Assembly: GCA_030068145.1 (NCBI GenBank)
Contig: JAPJBO010000284.1
Coordinates: 1 to 64,000, forward strand
DNA from: Diplonema papillatum
Lineage: Eukaryota > Euglenozoa > Diplonemea > Diplonemida > Diplonemidae
Length of the DNA stretch: 64,000 nucleotides
Direction of reading: 5' to 3'
Shown: positions 1 to 64,000 of the stretch, in pieces
Numbering within the stretch: the first letter of the stretch is position 1
Layout of the letters: each line of letters begins with the position of its first letter
Program-made: the position numbers and the translations under genes
Notes under the pieces: generated by a model
The model's database searches: none
What the model was told of the DNA's origin: nothing
Seen by the model: the letters and a program-made list of their open reading frames with translations, nothing else

Positions 1-702
1 ATTCGGCCCCAGGGACAGCTGGCCTACACCAAGGCCCTCTCGGCCTCGTTTGGGGCGATGGGGTTCGAGAATCACCCCCTGAGAGTTTTGGCCAAGGCCC
101 TGCGCGGTGGCGGTGCAGCTATCCCGGACAGCCAAGCGACGCCGCTCGAGAAGGAGAAGCTCGTGTCCTACGCCAGGCTGCAGCAGCCGTCCGTCCATCT
201 TGCCCTCCTCGTCGCGTGGAAGACGGCATCCCGTTGGGCGGAGGTGGCGGATCTTTCGTTCGCCCAGTTCCTCTTGGTGACGCAGAAGGAGGTGATCGTG
301 GACTGGTTCCAGACGCCGAAGGGGCGGACGCACGATCCGTTCAAGGCGTCGCGGTTCGCGGTGATCCAGGGGCCGTTGACGACGGAGATCGCCATGTTGT
401 TCAAGAAATGCGCGCCCTTCGCACCCCTGACAAGGCTATCGACGTCGGCGTTGGACTCTCTGTGGGGTCAGTCGGTGCAAATGCAGGGGTACACCGCGCA
501 CTCGATCAAGCGCGGCGCAGTGAAGCACCTCTTGCCGTTGCTGACCAGCGGCAAGCTGTCGCCGCACCTCATCGATCGGCTGACGAAGCACGAGGAGGAG
601 GGCGGTCCCGGGACGCTTTCGAGGACCACACTCCGGTACGCCGGGGGCGACGTGGACCTTGCCAGGGCACTCGAGACCGGCAAGGTGACGAGGCACTTGT
701 GA
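1..702 (+). CDS. Tyrosine recombinase (phage-integrase fold) of the retroelement, 5' partial
   Basis: The frame is open from the window edge, so the true start is upstream; the first in-window ATG is at 58. Counting from that ATG, the catalytic set is visible: Arg59 in TASRWAEVADL (box I), His148 and Arg152 in HSIKRGA (HxxR box II), His178 in LTKHEE, and the nucleophile candidate Tyr194 in LRYAGG. These would cut and rejoin DNA through a 3'-phosphotyrosine to integrate the circular cDNA. The stop at 700-702 lies within the open frame of the RT ORF, which is in the -1 frame relative to this one, so translation may be coupled or frameshifted. All key residues are present. Confidence 0.85.
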   Translation: MRPQGQLAYTKALSASFGAMGFENHPLRVLAKALRGGGAAIPDSQATPLEKEKLVSYARLQQPSVHLALLVAWKTASRWAEVADLSFAQFLLVTQKEVIVDWFQTPKGRTHDPFKASRFAVIQGPLTTEIAMLFKKCAPFAPLTRLSTSALDSLWGQSVQMQGYTAHSIKRGAVKHLLPLLTSGKLSPHLIDRLTKHEEEGGPGTLSRTTLRYAGGDVDLARALETGKVTRHL

Positions 703-2357
703 CGGGATACCTCCGCAGTGGTCATTTCCACTCCGTCACCCGGCGAGGCGGTTCGACGCGTCTGCCGCGTAGCAAGGAGGAGCGTGCCTCGCCGCTGCAC
801 GTCGCGCCGATCAAGCCGATGTCGGTCGACAAGTTGCGTGCGCGGATGAACGAAGCGGCTCTCCGTCGCTTTGACGACACGTGGCGAGCAACGTTCTTCC
901 CTCGTGTTGAAACCGAGACGGCAATCGGTTCACCCTCAACCCTTCGTCCTGAACATGCGTCTTTGCTTGCCGACAACGGGATTGCCCGCCGTTCGACCGG
1001 TCCTGGCCCGTTCGCTTCGGTCCCTTTTACCGTCTTGGAAGAGAAGGACGGGGCGCTGCGACAGCGCTTCATATTGTGGACAGTGGACGGGAACCGGGCC
1101 GCTCACGAGCGGGGGTACGAGGCGCATGTGCCTCTCGGGCACGTTTCGGCGTACTTGGAAGCAAGCCGTGAGGAGTGCGGTTCGACCCGGGATTTCAAGA
1201 CCGGGTTTTACGCGATCGAGATTCCACCGGAGTCGCGTCACCTCTTCCGCTTCGCTGATTCCGATGGCGGTTGGTGGGAACTTCTGCGGCTTCCCATGGG
1301 ACATTCGTGTGCACCTGAGATAATGCACACACTGGCAGCGGTGGCCGGCGGACACGAGGACTTCGTGCGTCCGGAGTTTGCGGAACGGGATGTCATCGTC
1401 GACATTTGGATCGACAACATCCGGTATGCGGGCAAGAAGCCGGCTGTGCGGCTCGCGACTCGGAGGCTGGACCAGACCGCGGAGGAGTGCGGCCTGACGT
1501 GGAAGCCGTCCGATTCGCAGACTGCCGCCACACGGTATGAGTTCATCGGGGTTGATTGGGACCACGTTGCTCATCGTGTGGCTGTCTCACGGAAGTTGCG
1601 AAGAAAGCTGATGGAGGCGCGCTACGCGCTGAAGTCGTCGCCCACCGTGCTGGCGTGCGAGCTCGAGACTCTCGGCGGCCGTTTATTGCATGCCTCTGCG
1701 GTCGCCGGCATTTTTCCGGGCTCGTTTTGGTTTGCGTTGAAGTTCTTTCGACGCATAACCAACTCGTTGAACCGAGGGGCTCGGCTGCCCTCTGATAGAG
1801 TTGAAGTTTCTCCGTGTGTTCGTTTGTCGCTCCAAGAGTGGATTGACTCGGTGCTGAAGCCGAGGGCCGTTCCCACTCTCGAACAGTCCCCACGTATCAC
1901 GGCCTTCGTGGACGCGAGTAAGAAAGGCTGGGGGGGTGTCCTTGTTGACTCGCGCACAATGGAAGTGACCGTGTTGGGGGGGTCATGGAACTCTGCGGAG
2001 AGCTCGTTGCACATAAACGAGTTAGAGGCTATTGCCTTCAAGCTAGTTGTCTTGGCTCTGCCGCCCTCGATTAGAGGTGGGAGAGTGGACATTGTGGTTG
2101 ATAATACCACTGTGAAAGGAGTGGCCCGTAAGGGGTCCTGTTTGAAAAGTGCCGTCTTGAACGAGGCGGTAGTTAAAGGACTGGAACGCGTGCGTTTCTT
2201 TCATTGCGCTGTATCTGTACGATGGGTCAGGAGTGAGGGCAACCCTGCGGACTTGCCGTCACGCGTACCGCTGACCATGATTGGCGCTGATGCGCTCGAT
2301 TCAATTGTACTTGCGGTGAGGCAGTTTCTCACTGGCGTTGTGGTGGATGGAAGGTGA
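702..2357 (+). CDS. Reverse transcriptase-RNase H polyprotein of the retroelement
   Basis: The frame is open across the recombinase stop. The first sensible ATG is at 819, but similarity to the broken copy at 16.1-16.4 kb starts upstream, at about 740, so the start is unresolved and may involve a -1 shift. RT motifs in order: FKTGFYAIEIPPES (A region), LPMGHSCAPEIMHTL (B), VDIWIDNIRYAG in the motif C position, and YEFIGVDWD. The usual second Asp of the xDD box reads Asn (WIDN). RNase H follows: ITAFVDASKKGWGG (first Asp), HINELEAIAF (Glu), DIVVDNTT (Asp), and VRWVRSEGNPADLPSR, the NPAD..SR tail typical of DIRS-type RNase H. The stop at 2355-2357 falls in the first bases of repeat B1. Confidence 0.85.
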   Translation, partial: TGYLRSGHFHSVTRRGGSTRLPRSKEERASPLHVAPIKPMSVDKLRARMNEAALRRFDDTWRATFFPRVETETAIGSPSTLRPEHASLLADNGIARRSTGPGPFASVPFTVLEEKDGALRQRFILWTVDGNRAAHERGYEAHVPLGHVSAYLEASREECGSTRDFKTGFYAIEIPPESRHLFRFADSDGGWWELLRLPMGHSCAPEIMHTLAAVAGGHEDFVRPEFAERDVIVDIWIDNIRYAGKKPAVRLATRRLDQTAEECGLTWKPSDSQTAATRYEFIGVDWDHVAHRVAVSRKLRRKLMEARYALKSSPTVLACELETLGGRLLHASAVAGIFPGSFWFALKFFRRITNSLNRGARLPSDRVEVSPCVRLSLQEWIDSVLKPRAVPTLEQSPRITAFVDASKKGWGGVLVDSRTMEVTVLGGSWNSAESSLHINELEAIAFKLVVLALPPSIRGGRVDIVVDNTTVKGVARKGSCLKSAVLNEAVVKGLERVRFFHCAVSVRWVRSEGNPADLPSRVPLTMIGADALDSIVLAVRQFLTGVVVDGR

Positions 2358-2539
2358 CCTCGCCCAAGCTCGTTTCCCCGGGTTAAGGCAGTCACTCAAC
2401 ATTCCCTTGCGCTAGTGCTATCAGTTACAAAGACGTGTTCTTACTTCTCCCTTTCTCCTAGGCAGTTCTCGTCAGACAATACGAAGAGCAGAAACTCTTC
2501 TAGGCAGTTCTCGTCAGACAATACGAAGAGCAGAAACTC
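2353..2539 (+). repeat. Split direct repeat B1 of the YR retroelement
   Basis: This 187-bp stretch recurs at 2661-2847 with an offset of exactly 308 bp. It starts at the RT stop codon and contains an internal duplication of about 42 bp (the CTAGGCAGTTCTCGTCAGAC unit). Confidence 0.85.
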
Positions 2540-2660
2540 TCACAGTTTCACTGAGGGAGTTGATGCACCACGAAAAAGTCGATTAGAGAACTTAACACAG
2601 CCTTCAGGGTGTGGTTGGTTCAAAGAGAAATTCAAGTTTTCCCGTCCTCCCTAACCCCCC
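2540..2660 (+). repeat. Presumed A2 segment between B1 and B2
   Basis: These 121 bp separate the two B copies. In split-direct-repeat elements this segment repeats the 5' terminus (A1), which here would lie upstream of base 1, so the assignment follows from position only. Confidence 0.6.
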
Positions 2661-2847
2661 GGTGACCTCGCCCAAGCTCGTTTCCCCGGGTTAAGGCAGT
2701 CACTCAACATTCCCTTGCGCTAGTGCTATCAGTTACAAAGACGTGTTCTTACTTCTCCCTTTCTCCTAGGCAGTTCTCGTCAGACAATACGAAGAGCAGA
2801 AACTCTTCTAGGCAGTTCTCGTCAGACAATACGAAGAGCAGAAACTC
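2661..2847 (+). repeat. Split direct repeat B2 of the YR retroelement (element 3' end)
   Basis: This is the second copy of B1, matching it along its length. Similarity stops sharply at ...GAAACTC, where the 31-bp minisatellite begins, so 2847 is taken as the element's 3' end. Confidence 0.8.
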
Positions 2848-3260
2848 CGCTAGCTCGGATACTCCGTCCGCTACCGTCCGCTAGCTCGGATACTCCGTCC
2901 GCCACCGTCCGCTCGCTCGGATACTCCGTCCGCCACCGTCCGCTAGCTCGGAAACTCCGTCCGCTACCGTCCGCTAGCTCGGATACTCCGTCCGCCACCG
3001 TCCGCTACGGAAACTCCGTCCGCTACCGTCCGCTAGCTCGGATACTCCGTCCGCCACCGTCCGCTCGCTCGGATACTCCGTCCGCTACCGTCCGCTAGCT
3101 CGGAAACTCCGTCCGCCACCGTCCGCTAGCTCGGAAACTCCGTCCGCTACCGTCCGCTAGCTCGGATACTCCGTCCGCCACCGTCCGCTCGCTCGGATAC
3201 TCCGTCCGCCACCGTCCGGTAGCTCGGAAACTCCGTCCACTACCGTCGGCCAGCTCGGAA
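2848..3260 (+). repeat. 31-bp minisatellite, about 13 copies
   Basis: The monomer begins CGCTAGCTCGGATACTCCGT and has a 31-bp period. Copies differ at a few sites (GGATAC/GGAAAC, GCTACC/GCCACC), and one is shortened near 3005. It abuts the retroelement end. The minus frame is open only because of the repeat. Confidence 0.9.
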
Positions 3261-4408
<1,148 letters not shown>

Positions 4409-4866
4409 TGTGTGTTAACCTGACAGTGTGTGCGATGATGTGGGTTTGCGTGGCAGCCTGATACGTGCGATGGCTGGATGCTCTCGCATGGATGCTTGGT
4501 GCCGACACCAGATCCAGGGATGCCCAGCCTGACTCCTTCCCCATCGCCCACCAACAGCCAAAACGGCCGAAAAAGTCCGCGCCGGGAGCGAGCGGAAACT
4601 AAACTTGACCTGGAAATGACCAGTTTGACCTCATCTTCATCGACGAAGTCATAAAGGAACACTAGCCCGTGAGCAGTGCTCGCTTGCCTTCATGGCACTT
4701 GCACACTCAATGCTTGGTGCCATGTGCCGTGGGTTGCACACGGGGATTCGTTTGCGACAATAAAACCTCGGAGGGAAAAAGACTGCGTGTGTATTCCACT
4801 CAAGAAAGAAAGCTGCGACATACAAACTTCGAAGGCACGATGCCGGGGTGCAGAAGCCGGTGATAC

Positions 4867-6212
4867 CACGTGTCCGGCACCTGCGGTGTCTCTTTGAGCA
4901 TGTCTCGCAGGAGCAAAATGCGCTTCGCCGTCAATTCGTCCCTCGGCTCGATCTGCTCCAGATCGAACAACTCGTCTGCGAGAGCCAGCTCCTCTTCGCT
5001 CAGGACGTCGTTCGCGAACAACGTCGACTTCAGCGCGCCCACCTCCAAAGGCACCGACAGGTATGTGCCTGCGGTGTAAGCACTCTCAAAATCGAGCCAA
5101 ACCAGCTTTGCCGACGCGAGTCCACCCTGCTCGTGTGTTCGGTGTGGCAAACGGTACTTTAGTAACGTACGGTAGAAACTGGAGCAAAGCACATGGCAGG
5201 ATGAGCACACCACCCGAGCCTACAACAACAGGAGAATTCGGGTGGGTTGAGGCGGGCTTCTAAGGCTGCATTTTTATTTTGAGTTAGCCCCATTGACATG
5301 GTCAACAGGCACACTCTATCCCATTCGCTAGTGAGCAAGGTATCAGGTTGTGGCTTGCTTCTCTCTTCCCTTCCCTTTCAGATGGCGATTACTTCGGATG
5401 GCGTGGCGAACTCGATTACCCAAGCCGACATCTGAGTGCAATGATCGAAGACCCAATCCGAGACCGAGTGCGATGAGGCCAGAAGCTAGCTGTCAATTCC
5501 CCCCAGAGTATCTACGACGATAGGTGGTAGACAGCTGTTGGTTGGAGCAGATAGGCTGCATCGTGCTAGACGCTGATAAGCTGGCTCGGCACTGGTTGAC
5601 AGCTGCTTGTTGGAGGCACTGCTAGTTGAATAGATCGGTTGTATCATGCTAGAGAAGGATGAGCGCACTCGCAGAACCCCTCGGAACCCAAAGGCTCGTG
5701 CAAAGAGCGCAAGCCAGCTCTGTCGTACGACGACAGTGGTATCACGAACCCCTGCGAAGGCAGCTGAGTCCATCGCGGCAAACGGGTGCGAAAGACACGA
5801 GGGGCACACCTCTTCTGTTATGGCGTCTGCGAGCTTCCGGATGACGCTCATGTTCTGCGTGGTGGCCGAGTCGCGCGTCCCTTTTTTGACCTTTTTCTTC
5901 GTCGGCTGCCGGACAGGCTCCGGAGGGTTCTCGTCGTTGCTTGACGGCGCTGAGTGCCAGCTCCTTAGAGACAGCGTGTCCACCTCGTGGTAGTCGGGCA
6001 TGCTGCCCGGCGGAGTCGGGTTGAACACGTAGTGTGCTTCTCGGTCTACGCTCTCCGTATCGCTGTTGACGGTCTCGGGCGGGTCCCATAGCCCCATGTC
6101 ACATATCTGCGCGTCGGGGTCAGCAACCCCGTCGAGAAGCTTGTCAACAACGTCTCCGCTCGACCTGCTTTCGTAGGACGGGTCCGTGCTGCAGACGGAA
6201 GGCTGTGGGTTG
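4867..6212 (-). CDS. Unrecognised protein gene, at least two exons, partial
   Basis: Two exon-like blocks share a phase. The upstream block runs from about 6212 (first ATG 6097) to a donor at 5750 (GTTCGT) or 5729 (GTACGA). It encodes an acidic, Ser/Pro-rich stretch including TVNSDTESVDREAHYVFN, a basic KKKVKKG patch, and VIRKLADAITEEVCPSCL. The second block is 4867-5126, between an acceptor GCAG and a donor GTATCA, and encodes an acidic Leu/Glu-rich region (LSEEELALADELFDLEQIEP). Both upstream donor options are in phase 0, matching the acceptor. The open frame continues upstream of ATG 6097 to about 6212, so an earlier exon is possible. The second block ends mid-codon, so a later exon must exist but was not found. 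I do not recognise the family. Confidence 0.45.
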
Positions 6213-6404
6213 CGCGTGGATCAGGGGACCGAAACCTAAACGGACCCTAAAAGACCCCTACTTTTCCCAAAAAAAAGGCCCCCCCCCCCCCCCAGCAGCC
6301 CGAAACTAGAAACCTACCGCTTGGGTGGTCCTAAAATCCTCGGGAAATCCAAAATAACTGGTCGGGTGCTCGTTTAGGCCGAAATAATGGCTGCAGAATG
6401 CAAA

Positions 6405-6585
<181 letters not shown>

Positions 6586-6828
6586 CGCCCCACTACTATC
6601 CCGTACTACTACGGCGGGCGCAAGTCGTTGCACCGTGGGCGCGGAGCGAGCCGTGGCCCTGTCAAAGATGATTGTTGCACCGATGGTGGCGCAGCCGGGG
6701 GCGTTCTGACTGGCGGACGAGACCGCCTGGCAGGCGTGTGTTGTAACAAGACAGAATCACCTCCCACAAGGCAATTCCTTAACGAAAACACCCAGAACCC
6801 GAAAGATGCGGCCGCAAAAAACGGCCCG

Positions 6829-6884
6829 ACTGGCATCCAACCCCGCAGGGAACCCAGGAACATTCCGAAACCCCCGAAGAGTTT
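6829..6884 (+). repeat. Left copy of a 56-bp direct repeat flanking an SSU rRNA fragment
   Basis: The block beginning CTGGCATCCAACCCCGCAGG recurs at 7110-7166 with one clear mismatch. The SSU-like sequence starts directly after this copy. Confidence 0.8.
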
Positions 6885-7109
6885 GAGGCAGCGAAGAGAA
6901 ATAGCCTCGACACGTACTTAGTACGTTAGAAGCAATGGATGATATCTAAACCTGTCAATGAACACAATTGGTGGACAAGTCTGGTGCCAGCACCCGCGGT
7001 AATTCCAGCACCAATAGCGTATATTAATGCTGCTGCTGTTAAAAAGCTCGTAGTTGGATCCAGAGCTCAGGTTGCAAGGTGGCCCACTTTGCTGGGCATC
7101 AGCGTACTG
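6885..7109 (+). rRNA. SSU (18S) rRNA fragment, 530-loop region, non-functional
   Basis: The stretch reads through GAGGCAGCGAAGAGAAATAG, ACAATTGGTGGACAAGTCTG, GTGCCAGCACCCGCGGTAAT and GTTAAAAAGCTCGTAGTTGG, the universal SSU block around the 530 loop. CAGCACCCGCGG instead of CAGCAGCCGCGG, and the GAGGCAGCGAA word, are as I recall from kinetoplastid-type SSU. Only about 200 nt are present, with no flanking rRNA, so this is a fragment and not a working gene. Confidence 0.85.
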
Positions 7110-7166
7110 CTGGCATCCAACCCCGCAGGGAACCCAGGAACATTCGGAAACCCCCGAAGAGTTTGA
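7110..7166 (+). repeat. Right copy of the direct repeat flanking the SSU fragment
   Basis: It matches 6829-6884 (CCGCAGGGAACCCAGGAACA and following), so the two copies bracket the SSU fragment exactly. Confidence 0.8.
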
Positions 7167-8409
7167 TCCATATCGGTGTAGGTCGATAAACCCGCCCGCA
7201 AAACGTGTCGCCAAACCGGCGCGGACCGTAAAGACCCCATAATGAACCCATACAGGACCAGTGCTCCCGCTAACGAAAAAGTGCAAGGAAATCCTCAAAG
7301 AAAAAGAGGCTCGAAAAAGGGGGTGAAGAATTTCTCGTGAGGAATTCCTCACCTTTTTCCCGTTGGTGGTATCGTGTAGCCAAAACACTGCAACACAGTC
7401 TACTCTCTGCTGGGCGTGGGCTGGCGGGCAGAAGTCTGGGGCTGGAGCCGAGAAAGAGAGTCGAGGATCAGAAGCAGCCCCGGATTTCTTGACAGATTCT
7501 CTCCCAGTCGACAACTGCCTTGTTCCACGTGATCTCTGGTCTGCGTCTACTCGTGCCTATGATTTACCAGCACGCAGTATCGAGTGGTGGTTGAATTTGA
7601 AATGGGCTGTTGCCTTCAGGAATGTGCAGTGTTTATTGACAAACAGACTGAGAAGTGCAAACTTTCTCCACCTGTACCGTACCGTTCAGCCGCCAAACCT
7701 CGCTTCCGTGTACGTAAGAAAAGAGGGAGAGAGACACAGAGAAAGACAGTGAGGGTTTGGAGGAGGACGCTGGCGTGCGTCGGGGCCGGTGAGAAGCACC
7801 GGCCACCTTGCTAGATAAATCCTGCCGCGGAAGAGGCAACCTTTTACTCGCTGGGGGTCGGCACCCCTGCGGAGACCGTCTGTCAGCCCCATGTCCACGG
7901 GAGTTGATAATACATCCTCCTCCTACTGCGTATACTGGCTCCGTCTGCTGCTTCGTCTTCACCGTCGCGGGTGATGCATAAATCGAAAGTAGAAAGGTCA
8001 GGCAGTGATTCGGTGTGTTTGTCACAATCGTGGCACAAGCGAGGGGTGAAGTTACGATGTTTTCGGGATAGCGACGGGGTTATTCAACCTGTAACGAGTG
8101 TTAGGTATTCGTCGGATATATTAATCTTCTAAGGGACGCCGGATTATTACCCGGGCGGGCCAACTGCCCGCCCAAAGGGGGGGGGGGGGGGGGGGACCCA
8201 CCCACCCCCAAATCTCCCGAGCCCGGGGATTTTTTTTTTTTTTTTTTTTAGTTTCCATTTTCACCACCTGCCTTCTTGGCTTCCGACACCGCTGAAATGT
8301 ACGGGTTTGGTTTGTTCTGGAAAGTCGAAATAAGGGGGGTTCGGGGGGCTTTGCCCCCCGGCCGAACGGTACGGCTCTATCAGGTCCAAGTTGCACTGAC
8401 CCTCCCCAA
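7167..8409. other. No gene recognised; repeat fragments
   Basis: 7260-7410 (TTCCTCACCTTTTTCCCGTT and surroundings) is related to 35,848-35,890 and 36,284-36,400. There are G17 and T18 runs at 8176-8250 and a GC hairpin at 8337-8370 (GGGGGGCTTTGCCCCCC). ORFs in this stretch look random. Confidence 0.5.
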
Positions 8410-9175
8410 AAACATCAACGTAATGGCCCAAACTTGGGCCACTACATCAATGTAACGGGCAGAATTTGACGGAAAACCACTGTTACATCAATGTAATGGC
8501 CCAAATTTGACCGAAAACCACTGTTACATCGATGTAATGGCCAGAATCTGACGGAAAACCGCTGTTACATCGATGTAATGGGCAGAATCTGACGGAAAAC
8601 CACTGTTACATCAATGTAATGGCCCAAATTTGACGGAAAACCACTGATGTAATGGGCAGAATTTGACGGAAAACCACGGTTACATCAATGTAATGGCCCA
8701 AGTTTGACCGAAAACCACTGTTACATCAATGTATTGGCCCAAATTTGACCGAAAACCACTGTTACATCGATGGAATGGCCAGAATCTGACGGAAAACCGC
8801 TGTTACATCGATGTAATGGGCAGAATTTGACGGAAAACCACTGTTACATCAATGTAATGGCCCAAATTTGACGGAAAACCACTGTTACATCGATGTAATG
8901 GGCAGAATTTGACGGAAAACCACGGTTACATCAATGTAATGGCCCAAATTTGACGGAAAACCACTGTTACATCGATGCAATGGGCAGAATTTGACGGAAA
9001 ACCACGGTTACATCAATGTAATGGCCCAAATTTGACGGAAAACCACTGTTACATCAATGTAATGGCCCAAATTTGACCGAAAACCACTGTTACATCGATG
9101 TAATGGCCAGAATCTGACGGAAAACCGCTGTTACATCGATGCAACGGGCAGAATCTGACGGAAAACCACTGTTAC
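8410..9175 (+). repeat. 41-bp satellite, left part (about 18 copies)
   Basis: The monomer contains TTACATCAATGTAATGGCCC followed by an AAATTTGACGGAAAACCACTG half, total 41 bp. Each copy carries a palindromic core, TTACATCGATGTAA or its TTACATCAATGTAA variant. Two main classes, GGCCCAAATTTG and GGGCAGAATTTG, are interspersed. Continuous with 10861-13240 before element A inserted. Confidence 0.95.
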
Positions 9176-10853
9176 CATAGCTGTCAGCCACAAGGTTGCC
9201 ACATTGTGGCCCCATTTAGCCACAAAGTAGCCACAAACCTTGTGGCTACCTTTGTGGCTAATTATGCAAAATTTTGGTATCACGGAAAACCGCGTGGAAC
9301 TAACTTTTTCGGCCAGAAAATGCATCTGAAACACGTTTTCTGACGATTTTGACAGGGTTTTGGGCCAGAATACGGGTTAGTTGCTACACCCTGGGCTCGG
9401 CATCCTGGTTGCGCACCCTGGGGTACCATTGGTAAACGGTTTACTAAACCGCTACTGCTACTAAAGTAGTAGTAGGCATTATGCACACAGAATCATGCAT
9501 AATTCAGGTTGGCGAGAGTGACAGACCCATTCTACTTGCAAAGCGCTTACCATTTCTGTCCTGAAACCCTCTGAGAGGGCCTCTCAACCAGCGACCGGCG
9601 CTCTCCGAGCCTCTTGAATGACCCCAGAGGAGGAGTGGGAGAGAGCGGCAAGTACCGCCGCAGCCAAACAGATTTGAATGCTGCCAGAAAGCTGCAAAGA
9701 AAACGTGGCAGCCGTCTGATAATAGTCAGGAGCTGGCGGATGGTGACTGAGCTTGAGCTCCCTGCCGCGGGCCTGCGGCCCGTGCTGCCCTGCTGGACTG
9801 GTATTGTCGCAAGTCAGTCACTTTCAACTTTCCCTTGTGCCTTGGCTGGGCCTGTGCTACAGGAGCCTGCGAGGAATTTCCAAGACGTGTGAGAGATTGC
9901 CCCCGCTACTTTTCTCGGATCTTTGGCTCCTCCTTGAACTCTTTCGGACGCTGATTGCAACAAGTGTAACAGTGCCACTCAGTGACAGCTGTTACAGGGA
10001 GTCAGTCACACTGTCAGTGTGCTCCTGCTGTACTATCATAGTAACTATGCCTGCTGTCGTGTGAAGTTGCGAGCTCTGTGCACTTTGCAAGCAAGCAAGC
10101 AAACTCGCTGGTGACGGGGTAGCTTGCACACCGAGTAGAAGAGCTGTCGTAATTGTGAAATGCTCCGTTTGCTGGGTCGTTGCTGTCCTGTTTAACCTTG
10201 GGTATCTTAGAATATCAGTGCATCGCCGTTACTAGTACGGCTGTCACCGGCGTGGTTTGGGTCCTTTAGCAGGAAAAGTTGGAGACTATGCACCCCGCAA
10301 CTGAAACGGGTTTGCGGACAAGCGACCCTTTGAACTAAATTGATTCCTTGCCTGCTCCAAAACTTGGCAACAGAAGCATTGGCAGCTTCGTACTGACTCT
10401 GCGGTCTGAAATATCAACATCGCTTTCGACGGGTTCGTCTTCCTCCGGTGCACTCTCTGACTCAAAATGTACCAGAACTATGGCATTAGCATTGGTGCTG
10501 CGACCGTGTTGGCAAGATGCAGCAGCTTGTTGTTGTTTTCTGAACTTTTCAAGCCTTGAATTACTTGCAGTGTTGTACGAAGTTACTGATAGAGTTGCCA
10601 ACGTTGCCGCTGACTCGCGGCTGAGGATACGAGGCCAGGGCGAAGCAGCTTACCCAAATTCGGGCCCAAAAACCTGTCAAAATCATCAGAAATTGTGTTT
10701 TAGATGCATTTTCTGGCCGAAAAAACTAGTTTCACGTGGTTTTCCTGGGTATCCAAATTTTGCATAATTAGCCACAAAGGTAGCCACAAGGTTTGTGGCT
10801 ACTTTGTGGCTCCCAATTAGCCACTAGTGGCTACCTTGTGGCTGACAGCTATG
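9176..10853 (+). mobile_element. 1.68-kb TIR element, copy A, with 7-bp target duplication
   Basis: The element starts CATAGCTGTCAGCCACAA and ends with its inverse, TTGTGGCTGACAGCTATG. The terminal inverted repeats are long (over 200 bp) and imperfect, with internal GCCACAA/TTGTGGC palindromes. CTGTTAC lies on both sides (9169-9175 and 10854-10860), and removing the element plus one CTGTTAC restores the 41-bp satellite register exactly. No transposase is visible; a short acidic ORF at 10335-10601 (minus) has a counterpart in copy B. It is probably non-autonomous. The superfamily is unassigned. Confidence 0.85.
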
Positions 10854-10860
10854 CTGTTAC

Positions 10861-13240
10861 ATCAATGTAATGGCCCAAATTTGACCGAAAACCACTGTTA
10901 CATCAATGTAATGGCCAGAATTTGACGGAAAACCACTGTTACATCAATGTAATGGCCCAAATTTGACGGAAAACCACTGTTACATCGATGTAATGGGCAG
11001 AATTTGACGGAAAACCACGGTTACATCAATGAAATGGCCCAAATTTGACCGAAAACCACTGTTACATCAATGTAATGGCCAGAATTTGACCGAAAACCAC
11101 TGTTACATCAATGTAATGGCCCAAATTTGACCGAAAACCACTGTTACATCGATGTAATGGCCAGAATCTGACGGAAAACCACTGTTACATCGATGTAATG
11201 GGCAGAATCTGACGGAAAACCACTGTTACATCAATGTAATGGCCCAAATTTGACGGAAAACCACTGTTACATCGATGTAATGGGCAGAATTTGACGGAAA
11301 ACCACTGTTACATCAATGTAATGGCCCAAATTTGACCGAAAACCACTGTTACATCAATGTAATGGCCAGAATTTGACGGAAAACCACTGTTACATCAATG
11401 TAATGGCCCAAATTTGACGGAAAACCACTGTTACATCGATGTAATGGGCAGAATTTGACGGAAAACCACGGTTACATCAATGAAATGGCCCAAGTTTGAC
11501 CGAAAACCACTGTTACATCAATGTAATGGCCAGAATTTGACCGAAAACCACTGTTACATCAATGTAATGGCCCAAATTTGACCGAAAACCACTGTTACAT
11601 CGATGTAATGGCCAGAATCTGACGGAAAACCGCTGTTACATCGATGTAATGGGCAGAATCTGACGGAAAACCACTGTTACATCAATGTAATGGCCCAAAT
11701 TTGACGGAAAACCACTGTTACATCGATGTAATGGGCAGAATCTGACGGAAAACCACTGTTACATCAATGTAATGGCCCAAATTTGACGGAAAACCACTGT
11801 TACATCAATGTAATGGCCCAAATTTGACCGAAAACCACTGTTACATCAATGTAATGGCCAAATTTGACGGAAAACCACTGTTACATCAATGTAATGGCCC
11901 AAATTTGACGGAAAACCACTGTTACATCGATGTAATGGGCAGAATTTGACGGAAAACCACGGTTACATCAATGAAATGGCCCAAGTTTGACCGAAAACCA
12001 CTGTTACATCAATGTAATGGCCAGAATTTGACCGAAAACCACTGTTACATCAATGTAATGGCCCAATTTGACCGAAAACCACTGTTACATCGATGTAATG
12101 GGCAGAATTTGACGGAAAACCACTGTTACATCAATGTAATGGCCCAAATTTGACCGAAAATCACTGTTACATCGATGGAATGGCCAGAATCTGACGGAAA
12201 ACCACTGTTACATCAATGTAATGGGCCAAATTTGACCGAAAACCACTGTTACATCAATGTAATGGCCAAATTTGACCGAAAACCACTGTTACATCAATGT
12301 AATGGCCCAAGTTTGACCGAAAACCACTGTTACATCAATGTAATGGCCAGAATTTGACCGAAAACCACTGTTACATCGATGTAATGGCCAAATCTGACGG
12401 AAAACCGCTGTTACATCGATGTAATGGGCAGAATTTGACCGAAAACCACTGTTGCATCAATGTAATGGCCAAATCTGACGGAAAACCACTGTTACATCAA
12501 TGTAATGGCCAAAATTTGACGGAAAACCACTGTTACATCGATGTAATGGGCAGAATCTGACGGAAAACCACTGTTACATCAATGTAATGGCCCAAATTTG
12601 ACGGAAAACCACTGTTACATCGATGTAATGGGCAGAATCTGACGGAAAACCACTGTTACATCAATGTAATGGGCCAAATTTGACCGAAAACCACTGTTAC
12701 ATCAATGTAATGGGCCAAATTTGACCGAAAACCACTGTTACATCAATGTAATGGCCCAAATTTGATGGAAAACCACTGTTACATCAATGTAATGGGCCAA
12801 GTTTGACCGAAAACCACTGTTACATCAATGTAATGGGCAGAATTTGACGGAAAACCACTGTTACATCAATGTAATGGCCCAAATTTGACCGAAAACCACT
12901 GTTACATCGATGTAATGGCCCAAATCTGACGGAAAACCACTGTTACATTGATGTAATGGGCAGAATTTGACGGAAAACCACTGTTACATCAATGTAATGG
13001 CCCAAATTTGACGGAAAACCACTGTTACATCAATGTAATGGCCCAAATTTGACGCAAAGCCACTGTTACATCAATGTAATGGGCAAATTTGACGGAAAAC
13101 CACTGTTACATTGATGTAATGGGCCAAATTTGACGGAAAACCACTGTTACATCAATGTAATGGCCCAAATTTGACGGAAACCCACTGTTACATCAATGTA
13201 ATGGGCCAAATTTGACCGAAAACCACTGTTGCAACTTGCA
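10861..13240 (+). repeat. 41-bp satellite, main block (about 58 copies) with higher-order structure
   Basis: Same monomer and orientation as 8410-9175. A rare variant, ATCAATGAAATGGCCC, recurs at 11,021, 11,472 and 11,963. The first spacing is 451 bp, exactly 11 monomers, and the second is 491 bp, close to 12. This indicates higher-order units. Confidence 0.95.
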
Positions 13241-13309
13241 TCAATGTAGTGGGCCAAATCGGCTAAAATGACCAAAATCCGGATTTTTCGAAAAGTGGCA
13301 CGAAAACCG

Positions 13310-13394
13310 AAAAAAGTCTACTTGCGGGGTTCGAACCCGGGTCGTCAGAGCTTGGTACCCAAGGTACTACTGCATCAACCACAGGAGCTCTGGC
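13310..13394 (-). ncRNA. tRNA-like Pol III unit or tRNA pseudogene at the satellite inversion centre
   Basis: Read on the minus strand, the unit begins GCCAGAGCTCCTGTGG, has a loose A-box-like GTGGTTGATGCAGTAG, a perfect B box GGTTCGAACC (13328-13337), and ends in a T6 tract (13310-13315) like a Pol III terminator. CAGAGCT can pair with AGCTCTG, and GTACC with GGTAC. A normal cloverleaf does not form because the acceptor strands do not match, so it is a decayed or tRNA-derived sequence. On the minus strand a T18 run precedes it (A18 on the plus strand). Confidence 0.45.
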
Positions 13395-13465
13395 AAAAAA
13401 AAAAAAAAAAACCTTTCATTCTTGGCCGACTGTTCAAAAAACTGTCTTTTTCAGTTTTTGCGCCT

Positions 13466-14408
13466 TTGATGTAACAGTGGTTTTCTGTGAAATTCGGCCC
13501 GTTACATTGGTGTAATAGTGGTTTTCCGTCAAATTCTGCCCATTACATTGATGTAACAGTGGTTTTCGGTCAGATTCTGGCCCATTACATTGATGTAACA
13601 GCGGTTTTCGGTCAAATTTGGCCCATTACATTGATGTAACAGTGGTTTTCCGTCAAATTCTGCCCATTACATTGATGTAACAGTGGTTTTCCGTCAAATT
13701 CTGCCCATTCCATCGATGTACCAGTGGTTTTCGGTCAAATTTGGGCCATTACATTGATGTAACAGTGGTTTTCTGTCAAATTTGGGCCATTACATCGATG
13801 TAACAGTGGTTTTCCGTCAAATTCTGCCCATTACATTGATGTAACAGTGGTTTTCCGTCAAATGCTGCCCATTACATCGATGTAACAGTGGTTTTCGGTC
13901 AGATTTGGGCCATTACATTGATGTAACAGTGGGTTTCTGTGAAATTCGGCCCATTACAGTGATGTAACAGTGGTTTCCCGCCAGATTTGGCCCATTACAT
14001 TGATGTAACAGCGGTTTTCGGTCAGATTTGGGCCATTACATTGATGCAACAGTGGTTTTCGGTCAAATTCGGCCCATTACATTGATGTAACAGTGGTTTT
14101 CCGTCAGATTCTGCCCATTACATCGATGTAACAGTGGTTTTCGGTCAAATTTGGGCCATGACATTGATGTAACAGTGGTTTTCGGTCAAATTCTGCCCAT
14201 TACATTGATGTAACAGTGGTTTTCCGTCAGATTCTGCCCATTACATCGATGTAACAGTGGTTTTCCGTCAAATTCTGCCCATTCCATCGATGTACCAGTG
14301 GTTTTCGGTCAAATTTGGGCCATTACATTGATGTAACAGTGGTTTTCCGTCAAATTCTGCCATTCCATCGATGTACCAGTGGTTTTCGGTCAAATTTGGC
14401 CCATTACA
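13466..14408 (-). repeat. 41-bp satellite in inverted orientation (about 23 copies)
   Basis: The same monomer reads as its reverse complement (CAGTGGTTTTCCGTCAAATT). Orientation switches across the 13,241-13,465 spacer. The same two monomer classes occur. Confidence 0.93.
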
Positions 14409-16103
14409 CATAGCTGTCAGCCACAAGATAGCCACTAGTGGCTAATTGGGAGCCACAAAGTAGCCACAAACCTTGTGGCTACCTTTGTGGCTAATTATGC
14501 AAAATTTTGGTACCCAGGAAAACCACGTGAAACTAGCTTTTCCGGCCAGAAATTGCATCTAAAACACAATTTCTGACGATTTTGACAGGTTTTTGAGCCA
14601 GAATTTGGATAAGCTGCTTCGCCCTGGCCTCGGTATCCTCAGCCGCGAGTCAGCGGCAACGTTGGCAACTCTATCAGTAATTTCGTACAACACCGAAGCA
14701 ATTCAAGGCTTGAAAAGTTCAGAAAACAACAACAAACTGCTGCATCGTGCCAACACGGTCGCAAAACTAGTGCTAATGCCATAATTCTAGTACATTTTGA
14801 GTCTGAGAGTGCACCGGAGGAAGACGAACCCGTCGAAAGCGAAGTTGATAGTTCAGACAGCAGTCAGTACGAAGCCGCCAATGCTTCTGTTGACAGGTTT
14901 TGGAGCAGACAAGGAATCAATTTAGTTCAAAGGGTCTCTTGTCCGCAAACCCGTTTCAGTTGCGGGGTTCATGTCTCCAACTTTTCCTGCCAAAGGACCA
15001 AACCACGCAGGTGGTGACAACTGTGGTCTAAGGTTACTAGTAACGACGACAAAGCACGCTGATATTCGGGGATACGCAGGAGGGCAGCAACGACCCAGCA
15101 AACGGCAGAGCATTTCACAATTACGACAGCTCTTCTACTCGGTGTGCAAGCTACCCCGTCACCAGCGAGTTTGCTTGCTTGCTTGCAAAGTGCGCAGTGC
15201 GCGGCCGTTGAGCGCAACTACACGGCAGCAGGCATAGTACTGCAGGAGCACACTGACAGTGTGACTGACTCCCTGTACCCAACAGCTGTCACTGAGTGGC
15301 ACTGTTACACTTGTTGCAATCAATGTCCGAAAGAGTTCAAGAAGGAGCCAAGAAAAGTATCCGAGAAAAGTAGCGGGGGCAATCTCTCACACGTCTTGAA
15401 AATTCCTCGCGGGCTCCTGTAGCACCCCAGCCAGGGCACAAGGGAAATGGCTTCTGGTGGCTGACTTGCCGACAATACCAGTCCCAGCCTGCCGGGCAGC
15501 ACGGGCCGCAGGCCCGCGGCAGGGAGCTCAAGCTCAGTCACCATCCGCCAGCTCCTGACTATTATCAGACGGCTGACACTTTTCTTTGCTAGCATCATTC
15601 AAATCTGATTGGCTGCGGCGGTACTTGCCGCTCTCTCCCACTCCTCCTCTGGGGTCAGTCAAGAGGCTCGGAGAGCGCCGGTCGCTGGTTGAGAGGCCCT
15701 CTCAGAGGGTTTTAGGATAGAAATGGTAAGCGCTTTGCAAGTAGAACGGGTCTGTCACTCTCGCCAACCTGAATTATGCACGATTCTGTGTGCATAATGC
15801 CTACTACTACTTTAGTAGCAGTAGAGTTTTAGTAAACCGTTTACCCCAGGGTGGAACCCCAGGGTGCGCAACCAGGAGCCGAGCTCAGGGTGAAGCAGCT
15901 CACCAAAATGCTGGCCCAAAACCCTGTCAAAAACATCAGAAATTGTGTTTCAGATGCATTTTCTGGCCGAAAAAGCTAGTTCCACGCGGTTTTCCGTGAT
16001 ACCAAAATTTTGCATAATTAGCCACAAAGGTAGCCACAAGGTTTGTGGCTACTTTGTGGCTAAATGGGGCCACAATGTGGCAACCTTGTGGCTGACAGCT
16101 ATG
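14409..16103 (-). mobile_element. 1.7-kb TIR element, copy B, inverted relative to copy A
   Basis: The termini are CATAGCTGTCAGCCACAA and GTGGCTGACAGCTATG. The right interior (15,770-15,900) is the reverse complement of the left interior of copy A, so A and B face opposite ways. Flanks are ATTACA (left, satellite) and CTCCTCG (right, retroelement fragment), so there is no target duplication; one flank was replaced later. No transposase ORF is visible. Confidence 0.8.
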
Positions 16104-16450
16104 CTCCTCGATGACGGTGAAGGGCACGTTTACCAGAGGGCCCGGACCAGGCGCTCGTCTGGCGATCCCGTGTTTGGACAGCTCGCGCGCATGTCCAGGA
16201 TCGAGTCAGCAAGGCGATCCCATTGACGGCAGAAGGTCGCCGGTTTCCGGTGAAAACGTCAGGCGCCACGTATCGTCAAAACGCTTGCGCGCCGCCGGTG
16301 TCATCCGATTCTTCAACTTCTCCACGTCCATGCAGTCGATGGATGCTGCGTGAAGGGGAGCCTCCATCTCTTCCTTCGTCCGAGGGAGCCGCCTCGCCTG
16401 GTGATCGAATGTCCGCCCGACTTCTCGAAGACATCCGACCACAAGAAGCT
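16104..16450 (-). pseudogene. RT-RNase H N-terminal fragment of a YR retroelement
   Basis: On the minus strand it encodes RRLPRTKEEMEAPLHAAS and VEKLKNRMTPAARKRFDDTW, matching the start of the intact RT ORF (RLPRSKEERASPLHVAPI, VDKLRARMNEAALRRFDDTW). A later piece, VNVPFTVIEE, matches ASVPFTVLEE in another frame, so the copy is frameshifted. Similarity stops where element B begins. No RT catalytic motif remains. Confidence 0.8.
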
Positions 16451-16593
16451 GGTCAAGTGTGTGGTTGGCAGTTCTCCGTCGGTGCTGGCTTTGGCATTCG
16501 GGCGATGAGCTTGTTGTTTCTATCTCCTTGAGCTAGGCTGAGAATACGGGCTTGAGTCCTAGTTGGATAGCAACCGAGAGCTAGACTGGGTCG

Positions 16594-17058
16594 ATGGGCC
16601 TTGACAGCAGTCCCCTGCGTGTGCTCTCTTCGGCACTGCGCAATACGGGCGCGGCAGTTCCCCTGTGCCAAGCTACCCCGGTAAAGAAGCAGACCCGCAA
16701 ACCCGGAGCGGAGGGCGAGATTGCGGCCCTCTACCAGGTCTGTGCGACGTTCCGGCAGCTATCGGCGATGACGGCAACGACCTTGGACGCTACCTGGGCC
16801 CGAACCCCGACGATGAACGGGTTCTCCGCCCACTCGATCAAGAGAGGGGCGATGACGCACCTCTTCGCGCTGATGGCACGCGGGGAACCGATCTCGCCGT
16901 ACCTCGTCGATCGCCTGGGCAAGCACGAGGAGAAGGGCGGTCCGGGGACGCTATCCGACATGACGATTCGGTACGGCGGTGGCCTCGTCGACATGGCACG
17001 CGCCCTGGAGACGGGGAAGGTCACGATCTTTCTGTCTGCCGACGCAAACCATGCATGA
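16594..17058 (+). pseudogene. Internally deleted tyrosine recombinase of a YR retroelement
   Basis: The ORF starts MGLDSSPLRVLSSALRNTGA, aligning with the intact copy's MGFENHPLRVLAKALRGGGA, and keeps HSIKRGAM, LGKHEEKGG and IRYGGGLVDMARALETGKV (HxxR, His and Tyr motifs). About 70 residues around the box I Arg (TASRW) are missing, so it should be inactive. It points away from the RT fragment at 16104-16450, so the two pieces are head to head and rearranged. Confidence 0.8.
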
Positions 17059-17459
17059 AAACGAGTGGATTACTAACCAAAATACCGCCGACAGGGACTT
17101 TGCATATGTGAGTAGCCCTTGGGGCCTCACGCCCGTCGCCGCCAGAAAGACACACGCGACATTGGCATCGATCAGGAGACCGCGCTCCGACGTCCAGGCC
17201 TGGACAAGCCACGGCGCTCCTGGAGAGTGGTTGCGGCCCACATCGTCTGTGCGAGGGCAGCCAAGCGCGCTTCCGTGTCAGCAGCGCTCATCCAACAGTC
17301 CTACCCAGCACGACAGCACCTGTGCAGTCCTTCATGCAAGCGCCCATGCAAGCAGCATCGTATGTTGTGAACTACAACGTCAACCTGCCGGGACTCCCCC
17401 AGTTGCAGCAGAACAACCAGGCACATTGATCTGTGACCCGTCACTTACAACAACTCCAC

Positions 17460-17640
17460 TCCTACACAACGTTCTGCTACGCAATGTCTCAGACACACAA
17501 CGTTCTGCTACGCAACGTTCTGCTAAACACCAACGTAACTGCAAAGCAATATGCTCAACGTCTTACACAACGTTCTGCCGTGCACATTTGCTACGCAACG
17601 TTCTGCTAGACACCAACATAACTGCAAAGCAGTATGGTTT
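17460..17640. repeat. Short degenerate repeat built on ACAACGTTCTGCTACGCAA
   Basis: The words CAACGTTCTGCTA and ACACCAACNTAACTGCAAAG recur about five and two times, with irregular spacing. Confidence 0.6.
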
Positions 17641-17680
17641 TCTTTCCATCCTCGGGAATTTAGTTTTCCCAATAAAATCA

Positions 17681-17873
17681 TTTATTCGGCAATAATTTCC
17701 GCCAATTTTGCCTCGGTGTCGGTTTTAGTCCCTCGGGAGGCCCTCGGGGGGGTTTGCAACCCCTCGCCACTCGCTCCGCTCGTGGCTCGGGGTTGCAAAC
17801 CCCCCCTCGGGCCTCCCTCGGGACTAAAACCGACACCTCGGCAAAATAAACGGAAATTATCTTGCCGAATAAA
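17681..17873. repeat. Foldback (MITE-like) element, 193 bp
   Basis: The outer arms TTTATTCGGCAATAATTTCC and its complement, ending GCCGAATAAA, enclose GTGTCGGTTTTAGTCCCTCG and its complement. The whole folds into one hairpin with a short GC-rich loop at about 17,772-17,790. Arms are nearly perfect with a few small indels. Confidence 0.85.
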
Positions 17874-18236
17874 TGCTTATTATTCCAATTTCAATATCCT
17901 GTCATCAGCACCTTTTTAGCCCGGAACCAGGTGCGTTAGTGGGCACGTTGAACGTTTGCAGTCAGCAGGCTCATTTTCATTCAGACAACGTCCTCATTCT
18001 AGCTGCTCTTACATAAACCATCTGGCCTGTACCGACTCTATGAAAGCTCATGCCGTCATATGTTTGTCCCATCTCTCTTGCGTTCTTGTCTGTTCTCTAT
18101 CAGTGGCTGTCGTGCATTCGCTGTCTTGTCTCGAATGTTGTGTGCGTTCAAGCGTGTGATCTGGTTGTGCTTCGCTTCGTGCTGCATTGATAATCTTTCA
18201 TCTCGTGAAATTTATTGCAGGGGTTTGAATTCTAAG

Positions 18237-19127
18237 ATGCCGCGCGAGAATAAGATCAGCTGCACCACGAAAAGGAAATTGGGGGAAGCGCACAAAAAAG
18301 CTCCTTACAAAGGACCGAACAGCGGCCGCAGAGGCCGTTTTGTACGTTGAGCAGGGGGGCGACGACTCGCGTCAAAAAGGCACGAGACGCAGTCGCGCGA
18401 TGGGAGGGCCTCAAATTCTCCCTAGTCCCCACCGCCGTTCGGTACATGCTGCCGAGATCCGCCGCGCGCCTCGACGACGATGACACCGGCATCCGCGAGG
18501 TCGTTGGGCCGGCGGACTTGTTCGCAGCAGCCAGAGCGGAGGCACGACACTTGTTGTCGTGCTGGACGCAACCGAGAAGCGGGCGGCAGGCAAGCAAGCG
18601 AACACAGCGGCCCAGCTGGCCGCTAAGTTTACCGGCGCCGACCTGCAACCGGGCTTCAAGGTCGGTAAAGGCAGGTAACTTGCGTGGGATGTTCAATGGT
18701 GGTATCCGTCGCCAAGGATGGGGACAAAGACAAGCTCAGGCTTGCCCCTTACGAGGCACATATTAGTGGCTGCGAAAAAGGCGCCGCCCTGCTGGAGAAG
18801 ACCGCGGTGGCTGCGGTCGAGAAGAAGCGAGGGTCTCATTTGCAAGACTCTCGAGTTGGGGCTCAAGCGCGACGAGAGGAAGAAAGGCGGGCCGCCGCCG
18901 CGAAAGAGGATCTGTCCAGCTACAGATCTCTTTTGGACATCTGGAAGAAGCCGAAGCAGACGGCGAAGCCTGCGGGCACGAGCACAGACGAAGACACGGC
19001 CTCGGAGATACCGGATGCTGACCCGCCGGCGGAGCTACTAAATGCTGATTCACCAGGGACTGTCCTGGTGAAGAGGAAGGCAGAGGAGTGCCAAGAGCCG
19101 AGGAAGAAGCTCGTCTTTCTGCTGTAG
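18237..19127 (+). pseudogene. Frame-disrupted coding remnant, unknown family
   Basis: A pyrimidine-rich stretch ending ATTGCAG lies just before ATG 18237, like a splice acceptor. The reading then hops frame: 18237-18350 (basic, TTKRKLGEAHKKAPYKG), 18350-18540 (ARDAVARWEGLKFSLVPT, LDDDDTGIREVV), about 18550-18676 (VVVLDATEKRAAGKQANTAA), and 18684-19127 (a charged, Ala/Glu-rich region ending at a stop). Each shift is by one base in the same sense. It could be a decayed gene or an old retroelement Gag-like ORF. I do not recognise a domain. Confidence 0.4.
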
Positions 19128-20060
19128 TGCTGCAACGCAAGGTGCGGATTTCGTGTGCTTTCGAGCGGCCTAGCGCTTCTTCTTTTTTCATCATTCATCA
19201 TCCCGTCTTGCTAGGCTGCTCACAGTCGCTCGAAGATCTTTCTGTCCCTTTTCGTCACCAACTCGCCTGCAGTCCCCGTGTTTGCTTGTTCGTTGTTGCC
19301 ATGATGTAGAACATCTTCCGGTCTCGTATGCACATCGCCCACTTGCCTGCGGTTTCCGTCCCTCGTATGTTTATACTTGGCACTTCTTGGGCCAGACAGT
19401 GGTCAACATGGTCGCCCATGGGCCAGTCAGGTGTCCACCAGTGGCCGAACCCAAAATACTAGTGTCAATTTCGATGAACTACTACACTCTACTACGCTCG
19501 AAGAAGCACGCCGACCTGAGGAGTAGGGCACCGCTGCAGCAGGAAACGGCACCATCGGGCGCCGTGGCGAGAGGAGAATCGACAACGAATAGAAAGGCGG
19601 ATCCGGAGGGCCCCGCGCCAGCGCCGAGACAGGCCGTGGTGCTCGTTCTGCCGGAAGCAGCGGAAGGCGAGCGAGTACCCGCAACATCAACACATCAGCG
19701 AAGGTCGAGAAGACGGCACCAACGCCAGCGAAGAAGCGGCAATCGGACGAGCCGGTGCCGAAAAGGCGCAAAGGACGCATCGAAGTGCAATCGAAGGCAA
19801 CACGACCATCGCCAAGCGCCGAGAAGAAGCAGATATCTACGCGCAACCGATGAACCTGGACGAGCAATCGAAGAAGAAGCGAAGCACCAAACGCGCGCCT
19901 GAGCGCGACGACCAAGACGAGCTAAAAAGGCTAAAGCATGACACATCACGTGCGAAGAGATAACCGCGCCGTCGGCGATGCAGATTATCGCCACAGATTC
20001 TTTGAAGAAGTTGGGAGGTGGCTAAATAGACTTTTTTAGAGATATAAAAGGGTCACACAC
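19128..20060. other. No clear gene; Lys/Arg-rich frame-disrupted stretch
   Basis: At 19,690-19,960 (+) two frames give nuclear-localisation-like basic strings (AKKRQSDEPVPKRRKGR; LDEQSKKKRSTKRAPERD), with stops or shifts between them. No family is recognised. The expected remainder of the PTEN-like gene was looked for on the minus strand and not seen. Confidence 0.35.
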
Positions 20061-20579
20061 CAGAGTGATCGGTGCCGGGGCGTTGTGGTCGTCGAACGGA
20101 AAGCACCGGAAGGAGCGGTTGAAGCGGCCCGCGTGGTCGTACTGCCTCTCGCTGCAGAGGTTGTAAATCCGGTAGTGGCCCTTGTGCCGCGACTCGAAAA
20201 AGCGCTCGACCTCCTCGATGGGGTTGCGGTAGTAGCCCTCTGTCCCATGGCTCGGGAAGCCCATCGCGATGAGCCGCGGGGTGATGTACGTCAGGTCCAA
20301 GTCGAACCCGTCCTCCTGGAATCGGACCTTGTTCTGGCTGACCATCCCGCGCAGCGTGCTTGCGACGCCGCCGCTCACGTTCCCTTTGGTTTTCGCATCC
20401 GCGGCCTGCGAGTCGGTCACCGCCCGGCGCTGGCGGCGGGCCTCCTCGACGAGCCCCACATAGTCCACGCAGTGGTTGCAATGGTCGGTCACGATGTGCG
20501 CAGGAAATGTATCGTTGCAGAACGGACACCGCGCAAGGACCAACGCGGGCGGATCCGGTGTGTCGACGACGCTTAGCAT
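20061..20579 (-). CDS. PTEN-like phosphatase, N-terminal exon (partial)
   Basis: From ATG 20579 the exon encodes 173 residues. A zinc-finger-like motif comes first: [20 protein letters not shown]. The PTEN-specific N-terminus follows: [64 protein letters not shown]. These correspond to the PIP2-binding and early phosphatase region of PTEN, which dephosphorylates the 3' position of PI(3,4,5)P3. The exon ends in phase 0 at a GTGTGT donor (20055-20060). The catalytic HCxxGxxR loop must be in a later exon, which I could not find down to 18 kb, so the gene is either interrupted by a long intron or truncated. The zinc-finger-like prefix is unusual for PTEN. Confidence 0.75.
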
Positions 20580-20924
20580 CGCCCCCGCACGACCCTTGAC
20601 ATCACGCTTCGGACTTTGAATGCATCCTTGTTTTGTATTTTGTCTGGAGTGGACGAGCAGGAGATTAGGTTTCGGAGTGACTGTGCCAAGCCACACTGTG
20701 CCAAGCCAAATCGGGGACACTTCTTCTGCAACCAGCAATTTGCGGATTTGTAACTGACACTACCTCATATTCAAGGTGAGAAGAGAAGAACTGCAATAGC
20801 GGGGTTTTGCCTGGAGGCTTTTCGTGTTATTCTGCAGATGCTTTGAGCTATCTTTGTGTCCGGCACAAGCTTTTGCGCCCGATTACCCGTGCGACAAAGG
20901 AGCTCAGAACTGTGACCGCAGTTG

Positions 20925-21048
20925 CCATCTTAGATGTAGTAGCCGTTTCTCAGGCTCCCTCTCCGGAATCGAACCCTAATTCCCCGTTACCCGTTACAGC
21001 CACGGTAGTCCACTACACTACCGTCAAAAGCTGACAGGGCAGAAGCTC
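20925..21048 (-). rRNA. SSU (18S) rRNA fragment, non-functional
   Basis: The minus strand reads CTGCCCTGTCAGCTTTTGAC, GTAACGGGTAACGGGGAATT, GGGTTCGATTCCGGAGAGGG and AGCCTGAGAAACGGCTAC, the conserved 5'-domain SSU block. Similarity fades beyond ACATCTAAGATGGCA. In intact SSU this block lies shortly upstream of the one at 6885-7109; here they are 14 kb apart on opposite strands. Confidence 0.85.
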
Positions 21049-21364
21049 TTGCGGGCTTGAACCGACTTGAAGTCGTGTGCTATCACTCGATTGACCTGGT
21101 TTATCCACACACCGCTGCTATTTGTTACAAGAACTACATTGCTGTTGACGAGATTTCGCTTGAAGGCATTCTTCGTTCGGTATTTGACGAGCCCCTCTAG
21201 ACTCGATAGCGAGAGAGGAAAGGACGGTTGCAAAGACACAAAGACGGCCGACGCCCCCTCCTTTTCGCCGCGAGTACACATTTGTCTGCAGACTGGCGAT
21301 TGTCTCACGAACTCTCACGACAACCGGCACTTTTTAACAAGAACGCCTTTGCTAGGAAAGTGCC

Positions 21365-21500
21365 TGCACTTTTTTTTTTTAGCCACATGCATGTGTGAGG
21401 AAACTGAACCGCCCAAGTAGGACCTTCTGATCATGATCAGTTGCCAAATTTGCCACCTGAAACCACGTCCAGGATTTGGGCTCAGGGTGGTGCGGTCAAC
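21365..21500 (+). repeat. Dispersed repeat, copy 1
   Basis: The block GACCTTCTGATCATGATCAG, TTTGCCACCTGAAACCACGT and GGTGCGGTCAACGAAA is nearly identical to 50,012-50,145, including the upstream T run and TGTGTGAGGAAACTGAA. Confidence 0.85.
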
Positions 21501-22331
21501 GAAACTGGTGGACAAACGTCCCGGTTCAGGAGTTCTTCAGCTGGATATGGGGAGTGTTTACTCTGTACGCGTACGATCACCGCCGAGGCAGTCACGGGCA
21601 GAGTGCAGCAGATCTGCAGAAGACAGACAGAGGATTATCCTCGGCGCGTATCGTCGGTAGTTGTCATTGTGAGGCCGACAAACCGACTGACGTTGAGAGA
21701 GGCCATGCGCTCCTAACGGGTAGGCAACAACTATCCTCTCGATACCCCCGCGCGATGCACTTACTGTGCTGACCGCTGTGCGCAAGTGAAAGCGAGAACA
21801 AGTGCTTGGGCCGTGGCAAGGCCAAAGTGATGGGAGCGCGATGCGCGCCTCGACAAGGCAGTCAAAACGTGAAAACCAAAAAAAAAAAAAGAAAGCGATT
21901 GATGACGGCATAGGGGGCGGGGGGTAGCGGCGGGGGCAAGGCGGATGAGTGATCGATTCATTCCGGTAGGAACCACGGCGTTTTTATTTTTTCCCCTCTC
22001 CCTCCGCTCCAGCGTCCTCTCGTTGATACGGCTTTGGGTTGTTTCGTGGGGGGCTTCGCTATAGAAGACCACATCCGGGTCGAGAAAAAGAGCAATTTAT
22101 CGAATGATGGCAGATCCCCGAATCCGTGGGGCTCCGGGGGAGGTTGCATCGGGAAGTGGAGCGCTGCGCTTTTCTTCATTCCAACTTCGCTGTTCTTTTC
22201 GGATTGAAAAGTTCGCTCAAAACCTGCTGACAGGCGTGGTCTTGCGCTCCGCATGTGTGTTCATGCCAGCTTGGACACACTTTACGGCCTCCAGAGGGCT
22301 ACGTTGCCATGGGGCTGTGTATTCCATGCTA

Positions 22332-22497
22332 CACGGTGAGGTCCTAGCTACAGAAGCTGTTAAAGAGGGCGTGCCCGAGCCAGACCCGAAAAGCGGGTGT
22401 GCTGCAACCTAAACTCACGCCCGAAAAGCGGACGTTTAACTCCAGCTCGCTGAACTCCAGCTTTTAACTCCAGCTTCTGAGGCTCGACTCCACCGTG
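22332..22497. repeat. Small foldback element, copy 1
   Basis: Ends CACGGTGAGGTCC and TGAGGCTCGACTCCACCGTG are imperfect inverse complements. It belongs with 47,737-47,884 and 48,701-48,894. The left arm is the most diverged of the three. Confidence 0.7.
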
Positions 22498-22877
22498 CAG
22501 GTATACATGGCTAAAGCCTGTCCAGCACCTTGCACCACGTCCGTACCGTAACAAGGGTGTATTCCATTGCTGTTGACCCTCAGACGACACGCTGAAAGAA
22601 CAGGTACGCTAGCAATTCGATGCTGGCGGACTGCCCCTGTTCCTTATCGAGAAAGCCTCAACCGCCAATCCCGCCTTTTGAACTTTCTTCTTTGGCAGGG
22701 GCTACGTTAGAAATCTTTCTAATTAGAGGGGTGGTTTGTTCCCTCGGCAGGTTTCTCTACCGTTCGGGAATCTTGTTGCTTGATTCTCCGTTTTTGTTTT
22801 CTTCTTCCTCTTTCCCAAACCGGATTCAGCCCGATGACCGGGTTTCTGGAAACAGGACAGCCGGGCCTATCCTAATC

Positions 22878-23057
22878 TGAGCCGGTCCGTCCCTATCTCT
22901 TGAAACTGCATCGAAGTGCCTGCCGCTGTTAATCACAGTGAATCACGGTCCACCACGGTCTATCAGGTCCATCCCTGGTCCCTAAAGCTGCATCGAATTG
23001 CCCGGTGTTGTATTATTCGGTCTATCACAGTCTATCAAGAGGGTGGGGACCGGCTCA
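22878..23057. repeat. Small TIR element, copy 1
   Basis: It begins TGAGCCGGTCCGTCCC and ends with the near-inverse GGGGACCGGCTCA. The interior (ATCACGGTCCACCACGGTCT, ATCAGGTCCATCC) matches 58,989-59,160 almost throughout. Weaker relatives appear near 44,000-44,090. Confidence 0.8.
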
Positions 23058-23749
23058 TAATCCCAGTTTTAGGCCACGCTCGGCGACGCTGTTTGAGTTG
23101 CGTTGGGTCGAAGGCCGAAGGCAAGGGCCTTCGTGATTACACTCTTCTTTCGTTTTTCGCTGAAACGGAACGACATACGGTGATGGTGATCGATTACGTA
23201 AAAGAAGCGCGCCCCGGCAGGAAGGAATAAAAAAAAGAAATGAAGACCCTCGGCGGGGACGCATTTCGAAAGAAGCGAGGGGGAAAGAAGTCATACAACT
23301 TCAGATATCATGAATGAGCTCTTTGAATGCTGATGCCCGCACAACTATGCTTCATCTATTGCGGACGATTGATGCAGTAGCGGGTGGTTGCTGGCCTTGT
23401 GGCGTTGCAGCATATCTCCGCTTGTGAGCTGCCTTGAGCATGTTAGTTGCAGAGCCGGCGCTCGCGCTCATTCATGCATACTCGTAAAAGCGGTCGCAGT
23501 TTTGAAAGAGAAAAGAAGGCACGGTCGTCATTCCTCATCGTCCAGGCATTCTTCGCTGTTGCGGTCGACATGGGAGAGAATCGTCTGGCAGGGGGTCCCC
23601 CTATGCTCTGGATCGTGGGTGGAGAATTCCGAAAATAGAATGGGAGTGAGTTGCCTTGAAAAATGGTCAAACGGGCGACCGGCGCAACTTCGGGTCTAAG
23701 CATCTGAATTGCGGCTTGATGACCAGAACAGGAGTTACGCCAGGTAAAG

Positions 23750-24225
23750 CGAATGAATGGAGGCCTTGGGAAATTGCCTCAACGGCACACGTATTCGGTT
23801 CGCCTGCGTCGAATACGTGCAGCGCAAGGTGCGGCAGGAATGGCTGTGTGCCCCGGGATCTTTGCACACGGGACGCAACAAGTGCCAGCTGCTGGAGCCG
23901 CATTCGCCATCTAAAGAGCCAGGGGGTGTTTTTAGGTCGCTCAGAAACGAATAACGTCCACACAAGCGACCACGTCGGGGCTCAAAGAGATGGCGTGACT
24001 CACTGGTTGCCGAACTCGGGCAACATCTGCACGCAGCTGAAGTCTGCAACATACCGAGGCAAACGAGCGATCCCCTCTACGATGAATGGGCATATCTCGA
24101 GGAACGTGAGACGCTGCTGTGACTATGAATTTATGCTCGTTACAGTCAGACGCGTCAAGGAGGGCGTTGTATCCGGATTCCCCCGGGACAGGATCCTCGA
24201 CGGAAGTCAGCTCGTGGAGGGCCAT
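23750..24225 (-). pseudogene. Two decayed copies of the FSH1-hydrolase exon of the adjacent megasynthase
   Basis: About 24,165-23,960 (minus) encodes GYNALLDASDC and HAISLSPDVVACV, matching GYSAILDASDF and HTISWSPDVIAQV of the functional exon. About 23,890-23,750 encodes VCKDPG and, in another frame, LHVFDAGEPN, matching LCKDPG and LHMFDVSEPY. Both are frameshifted and lack the GFSQG nucleophile region. They follow the real last exon in the same orientation, so they look like tandem duplicates that decayed. Confidence 0.65.
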
Positions 24226-24255
24226 CTAGAGACGCAAGGTCCCTTCGGAGTGATT

Positions 24256-27200
24256 TTACGTCTGCTGTGAAACGAAGGAGGCGACCTGAGCAATCACATC
24301 GGGGCTCCAAGAGATGGTGTGGCCATTCTCGTGGAGAACAACGACTGGAGCGGTGAAGAGATCTGCGGCTGATTGACTGTACGGCTCGCTCACATCGAAC
24401 ATGTGGAGCGTTGGCACCCGGCTGAAGTCGGACGCGTCGAGAATGGCACTGTACCCGGGGTCTTTGCACAGGACACTCGACAAGAGGATCCCCCACGACG
24501 CCAGCTGCTGGCTGATCGCGAGGAGAGCCATGGCTGCCCCTTGCGAGAAGCCGATGACGCCATCAAACGGCCCGTGCTGCTCCGCCAGGGCCCGGACGTA
24601 CTCGACACTTTCTTCACGGCCTACGCACACGTCGCCGTCCCAGGCGTCCTCGTAGTGCAGGACTGCATCTCTCCGCTTCAACGGACAGTGCCACCACTCA
24701 AACAGCTCTTCATCCGCTGGAATGTCGGGGTGCCCCGTCCCTGTTGCCTTGTGCGGCGCGTTCACCTGTGTGCGAGTAGTCGAAATAAGCCGAAGAGCGA
24801 TCTGACAGTGAGAAAACACACGGAAGGTAAGGGAGCAAATCTTAGTTTCGTGGTCAGGCGAAATTTGCCTCTAATGTATGCTTGATGCTAGCATCAAGCC
24901 TTTCAGTGCAGAGTTTTGTTTTGGGTTCTTTCTTTTTCACCTTTCTCCTTTATTTCGTTGTCGGCATCACAAGGAATGCACATCTTGCCTGGTGAGAACA
25001 AGTACTCATCAGCACTGTCAGCGGACAAGTCTAATGACGATGCCGACAAATACAGAAAGTCACTCGGTAGCACTAAGCATACATTCTCAACTAAAAAGAG
25101 GGGTCGGTCCTGCTGGACGTTCCACGTTAGATTCTCCTACTCCCGCAATCGCGAGTAGCACAAACTCAAGAGGTCTAGACTAACAACCATTCAATAGCAA
25201 AATACTTCCATAGTATAAGAAGTATTAGTTTAAACTTGATATGCAGCAACAATCTGTGACGATAGACTGCACAAACCGCAACAGACTACCTCTTTGCACG
25301 CGTCGTATCATGCTTCGATCGCTTCTTGCCCCTAGTAGTAGTATGTGTTTGAACGTGTTATGCAGCAAAAATCTGTGACAATAGACTGCACAAGCCGCTA
25401 CAGACTACCTCTTTGCACGCGTCGTGTCATGCTTCGGTTCTACTGTTTGTCTCCGGTGCGCGCTTCACGTCCGATGTGCGGTTTGGTAGTGGTAGTACGT
25501 GTCGTTCCCGTCCGGCGGTAAAAAACACTTCCAAAAACAAAGGGAGGAGGGCAGCCCATACCAGCACCAACTGGACGCCGTCCCTTGCGAACCGGCCGAG
25601 CAGCGGCTTCAGCTGCGCGAGCAGCAGCGCGCGCGAGTCGCGCCAGCCGTGCAGGCAGAGCACCCGCTTTTTGACGTCCGCCGGCGCCGTGCCGTCGGGC
25701 ACCCGCAGCACCTCGCCGGGCCCCGCGCCCTCGTCGCGCAGCGGCGCGCCTGAGGCCAGCGCCTGGGCGAGCTCGAGGAGGGACGCGTCGTCCTGCAGGC
25801 TCACGAACGTCACCGACAAGTCGGATCGGAGGGCATGTGCTAGCTGCAGCTGCGCGAGCGAGTCGAAGCCGAGCTGCGACAGCGTCAGCTTCGCGTCGAC
25901 GTCGTTCGGCGGCACTTTCAGCCGGTCTGCGACGTGCCGCTTGAGGAGCGCGAGCACGCCGCTGGCCGTCAGCCCCGCGCTTTCGGGCGCCGCCTCGCCT
26001 TCCGCGGCCGCCCGCACCGGGCGCCCGACGCAGAGGATCCGGTGCTCCCCGCCGCCGCCCTGCGGCGGCACGTATTCCCGCACCACCGCGCCTGCGAGCA
26101 GCTGGACAGCGGACCGGTCAGCGTCGTTCCAGACGAGCAGGGACACCCACGGCCGGGCCCACGTTGCTGCCAGGTACGCGTCCAGCACCGCGCGATCCCG
26201 CAGCGCCTCGCCCGTCAACACGACGACCAGCCCCGCGCCGCCGCCGGCCCACCGCGCCAGCAGCGCGGCGGTTTCGGGCGTCGCGATGTGCACGACACGC
26301 AGCAGCCCGGGGGCCTCGCTCCGCAGCACGGCGGCCGCTGTCTCCGTCCGCTCCGCGGCGGCGCCGCCGGAGACGGCGCCTGCGGCGAAGTCGGCGCACC
26401 ACCGGCCGCCGCCTTCTTCTCCGCCTCTTCCACCGTCGCAGCTGTACACGCACCCGACGCACGGCGGCGCGGCCGCGGCGGGCTCGGCGCCGCGCGCGGG
26501 GAGCGGTGCGCTCCGGCAGTCGATGAGGACCTTGCCGATGTGCTTCCCCGTGTTGAGCAGGGTCATCGCCTCGCCGGCCTGGTCGCAGGGGTACAGCTTG
26601 ATGGGCAGCGGGTCGAGCCTCCCGGCCCCGGCTTCCGCCCACAACTCGGCGAGAAAGCCCGGGGCGTGGGCCCTGTCGGAGAGAAGGACGTCCAGGTGCG
26701 CGCTCATGTACTGCTGCGCGAGTGAAAAGCGCTGCAGGTCGATCGAAGCGTGGGAAAGCTGGTCGCGCTTGCCGAGCTCCACGAACCGGCCGAAAGGCTT
26801 CAGCAGGCGGAGGGAAGCCTGCATCGACTCGTCAGCGAGGGAGTTAATGACGGCGTCGACGCCCTGCCCGCCGGTGGCTGCGAGCACGCCGGCGGTGAAG
26901 TCGGTGGCGCTGCGAGAGTTGAAGACGAAGGCCGGGTCGACGCCGCAGCTCTCCGTCAAAAACAGCCGCTTCGCCTCCGTCGACACGGTGCACAGCGGAA
27001 CGGCGCCGACCCGGCGGCACAACCGGACGCACGCCTGCCCGACGCCGCCGGCCGCCGCGTGGATCAGAACAGTTTCCCCCTGTTGGATCCGGGCGAGCTT
27101 CCGCACGGCGAGCCAGGCGGTCCCGTAAGCGAGCGAAACGGTGCTCGCCTCGTCGAGGCCCATCCCGTCGGGGATGCGCACGCACCGGTGGGACTCGCAG

Positions 27201-30200
27201 ACGCAGCGGTTGCCGAGGCCGCTTTTGCCGGGCAGCGCGGCGACGCGGTCGCCCGCCTTCACGCTCCGCACGCTGCCGCCGACCCGCAGCACGACGCCGG
27301 CGCACTCGCCTCCGACCTTGCCCAGCGTCTCCGACGACGCCATCACGCCGCTCGCCAGCAGGACGTCGAGGAAGTTCAGTGCCCACACCTCGGCCCGGAT
27401 CAGCACGTCGTCCTCACCCACCGACAAATCCTCCGCGTCCTCCTCCACCGCAACCACACGCGAGTCGAACCCAGCGCCAAACCGGCTAATGTCGATACGG
27501 AACGCGTCGGAGCCTCGCGCGTCCGGGGCTTCCTCCTCGGGAGGCGCCTTCCACGCCTCGTTGAGCGCGAATTCCGGGACTAACAGGGCGTCGGCTGCGA
27601 CCCTGCAGACGGAGGCGTGTTCGGCGAAGAACACGTGGCCTTCGGCCGGCTGCTTCGGGCACGTGACCGCCTTGCTGAGGTTGACCCATGTGAGCGGCTC
27701 CGCCGCGTCTGCGACGGCGACGCGGACGGTCTGCGGGAAGCAGGCGAGGGCCGCCGGCGGCTCGCCGCCGATGGCCCAGACGACGGTTTGAGCAGTGACG
27801 CGGCACGTCGGGGGGCGGACGGCGGCCCCGGCGAGGATGATGATGTCCTCGACGAGCTCGCCCGGCGGGATGGTGCCCGCGGCGGTGTGCACGACCGGCG
27901 ATGAACCCCCCGGCCTCGGGCGCTGCAGCGCGGAGATGAGGAGCTGCTCGGACTGCTTCTCGTCGGGGGCGGCGAGCACGAGCACGTGGTGCGTTCCCCG
28001 GCGCGCGGCGCGCCCGGCGTCGGCCGCCGCCGGCCGCCACTGCACGTCCTCGACGGGGCCGCGGAACGCAGCTGCTTTCGAGGGCACCCGCGTCGTCTCG
28101 AACGAGTTGAACGCGGCAAGAACCGCACCGTTCTCGGCCGAGACGCTGAGATCGACACCCACCCCACCCCTGCCAGCAACTGCGCAGACCGACAGCCTGC
28201 GGACGGGCCCGTTTGCCGCGGGTGTTGCGATGGTGTGCTGTTCGTCGAAGACGGTGTACCGCTCGATGCGGGAAGGGTATCCGTCGCAACCCAGCAGCGC
28301 CGCGACTTGCGTGCAGCCGTCGATTGCCGCCGCGCCGGCGTTGACGGCGCGGGATGGCGGCAGGCCCGGGAACACGACGACTTCGCCGGACACGACGCCG
28401 TCGCGTCCCTTCTGCACCTGTTCGACGCAGCGGAAGGCGCCCGCGTACTGGAAACCTTCCCCCGCCATGCTTTCGTACAGCGACCCGGCGGCGGCCCGGC
28501 GGGCGGTCTCGGCGCCTTTTTTTACGGCCAGCTGGCGCACGAAGGCGACGCCCTGCGCTTTGACGGCGGCGTCGCAGTGCACCTTCCAGTCGGTCGCCTT
28601 CGCGACGCTGAAGTTCTCGTCGACGGTCACGATCCGGCTCGACACGCGGACGGACCAAGTGTCGCCGGCGGTGTCGACCGTCGTTTGGACTTCTCTCTTC
28701 TGCCCGGCCTGCATCGGCTGCCGACGCGTCGCGAACGGGATCTCGACCGCACTCTTGAACCTGACACTCTCGAGAGTCACCTGCGCCGTGTTGCTGATAC
28801 TTCGGATGGCCGAAGTCATGAGGTCGAGCCAGAACGTGGCAGGGATGACGATGTTGTTCGACACGACGTGGCCCTGCAGCCACGAGAGCCCGAGTGCTGC
28901 CCACTGCGAAGACAGTGACCCGTTGCTGTCCATCGCGCAGGGCCAGATGGTCAGCCACGAGTGGCAGTTAGACAAGTCTTGGGAGGTGATGAGCTGCGTG
29001 CCGAGCAAGGAAACGGTTTCGTCCATGACCAAGTGCTCCGTCAGGCTCGTCGGCAGGTCGAGCGCGACGGAGTAGTCGGACCACGACTGGATCCGGTTGA
29101 CCATCACCGCCGATCCGCATTGAGGCTTCCGACGCTCTGGAACCGCTTTCACCACGGTATCCAGCTCATCTTTTTCCTCCGGCTTGGGCCCACGGCCTTC
29201 ATCAGCAGAGAGGAGGCGGCACCCGCCCCCACTACCGCGGCGCCCTTTCTGCCCGAACCCCGTCTGCAGCAGCTGTTCGACGGCGGCGAGTCCCTCCGGC
29301 GGAGCGAGGAAGGTTTCGCCCTTGAGCGGCGTGATCTTGAACCGCTCGGACATGCCGACCGTCCAGCCGCCCCACTGCACGGAGATGACTTTGATGTCGC
29401 TCGTTTTGCGGTACTGGTCGCAGAGGCTGTCCAAGTAGGCGTTTGCTGCAGTGTACACAGCCTGGCCGGCGGGTCCCAGCACGGCGCTGCTGGAGCTCAT
29501 GAGGAAGACGGCCGGCGTTTCGTACAGGAGCTTGTCCCTCTTCCGGACCTCGGACAGCAGGTGGTGCACGCCGTGCACCTTAGCGCCCATCAGCCGCGTC
29601 AGCGAGGCGACGTCAGGCGCGAGGCGAGCGATGGTGCTGTCGGACACGACGCCCGCGCAGTGGAAGATGGTCTCGAGCGGGATCTGCAGGTCGTCGACCG
29701 TGTCGAAGATGAAGCGCATCGCCTCCGCGACGGCGTCGCCCCGGCTGACGTCGCAGGGCACGTGCACCACGCGCGGCTCCTCGGCCCGCCCGCAGCACTG
29801 CGGGCACGAGCGGCCGGGCTCGGCTTCGGACGGCGACGCGCCATCGGCCTCGTCGTTCTTCGGCTTGCTGCCGCGCAGGGCGCCGACCTCTTTTTTCGGC
29901 TTGCTGCCCTTCGCGGCGTCGCCGTCGACCTTCACCCGCGGCGCCCCCTTGCTGCGCCCGGACACCTGCTTCGGCGCGTGCGCGTCGTCCGGACCGACGC
30001 TCTGGAAGCTGTTGTTCTGCACCCCTTGGTCGCCTGCCGGCGCGTCACCAGACCCGCTACGCGGCGCGGCGGGCTTCGAGGCCGACACGCAGTCGCACGG
30101 CGGGCGGGGTGCCCCGGGGTGGGGCCGGGGGGGTTCGGGGGGGGGGGGTGTGCGCGAGAGGACAAAGACGCGCTTCGCGCCGCGGTCGAGGCTCCACGAG

Positions 30201-33200
30201 ACCAGCTCCTTTCCGATGCCCTGCGTCCCGCCGGTCACGACGACCGCCTTCTCGGCGAAGCAGCCCTTCCTGCAGTGCGGCGCGCCGGCCGCCGCCTTCG
30301 GCAGGCTGCCCGTCCGGTCCACATCGCCCGTTTTGACGAGCCGAGCCACCGCAAAATCCGGCCCAACCCCGCACCTCCCCGGTGTGACTGCGATCTCTTC
30401 TTCCCGGGCCAGGGCATGCGCCTCGACGCGGGTGAGAACGCCGGCGTGCAAGAAGTCGGGGGTGAGTGCGCCGCCACGGAGAACGACTCGGTGCAGCTTG
30501 AGCTGCGGGAGCTCTCGCGCGACTGCCCGGAAGAACCCGGTGACCGCCGCGTGGGAGGGGCCCTCCGGCACGACGACGACGAGGTGCGGCCGGGCAGGCA
30601 GGCTGCGCGTGTCGACCGCGCCGAGGACCTGCACCACCGCCACGACGCGGAGCAGCCGCTCCATCGCGTCCTCCGGGCTCTCGTCGAAGTCCGCCCCGAA
30701 GGCGGCGAGCGCCAGCCGCCCGTGCACCCTGAGGCACCACTCCACCTGCGACGCCGCGCACTCGATCAACGGGAGCGCCCCGGGTGCCAGCTCGCCGTCG
30801 ATGACCCAGACGGGCCAGACGGTGCGGGAGGCTGGTTCAGGCTGGCAAGGCGGCGTCGACGTGGGCTGGTACACGTACTCGAAGAGCTCGACCGTCGCGT
30901 CCTGCTTTTTGAGGGGGAGCGCGGCGTTCAGGTGGACGTGCGCCTGCGTGGTTTGCAGGAGGGACCCTGGATTGCCGGAGTTGGGCTTCACCGGCGAAGG
31001 GGCGTCCGGCCAGCAAGGCTCGCGGGACCACGAGGGGGGCGGGAGAGACGGCGGGGGAGCGGGCGCGGGGGGGAGGCCGGAGTTGACGTCGATGTTGACG
31101 CCGTGCTGCCAGATGGTGGCGAGGGACGCCCAGAAGGTCTTTTCCTCGGACTGCCACGCGGCGGCCGACGGCCGCGACATCAGCGACACGATCGGCGCGC
31201 CGCGGGCGGCGGACGCGACGCACGACTTCAGGAGCTGCGGCCCGCACTCGACGACGACCATCGCCTCGCCCAGCTCGTCCTTGAGGAGCTCGACGGCCTT
31301 CGAAAACAGCACGGGCTCCCGCATGTGCGCGGCCCAGTACGCGGGCGACGCCATGTCCCGCTCGGACAGCCAGTTTCCGGTCACCGACGACACCACAGGC
31401 CATACTTTCTCGCCGTTCTTCCCGCCAGTGCCGGTTTCCAACCGCGCGCCTTCGAGCACGGCGCGAACCTCGGGCAGCGCCGGGTCGACGAACGACGTGT
31501 GGAACGCGCCGGCGGTGTTCATCAACCGCAGGCCCCAGCCTTTCCCAACGTCGGACTCCGCCAGCTGCAGCACGCTCTCGTGCGACCCGGCGACGACGCA
31601 TCGGTCCGGGGCGTTGACGCAGGCAAGCTGCAAGTCCGACGGGAACGGGCTGGCGGGGTCGGAGAGGACGTCTCGCACCTCGGCTTCGGACGCCGCGACG
31701 GAGGCCATGCGGCCGAGGTTCTCGGTCGGCAGGTTGTCGATGGAGCGGCCGCGGGCGGAGACGAAGCGGAGCGCCTTGTCGAGGGCGAGCCCCCCACTGA
31801 CGACCGCCGCGACGATCTCGCCGAGCGAGTGGCCGACCGACGCGGCCGGGCGGAGGTGGAACTGGTCGGTGAGCACGCACGCGAGGCAGTACTCCAAGCA
31901 GAACAGCGCCACCTGCGAGCCTTCGTTCGACGCCGGGTTCAGCGGCACCACGCCGCCCAGCGCGGCTTCGCACCGCGCGTGCGCCGCAGCGTACGCAGGG
32001 AGCGACGGGGCGGAGCGCAGGCCGTTGGACAGGTTTTCGGAGGCGCCGCCCTGCCCGGGGAACAGGAAAACCACCTTCGGCGGCGTGCGCCGCGCCTCGA
32101 CGACGGTCGCCGCCGGCTCGACCGCCGCCGCCGAAAACGTCAGGAACGACCGGAACGCGTACGCCGGCCGCGCGACCGCCAGCGCCGCCGCCGCGGCCCG
32201 CAGGAACCCGCCGCCGGCCGCGTCGCGCCCGGCGCAGCGCTTCCGCAGCCGCTCGACGTCCTCCTCGGCCGCGCTGCGGCTCCGGTTCGACACCAGCAGC
32301 ACCCCGCAGGCCGCCGCCGGCTCGGCGGCGTCCTGGGGCGCGGTGGTGGGCGCGGGCGGGGGGGGTGTGTACTCTTCGCAGACCACGTGCACGTTCGTGC
32401 CGCCGACGCCGAAGCTGGACACGCCGCAGACCCGCTTGCGCCGGCCGTGGGACAGCGCCCATGGCTCGGGCTTGACCTGCACGCGGAGGGGGTGTTCGAC
32501 GGCGAGCATCGGGCTGGCGTGATTTGCGGTGGGCACCAGCGTCTTGTGGTGCAAGCACAGCACCGCCTTCAGCAGCCCCGCCGCGCCGGCGGCGGTGTTG
32601 GCGTGGCCGATGTGGCCCTTCACGGAGCCGAGGGAGATCGTCGGGGAAACACCGTAGACTTCGGACAGGCCGTTGAGCTCGATCGGGTCGCCGATCGCGG
32701 TGCCCGTCCCGTGACCTTCGATCATGCTGACGCTTTCCGCTGCGACCGACGCGTCGTGCAGCGCGGCCGTCATCGCCGCGACCTGCCCGGAGCGGGACGG
32801 CGAGTTGTAGGTGTGCTTCCGACGCCCGTCGTTCGCGACGCCGCACCCTTTGATGACGGCATACACCCGGTCGCCGTCGGCCTCCGCCCGGTCCAGCGGT
32901 TTGAGCACGAACGATACGGCGGCGCACCCCGGAACGGTGCCTGTGCCTTCCTGGCAGTACGGCCGGCAGCGCCCGTCGACGCTCCACACCATCCCCGGCT
33001 GGTGGAGGTACCCGGTGTCCTGCGGGAGCTGGATCGACGCCGCCGCGGCGATCGCGACTTCGCAGGTGCCCGCGCGCAGGTTCTGCACCGCGGTGGCGAC
33101 AGCAAGCAGCCCGGAGCTGCAAGCGCTCTGCACCGTCTGCGACGGGCCCTGCAGGTTCAGCAGGTACGACACCCGCGTCGAGCAGTAGTCCTTGTCGTTC

Positions 33201-35710
33201 CCGACTTCGACCGCCCAGTACCTCGCCGGGTCGTCGATCCGGCACGCCGCAGTGTCGAGCTTGACGACGTCCTGCAGATACTGCGGCAGCGACGGCCCCG
33301 CCGTGAACACACCTACATTACGGGTGGGCACCGCCCGCCTGCCCAGCCGCTGCCTGCGGCTCGCGGCGTCCTCCTTCGCCCACTTCGCGGGGTCGGTGTC
33401 GATGCTGTACGCGTACCCGCTGTCGAGGAGCGACTCGTAGCACAGCTCGAGGAGCACGCGCTGGTTGGGGTCCGTCAGGGACGCCTCCTCCTTGGTGAGG
33501 TTGAACGTGCGGAAGTCGAAGTTTTTGATGAACGCGTCGTCCATCAGCACGCCGCGCTTGACGTACGCCGGATTCGCCAGCAGCGACGACCGGACGCCGT
33601 TCGCCTCCAGCACCGCATCCGCCAACGGAACCGAGCAGTCGACCGGCTTCAGCAGCGAAGCCCACACGGCGTCGATGTTGTCGCCCTCGGGTACCGGCCA
33701 CCGGACGGCGATCCCGACGATTGCCACCGGAAACCTGGAGTCAGACGGCGGGAGGCGCGCCGTTTCGGTTTTTTTCGGGTCGCCCCGGCGCCCGGCTTTG
33801 AGGAGGAGCTCTGCCTGCTGGCTCATGGTCTCGTTCTCGACGAGGTCCGCGACCCGCAGCCGCAGCAGCTGCGAGAGCCGCGTGAGCGTCAGCGAGTGCC
33901 CGCCGACGTCGAACAGCGACGTGTCGCCGTCGACGGCAGCGACGCCGGGTCCCAGCAGCTGGATCCACGCCGCCTTGACCCGCTCGTACGCGCCGGCCGA
34001 CCCGAGAGCCTCTTGGGGGGGACGGTGGGTCGACGGCGCGGGCGGGGTGGAGTCCGAGAGGTACTCTGCAGGGACCGCCTGCGCCTCGGCCCATTGCTGC
34101 AGGACGGCGGCGTTGACCTTCCCGGTGGGGGTCTGCGGGAAGGCTTTGAGGAAGTAGTACGTCGACGGCTGGTGGGACCAGGGGAGGTGCATGGCGTCGA
34201 GCTCCTGGCGGATCTTGCTGGCGAAGCCGACCGGGACGCCAGCGGGCTCCGACGCCGGCTTCCGGATGAAAGCGACGAGCGAGTCGTTCCACGCGAGGGC
34301 GTGCGCATCCAGGACCGGGGAGTTCAGGCACGCGGGGGACAGCTCCTTCAACCGCTGCTGCACCTCCGCGGTGTCTATCCGGAACCCACGGACCTTCGCC
34401 GTCTTGTTCAGCCGGCCGCGGAGGCAGTAGACCTCGAGCGAGCTGCCGGGCGCCACGTCGCGGTACGCCGCGGCCTTCAGCGACCGACACGCCGCCTCGT
34501 CCATCGAAATCCGCACTTTTTCGGCGCGGTCCTTCGTGTACCAAGTGCGCACCCCGTCGCGATCTGCGAACGAGCCCATGCTCCCCGCGTCCGCCCCGAT
34601 GTACGCGGCGCCCTGCGGTACCCCTGAGCCCGACACGCACAGCTCCAGCAACTCCTCGCCCGGCTCCGTTCCGTCGGCGGCGTACGGGATGAGCTGCAGG
34701 GCGACACCCGTGACAGGAAGCCCAGCGGGGGCGTGGAGGTGGCCGGCGGCGGAGAGCAGCGCGGCGACGGGGGGGGTCACTTCGAAGGCGGCGACGTCGC
34801 CGGCTTCGGTGGTGGAGAGGAGGTTGATGACGGTGGTGGCGGGCAGGGTTTCGTGCACGAGGGCGACGGTGTCGAGCGGGAGAGGCTCGCCGGACGTGAC
34901 GACGATTTTGAGGGTGCCGCGGACGGTGTGGATGAGGTCGTCCTGCACGATGGCGCGCAGCAGGGACGGCGTGATGCAGTCGATCCTCGCAACGGGGTAC
35001 ATCGCGAGGTACGCGACGAACAGCGTGCTGTCGATGACGACCGAGTCGGGGATCACCGCCGTCGGACACCCCATGCTCATCGCCATCCACCAGTACCAGC
35101 ACGGGAACATGTTCACCCCCGTCACCTCGCCGTCAGCCATCGGGTAGTTCTCATTGCGCCACCGCAGCATGTTGCACAAATGCCCGTGGGTCATCACGAC
35201 GCCCTTCGGCTTCCCTGTCGACCCTGTCGTCCAGTCCACGAAGGCAGGCATCTCCTCCGTCACCTCCGGAAACACATACTCCGCGGTTTCGCCGGACCCC
35301 GCTTCATCCTCTATTTGCAAGGCGCGCGTGCCTGCCCGTTGGCGGTGGGAGACGAACTGTTGCAGAGTAGCCGCCGCGTCGTATAGGATGCACGACGGCC
35401 GCCACGTGTCGAGGACGTGCTCTCGCTGCGGGTCCGTCAGGCGGGGATCGACGATGGTGAACGGCGCGCCGGCGAGTGAGCACGCGAGACACGCCGTGAC
35501 CCAGTCGGGGCCCTTCTCGGAGACGACTGCGACGCGGGTCCCGGGCGGGGCGTCGAGCCGCGAGGCGAGGCGGGCGGAGCGGGCGAGAAGCTCGGCGAAG
35601 GTCAGCGAGCGGTCCTCGAAGTGCAGGGCGACCGCGCCAGGGCGGGCGGCGGCTTGCCGCCGGATCATCCGCGGGTACGGCGCGACGCCGCCGGCGCCCC
35701 GGCCCGACAT
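24256..35710 (-). CDS. Hybrid NRPS/type I PKS-like megasynthase with C-terminal FSH1 hydrolase (3552 aa, two exons)
   Basis: Model: exons 35710-25562 and 24765-24256; the 796-bp intron has donor GTATGG and acceptor CACAG, phase 0, and rejoins VQLVL to VNAPHK within the hydrolase. Domains by residue: adenylation 15-530 (TTGSTGKPKGVVMTHG, GRLNKTAKVRGFRID, PTGKV); ACP about 575-645 (DVGGHSL); KS 658-1110 (Cys864 in SACSSG, EGHGTGT, KGHIGHANTAAG); AT 1213-1530 (FPGQGG, GHSLGE, GAFH); KR 1600-2170 (GGTQGIG; Ser and Tyr in SSSSAV...YTAAN) with a Pro/Lys-rich insert of about 130 residues; DH 2250-2520 (HVVSNNIVIP, IDGCTQ); ER 2743-3063 (AAAGGVGQA); ACP about 3280 (GFDSL); FSH1-type serine hydrolase 3350-3552 (CLHGW, GFSQG Ser3457, HENGH). 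KR before DH-ER is not the usual order. Predicted role: activate a starter acid, extend with fully reducing chemistry, release by hydrolysis. The GTG at 35821 lies 37 codons upstream in frame; ATG 35710 is preferred. Confidence 0.88.
25226..25440. repeat. Tandem duplication inside the megasynthase intron
   Basis: AATCTGTGACGATAGACTGC and CTACCTCTTTGCACGCGTCG recur about 120 bp apart (25,250-25,320 and 25,370-25,437) with a few mismatches. The right copy ends near the upstream exon. Confidence 0.8.
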
Positions 35711-35847
35711 TTTCGTTTCGGCGGAGGGTGCGGACCCCTTCGTCTCCGCGGCGACGTCGCCCTCTTCCCCACCGCCACCCCGCCCCACACCACCCCCCCT
35801 CCCCACGGGTCCTGGCGGCACGTTTCGGTTGCCAACAGTCTTGCGGG

Positions 35848-36400
35848 ATGCCCGCTAACAAAAAAGTGCGAGGAATTCCTCAAGAATATCGTATCCACGG
35901 GTGCTCGCTGGAAGAGATGGTAATCGTGGTAAACTTTCTTTTTGTTCCTTTTACGGCTATTCTCTCCTTTTATGCGTCTTTTGCTCTCTATTGCTGGGAA
36001 TACCGGTATTCCTGGACTTTTGGTGCTGAAGGAAGGGATGAATCCGTTCACTTCACCCCCCACGTGGCGCTCGTTTAGAGAAAAGAAAACGGAGAAGAAG
36101 TAAAACTTGACAGAGAATCCAACACTAGGCGAGCGTGCTTTTTATTTTCCGCAGGTGGGGGTGAATGGGGAGGACGCCTGGAGGCTGTTGTCACAGTGTT
36201 TTCCCCATCAGTTCACCTGCACAAGTCTTCCAGCGAGGAGCCACACTTTGTGTCAATATTCCCAAAAGTACTTTAGTACTGACAAAAAAAAAGAGAGGCT
36301 GGAAAAAAAGAGGGTGAGGAATGCCTCACCTTTTCCCCGTTGGTGGTGTCGTGCGAGCCAAAGCACTTCATCGCGGCCTACTCTCTGCTCGACGTGATGG
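35848..36400. repeat. Dispersed repeat pieces upstream of the megasynthase
   Basis: CCCGCTAACAAAAAAGTGCG and TGAGGAATGCCTCACCTTTT match 7260-7400, in the same order but with extra sequence between them here. 35,800-35,845 also resembles 37,700-37,750. No gene is seen between 35,711 and 38,708. Confidence 0.65.
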
Positions 36401-36540
36401 GCTGCTGGCTGCAGCAGATGTTGGTCAATACGTTTATTGCGACAAACGGTCTTCTCCACCTGGGTCGTTCGCCGGGGGGTGGAGCCCCAGGTGGCGCTAA
36501 GCGGCCAGATTGCGGAGTCGTTGGCAGAATCTCGAGCTGC

Positions 36541-36706
36541 CCAAAAAAGACAGGCGCTTCGTTTTGTTTGTGCGTGCCGGTTGATCGTTTTCCCACTTGT
36601 ATTTACCCTGTGTATATGCAGGTAAGGAATTCTGATCAACCACCAAAACACGCTGCCTACTACTTTTTAGCCTGCACAATACATTGAAGGGCAACCCGCA
36701 AGATTG
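36541..36706 (+). repeat. Dispersed repeat, copy 1 of about four
   Basis: The block GCCGGTTGATCGTTTTCCCA, GGTAAGGAATTCTGATCAAC, ACACGCTGCC and TTTAGCCTGCACAATACATT recurs at 53,655-53,760 and 63,025-63,145. A rearranged copy with part inverted lies at 62,936-63,020. Confidence 0.8.
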
Positions 36707-37487
36707 TTAGTCACGGTTGGCAGATAATCACGATTACTACCTATTATTAGATTTCCGAAATCCGCCCCAAATTATTAGATTTTATTAGAAGTTATTAGAT
36801 ATTATTACCTGGTTCCTGAAATTATTAGATATTATTACCAGGTAATAGTCCATTATTACCTGACTTTCCCATGCATTCTCACAGCAAAAGTGCCCCTAGG
36901 AGTGGAAGGTGTTCGTGCGTCCAAACTATTCCGTTCACCCCGTTCACAATTCCGTTTGTTGCTAAGTCGAAATGGAAGGATGCCAAAAGAGGTAGGAGAG
37001 GTTTGAGGCAAGATCCTGGCAGAGGACGATGATGTGGCACGTGGGGTATGCGACCTCTACCCGCCAGAACCCGTATTCTTAGGCTTGGGTTGCACTGCCA
37101 GGCCACCCAGTCTCTTGCCTGGTGTTGTTTTCGTGTCTCTTCTTCTTTGCGTTCGTCGCCATTGAGCATCGTCCGGGACCGTGATGTTTTCTGGGCGGGC
37201 GCCGGGTTTTCGCTCACAAACTTGCAGATTTTGAACTCGCATGTGAGTTTTGGGCTGAGTGCATAATCTGAGATTGGAGGAACAATCTGCAGATTTTCAC
37301 CGAAAGCTGAATCTGAGATTTTCACCGAGTACAAGTCTGAGATTTGGGTGTAGCTACTTTGATTTCTGGGTTCCCTCCATTTTCATTACACAATAATACG
37401 TAACAATCAGGCTAATAATATCTAATAAAATCTAATCGAATCTAATAACATATTATTATTATTACATGCCAACCGTGGTTAGTACTA
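36705..37487. mobile_element. Probable 0.78-kb TIR element, AT-rich near both ends
   Basis: The left end TTAGTCACGGTTGGCA is matched by TGCCAACCGTGGTTAGTA at the right. TTATTAGAT-type repeats lie inside the left end (36,740-36,860) and their complement (ATCTAATAAAATCTAAT) inside the right (37,405-37,450). No coding sequence or target duplication is evident. Confidence 0.55.
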
Positions 37488-37492
37488 AAAAA

Positions 37493-37800
37493 AACGCTAG
37501 TGTGGTTGCTGTTGTGTTTGGATTGTAACGGGCTGTAAAATGAGCGGAGAGAGGTCACCCACTTCTCCATCGCCGTTTCAGTTGCTAGCAATCTTGCGGC
37601 CAACAACAAAGGAAGGCTAAAAAGACGTTGGCGCGGTTGTTGTTGCTCGGGCTGTAAAATGAGCAGGCGAGGTTGCCCTCGGCGGCCTGCCGCCTGATCA
37701 TCCACCCCCCCTCCTCACGGTCCTGACGGCGCGTTTCAGTTGCTGGTTGCCAGCACTGTTGCTGGTATGAAAAGCTAAAACGCTGAGACGCTGATGTGTT
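37493..37800. repeat. Tandem repeat, about 2.5 copies of a unit of roughly 125-165 bp
   Basis: GGGCTGTAAAATGAGC, CGTTTCAGTTGCT and AAAGGAAGGCTAAAA or AAAAGCTAAAACGCTGA recur in order. The block around CGTTTCGGTTGCCA at 35,820 is a related unit. Confidence 0.65.
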
Positions 37801-38084
37801 GTTGTTGTTCGGCGTTTGAGGTCGGGTGTCGCTCGCTACATTCTGAACACAAAAACGGAGCGCAACGCAAGAAATGGCGTGCAAGACGTCGGGCAAGCAA
37901 GAAGGCATATCAAGGGGGGCGGCCAGAAAAAAGCGAAGTGAAAGAGAAACAGAGTATTCGGCAGGCAACTCGCCCCCGCCACCGGCAAATTGCCATACCC
38001 CCCCAATCCCAGGCACAAGCGAATCGGTGAAAGCCTGCGTGTGCAGCGTTCTTCACCCCGTGGCTATCGATCTCCCCACATGGC

Positions 38085-38235
38085 GTAGCTTGGGAATTGG
38101 CGCTCGTGCTGAACGCAAGCCCGTAGAGACGTCGAACACACGCGGTGTGACATGCTGTACTTTACCTCGTGCCTCAAGCTTGCATGCTGTGGTTGACCGC
38201 GACACTCTTGTGCCGCTCTGGGGGAGTGCTATGCA
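38085..38235 (+). repeat. Dispersed repeat, partner of 40,855-41,010
   Basis: AATTGGCGCTCGTGCTGAAC, CAAGCTTGCATGCTGTGGTT and GACCGCGACACTC correspond to TTGGCGCTCGCGCTGAACAC, AAGCTTTGCAAGCTGTGGTT and GACCGTCACGTTC. The partner lies in an intron of the 38,709-43,672 gene. Confidence 0.7.
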
Positions 38236-38708
38236 GGTACGCGTGAGTTGGCGATAGACCCCAACTTACTGACAGCCACGTTGAGTCTTGGCTGCCAATA
38301 ATAAGCCAGGAACCTTTCGCAAAAAGGGGCAGAACCTTAGTCAATACATGGGAGAAGCCTACTCGTCTTGATCAGGTGTCGATTCAGGAAGCGAATTATG
38401 CAACAGAGACCGGCAGGTCGAGGGGCGTGGCAAGTTGAATGTTAGAACGCGTTTGAAATGGCCCGCTCTGTGACTCGGCCGGAATAGGCGGCACAAATCT
38501 GTTTGGAGCCCGCGAGCGATGCGAGTCTGGTTCGTCACATGGGGCTGTCCGCAGCTCGTCACGGACGGTACTTCATAGTTAGAGCGGCGATAATTAGTAG
38601 TGCATTCGGTGTCAGGCGGGGGAACAGCAACTGGACCGTGTGCCGAGCCGCTTCGCGGAGGTGGGGTTGCAGGGGGAGAGCGTTTTGATGCAGCACAAAG
38701 ACTACGTT

Positions 38709-41700
38709 TTACGAAAGGTCCCAGTCATTGTCCCATTCGAACGGGTTCGCGTCCTTCTTCTCGGCGGAAGGAGTGGGCCCGCCGGCCTGCTTGCCGACGG
38801 GCGTGTCGATGTCGGCAAACGGGTCGTCGTCGTCGTCATCGGCTGGCGGCGCACTCACCTTTGCAGCCACGTCCGCGGCGCCTGGAGCTGGAGACGGCCG
38901 GGCGCTTTCTGCAGGTTCACCAACAACCTCCCCCGGGCCTGCGATGGGCTCTCTCTCAGCGTCTGGTGTGCTTTCCGCAGGTCCACGAGGCGGCCCGTCT
39001 GCTACGGGTGGGCTCGTCTCGTCAGCCGCCGCCGGCGCGGCAGCTTCACTTCCGCCGTCGGCCGCTTGCTGCGCCGGAGCGGCAGGGGGATCCACCTCTG
39101 CGTCCACTCCCACGGCCTCTCGCTGCGGTTGCCCCGCCTCCGCGGGTTGACCGGGCGGCCCGTCCACGGGTTCCTCGGGCGCCGCAGCGTCATTTCCGCC
39201 TTCGGCGGCCGCTTGCTGCGCCGGCGCGGCGGGGGCTTCCGCCTCGGCGTCCACTTCCACGGCCTCTCGCTGCGGTTGCTCCGCCTCCGCGGGTTGACCG
39301 GGCGGCCCATCCACGGGTTCCTCGGGCGCCGCAGCGTCATTTCCGCCTTCGGCGGCCGCTTGCTGCGCCGGAGCGGCGGGGGCTTCCGGTTCCGCCTCGT
39401 TTACGACGGCCTCTCGCTGCGGAGGGTCCGCCTTCGCGGGTTCACGGGGCCGGCTCGCCTCGTCTGACGCCGAGGGCGCAGCACCTTCGTCGCCGCCTTC
39501 GGCGGCGGCCGCCTGCTGCGCCGGAGCGGCAGGGGCCTCTGCCTCTACTTCTGCGGCCTCTCGTTGCGGGTGGCCAACCTCCGCGGGTTCCTCGGCACTC
39601 GGCCTGATGCTGGACTCCATCTCACTCTGCTCGTCGGATTCGATTACGCATCTGGGGGCGGTGGTTGCAGATAGGCTTGTTTCGAGTGAGAGATTACCTT
39701 CAACTTTAGGAGTTCTAGGTGACGCTAGCTGCACCGTGCACGGCCTTTTCATGGCAACAAGCTTGCTTGTCTACTAGACTGTTTCTACTATTTCAAAAAG
39801 CGTCGGATGGCACCGTGCTGCGCTTAATCACTTATAACAGGGTTCACACACGTATGCACAAACAAAAATATGCCGGCTGTGCCTTCCCTTGACACACGGC
39901 ACCCAGAGGGAAACCAGGGTGGATATTAATCGAATCAATACAGCTCCGGGACAACGTTAGCTGCGCTAGACTTTCTTCGCCCCAAGCATGGCACAGGGCC
40001 TCCCTGGCGCGAGAGCGCTTTCAAAACCTGGAATCTCGCTGCGAGCTTCGATCTTATCAAACAAGAAAATGAGTATGACACACCTGTCTTTCGTCTCCTT
40101 GACTTCCAGATTGTTTAGGTTCATAAGACCGGTGTCGTCGCTGAAGACGTAGGTCGTCTTGCTCAACTGTGTGTCGTGAAAAGACTCGGTAAACTCCACA
40201 GGAGGGGGAGAAATGTGACAACTCCAAACGGGTATTTTCTGCGGAAACGCGCGTTTACACCCGGCACGAAATCCAGGTTTACCCGCGCTTCGTCACAGCC
40301 TCATTCGTATTTCGCAAGTGGGGACCTCCTCGTGCGTTGCCTAAAGACAGGCGTTCTTCTTCAAAACTACTCGGAGACGCCGCCCATGCTCATTTTTGCC
40401 GTTGTAGACCTTTCTTGGATAACCCAGGCATCGCACCGCGCCGTAGGGCCATTCGAAGGAACCGGTATACGAGGTGTTTAGAAAGGGGGGAAAGGTCGCA
40501 TACGGTAGAAAGCTGCTCGAGAATGCTGTCCCCGACTTGCAGCAGCCGCTCAACGCGCGCAATTTGCTCTTTTGCGCGCTGGCAGACGGCCTCGTCCTCC
40601 ACCTTGGCGAGCGCGTTCAACGTCGAGAGCAACCCGAAGTAACCATCTTCAATGTCCTCCCAGGCAACATGCTGCGGGGTTTTTTTTGTGTTTCCGACGA
40701 TCCCGAATGGGCGTACAGATGTTTGTTTTTTTTTGTTTTTTTGTCGTCGGCCGGCAGGGAAAGCCTGCTTCACGTGTTCGGCGGTACTGCAGAGCCACGG
40801 GCCTACGGGTCAAGTGGCTACCAATTTCCCAAACTAAAGCATCAAGGCTTGGCGTACCTTGTGGCTTGGCGCTCGCGCTGAACACAATCGCGTCGAGACG
40901 GTCAGCCACAGGGCAGAGCGGACGGGGTTGTGGCACTGTGCTGCCTCCGACGCAAGCTTTGCAAGCTGTGGTTGACCGTCACGTTCCTGGACCAGGAGCG
41001 GCCTTTTTCTTCTTCTTCTCTTTCTCTGTCGTCGGCCATGCTTGGGGGGACAACGCCAAAATCGGGCGCACTGCCCGTATGAAAGACGCACCACACATTC
41101 GTCGAGAAGGCAGTGTGAGAGAACACATCAAAACAAGTCCAAGGATGTGGGCCGGGCTAGATCCGGGCAGAGGGTAGTCACGCCTTGAGCCGCGTTTGAT
41201 GCCTGAGGTAAGAAGCGAGATGGCAGCGTTGTCTCTTCATCGTGCCTCGGTTCCCGGCGCAGCTTTCCCGATTCATCGAGGGAATCCTTGAGTACTTGGG
41301 TTGTTTGGGCAAATCAATGCTAGTAATGCCACTGCTCCTCTTTCTGCCTTTCTTGGTTCAAAGTGACAAGTGCAAGGTGCCGAAGTAGAATTCCCCTCAC
41401 TTTGTGAGTGGGTGGGGAAGCCCTGGGACTGCTAAGGCGTGACTACCCCCGTCCCTGTCCCTCCCAGGGAGCCACCCCGAATCTAGCCTAGCCGGGCCCA
41501 CCTGACGGTGGAGGCCCACCCTTTGGCGCCGTCTTGGTGTGAGAAGAGTGGGACGAGAGAGGAGCACACCACTTGGTTTTTGACTTCAATGAGATGCTTC
41601 TGGGTCACGCTCCCAGCGTCTTTGCGAAGGACGTCGATGTCCTGCAGCTCTTTTGTCTTGCGTTCGAGCACGTCGATGTGCCCGATGGCCTTCAAGAGCT

Positions 41701-43672
41701 TGTGTGTGTCGTCGTGCGTCTCCTGCTTCGATTGCTCCACAAAATCGTGGAATGCGTCAACGCCGGAGTGCACCGCCTTGCTGACCTGCTTGATTTGTTT
41801 GGTCCATGTTGTCATCCAACTGGTAGTAGTAGCGAAGTCGGCACAGAGCGGCAAGGGTCGAAACACGCAGCTGTATCTGCTCGACAGCTTCGGCACTTCG
41901 TAAACGAAGTGAGAGAAGTGCTACAGGGGGGGGGGCTAAATACAATTGCCTTGATATACAATTGTGTCCTTTGAATACAAGTGCTAGACGAAATTATACC
42001 AGGGCGGATTCGGCGTGCGGGGGTTGGACCTGTTGGTCAAGTCGAACCACACAAAGACTGCAGGGGAACACAGGCACAAACCGAAGAAGCCCGTGCGGCA
42101 GGGAGTGGAGACGAGGTGATGCAAGACGATGGGGAAGCGCGAAGCGACCAGCCCGGACGGACCAGCAAGACGCAAGACCAGGCGACCAAGAGAAGGAGGG
42201 GACACGACCCTGAGACCCGGGCTAAGTAGCCTGGAACTAGTGTGATGGACCTTTCTTCGGAGGGGCTCACGCACTCAAGTTCGCCTTGTACGCAGGAGTA
42301 CACAGCAACTCCCCTTCCGACTTCAGAGAGAAATAGAGAGAGTGAGGGATGGGATTGTTGTGACACATACCTCTTCCGAGGCCTTCGTGAACCAAGTGGC
42401 AACCTTCTCGGCGGCCATGTTGGGGATATCCATCAGCTCCTTGGCGAGGGCCGCGTGCTCCTCATGCGTGATGTAAATTTCAGGATTCGCCTCAACGTCC
42501 TTTACCGTCGGCTTTCTTCCGTGCTCTGACTCGAACGATACCTGGTGTGGAGGTGTCATTACATTCTCTGTCGCAACCTTTGACGCCCAATAAATTATCC
42601 CGGCCAGACCCTAGACCCTTTTGAATAGCTACGGGTGTAACAACCTTTTTGTACTCGTCGGGATAGTACGAATCTTCTAAGATCTTCGTTCTAGCGTTGT
42701 TTGTGGATTAGAAGGTCGGTATTTTAGAGTCTCCGGTTGACCGTAGAGGCTTGGGTATAGAAAGGTGAGAGGGTGCCGCTCGTTTCGGGTGATGTGTCCC
42801 TCCGTTGTGAAACCTTGTGAAGTCCCCCTAACGCGTTTAGGGGGTGTTCAGGATTGGGTAGGGGTGTGGTCGTTCTGTCTGTTGTTGAGCGCCTCCGCCC
42901 GGCACTAAGGAGCCACCGCGATGCTGATACGCACCATGCTGTGCCAGCCGTTGTGATTCTGCAACCGGCGGCTGCAATGACTCGATGGAGCTGCAATGAC
43001 TCGATGGAGCTGCAATGACTCGATGGAGCTGCAATGACTCGATGGAGCTGCAATGACTCGATGGATGCACGAGGACCGGCAGAGCCAAATAGTACGAGTT
43101 CTTCAGGGGGATTTTGGGAGCTCGAAGAGTAGGAAATCCGACGGGAGATGAAATAACCTGGCCGTTTCTATGCGGGGAGAAAATTGCAGCAAAAAGGCGC
43201 ACCTGCCAAGCATTGATTTTGCGCTCGAGCTCCCTCGCGCGGTCCCGCTTGAACTGCAGCCCGGCTTTCCGACGCTCGAGGTCTGCTTTCTTCTTCTTCT
43301 TCGCTTCTTCTTCGCGCTTCAGCCGCTCTTGCTTCTTGTCCTCAGGCTCGTCCTCGGTCAGCTTGTCGAGGGCCTCTGAAACCTCATTTCCGATCTGTTT
43401 TTTTTTTTTTTTTTTTGTCGAAGTGAAAATTGAGCTTGAAAGTCAACGTCTCGGTGTGAGCAGATTCAAGTCTTGCCGGAATCGTGCCGTGTGTCTGCTT
43501 TCTGGTCGAATGCGGTAGCATGGCCGTGTATCGTGTGATACGTATCAAATAAGAACACCACACGTGCGCACAAACAGACGGCTTCTCCTGACTGGAGAAA
43601 CGTCACCGCGATCAAAAAAGGAGACCACACCTTGCTCGCTGCCGATTTTACCTTTTCGAATGCATTCCACAT
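38709..43672 (-). CDS. Seven-exon gene for a 624-aa helical protein with a repetitive Ala/Pro/Glu tail (membrane-trafficking-like)
   Basis: Exons: 43672-43631, 43394-43203, 42541-42371, 41785-41570, 40671-40471, 40193-40084, 39651-38709. All introns start GT and end AG, and phases agree (0,0,0,0,0,2), giving 625 codons. The N-terminus MWNAFEKVKSAASK can form an amphipathic helix. Next is a Lys/Glu coiled-coil-like stretch (15-78), then INAWQVSFESEHGRKPTVKD, resembling the W..F....GRxP motif seen in Sld2/RecQ4-type and FAM13 proteins, then helices to about 275. The tail from about 330 has four repeats of about 48 residues (EAPAAPAQQAAAEGGNDAAA, VDGPPGQPAEAEQPQREAVE), ending DDDPFADIDTP and NPFEWDNDWDLS, with DPF/NPF motifs of the kind bound by clathrin-adaptor and EH domains. 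A BAR-like trafficking role is a guess; the family is not recognised. The third acceptor (41786) could lie slightly upstream. Confidence 0.7.
42960..43068. repeat. 19-bp tandem repeat, five copies, in an intron
   Basis: GCTGCAATGACTCGATGGA is repeated five times almost perfectly within intron 2 of the 38,709-43,672 gene. Confidence 0.95.
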
Positions 43673-46600
43673 TGTGCCGAGCTCAACGCCCGGGGCGGGA
43701 CGGATTGGGCGGTCGACTCGCTACTTTACGATTGCGTCTTCAGTTGGCCCGCAAAGCGGAGCAGCATCTTTTGCTTTGTGGCAAGTTCGCTATTGGTAGT
43801 TAACGTTTCAGACCTTCTGTCGATGGTCAGGGTACTTTTGCGACGTCGCTCACCTTACACTAACTACATGCACTAGCAGCATTTCTCATTTGATCCGGTA
43901 ACTCTATGATGTCGTCGCCCTGCCGTATCGTATTGAGGTTCGGATACGTGGTCAAGAGTGAGTAGGCACGCTCGTTTTCCGCTGTTTGGTCCATCGCGTT
44001 GCACCGCGGTCTATCAGGTCTATCCCATAGTTTCAAACTCTTCACGGTGTATCGTGGTATATTACGGTCTATCAGACATCAGAGGATGGAGCGGCTTCAC
44101 CTGATCGAGCACTGGCGGCGTTCCTCTCCGAGCAAGCACTGCCGAGAAACGTACCTGTTGACGGACATGTGTTAAGTAGAAACACGCTTTGCACACGCAC
44201 GGCACCGAGCACGGCTGGACAGTTGTTCAGTGTCTTTGGAGCAAAGCACCGTCCGATGCAGCGTTCATGTGCGATGCGAAACACGGCTTTTGAATGAAAT
44301 GAAGCGACGGTTGCACAGTTCGGTGTCTGGAAGAAAGGTTAGGCGAACAGGAACGAAATAACGGGGGGGAAAGGAAACAAAAAGAAGAAACAAGCTTATA
44401 TTTTGTTGGGGTTTGGTCCTCCTGCCAAGCGAAAGCCGGTGGCTGTCAGGGTACTGTCTGCCGCCTGTCGGCCAGCCCAGGGCCGTGCAATCGTCTTTTG
44501 TGTTACCGTTTTTTTTTTCTTTTTGCAGTCAGGGCCCTCGCGCAGAAATACACGGCCGGAATCCCTGCCGAACGCGGACTGCTTGAGACCCGACGGGTTG
44601 GTCCTTGCCCAGGCACCCGTTGAGTCCAGATGCAGCAGCCAACTTGCCAATGATTTTCGTGTGTTGCCACGATTGCCATCGCCCGCTGTTGTGTAGGAAA
44701 CTATGAGCCCACCCTCTCGACTTCAAGAGGGGTTGGCCTCTCATTCACTGTCGTAGAAGCCGATTCACGGGTAGCCTCCCAGCGCGGTCGGCTCCTTATC
44801 GCCAGTGTTCTGGCCTTTCTTTCGTACACAAAGCTCGTGTGCAAAAGAGAGAGCCAGGGGCAACACCGTCTTTCAGCTAGGGGTAGGGAACAGAGCGGGG
44901 GAACTGCCGCGAAGAACGACGCCCTCGTTTTGCGCATTGGTGATGCTCAAAACTCCGTGGCCAGGCTGGTCTCAGGCGAACGTCACCACTCCTCTCCCTC
45001 CATTCGCCCGGCGGTCAGGGTTTGCCCGCACGCCGCGCGCCTGGCTGCTACCCACCAGCTACAGTCCTGAGCCGGTCTACCCCCTGCTGTTCGACTGTTG
45101 ACAGGTTGGGTCAGAATGTTGTAATAATCCGTGGCGATATCTGCATCGCACTGTGACAGACAGCAGCAGGCAATTCGATGTAGTTTCAAGGAAAATGGCG
45201 GATGGCTCAAGTCCTGCCGCGCCTTCCGCCCAATAATTGCAGGTGCTACACTGTATTCTATTTGGGTTCTCTCTTGCTATGTTTCATGAAAGTATGCCAA
45301 TACTGCAGGGAATAGTTGACTAGACCTCTTAAGTTTGTGCTAACCACGAATTGGGGAGTCGGGAGAACCTACAAAGCCAAAAGCAGGACCGACCCCCCAA
45401 GCGAAGAATGAAAACACCTTCGTTTTTCCATCTATCTTTGTCAAGAGCTGCAACTCAACTATTCCCTTGTGTTGCCGACGACACTCTTTTTTTTTTTTTT
45501 TTTTTTTTTAAACGGAAGGACGAAAGAGCAGAACTTCGAAGAAGCAGCCGGATGCTGCGAGGAGTGTCCAGGATCGCAGGGGTCTTTCCTTTTCTTTCGT
45601 CGAGGGGCAGAAGCAATAATAGCAGTGTATTGTACGCCGCCGGTGCGCAGCAAGCGGCAGGATTACGGAGGGGGAAATTTTTAGTTTAGTGTTTGGGCAG
45701 AAACCTGCCGCTTAGGGAGAAGGGCGCTTAACATAAAAGCTTGCAAGTGTGTCCACATTCAACGAGAACCAGCGTGTTGACGGGTGGGTTTGGTTGGTAC
45801 TCACAAGTCCTTTCGTTTTGTTTCTCAATTCCTGCATCTTTGCGGAAGGTCAGCAGAGCAGAACAGGGCCTCCCGTTTCTAGTCCCTGCTGTATCTGGTG
45901 CTCGATTCGGACAGAGCCGGGATGCTGCCCTGGGATGGATAATGGCTGAACGCCTCTGAGCCAGAATCACAGACTTGTGGGAGAAGTTCTCCAATCCGAC
46001 ACCCACTCCTTCTGTTAACAGAGGGCGGAACCCCGCACCTCCTGAATGGGAGCGAGTGAAGATCGCAGTTCGTTGTATCGGTCGTCCATCCCTTTGACAT
46101 CCTGCGATTGCCTCCCGCAAACTTCGCGCAGAAGCGTGGGTCCGTTAAGGAACACAACACTGCTTCCGGGGGAGACGGGGAAGAGCAGGGAAGGAGGCGA
46201 CAGCTTCAGCGAGCTAGCCAGCATGCAGGAAACGCAGCTGAACGAAGCCTGCCGCCCCAACCTGCCGCTCCCAACAGCGATTCCGATGTGGACGTTCGGT
46301 GGACCCGCCCACGCGGCAAGCACTGTGTGTTGGGGGGTGTACTCAGGAGAAAAGCAGGGGATTGCACCGACGCCAAAACGACTCGATTTTTTAAGGAGTG
46401 GGCCTTGGAGACTTCGACACCGACCCCACCCCAACGATCGCACCGGGGGAGATGGCGCACAACTTCTGTACGCGTTCGCCCCCGCGCCAGTACCGGCGCG
46501 AAAGGCTCTTTCAGGACCACCGCTTGTTTCTTTTCTTCGTCAAAACCAAAGGTAGCGCAAAGGAGAAAGGAACCTAACCACAAAAAGAAAACCCAGAAGG

Positions 46601-46904
46601 TGCTGGTTGGTTAAAAAGAAGACGGCTTCCAGGCGACTCTTCTTGTTGAAAACAAGGAGTCACCGCCGGGCGCGGGATGCTCGGAAAAGTGGCAGCACTG
46701 GGTGGCCAACTTTCCCCTGACCATTTTTGGTTACACGCACCACAACTGCAGAGCAGCAACGACCGATAGAGCGACAGGTGCCCACCTTTCGAACGCAACG
46801 TGTCAAGCTACCGCGCTTGCTAACATCTCCGTCTTCGGGTGGTTGCCTGTCTTGAGTCTTGCACACGCGGAAGGCATGTCACATGCTAGAAAATACTCGA
46901 AGGG
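43673..46904. other. No supported gene; ORFs of unclear status
   Basis: ORFs at 44,837-45,070 (+, NDALVLRIGDAQNSVARLV) and 46,108-46,614 (+, basic) show no family, clear splice sites or partner exon. T/A runs lie at 44,509-44,522 and 45,488-45,509. 45,295-45,340 (inverted), 47,590-47,630 and 25,155-25,190 share GAGCAGCACAAACTCAAGAG-type sequence. Confidence 0.4.
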
Positions 46905-47150
46905 CCACCGGTGCTTATTTTTGTATAAGCCCCTGCTTTGTAGGAAATGCTTGAGGAGACTGCCAGTTACGATAGATCAAAGGAGGTAAATGTGCTGTAG
47001 CCCACAGGAAACACAGGTAAATCTGGGTTTAGTGGCGGGCGTGGGCGTTCAACAAAAAAGACCCACTTTGTAGTTGTATTGTCTTCTCCCCCCTCTAGCC
47101 TCCTTCGAAATGAGCACAAGGCAGTCCCTCGAGCATTTTCGACAGCGGCT
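46905..47150 (-). repeat. Dispersed 235-bp repeat family C, inverted copy
   Basis: It is the reverse complement of 47,905-48,130 over nearly its whole length: AAGGAGGTAAATGTGCTGTA, TAAATCTGGGTTTAGTGGCG, CACTTTGTAGTTGTA. The two form an inverted pair 0.75 kb apart. Confidence 0.85.
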
Positions 47151-47736
47151 ACACGGCGGAGAAACGATACAACTAGTACTACAACTAGTTACTCCATACT
47201 TTTCTGCCCAGATTCACCTGTGTTTTGACCCAGCTTTCCCCTGAACAATCAGAAATTTCACAACTGGCGGCCTCCTCGAGTGTTTTTCTACAGTGCAAGT
47301 GTTGAAACAAGAATAGTTGAGTCGCAGGTCTTGACAAAACACGTACAAAAATGAAGGCGCTTTCATTTTTCGCTTTTTCTCACGAAGAGAGGCGTCGGTC
47401 CTCTTGAGGTCACGAAGTTTTCCGACTCCGCAAACGTGAGCAGCAGGTCAGTCAACTGTTCCATGCAACCCTAGCATACTGTTGAAAAAGAAGGGGATTT
47501 TGGTTTGGTTCTTCGCATTCTCACGAACGGGGGGCATTTCGGGTACGTTAGGCTTTCCGAATCCCCAATCGTGAGCAGCACAAACTCAAGAGGCCAAGTC
47601 AACTATTCCCTGCAGTATTTGCACACTTTCAAGCTGCTCGGAAGAGCCGCCGCTCATTTCGATGGGTGCTGAGTGGGTAGAAATGTGCTGGACGAGATTC
47701 CTCCAAACACAGCCTTCTTCGTTTTGCGGGTTGTAC

Positions 47737-47884
47737 ACGGTGAGGTCCAGCCTCAGAAGCTGGAGCTAAAGAAGGGGTGCCCGAGTCACGTCCAAAAAGC
47801 GGGGCTACAACCAAAACGCCACACCCGAAAAGCGGGTGTGCACCGCTTTTTCAACTCCAGCTTCTGAGGCTGGGCTCCACCGTG
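47737..47884. repeat. Small foldback element, copy 2
   Basis: Arms CACGGTGAGGTCCAGCCTCA and TGAGGCTGGGCTCCACCGTG are near-perfect inverse complements, extended inward by GAAGCTGGAGCT and AACTCCAGCTTC. The loop has further CCCGAAAAGCGGGTGTG hairpins. Confidence 0.88.
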
Positions 47885-47904
47885 TCTTACGCCTCGTAAT
47901 TTGG

Positions 47905-48130
47905 AACAAAAATACTCGAGGGACTGCCTTGTGCTCATTTCGAAGGAGGCTAGAGGGGGAGAAAACGATACAACTACAAAGTGGGTCTTTTGTGTTGAAC
48001 GCTTACGCCCGCCACTAAACCCAGATTTACCTGTGTTTCGTGTGGGCTACAGCACATTTACCTCCTTTGATCTACCGCAACTGGCAGTCTCCTCAAGCAT
48101 TTCCTTCAAAGCAGGTGCTTATACAAAAAA
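47905..48130 (+). repeat. Dispersed repeat family C, reference copy
   Basis: It runs from ACTCGAGGGACTGCCTTGTG through GAACGCTTACGCCCGCCACT and TTACCTCCTTTGATCTACCG to TACAAAGCAGGTGCTTATAC-type sequence. Other copies: 48,165-48,385, 50,395-50,465 (part), 56,700-56,830, 59,165-59,370 and a weak one at 62,800-62,900. Confidence 0.87.
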
Positions 48131-48164
48131 TATTCCTCGAGTGCTTGTACAACTCAGATGCTTA

Positions 48165-48385
48165 TTCAAAAATACTCGAGGGCTGCCTTGGGCTTACTTT
48201 TGAAGGAGGCAAGAGGAGGAGAACAAGACTCCAAAGTGGATCTTTTCTGCTGAACGCTTACGCCCGCCTCCTACACCCAGATGTACCCGTGTTTCGTGTG
48301 GGCGACAGCGCAATTGCCTCCTTTGATCTTTCGCAACTGGCAGCCTCCTCAATCATTGCCTACAAAGCAGATGCTTATTCAAAAA
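48165..48385 (+). repeat. Dispersed repeat family C, direct copy
   Basis: Contains TACTCGAGGGCTGCCTTGGG, GAACGCTTACGCCCGCCTCC, TTGCCTCCTTTGATCTTTCG and CTACAAAGCAGATGCTTATT, in the same order as the reference copy. Confidence 0.85.
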
Positions 48386-48700
48386 AGAAAAGAAAACGCA
48401 AAGGAAAGAAGCTAGCAGAGTGCCACTTGGTTGAATGTCTAGTCAAAGAACAAGAACCACCCTCGCTTCGACCCCCCCGACGATAGCCACGTTGAATGTC
48501 CCATTACCCCCCTCCCGCTTTTGAGAAGAAAAGGGGAGAAAAAATGTGTTGCCTTCTGGCTCGCTGAAAATGGTTCGAAGTCCCGCCCGGCTTCGTTGCG
48601 GCTCCGACAGCGAACTTGAAGCGCGGGATCAGGCTTGACTCTCCTTTTTATGGCGGCGTGAATTAGACGATGAGCGATACAAAGGGCCTGATCACGCCCA

Positions 48701-48894
48701 CACGGCGAGGTCCAGCCTCAGATGCTGGAGTTGAAGAAAAAGGGTGCGTCCTACGTGCTACAACCAAAACGCGTGTAAATTCATCCCCCGAAAAGCGGGT
48801 GTGACCCGCTGCGGGTGTAACCCGCTGCGGGTGTAACCCGCTGCGGGTGTAACCCCAGCTTTAACTCCAGCTTCTGAGGCTGGACTCCACCATG
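48701..48894. repeat. Small foldback element, copy 3
   Basis: Arms CACGGCGAGGTCCAGCCTCA and TGAGGCTGGACTCCACCATG are inverse complements with few mismatches. The interior has four tandem copies of a 17-bp unit, GACCCGCTGCGGGTGTA or AACCCGCTGCGGGTGTA. Confidence 0.87.
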
Positions 48895-49923
48895 CATAAA
48901 AGGTCGCAGACGAGGCACCGGGCGTTGCACGGGTGACTGCGACGAACAACTTTGGATCCGTCCGCCATGATGGAAACACTGAAGCTCAGCCGTCTTTGAC
49001 AGCCTACGCGTGCAGTGAAGCCCGCCATACCCACCAACTGACGCTCATCCGCCTGCCGCTGCGTTGGCGCTTTTGCGCTAATTTCCGGGCGTCACATCCA
49101 CTGAGCGATGTTATGCAGCCCTCAGGACAAAATACTCGACGTAGCTGCTTTGACTTTGAATGGAAGGGAACCCAAGTGCATAACTACCGAACCACGTGTT
49201 GAGGTCATGCGGGTGTACCCCTACACGACACGACACACAAACACATCAGGAAAAAAGGTCCTGTGGAAACAACGCACGGAGGTGTAAGCTAAGAACAAAA
49301 CAGAATGGTGTGGTTCCCTTCGGTTCTTCGTCTGGCTTCGTCGAGCATTTCCTTCCAAGCTGGCGCTCATGTAAAAACAAAATGCAAATTTCTGCAATAG
49401 AATAAACCAGTTTCACGTCGCAATCGGAGGCGGCCTCACCTGCCTTCCTCGAGAAACAGCCTTGCGGACGCTCTGGCGCTGCGGTTGCCTACGTCGCCGG
49501 CCACAAGCAATTGCACGCTAACGCAGCTGCGAAAATGCCTGCTGTGCAGTCGCCACTAGCGTCCTTCTCAAGACCGTACCGCAAATGGGTCTCCTTGACT
49601 AAAAGCCTCTGGCCGAACCAACGTGGACTCTCACGGATTTTCCGAGGGAGTTTGCAAGGCTTGACGAATTTACATACAGGGTGTCTGTTCTACGGGGGAA
49701 ACATTTTGTTTTCCAGGAGTGCAGGACCTTTTCTGTATTGGGCATGACGCATGCACGTTTAGCATCAACGGTGCTTTTTGTGGACTGGGGGACGCGGACG
49801 GGTGAGAAGAAGTGCGGTGTCGGTGATTGCTGTCGCTGGGTTCTCGCTGTCCAGAGCACGGCGAGTCGAGGCCGCGGTTTCGAGCGGCTGGTGGACTCGT
49901 GCTGCTGGCCGTCCGTGGCGCAA

Positions 49924-52900
49924 TCACTCAGCCCAGTTCACGTTCTTGAGGCCGATGAAGCAGATGAAGTACTTCTTGCTCGACGGAGCGGGCTGCGTTT
50001 GTGTTGGTAAGTTTTGTTTTTAGCCACCTGCAATGTGTGAGGAAACTGAAGCGCCCAAGTAGGACCTTCTGATCATGATCATTTGCCAAATTTGCCACCT
50101 GAAACCACGTCCAGGATTTGGGCTCAGGGTAGTGCGGTCAACGAAAACTCTCGTTCCCCTTTCTACTTTCTCCTACTCTCGCGGTGTCCGGTGTAGACCT
50201 GTCTTCTTCTAGTACTCCGCTTCTTGGGTACCCTACCGTGTGCTCACCAGGGCATGAGCGCGACTCAGCATGGGGCTGCTATGACCGCCAAGCAGTGAAG
50301 CACAACGCAGTCCGCCGGCGGCGTGCGGGTGTTAAGTAGCCACCGGCATGGTGATAAGTACCACACGAGTCTTTGAGATTTTGCAACTGGCGGCGCATTC
50401 ACCTCCTTTGGGATTTCGCAACCGGCAGTCTCCTCAAATATTTCCTACAAAGCAGGTGCGTGTGCAACGAAGAAAAGCAATCCGAAACAGACCCGGGGCG
50501 ACTGCATACCTTGGGCTTGAAGCACGTCGCGCACATGTCGAAGTTGCAGTAATTGCACCGGTACCTCCCCTTCGGCGACGGGAAGACGACGGGGCACCCC
50601 GGGCCGGAGCAGTACCCGCGCTTCGTGTTCTTGTTGTCCTCCTTGAGGTGGTGCCCGTTCGGGCAGAGCGCGAGCGCCGGCTGCGCCGGCCTGCACGACA
50701 GGCAGTAGTCCTCCTTGCACGTGCTGCAGAACCAGCGGTCGGCCGTCGCCCGCTTGTTGCACTCGTTGCAGATCCAGCCGTCCTTGTACGCCCCTTCCGC
50801 GAAGCAGGAGATCGAGAGCTCGTGGCCCCTGGAGCACGTCGTCTTCGCCGGCTGCGCCGACGCTTTGCACTCGCCGCACTTCGCGCAGCAGTCGCCCGTC
50901 GTCTCCTCGGAGCAGTTCGGGCACACCCACCGCGAGTCCTTAGGCAGGATCTCGTTCCACACGGCTTCGTCGAACGTCACGTTCTCCGGCTTGTCGGCGG
51001 CAAATGTCTTGCCCTTCACGGGGTCCACCCGCGGCAGTTCGTCGAGCACCTGCGCGGGATTGTGTACAGTAGCCCGGGGGTTCGTGTCGCAGGCAGGGGA
51101 TTATCATGCGGGCGTTTGGGTGTGGTGGCCACAGTGTTGAACCCACCGAAAAAGATCAGAGAGAGAGACGAGTTAGAGTGCAGGGACCATCTCTCCGAGA
51201 TCATGTGTACAACATCATGTGTCGGATTAAGCAGGATTGTTGGGGTGTGTGTCGTGCTAACCCCAAGTGGGAAGGATCAGTCCGGATGGAAGGACCAGAA
51301 ATGTCGTCAACAGTAGGTTTCGTGTCTGTTCTGAAGGAAGAACCTGCAATGATATCCTGCTCACATGGCTTGTTTTCTTCCAGTGTTTCCCCCTCACCAC
51401 CCCGAGAAATGGCAGGTGTGACTCGGACTCTCCCGAGACGGTTGAGCAATCGCTCTGCAATGGCAGAGCGAACTTCGGAACCCATTTTTGTTCTTCTAAT
51501 TCGGGAGGCTCCAACACCCGAAGACCTCTTCTTCTGGAGCCTCGGGCCATTTTTTGTGTTAACAATGCATTGTTGGTACTAAGAATTAGTAGTTGGCAGC
51601 GTACTACACGAAACTTACCAAAGCAGGTGAGTTCCGCTAGTGCGCACAAACAAAAAAGGTAACGCAAAATGCCCGCACCCACCAAGGAGGATCTGGACTT
51701 GACCCAAAGAGACATACGTGGGACGGATCCGCAGTGCAGCCAGTATCTTCGCAGTCCTCGCAGAGGTAGATGTTCGGACACTGTAGGCAAGCGAAAGCTT
51801 TCTCCTTCTTGGTGATCGGCCACTTGTTGCAGCGGCTGCAGGTGCTGCAGTCCTTCCAAACGCTGACCACCTCGCCTTCTTGCATCTTCTCAAGCAAAGT
51901 CCTTCGACGTTCGTCTCTGTTTCGCATGGGGTGCAAACGTAAAAAATGCAGCAATATGAGATGATATTGATGGTAAGCTTGCTCATTGTGAGGCGCCTTA
52001 AACGAACAACGACGGCAAGACTATTGAAGTATGGCTGAAGATAAAGTGGTGTCACCTGAGGGACTCAACGGGAACATGAGATGTTTTACCAATTCATGCA
52101 GACGCCCCTCTCCGCTGCCTCCTTGGGTTCCTTTGGATTCGCTTCGCTCGGACCCGTAATCTGGTGAGTGGCGCCGTATGGTTCCAGTACCGATGACACC
52201 GTTTGCAGGAGGTGGGTGATGTCGCTCGGGATCTCGCTGTTGACGAGAGGCAAATGCGAGTAACGAGATCATACACGCATCGAAATGCTAGCGAAGGGCA
52301 TACCGGTTTTCCGGGTCGCACTCCGGCTGCTTGCTGCGCTCCTCGGCCGGTGCTTCGGCAGGGTGCACGTGCTTGTGGTTGACGGCGGGCAGCAGGCACA
52401 GCCAGCAGAACTCGTACATGCACTCGCGGCAGACCATGTACCGGCACCGCTCGCGGCTCATCTTGTCCTCCTCCCGCATGATCCATGAGTGGCACCGTTT
52501 GCAAGGCACGCAGTTCTCGGGCATTTCTCCCACGTTCTCCACCTCCGCCGGCACCTCGTGCCCTCGCTTGCGCAAATTCCGGATCCTGGCGCTCGCAAAC
52601 TGCGTGAGTGGGTGAAAATTTTAGTTTCGTGTTCAGGCGCTACTTGCCTCTCATGTATGTTTGATGCTAGTGGGGTGGTTGCAAGAACGTGCTTGGAATG
52701 GGTATGTGCTCAACACCGCACTGGTCCCGTCTGCGCCGTGTTTCGGTCTTTTAAGCCACGGACACATAGGGCGGACCAGCATCAGCGCGAAACCTGAGTG
52801 TCTGCAGACAGGACTGCGGTGTGAGTCTGGTTTGTCAGGCGGCTGTTCGTAGCTCGTCACAGCCAGGACCACCCGTGCTACTGTACTGGAGCACAGGCGA

Positions 52901-55900
52901 ATCCGTCACGGGGAGAAGGCCCCTACAACCGTGTCTGAGCAATCAGTTAAAAAACTCAGGGCACTCGCCCTGATTGTTGCTAGTCGGGTGGGGGGTTTGG
53001 CTCCAAAAAGGCAAGACGTCCCCGCGCCACGGTAGAGCCCTGCGAGAATACCGCGCTCCCGTAGCCGCGGTCACGCCGGCGGACTCGAAAACCGGAAGCT
53101 ACCGAAATCGTGGAAAGCAGGTTGAGTGTGGTGTCCTCATTCGCCTCCTCCCACTCTGTCGTACAAGGGAGGTCTCGTTCGGACCTTTACTCTTCGGTAC
53201 GACAGGGCGATTGAGTGCTATTTTCCAATTGCAAATTCCGAATCCTGAAATTTCCGAATCGCCCCCTTCCAACCTTGCTTCTGAAGCAAGTGAACTTCAA
53301 ACACTCAGGGCTTGTCGCCTAATACCTCTTGTCTCTCTTTAGGTCCTCATTCAACCCCCCTAGACGCACCGAAGGTGTTCAAACAATCTTGCTAGCAATG
53401 AGGGAAAGAGAGCGAGTAGCGCAAGACAATGGTAAGAAGATGCTTGGACTGGGAGTTTCTGCGTTCAAGACTGCCGATCCAGCACAAGTGTGGCGGACCA
53501 ACGTGAGCGTCTGCAGGCACAGCCTCTTTCGAGCCATGCAAAAAACTAGTATGGCGCTTCCTTTTGTTTGTGCGCACTAGCGGAACTCACCTGCTTTGGT
53601 AAGTTTCATGTAGTACGCTGCCAACTACTAATTTTTAGCACCAACAAGTGTTGTGCGTGCCGGTCGATCGTTTTCCCAGGTAAGGAATTCTGATCAATCA
53701 CCGAACACGCTGCTTACGTCTTTTTAGCCTGCACAATACATTGAAGGGCAACCCGCAACATAGCACTAAGAATCTCGCTCGTAAAAAAGAGTGATGTGGG
53801 GTACGGGTTACCTGGTCACAGCTGGAGAAGTAATGGGCGGTCCCACCGCACTTCGGCATGCCGCGCACGGCGCAGAACGTGTGGCCGCAGGCGACGCACA
53901 TGATGGGCTCCACTTTGGACCCGGTCACGATCCACTCTTCGCACTTCGGGCAGCTCCTGATGCGGTCGTGCGTCGGCAGGCGCTTGAGGATGTGCCGCTC
54001 GAGGTTGTCCAGCACCATGTGGGCGCCGCCATTGGGGGCACTCGCCGCTTCGCAGAACTCCCTTGTCGTCAGCACGTGCATGCAGCCGCCGCCGCCGGTC
54101 ATCGGACACACCGCCACCGCCCCGGGACCTTCCATCTCCCCGGAGTCGGTGATACCCTTCGACCGTTCGATGCAGGAAGAAACCCACTTCTGCAGGCACG
54201 TCGGGTGCACGTTGTGCCCGCACAGCAGCTCGTACAGCTGCTCGTCTTCCGACGTCAAGCATGCGCAGCACACTTTCGGGTCCGCCGGCGGGATGGCGCT
54301 GAGTTGCCTGCCCCAGTCTTGGGTGGCGTGCGACAGGAGCGGCATCGCGTATTCGTCCTTTTCGACGTTTTCCTTCAGGTCGAGGAAGTTCAGCGCCTTG
54401 GTCACCTGCTCCTCGGTGCCGACCAGCTCGAGGGTGCCCTCCTGGATGCTCGCCTGGTGAAGCCCGGCCTGCTGCTGGATCAGCTGCAGCAAAACACCGC
54501 TGTTCTTCTTCAGCCGCGCGGCGACGGCGGCGGGGATGGTGACTGTGACCGACTTCTCGAGGCCGAGGGCGCCTTCGTCTCCGAGGTACCGCAGGTGTTG
54601 CATGGCGGTGCGCACATTGACTTCGTACCCGCTCACCCGCAAATGGAGGTTCGGGGGCCGGTAGTCGATGAACGCGCCGCTCACGGCTGATATGTGCTGG
54701 ATGATGTCCCACACCGTGCGCTGCCTGCGCACGACCAGCTCCTTCGCCTGCAGCTCGAGCCGCAGCTTCTGCACCAGACGCTCTGCTTCGAAGTCGGCGA
54801 CGGATATCTTCTTCAACCAGTCCTTCAAGTTGTCCCGGACGGTCTCCAGCAGCGACTCGGTCAGCTTCAGGCACGAGTCGACGCTTGCGGTGTCTTCATC
54901 GCCGCGGGCGCGCAGGCGCTTCAGGGCGCGGATGACTTCGTAGGTGCGGTCGATGAGGTGCGACGACGTTTTTTCGGCGTCCTTCTCCATCTCCTTGAGC
55001 CGGTGCCGCGCCCGCTGCGTCGTCGAGTGGGCCGACCGCAGGTCGCTCAGCCGGTCGTCGTTGGCGGCGGACATCGCGAGGACCTTGTTGAGCTCGGCCA
55101 GCAAATACTGGTCGGCGAGCAGGCCCCACTTCTGCTGCACCACCTTCAGGGTCAGCCGGGCGAGTACGCGGCGGGCGTCGGCCTCGTCGGCGATCTTGTC
55201 GAACTGCTCCGGCGGCGACAAGCGGGACAGGAAGCCGAGGGCTGGGTTGTGCAGCATGCCCTTCTGTGTGTTGCCCGGGGCGAGCTCGAGGTCGGGGATC
55301 CACGCGTTCCACTTCTTGCTCTTCGGGAAGTCCACTGTGCAGCGCTCGCCCTCCCGGTCCACCTTGATCACCGTCCCGACGTCCCCGGGGCTCACGAGGC
55401 CCCACTTGAACTTCGGCTCCTTCACGGAAGCCTTCACCCGCACTTTGCTGCCGGGCTGGATCGAGTTTCGGGATCGCTGTCGTGGGTTGAGGGGAGATTC
55501 CGCTTGCGGGATCGTGAATTCTTCGGACTTATATTCGCAATGGAGTTACCGTTGGGTATCCAACTGGGCCCGAAAGGCACCTTTACCGTGTAGATGATCA
55601 CCGGGTTCATCCGCCGTCTGCAGCCCCCGTTAACCCCTGACTGACGGAGGGGAGGGAAGTTGTCCTGCGCGCAGAAAGCCTTGTGTGGGGAATCTGTGGG
55701 TCAAACTCGAGAGTACTACGACTCCACAACGGGAACCCTGGTGCGCATTGCAAATATTTCGTAGCACATCTCTTCACAGCAGCAGCCATTGATCATGGGT
55801 CAAACTCGAGAGTTTTACGACTCCACAACGGGAACCCTGGTGCGCCTTGGAAATATTTCGTAACGCATCTCTTCACAGCAGCAACCATTGATCATTTTTG

Positions 55901-58900
55901 ACGTGTCTTTACCCTGCTCGAGTTCTGGCTTTTTCGAATGGCTCAATCCCCGGCCGAAGACACCCTCGTCGGGGGACCCGAAATACTTTGGCGACCGGAC
56001 CGGGGACGAGCCCGCAGCGGGATTGAGATCGTGGAGAAAAGGCAGGAGAGGGGGGGAAATTGACCATACCCGCGTGCACCTGCTGTGCAACCGGCGTTCG
56101 CCGCAGCATGACCAGTGGGGCACCCGAAGCGATCCGCTGTGTTCGCAGTACGGCCAGTCGCGGTGGCTCGGCACACTGCACCAGTAGCTGTCGTGTGTCG
56201 GTGTGTGGAATATTGATGAGGTGTGTCTTCTTACGAATAACAACTAGCCCCGAAGGCGGTCGATTTCGTTAGGAACAATGTTCAGTTGGACCACACGTGT
56301 CAACGGACTACAACCCAGGGGTCACGTCTGATTCCAGTATCATGCAGGGTTCAGAACCTTGTGTCTTTTTAAAACGCTCCCGCGGGGCCGATGGACCCCA
56401 AAATCTTTTTTTGGAAAAGAAAAAAACTGCTCAACTTCCTCAAAAATTACTGCAGAGTTTGTTCCAAAATTTTAAAATTCAAAAAACCCATTTTTTTTCC
56501 GGAATTTTTTTTTTTTGGCCATTTCCAAAAAGACACAACGTTCTGACCCTGCATGGTTGCGGAGTAGGATGATATTGACTTTTCCAGCTGGACTCGGCAA
56601 CGAACACATGTCCATAAGAGTGAAAAGGCGGTACGGGTTGTAAGAATGGGGGCCGCGCCGGTAAGTCGCCAAAATCCGATTCTTTTTTTTGTTGAACGCT
56701 TACGCCCGCCACTGAACCCAGATTCACCTGTGTTTCGTGTGGGACATTTACCTCCTTTGATCTTTTGCAGCTGACAGCCTCCTCAAGTATTTCCTACAAA
56801 GCAGGTGCTTATACAAGAAAAAAAGAGCGGGAAAAAAAAAAAAACGCACTTGTTTACGGTGAGTCCGTCCTGCCGCCACATCCCGTTGTGGCCGCGAACT
56901 GCCTTCGGCGGCTTCACTTCCCACTCGACCTCCATCACGACGAGAGACGGCCGCCCGGGGTCGGTGTACCGCTGCTCGACAGTGCACTTCAGCCAGTCGT
57001 CGACGGTGCGCAGGAAGACGTCGAGGCCCTGCCGTTGCGTTTGCGCGTCTTGGTTGAGCCAAGAATCGAGCTTGATGACAGTCCCGTCCTCGTACAGAGG
57101 CACGTTGAAGCCGTCGACCGCCTGCCTGGTGGCCGGCGTAGCGTTGAACAGCGCGTTGTTCCGGAACTTGTCGCCGACGTACAACCCCATGACCGCCCCT
57201 TGCGCGGTCCACTCTTTCGGAACCGGCACCCCGTGATCGAGCATCCTGCGCGCGATGTCCATCGCGAACTCGTCGAGGGTGACCCAAAGTACCTGCACCC
57301 GGCCGACGTCGTCCGGGGTCTCCGCCCGCCGTTCGTTGCGGCGCGAGCGGTAGCGGTCGTAGAGGCTGGCGGAGGAGTCCTTCACGAAGCCGGACGCGTG
57401 CATGCCGATGGGCTGCGACAGGAGCTGGCGGAGGCGGTCGGAGATCGGGACGCGCACCTCGATCTTCGACAGGTCGCAGACGAGCTCCTTCGTGACCTCG
57501 GACAGCCGCTTCTTCTGCATCTGCCGCTGCCAGAGGGGCACCAACCTCTCGAGGGCCGCCCGGGCCTTCTGCAGGTCCTTCGGGTAGCCCACCACCCGGA
57601 CCATGCCGGGACCTTCGATGGCCACCACCTTGCAGTTGGTCCGCTCGACGACCTCGTCTGGGTGGATGATGCCCTGCATGCTCGGTAAAATCCGCAGGAT
57701 CTCCTCACGGACCTCCCGCTCCCGCTCGATCAGCTCGAGGGCGCTGCGCCGCGTGTTGTGCGGGCCGATGACCGCGACCCACATTTTGCCGTCTTCGCAC
57801 GCGTCGAGCGGCTCCGGGCTTCCTAACAGCGGGTCCACGTGCCGGTCCGGCGATCCTTCGGCGGCGTCTTTTTCGCCCTCCTTCTCGTCTTCGGCGGACC
57901 CGTCGTGGGGCGCCGGGGTGAGGGGGGCGATGGGCGCGGCGGCGCGCAGGTGCGGGGGGCGCACCGGCCACGACGACGCGCCCGCGTCCGGCGGCCCGCT
58001 GGTGTCCTGCAGGGACAGCGCGAGGGCTACTGCGAGGACTTCGCTGTCGTCTTCGAAGTTCTCCGACGGGGAGCGGGGCGGGTTATGCGCCGGGGGTGTG
58101 GCCGGGTCTGGGTTCGCGGCCTCGGCGTGGGGCGGCGGGGCCGGGGTGGAGGAGGACGGCACGCGGTCTTCGCCGACGTCGTCTTTCGGGGGCCGGGCGG
58201 CGGCGTCGTCTTCGTCGGCGGCGTCCTCGGCTCGGCTGAGGGCGATCGCGGCCTGCAGCTCTTCCTCGTGCATGTCGTCCGAGGCGCGGGCCTCGCGCTC
58301 GTTCGGGGCGGCCTCGTCATCTTCTTCGTCCTCTTCCTCTTCGTCGGGCATGTCTCCCTCCACGTCGTCGGCCTCGCCCGAGAGCTCGCCGTGCAGCATG
58401 CTCACCAGCTGGCTCTCGTAGATGTTGATCCCCATCGAATTCTGCGCCTCCCCCGGCGAAGAGTCGCCGCTGAACGACATCTCGCCACCTCGGTGCGTCA
58501 CCCTCCGGATGGCCCGCGCCGTCTTCGTCTCGAGGTTCCTTTGGATCATGTTCGCGAAGACCACTTCGTATTCCGACTTCCTGTTTTATGAGGAAAGGAG
58601 ATTAGCCCAACGATGGTTCCTTCGGACCATTCATTCCATTCCATTCAAATTGATCAACATCGAAAGACTCTGGGTGGATTCATCACTTTTTTCCAAATTC
58701 ACATCCGGGTTTCTCCTGATCCAACTCCACTCTTTCGAGTGGAACCGGCCACAAGGCTCAAACCCTCGGAACAATAAGGCTCCTCAGTGCGCTACGCCCG
58801 CCGGTCCATTCGGACCGTGTTCACTCTCAGCAAAACAGCTAACTGACTTCGGCACGTACAAGCAAACTGCTACAGATTGCATAGGAGCCTAAAATCGCCG

Positions 58901-61657
58901 GCACTCAGGTGCTCGCACTCAAGAAGAACTGTGAAACGAGTTTTTGCCTGGAGGCATGTCGTGCTATTCTGCAGACGCTTGTAGCTATTGAGCCGGTCCG
59001 TCCCATATCTCTTGAAACTGCATCGCCGCTGCTTATGACAGTGAATCACGGTCCACCACGGTCTATCAGGTCCATCTCTAGTCCCTAGAGCTGCATCGAA
59101 TTGCCCGGTGCTGTATTCTTCGGTCTATCACGGTCTATCAAGAGGGGATGGATCGGCTCAGCTATGTTAGGGGGGCTGCCTTGTGCGTATTTCGAGGAGA
59201 AACACTAGAACTACAAAGTGAGTCGTTTGTTTGTTGAACGCTTACGCCCGCCACTAAACCTAGATAGACCGACGGTGCTTCGTGTGGGCTGCAGCCCAAA
59301 GTCCTTTTTTTGATACGTCGCAACTGGCAGCCTCCTCAAGTATTTCCTACGAAGCAGGTGCTTATACAAGGTGGTGCCTATCTTCCTCGCTTCATCGGCA
59401 GTGTATCGACCGCATCTTCTTGACGCCGCTTGGTTCTTGTTCGTGGGGACTTCAATGCGAACGTCAAGGTTGACAGTGGTCCTATTGTATTGCGATGGTT
59501 CTGGCTATCCGCCCAAAGGGTGCTCAGAAAACCCCTGACGGGGTGTCACTGGGGGCCACGATAACCCCCGACGGGATGTCACGGGGGGCCACGATAACCC
59601 GCGACGGGATGTCACGGGGGGCCACGATAACCCGCGACGGGATGTCACGGGGGACCACGATAACACCCGACGGGATGTCACGGGGGACCACGATAACCCC
59701 CGACGGGATGTCACGGGGGACCACGATAACCCCCGACGGGATGTCACGGGGGCCCACGATAACCCCCGACGGGATGTCACGGGGGGCCACGATAACCCGC
59801 GACGGGATGTCACGGGGGACCACGATAACACCCGACGGGATGTCACTGGGGACCACGATAACACCCGACGGGATGTCACTGGGGACCACGATAACACCCG
59901 ACGGGATGTCACGGGGGCCCACGATAACACCCGACGGGATGTCACGGGGGCCCACGATAACACCCGACGGGATGTCACGGGGGACCACGATAACCCCCGA
60001 CGGGATGTCACGGGGGACCACGATAACCCCCGACGGGATGTCACGGGGGGCCACGATAACCCCCGACGGGATGTCACGGGGGCCCACGATAACCCCCGAC
60101 GGGATGTCACGGGGGGCCACGATAACCCGCGACGGGATGTCACGGGGGACCACGATAACACCCGACGGGATGTCACTGGGGACCACGATAACACCCGACG
60201 GGATGTCACGGGGGACCACGATAACACCCGACGGGGGTTACATGCATGAAAAAGAGTGCGTACCCGATGGCGATGTTCGCGACGTCGGTGCCGGTGCCGT
60301 ACGCTTCCTCGAGCCGCAGCGAGACTTCGGCGGAGTAGGGCCGCCACCCGCTGCTCTCCTTCCACTCCCACTGCGCCGGCGGGTCGCCGGGGCCGTGGCG
60401 GGGCGACGGCGCGTGCGGCGAGAGCAGGATCGAGCACGCGGTCTTCTTCTCCATCTCGTCTACCGCGTCGCTGCGCAGCCCGCTGTGGCCTGCGTTGATC
60501 TCCCACATCAGCCGGCCCAGCAGCCAGTGCCGCACCCAGTGTCCTCCGAGGCCGCACACAGCAATCCGGTACCCGGTGGCGGTCCTCTTGAAGAAGATCT
60601 GCGTGTCCAAAAACCGGTTCTGCAGCGTGTCCGCGAGGGCCCGCAGCCAAACGGACGAAATCCGGCCCCCGACGCGGTCGAAGATCATCACCTTCCCGCA
60701 CGCCGTCTCCACCACGTGCGGGCAGAGCGGGTCCTTCATCGACGCCCCGGTCGGCACGAATCGGACGCCGGCCGTGTTTTCCTCCTTGTCCTCACCGAAT
60801 GACACCATGGCCGCGGGGATCAAAAAGCTCTCAGTTGACCCCGCCAGCCTCACCGTCACAACGCCCTTCGCCGCGCGCAGCGCGCCGGTCTCCGCCGGGC
60901 CACCCCCCCTGAACCAGCCAGCCCAGTCGATCGTGCCCTTGATGTTCTTCAAAGCCAGGAGCCGCGCCTCGATTTTCTTCAACCTGCTGTCGACCTTGCC
61001 TTCGCGCTTGTACAGCTCGTCGACCAGCCCCGGCCTGAGGCGGACGTGCACGGCCTTCTCGGCGCCCAGCAGCTCGTCGGGGCCGGGACACCGGGGCAGC
61101 GACAGCTTCCCCGGCGCGTTCTCCGGGGAAATGCACTCTTCGAGCAGCGAGAGCCCCCGCGCCGCGGTGCCAGGGGCCCCGCGGCCGTCGGGTTGGAGGG
61201 CCAGCAGCGCCTTGACGAAGTCGAAGTCGCGGGTAGGCGCTTCGGGCGGGATTGTTTCCGGGAGCGTGGTTTTGTCGGCGGAGGACAGTTCAACGGTGCA
61301 GCCGAGGGCGAGGCATTGCCCTTTGACCCAGCTGACAATGTCAGACTTGAAGTCGGTCCAACCCCGGGGGAGTGCGGTCGAGATCACGCCGACGTCTGGC
61401 AGGTCGCTTTCGTCGTCGGAAGCGCTGCCTTGCTCGTTGACCCGGGCTTTTTGACTGGGGGACATGTCCATGAACACATTCAGCGCCGTCATGCAGTCGC
61501 CCCGATGGTCTTCCAGCAGCTTCCGCGCGCCCGCCTTCGTCAGCTCCGACCCGCAGATCTCGACCAGGTTCTTCACGTTCTCACAGTCCGTCCGCACGCG
61601 GCGCGGCTGCCCCTGCAGCACCGCGACGCCCCACCACTCGCGCATCACGTGCGACAT
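49924..61657 (-). CDS. RBR-type E3 ubiquitin ligase with WWE, UIM, Mind-bomb-like and KH-like regions (1974 aa, seven exons)
   Basis: Exons: 61657-60264, 58580-56858, 55476-53812, 52599-52304, 51916-51679, 51049-50510, 49992-49924. Every junction is GT/AG with matching phase (2,0,0,2,0,0), giving 1975 codons; an in-frame TGA precedes ATG 61657. Residues: UBA-like start about 20-65; WWE about 428-490, cut by intron 1 and restored as GTGTDVANIAIG + KSEYEVVFANMI; UIMs about 568-583 (EEELQAAIALSRAED) and 641-657 (DSEVLAVALALSLQD); KH-like near 745-795; Mind-bomb/KEG-like repeat about 1048-1105 (FKWGLVSPGDVGTVIKVD); KH-like about 1350-1400 (VTIPAAVAARLKKNSG); RING1 from about 1442 (CCACLTSEDE, LCGHNVHPTCLQKW); IBR to 1594; RING2 in exon 4 (CKRCHSW, RERCRYMVC; candidate catalytic Cys about 1646); then Cys-rich ZZ/RanBP2-like fingers. 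It should transfer ubiquitin through a RING2 Cys thioester; WWE suggests ADP-ribose-linked targeting. The exon 5 donor was chosen by phase. Confidence 0.85.
50012..50145 (+). repeat. Dispersed repeat, copy 2 (partner of 21,365-21,500), in intron 6 of the RBR gene
   Basis: It matches the other copy over about 130 bp (GACCTTCTGATCATGATCAT, AATTTGCCACCTGAAACCAC). It ends about 20 bp from the acceptor of the terminal exon. Confidence 0.85.
53655..53760 (+). repeat. Dispersed repeat (36,541 family) just inside intron 3 of the RBR gene
   Basis: GCCGGTCGATCGTTTTCCCA, GGTAAGGAATTCTGATCAAT and TTTAGCCTGCACAATACATT are shared with 36,575-36,700. It lies about 50 bp from the donor at 53,811. Confidence 0.8.
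55680..55895. repeat. Tandem duplication of about 103 bp, two copies, in intron 2 of the RBR gene
   Basis: GGGTCAAACTCGAGAGTACT, ACGACTCCACAACGGGAACC and CAGCCATTGATCAT occur at 55,697-55,796 and again at 55,798-55,895 with few changes. Confidence 0.88.
56700..56830 (+). repeat. Dispersed repeat family C, 3' part, in intron 2 of the RBR gene
   Basis: GCTTACGCCCGCCACTGAAC, TTTACCTCCTTTGATCTTTT and CTACAAAGCAGGTGCTTATA are present. It ends about 27 bp from the exon 2 donor at 56,857. Confidence 0.85.
58989..59160. repeat. Small TIR element, copy 2, in intron 1 of the RBR gene
   Basis: It matches 22,878-23,057 over its length, with ends TGAGCCGGTCCGTCCC and GGATCGGCTCA and interior AATCACGGTCCACCACGGTC. 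Confidence 0.83.
59165..59370 (+). repeat. Dispersed repeat family C, copy in intron 1 of the RBR gene
   Basis: GGGGGCTGCCTTGTGCGTAT, GAACGCTTACGCCCGCCACT and CTACGAAGCAGGTGCTTATA follow the family order. It lies directly beside the TIR element at 58,989-59,160. Confidence 0.82.
59535..60240. repeat. 33-bp minisatellite, about 21 copies, in intron 1 of the RBR gene
   Basis: The unit contains GACGGGATGTCACGGGGGAC followed by CACGATAACCC(C). The period of 33 is a codon multiple, so it keeps ORFs open on both strands (DGMSRGTTITP-type peptides) that I do not count as coding. It ends 23 bp from the exon 1 donor at 60,263. Confidence 0.96.
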
Positions 61658-63202
61658 CCTCTCACCCCCTGCCCCGCTGCTACCCCTCCCTCAGCTCCGG
61701 GTCCAGGGAAGGGGCGAAGGGCGACGCGCCAGAGCCCCCTCCACCCGTTTACGCCTGCACTGCCCCTTTCCACGGGTGTGCCTTGTAGTTTTTTTCCTCT
61801 CTAGATTGTACCCTATGATATGGTGGTGCACCTACGGTGAGCTACCTCATGTATAGCAGAAAAATGAAAGCTCGTCACTCGCACAACCGCGGCTGATACG
61901 AAACTGATGATGATGATGGGAAAACTGGAAACGCCACGATTTGCGGTGGCGGGCTTCCCACTTCTTCCGACATTTCATGTTTGTTGTTTGTTAAAATGGT
62001 GTGACCAGTTTCAATTCCTGCCGGACTTGTGCCCGGTTCTTCTGGGCGTGTGGGGCTAGAGACGGATTCTCGCCGGGCTTGTGTCGGGTTCTTACTGGTT
62101 CGGTGAAAGGGTGGTGGGGGATCGCACCATAAAAAAGCTATGTTCGAGTCAACTCACAGCAGAGCCAGGCGGAGCCCGGTGTCTGGGCAAGGGCTGGCCC
62201 ACTGCCAGACCGAGCATTGACTCAAAACGCCCCAGAGGCTGGTGGGCAAGCGACTCGCGCTCTACCCCGCGCCTGAATGTCCGCGGACGCGACACCGATG
62301 GGAGTCTGGCTCGCCAGGTGGCTGTTCGCAGCTCGTTTCAGCACACAACCAAAATTACCTCTTCGTTCGTACCGTGTCGTGCTTTCAGGCGCTAGCATTC
62401 GAATCATCGTCTTCGCGCGGTCGCTTTTGCCACCATTTCCTTCCTTGCGGGTGCGCATGCTTCTGCAAAATATGCCATGCCCTCGATTTACGCGTGGCGT
62501 TGGACCAAACAAAAAAACGCTCGTCGCGAAAGGGAAGCACGGAGTAAACTTCTCGCAGGTGAAACCGTACAACCATACAACAACACAGAACCATACGAAG
62601 AGCGGGAGAGGAAAAAAAAGGGGGGGAATCGCACAAATACAACGAACAAGCGGACTCTCTCAACAGATGAGTAACGACACTTCTTACCTTTCCGGGTGCC
62701 ACGCTTTCTATTCTCGAGATTCTATCGCATCGTGTAGGGCAACGTGCCGCCGTTGAGCTGTAAAGTGGAGGAGAAGCTGTTGGGGGGCCTGTAGAAACAT
62801 CCTCGGGGGGACCGCCCTGGGCATATTTCGATGGAGGCTAGAGGGGGGGGAAACAATGCAACCGCAACGAGTGGGTTGTTGTTGACCTTTTTTTACGCCC
62901 CGACACCAAACCCTGTGTCACGTTCCGGTTAGAAATTCTGATCAACCACCAAAACACGCTGCCTACGTCGTTTTTGTACTAACAAGCTTGCGGGTCGCCC
63001 TACAATGTATTGTGCAGGCTAAAGACAGGCGCTTCGTTTCGCTTCGTTTTGTTTGTGCGTGTGCCGGTTGATCGTTTTTCCCACTTGTATTTACCCTGTG
63101 CACATTCAGGTAAGGAATTCTGATCAACCACCAAAACACGCTGCCGCGGCGGCCGGCTTCCGCTCGCACGACCTGCGGCGGCTCCTGCAGCAGCTCGCAC
63201 TT
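61658..63202. other. No gene recognised; 5' flank of the RBR gene and repeat pieces
   Basis: 62,265-62,345 shares GGGAGTCTGGCTCGCCAGGT-type sequence with 38,515-38,565 and 52,795-52,865. 62,800-62,900 is a weak family C copy. 62,936-63,145 holds rearranged copies of the 36,541 repeat. Confidence 0.5.
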
Positions 63203-64000
63203 CTACGAGGAACTGTAAGGTTCGTGTGGGGTGTGCTAACCCATTTTTTAGTACCGACAAACGAAACGCATTGCCAAGCAACGGGGAGCGTTCGCACGGT
63301 CACATTTCTGACCACACGTCCAGTTGGTGTGGGCAGAAGCCGGAGAATGGCTTCGAGTAGTCGACCGGGTGGTGGGATTCGGCGGCAGGATGGTGCATGC
63401 AGAGGACCATCCCTTCGGGCCACATGCGCGGTTGGTGCAGGGACCCCCGGCTGTGCGCCTCGTGGGCCAGGCGGCGGGCGACGTCGACGACGTCCACGTC
63501 GGGAGGGGGCGGCGGCGGCTGCTGCTGCTGGCGTAGCTCGCGCTGCTTCTCGATGGAACTGTAAGGTCAAGGTGGTACGCTGCCAAGTGGGATTCGGAGC
63601 CGGCGGCTGGGGGAATGTGCATGCGGAGGACGATCCCGTCTTCGGGCCGCATGCGCGGCTGGTGCGGGCCCCCGGCTGTGTGCCTCGTGCGGGCGACGTC
63701 GACAACGTCCATGTCGGGAGGGGGGCTGGCGGCGGCGATGGAACTGTAAGGTCCACGTGCCAACTACTGACAATTTTTACGTACCAACTACGCATTGTTA
63801 ACGCAATTGGAAACGGGGGGCGTTCGCACGGTCACATTTCGGACCACACGTCCAGTTGGTGCGGGCGGAAGCCGGAGAATGGCTTCGAGTAGTCGACCGG
63901 GTGGTGGGACTCGGACCCGGCGGCTGGGGGAAGGTGCATGCGGAGGACCATCCCGTCTTCGGGCCGCATGCGCGGCTGGTGTGGGGACCCCCGGCTGTGC
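63203..64000 (-). CDS. Unrecognised gene with tandemly duplicated symmetric exons, partial at window edge
   Basis: Minus-strand exons: 64000(+)-63836; a shorter, altered copy 63743 to about 63577; 63558-63304; and a terminal 63212-63203 ending TAG. The full copies share QPRMRPEDGMVLRMH or QPRMWPEGMVLCMH, HHPVDYSKPFSGF and HQLDVWSE, and end at the same donor (AT|GTGACC) in phase 2. Exons 63743 and 63558 begin after the same acceptor (CCTTACAG|TTCC), also phase 2, so duplication keeps the frame. Introns of 91 and 92 bp are copied too. 63558-63304 starts SIEKQRELRQQQQPPPPPPD. The 63743 copy lacks the PVDYSKPFSGF part and a good donor, so it may be skipped. I do not recognise the protein. Confidence 0.55.

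Follow-up and report, generated by a model that had tools for sequence, protein, structure and literature searches.

The window analysed is a 64,000-nucleotide stretch of DNA from Diplonema papillatum. One predicted gene with two exons was identified at 35710..24256 on the minus strand by ORF analysis, and encodes a protein of 3552 amino acids; all features described below lie on this strand. Exon 1 (25562..35710) begins with the ATG at 35710, is 10149 nt long (a multiple of three), and covers A-T-KS-AT-KR-DH-ER-T and the first part of FSH1. It is followed by a predicted GT-AG intron (24766..25561; 796 nt, 46% GC, GTATGG...CACACAG), for which alternative in-frame splice choices also exist. Exon 2 (24256..24765) encodes the remainder of the FSH1 serine hydrolase, including S3457 and H3532, and closes with the stop codon TAA at 24256. 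The third-position GC of exon 1 was 0.76-1.00 in all 46 codon windows (75 codons each, the final one only 8), compared with the 46% GC of the intron. A chance open reading frame is therefore excluded.

Pfam and motif analyses gave the domain order A-T-KS-AT-KR-DH-ER-T-FSH1. The same order, written as A-ACP-KS-AT-KR-DH-ER-ACP-FSH1, had been proposed in an earlier sequence-only reading, whose span of 24256-35710 is exactly that of the gene model. In the ORF of exon 1, Pfam identified, in order, AMP-binding, PP-binding (two stretches), the N- and C-terminal parts of ketoacyl-synt, Acyl_transf_1, KR, PKS_DH_N, PS-DH, ADH_N, and ADH_zinc_N. The search was run on a longer ORF, and its residue numbers minus 37 give the protein numbers used here. 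The A domain (34031..35668, aa 15-560) was recognised by PF00501 and by comparison with solved NRPS A domains. It has a shortened A4 loop, NMFPCWYWWMAMSMG (35069..35113, aa 200-214), without Asp235, and an acidic residue, D305 (34796..34798), which we take to be the GrsA-330 pocket position (GrsA numbering). The T1 carrier (33776..34003) contains the motif GGHSL with S606. The KS (32366..33730), assigned by Pfam and KS trees, contains C864, H1000, and H1036; the AT (31166..32077), assigned by Pfam, contains GHSLG with S1295. The AT also has a GAFH motif, which presumably suggests malonyl-CoA. The KR consists of a probable structural half (30266..30913, aa 1600-1815), recognised with our own profile, and a catalytic half (29306..30253; PF08659) with GGTQGIG at 1827, Y2086, and N2090. 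The DH (28073..28918; PF21089 and PF14765) contains H2281 and D2464, and the ER (26522..27418; PF08240, PF00107, and PF13602) contains a glycine motif at 2884. The T2 carrier (25736..25963; PF00550) contains GFDSL with S3284. FSH1 was identified as PF03959 (E 4.5e-16, ORF 24256-24870), and the hydrolase part in exon 2 matched yeast 1ycd weakly (E 0.0041). The A-T pair is present and no condensation domain was found, in agreement with the adenylation-ACP loader described earlier. The Pfam order and the motif positions likewise place the KR ahead of the DH and ER. The gene appears intact as claimed, with the KS Cys, both KS His, the AT GHSLG, and both ACP serines retained. The architecture read from these domains is very probably correct, as is the proposed role of a fully reducing synthase that consists of one module and carries both a starter loader and a releasing hydrolase of its own.

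The KR is interrupted by a low-complexity coding insertion of ~120 aa (29786..30145, aa ~1856-1975). A hidden intron at this position was rejected, since neither GC nor third-position GC departs there from the values seen elsewhere in the exon. The structural half scored 9.5 bits with our own KR-structural profile (none of 500 shuffles as good), and the catalytic half scored 97 bits with its own profile. The domain search that the sequence-only reading had named as a check showed no second KR after the ER. The segment between the ER and T2 (25964..26521; ~190 aa) contains no recognisable KR: no Pfam match was found, and the KR profile scored -1.0, with 37/500 shuffles as good. An additional active KR downstream of the ER was therefore rejected. 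The segment between the DH and ER (27419..28072; ~220 aa) has no match to Pfam or to our own profiles; 299/500 shuffles were as good with the structural KR profile, and the catalytic profile gave no score. Relic KR halves beside the ER were also sought with BLAST and our own profiles, and with AlphaFold2, whose model from a two-sequence alignment was too poor for use (mean pLDDT 34.4).

The affinities of the KS and KR point to bacterial synthases of the BurA type. The top identities of the KS were 40-42%, to rhizobial sequences, among the 40 plasmid matches listed. A tree built from 38 KSs united the Diplonema KS with all five BurA-like KSs (L003, L004, L010, L013, and L016) at UFBoot 99, and with L010 and L013 at 97. 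The KS was also placed with the BurA-like KSs by FastTree (support 0.985), and the KR grouped with L010 and L013 in a FastTree of 28 rows (support 0.958). Among the plasmid relatives opened, L003 and L004 show A-KS-AT-KR and L014 shows KS-AT-KR-T-TE; Pfam further gave TE-A-T-KS-AT-KR in L003, L010, and L016. L010 adjoins genes annotated as a SET-domain methyltransferase, an aminotransferase, and an aldehyde dehydrogenase, which correspond to three of the four DMSP gene kinds named for bur in the available part of PMC7496086; no decarboxylase gene is annotated in the L010 stretch. A tblastn search of plasmids with the KR-DH segment returned 179 records, none covering 80%, and only KR-sized matches among the 25 listed. 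A contig search with a long query matched nine stretches, none of which was confirmed. The same search with A1 matched at least 596 stretches, of which 185 were confirmed and the best 80 kept; these were largely NRPS-type A domains, because the search patterns were generic. Based on the KS tree, the KR tree, and the shared domain order, descent from a BurA-like ancestor is likely.

The KR-first order is most likely explained by the addition of DH and ER behind the KS-AT-KR module of a BurA-like synthase, which gives the displaced KR a simple reason. The DH and ER would have been inserted between the KR and the last carrier, and the release function would have moved to the C-terminal FSH1. For the origin of DH-ER, a canonical cassette, DH-[structural KR]-ER-[catalytic KR], might instead have been inserted after the BurA-like KR; the KR of the cassette would then have decayed, leaving the ER-flanking segments as a relic. 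The DH-ER spacing of ~220 aa is like that of canonical modules (L002 and L092) and unlike the 35-39 aa of two cyanobacterial KR-DH-ER modules, and the segment after the ER starts glycine-rich, as judged by eye. The KR profiles recognised no KR in either segment, at the shuffle counts given above; such a relic is possible but less likely than not. This explanation concerns the origin of DH-ER alone, and is compatible with the other readings of the synthase.

According to the available part of PMC7496086, the BurA A domain is marked by the absence of Asp235, by a loop that is shorter and carries hydrophobic residues, and by an acidic residue in the pocket. In the Diplonema A domain, Asp235 is absent, the loop is shortened, and the pocket residue is acidic. 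D305 is the putative counterpart of BurA D606. The A3-A4 distance is 45 in Diplonema and in the four BurA-like A domains measured, and 47-57 in other A domains (202/225 measurable). Of 231 A domains, 6 combine an acidic residue in the 330 column with a loop start that lacks Asp, namely Diplonema and the five BurA-like ones. The A3-A5 core scored 71.7 with the BurA-like profile, and none of 60 random four-sequence profiles was as good (maximum 59.2); three other A domains (L017_9575, L020_10412, and L015_9545) outscored Diplonema, which ranks 4/226. In a FastTree of 231 A domains, the Diplonema A domain was joined to the five BurA-like ones (0.951).

The whole A domain behaved differently from its core. 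It scored 143.9 bits with the BurA-like profile. With 20 random five-sequence profiles the median was 143.3 (maximum 170.9), and a generic 100-sequence profile gave 215.4 bits. With the BurA-like profile, 119 of 125 test A domains outscored it; its BurA-minus-generic difference was the least negative among 126. By this profile comparison, the whole domain is no closer to the BurA-like than to other A domains. In a 58-sequence IQ-TREE it was paired with L015_9545, but the AU test favoured neither placement (p 0.553 vs 0.447). Its pocket (CWYWW) is far more aromatic than the BurA-like pockets.

As Asp235 is missing, an alpha-amino acid is an improbable starter. A zwitterion, for instance DMSP or a betaine, is suggested as the starter at slightly less than even odds, and is kept as a hypothesis because the whole-domain comparisons were mixed or negative. 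With the same architecture and descent, a different acid (amino, hydroxy, or aryl) might be loaded, the short loop might be convergent, and the product would be a reduced chain from that acid. This reading is somewhat less probable. It is consistent with the lack of preference for BurA in the whole-domain comparisons, with the AU result, and with the absence of Asp at the loop start in several other A domains, such as L015_9545, L017_9575, and L020_4603. However, the loop length, the acidic residue, the A3-A5 core, the KS, and the KR all match the BurA-like enzymes.

Adenylation of an acid and its loading onto a carrier are the family function of A domains. We infer that the A domain would adenylate a small starter acid and put it on T1, and that the KS would condense this starter once with a malonyl unit brought by the AT onto T2, the AT specificity being judged from its motif. 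The beta-keto group would then be fully reduced by the KR, DH, and ER, and the acid released by the FSH1 serine hydrolase. Because the pocket is similar to the one in BurA, an enzyme that uses the zwitterion DMSP, the product is most likely a fully reduced onium acid, two carbons longer than the starter. For example, DMSP would give 5-dimethylsulfoniopentanoate, and glycine betaine would give gamma-butyrobetaine. Taken together, the enzyme may be a non-iterative, single-module NRPS-PKS hybrid of BurA-like descent, loaded with a zwitterion and performing one extension with full reduction; a probability of about 0.5 is given to this overall reading. The earlier description as possibly iterative is not favoured. 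An iterative, fatty-acid-like synthase, in which the KS reuses its own product several times and FSH1 frees a long saturated acid, would be in keeping with the complete reducing set and the single module, both of which are also features of iterative FAS and reducing PKS. Nevertheless, it is unlikely: the loader is an A-T pair, the KS and KR cluster with BurA-like enzymes as their nearest bacterial relatives, and BurA is reported to add one malonyl unit to its starter, DMSP (available part of PMC7496086). The surroundings could point to a decaying or silent gene copy: incomplete, decayed copies of the FSH1 exon are found directly downstream, and the flanks contain tandem repeats, rRNA fragments, and a retroelement-like ORF. 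Such a copy is nevertheless very improbable, since no stop or frameshift occurs in 3552 codons, the third-position GC of exon 1 is high, and the catalytic motifs are retained.

Pfam found no pathway genes in the 19 neighbouring ORFs scanned, out of 78 listed, and the spliced-leader motifs of Euglenozoa and of dinoflagellates gave no match in the 64-kb window. PKSs have been reported from Euglena gracilis. Searches of the literature for diplonemid polyketides found only papers with unrelated titles. In the six papers compared on this point, the word gonyol appeared only in the BurA paper, and no link of the protist PKS class to gonyol was found there. The present gene extends the known dinoflagellate and haptophyte synthase architecture to Euglenozoa. 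If the starter hypothesis is true, it would connect an orphan protist PKS class with zwitterionic osmolytes of the DMSP/betaine type.

The animal FAS, used as the comparison frame in the sequence-only reading, proved the wrong one: animal type I FAS and canonical reducing PKS have KS-AT-DH-ER-KR-ACP, which is not matched here. The KR-first order is also not novel; it is printed for dinoflagellates, described for haptophytes and ClbB, and present in a Chroococcidiopsis plasmid. ClbB of colibactin shares the KR before the DH and ER, but it contains a condensation domain and is believed to accept alanine as one member of a multi-enzyme line (PMC5490422). The cyanobacterial KS-AT-KR-DH-ER modules of the Chroococcidiopsis plasmid (L008) also share this order, but their Pfam DH and ER matches are only 35-39 aa apart, and one of the modules includes a methyltransferase. 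Hybrids with A-PP-KS-KR-DH-ER-PP-TE are printed for Gambierdiscus, Karenia brevis, and Ostreopsis (PMC7159223). They are alike in the KR before the DH and ER, the A-T loader, and the C-terminal hydrolase; they are assigned to a cis-AT clade in the text, yet the table prints no AT. Their printed KS motifs partly differ from the Diplonema KS, and the comparison otherwise relies on domain order. The available parts of PMC9027781 and PMC9500876 describe ZmaK-like transcripts from dinoflagellates, which carry A and T domains, and name FSH1 serine hydrolases in the same figure legend. Their carriers (EIGGHSL and DAGLDSL) are of similar types to those of Diplonema (DVGGHSL and QLGFDSL), and these transcripts may share the Diplonema architecture, with the FSH1 belonging to them. 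The haptophyte A-PKS (tobinii), as described in the available part of PMC7073580, is alike in its A domain, fully reducing module, and displaced KR. A second haptophyte A-PKS in the same text has a sister KS and two thioesterases, and would fit the BurA-like type; dinoflagellate BurA-like transcripts have the order TE-A-PP-KS-AT-TE-KR-PP (PMC7159223). BurA and the five BurA-like synthases share the A-KS-AT-KR order, the KS, and the A pocket hallmarks with Diplonema, and L010 and L013 also the KR. Compared with the BurA type (TE-A-T-KS-AT-KR-T), the Diplonema synthase has the DH, ER, and C-terminal FSH1, none of which was found in the BurA-like set, and lacks the N-terminal TE seen in L003, L010, and L016. 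It is conceivable, with odds below even, that the KR-first, A-loaded synthases of dinoflagellates, haptophytes, and Diplonema form one fully reducing onium-acid synthase family, which arose from a bacterial BurA-type gonyol synthase and adds two saturated carbons to DMSP or a betaine by a polyketide route, with products like 5-dimethylsulfoniopentanoate or gamma-butyrobetaine.

The sequence-only reading had placed a megasynthase of the order A-ACP-KS-AT-KR-DH-ER-ACP-FSH1 at 24256..35710, and Pfam matches, motifs and the gene model confirmed it at these coordinates. The minus-strand open frame extends from 35854 to 25427, with the start ATG at 35710. A predicted GT-AG intron (25561-24766, minus strand, 46% GC) is followed by exon 2, which continues in frame and ends with TAA at 24256; together they give a single predicted protein of 3552 aa. 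Pfam identified AMP-binding, ketoacyl-synt, Acyl_transf_1, KR, PKS_DH_N/PS-DH, ADH_N/ADH_zinc_N and FSH1 domains, as well as two PP-binding stretches (the carrier domains T1 and T2). The motif residues of the synthase domains are in place, and the third-position GC of exon 1 is high (0.76 to 1.00 in 46 of 46 intervals, the last of only 8 codons). The synthase is real and apparently intact. The predicted intron sits within the FSH1 fold, so that '...GVQLVLV' runs on into 'NAPHKATG...'. Several alternative in-frame splice choices are present; the FSH1 domain would be obtained most naturally with 25561-24766. Just downstream of the gene (23852-24044, minus strand), the 3' portion of the FSH1 exon recurs in partial, decayed copies. 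They form three repeat families with 71-85% identity, which suggests that the exon underwent duplication in tandem followed by decay.

A phylogenetic tree of 38 KSs placed the window KS within the clade of five BurA-like KSs (UFBoot 99), together with those of the bacterial loci L010 and L013 (UFBoot 97). The window KR also groups with L010 and L013, as seen in FastTree only and with some overlapping rows. Among the 40 matches listed, the plasmid KSs of highest identity are rhizobial (40-42%). By Pfam, the BurA-like synthases of L003 and L016 have the order TE-A-T-KS-AT-KR with two PP-binding stretches; L010 agrees in order and shows a single PP-binding stretch and two TE stretches. L004 shows A-KS-AT-KR by tblastn. 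In L013, the A, KS, AT, TE and KR are spread across several annotated pieces. These pieces of the Rhizobium lusitanum synthase (L013:9067-13705) overlap, and the gene is perhaps broken or misread. For BurA-like transcripts of dinoflagellates the printed order is TE-A-PP-KS-AT-TE-KR-PP (PMC7159223). The simplest history is that a KS-AT-KR-T module acquired a DH and an ER between its KR and T, which would produce the KR-first order without any rearrangement. The neighbours of L010 are annotated as a SET-domain methyltransferase, a TauD dioxygenase, an aminotransferase and an aldehyde dehydrogenase; no decarboxylase was found among the annotated genes of this stretch. The bur DMSP genes are described as a SET-domain methyltransferase, decarboxylase, transaminase and dehydrogenase (PMC7496086).

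The adenylation domain of BurA, the gonyol synthase, prefers DMSP; it has no Asp235, where its loop is shorter with hydrophobic residues, and has an acidic residue, D606 (PMC7496086). Alignment showed that a five-residue gap at the Asp235 loop is common to the window and BurA-like A domains. A3 and A4 are 45 apart in the window, as in the four measured BurA-like A domains; among 225 other A domains this distance was measurable in 202, where it is 47-57 (median 50). An acidic residue in the column of the GrsA-330 pocket position is found in 15 of 231 A domains, nine of which retain Asp at the loop start; the six without it comprise the window domain and all five BurA-like ones. L003, L004 and L010 were picked before this column was tested, and L013 and L016 were added by later searches. 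The acidic residue is 568 in L003 and 593 in L010, near BurA D606 in number, which does not prove equivalence. The window A3-A5 core scored 71.7 with the BurA-like profile; the best of 60 random profiles reached 59.2. Three other A domains outscore the window with this core profile. Profile search with the whole A domain showed no BurA preference: the window scored 143.9 with the BurA-like profile, and random five-sequence profiles had a median of 143.3 and reached up to 170.9. The window ranks 120 of 126 with the whole-domain BurA-like profile. FastTree joins the window A domain to the BurA-like group (0.951); IQ-TREE pairs it instead with the A domain L015_9545, and the AU test did not discriminate between the two placements (p values of 0.553 and 0.447). 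The sequence signal for a non-alpha-amino, probably cationic starter is real but not conclusive.

Such a starter would be loaded on T1 with ATP, and AT-supplied malonyl on T2. The KS would join the two, the KR, DH and ER would yield a saturated thioester, and FSH1 would hydrolyse it. By this chemistry, DMSP would give 5-dimethylsulfoniopentanoate, and glycine betaine would give gamma-butyrobetaine. The product of BurA is gonyol, a beta-hydroxy acid (PMC7496086), so DH and ER would mark the difference of the window synthase. Glycine betaine, C2 and a KR would yield carnitine, so that rhizobial L003 is a candidate polyketide route and may lead to a carnitine-like compound. The L003 synthase is flanked by two dehydrogenase genes (L003:815-1786 and L003:17552-18520), whose best NCBIfam matches, below cut-off, are carnitine dehydrogenases. 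In L014, a gene for a ProX-like glycine betaine binding protein (14316-15374, match below cut-off) adjoins a KS-AT-KR-T-TE synthase, whose KS neighbours the BurA-like group (FastTree 0.937; UFBoot 61).

About 220 aa before the ER and 190 aa after it have no match in Pfam or to our own profiles. These segments are about the size of two KR halves, and a structural KR half precedes the ER in canonical modules; the DH-to-ER gap is just 35-39 aa in both KR-DH-ER modules of L008, a Chroococcidiopsis plasmid, compared with about 220 aa here. They might be relic KR halves, but the profiles give no support for a relic KR around the ER.

Elsewhere in the window, SSU rRNA fragments were found at 20923-21112 (minus strand, 118.8 bits) and 6901-7014 (plus strand, 72.1 bits) with Rfam RF01960. 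Both are embedded within non-rRNA sequence. The fragment at 6901-7014 reads CAGCACCCGCGGTAATTCC, which we take to be a variant typical of Euglenozoa, and carries CAGCACCCGCGG, presumably also euglenozoan. Taken with the predicted intron, this suggests a diplonemid or a euglenid as the host. Spliced-leader motifs of Euglenozoa and dinoflagellates had 0 matches within the 64 kb. A 41-bp tandem repeat forms large arrays at 8443-14408 (18, 58 and 23 copies), the 23-copy array being opposite in orientation to the others by unit sequence. The 713-aa ORF at 216-2357 (plus strand) matches RT_RNaseH weakly (E 2e-4, under the Pfam cut-off) and is possibly a retroelement. The minus-strand ORFs at 53698-55443 (matching RING and IBR weakly, under the cut-off) and 60206-61657 (WWE and weak UBA-like matches) are possible ubiquitin-pathway genes. 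A 33-bp tandem repeat (21 copies, 59530-60235) lies within a 435-aa ORF, which also has a weak Cu-oxidase_3 match.

The KR-DH-ER order of the window synthase is an already printed architecture. Gambierdiscus transcripts are listed as A-PP-KS-KR-DH-ER-PP-TE, and a K. brevis contig is given an identical structure (PMC7159223); ClbB is described as C-A-T followed by KS-AT-KR-DH-ER-T (PMC5490422). A haptophyte synthase with an A domain and a fully reducing module is likewise described with its KR displaced (PMC7073580). Three order strings, searched as printed text in the open-licence literature, matched the ClbB paper only. A KS was seen in 31 of 94 fetched loci in the domain survey; the Pfam order check covered three modules, namely the two KR-DH-ER modules of L008 and one KR-DH module of Saprospiraceae L086. 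ZmaK-like transcripts of dinoflagellates are reported to have two carrier domains; the same figure legend also names FSH1 hydrolases, and the authors deemed horizontal transfer likely (PMC9027781, PMC9500876). New here are the host, which is probably euglenozoan, the affinity of the KS and KR to BurA-like enzymes, and the hypothesis of a zwitterion starter.
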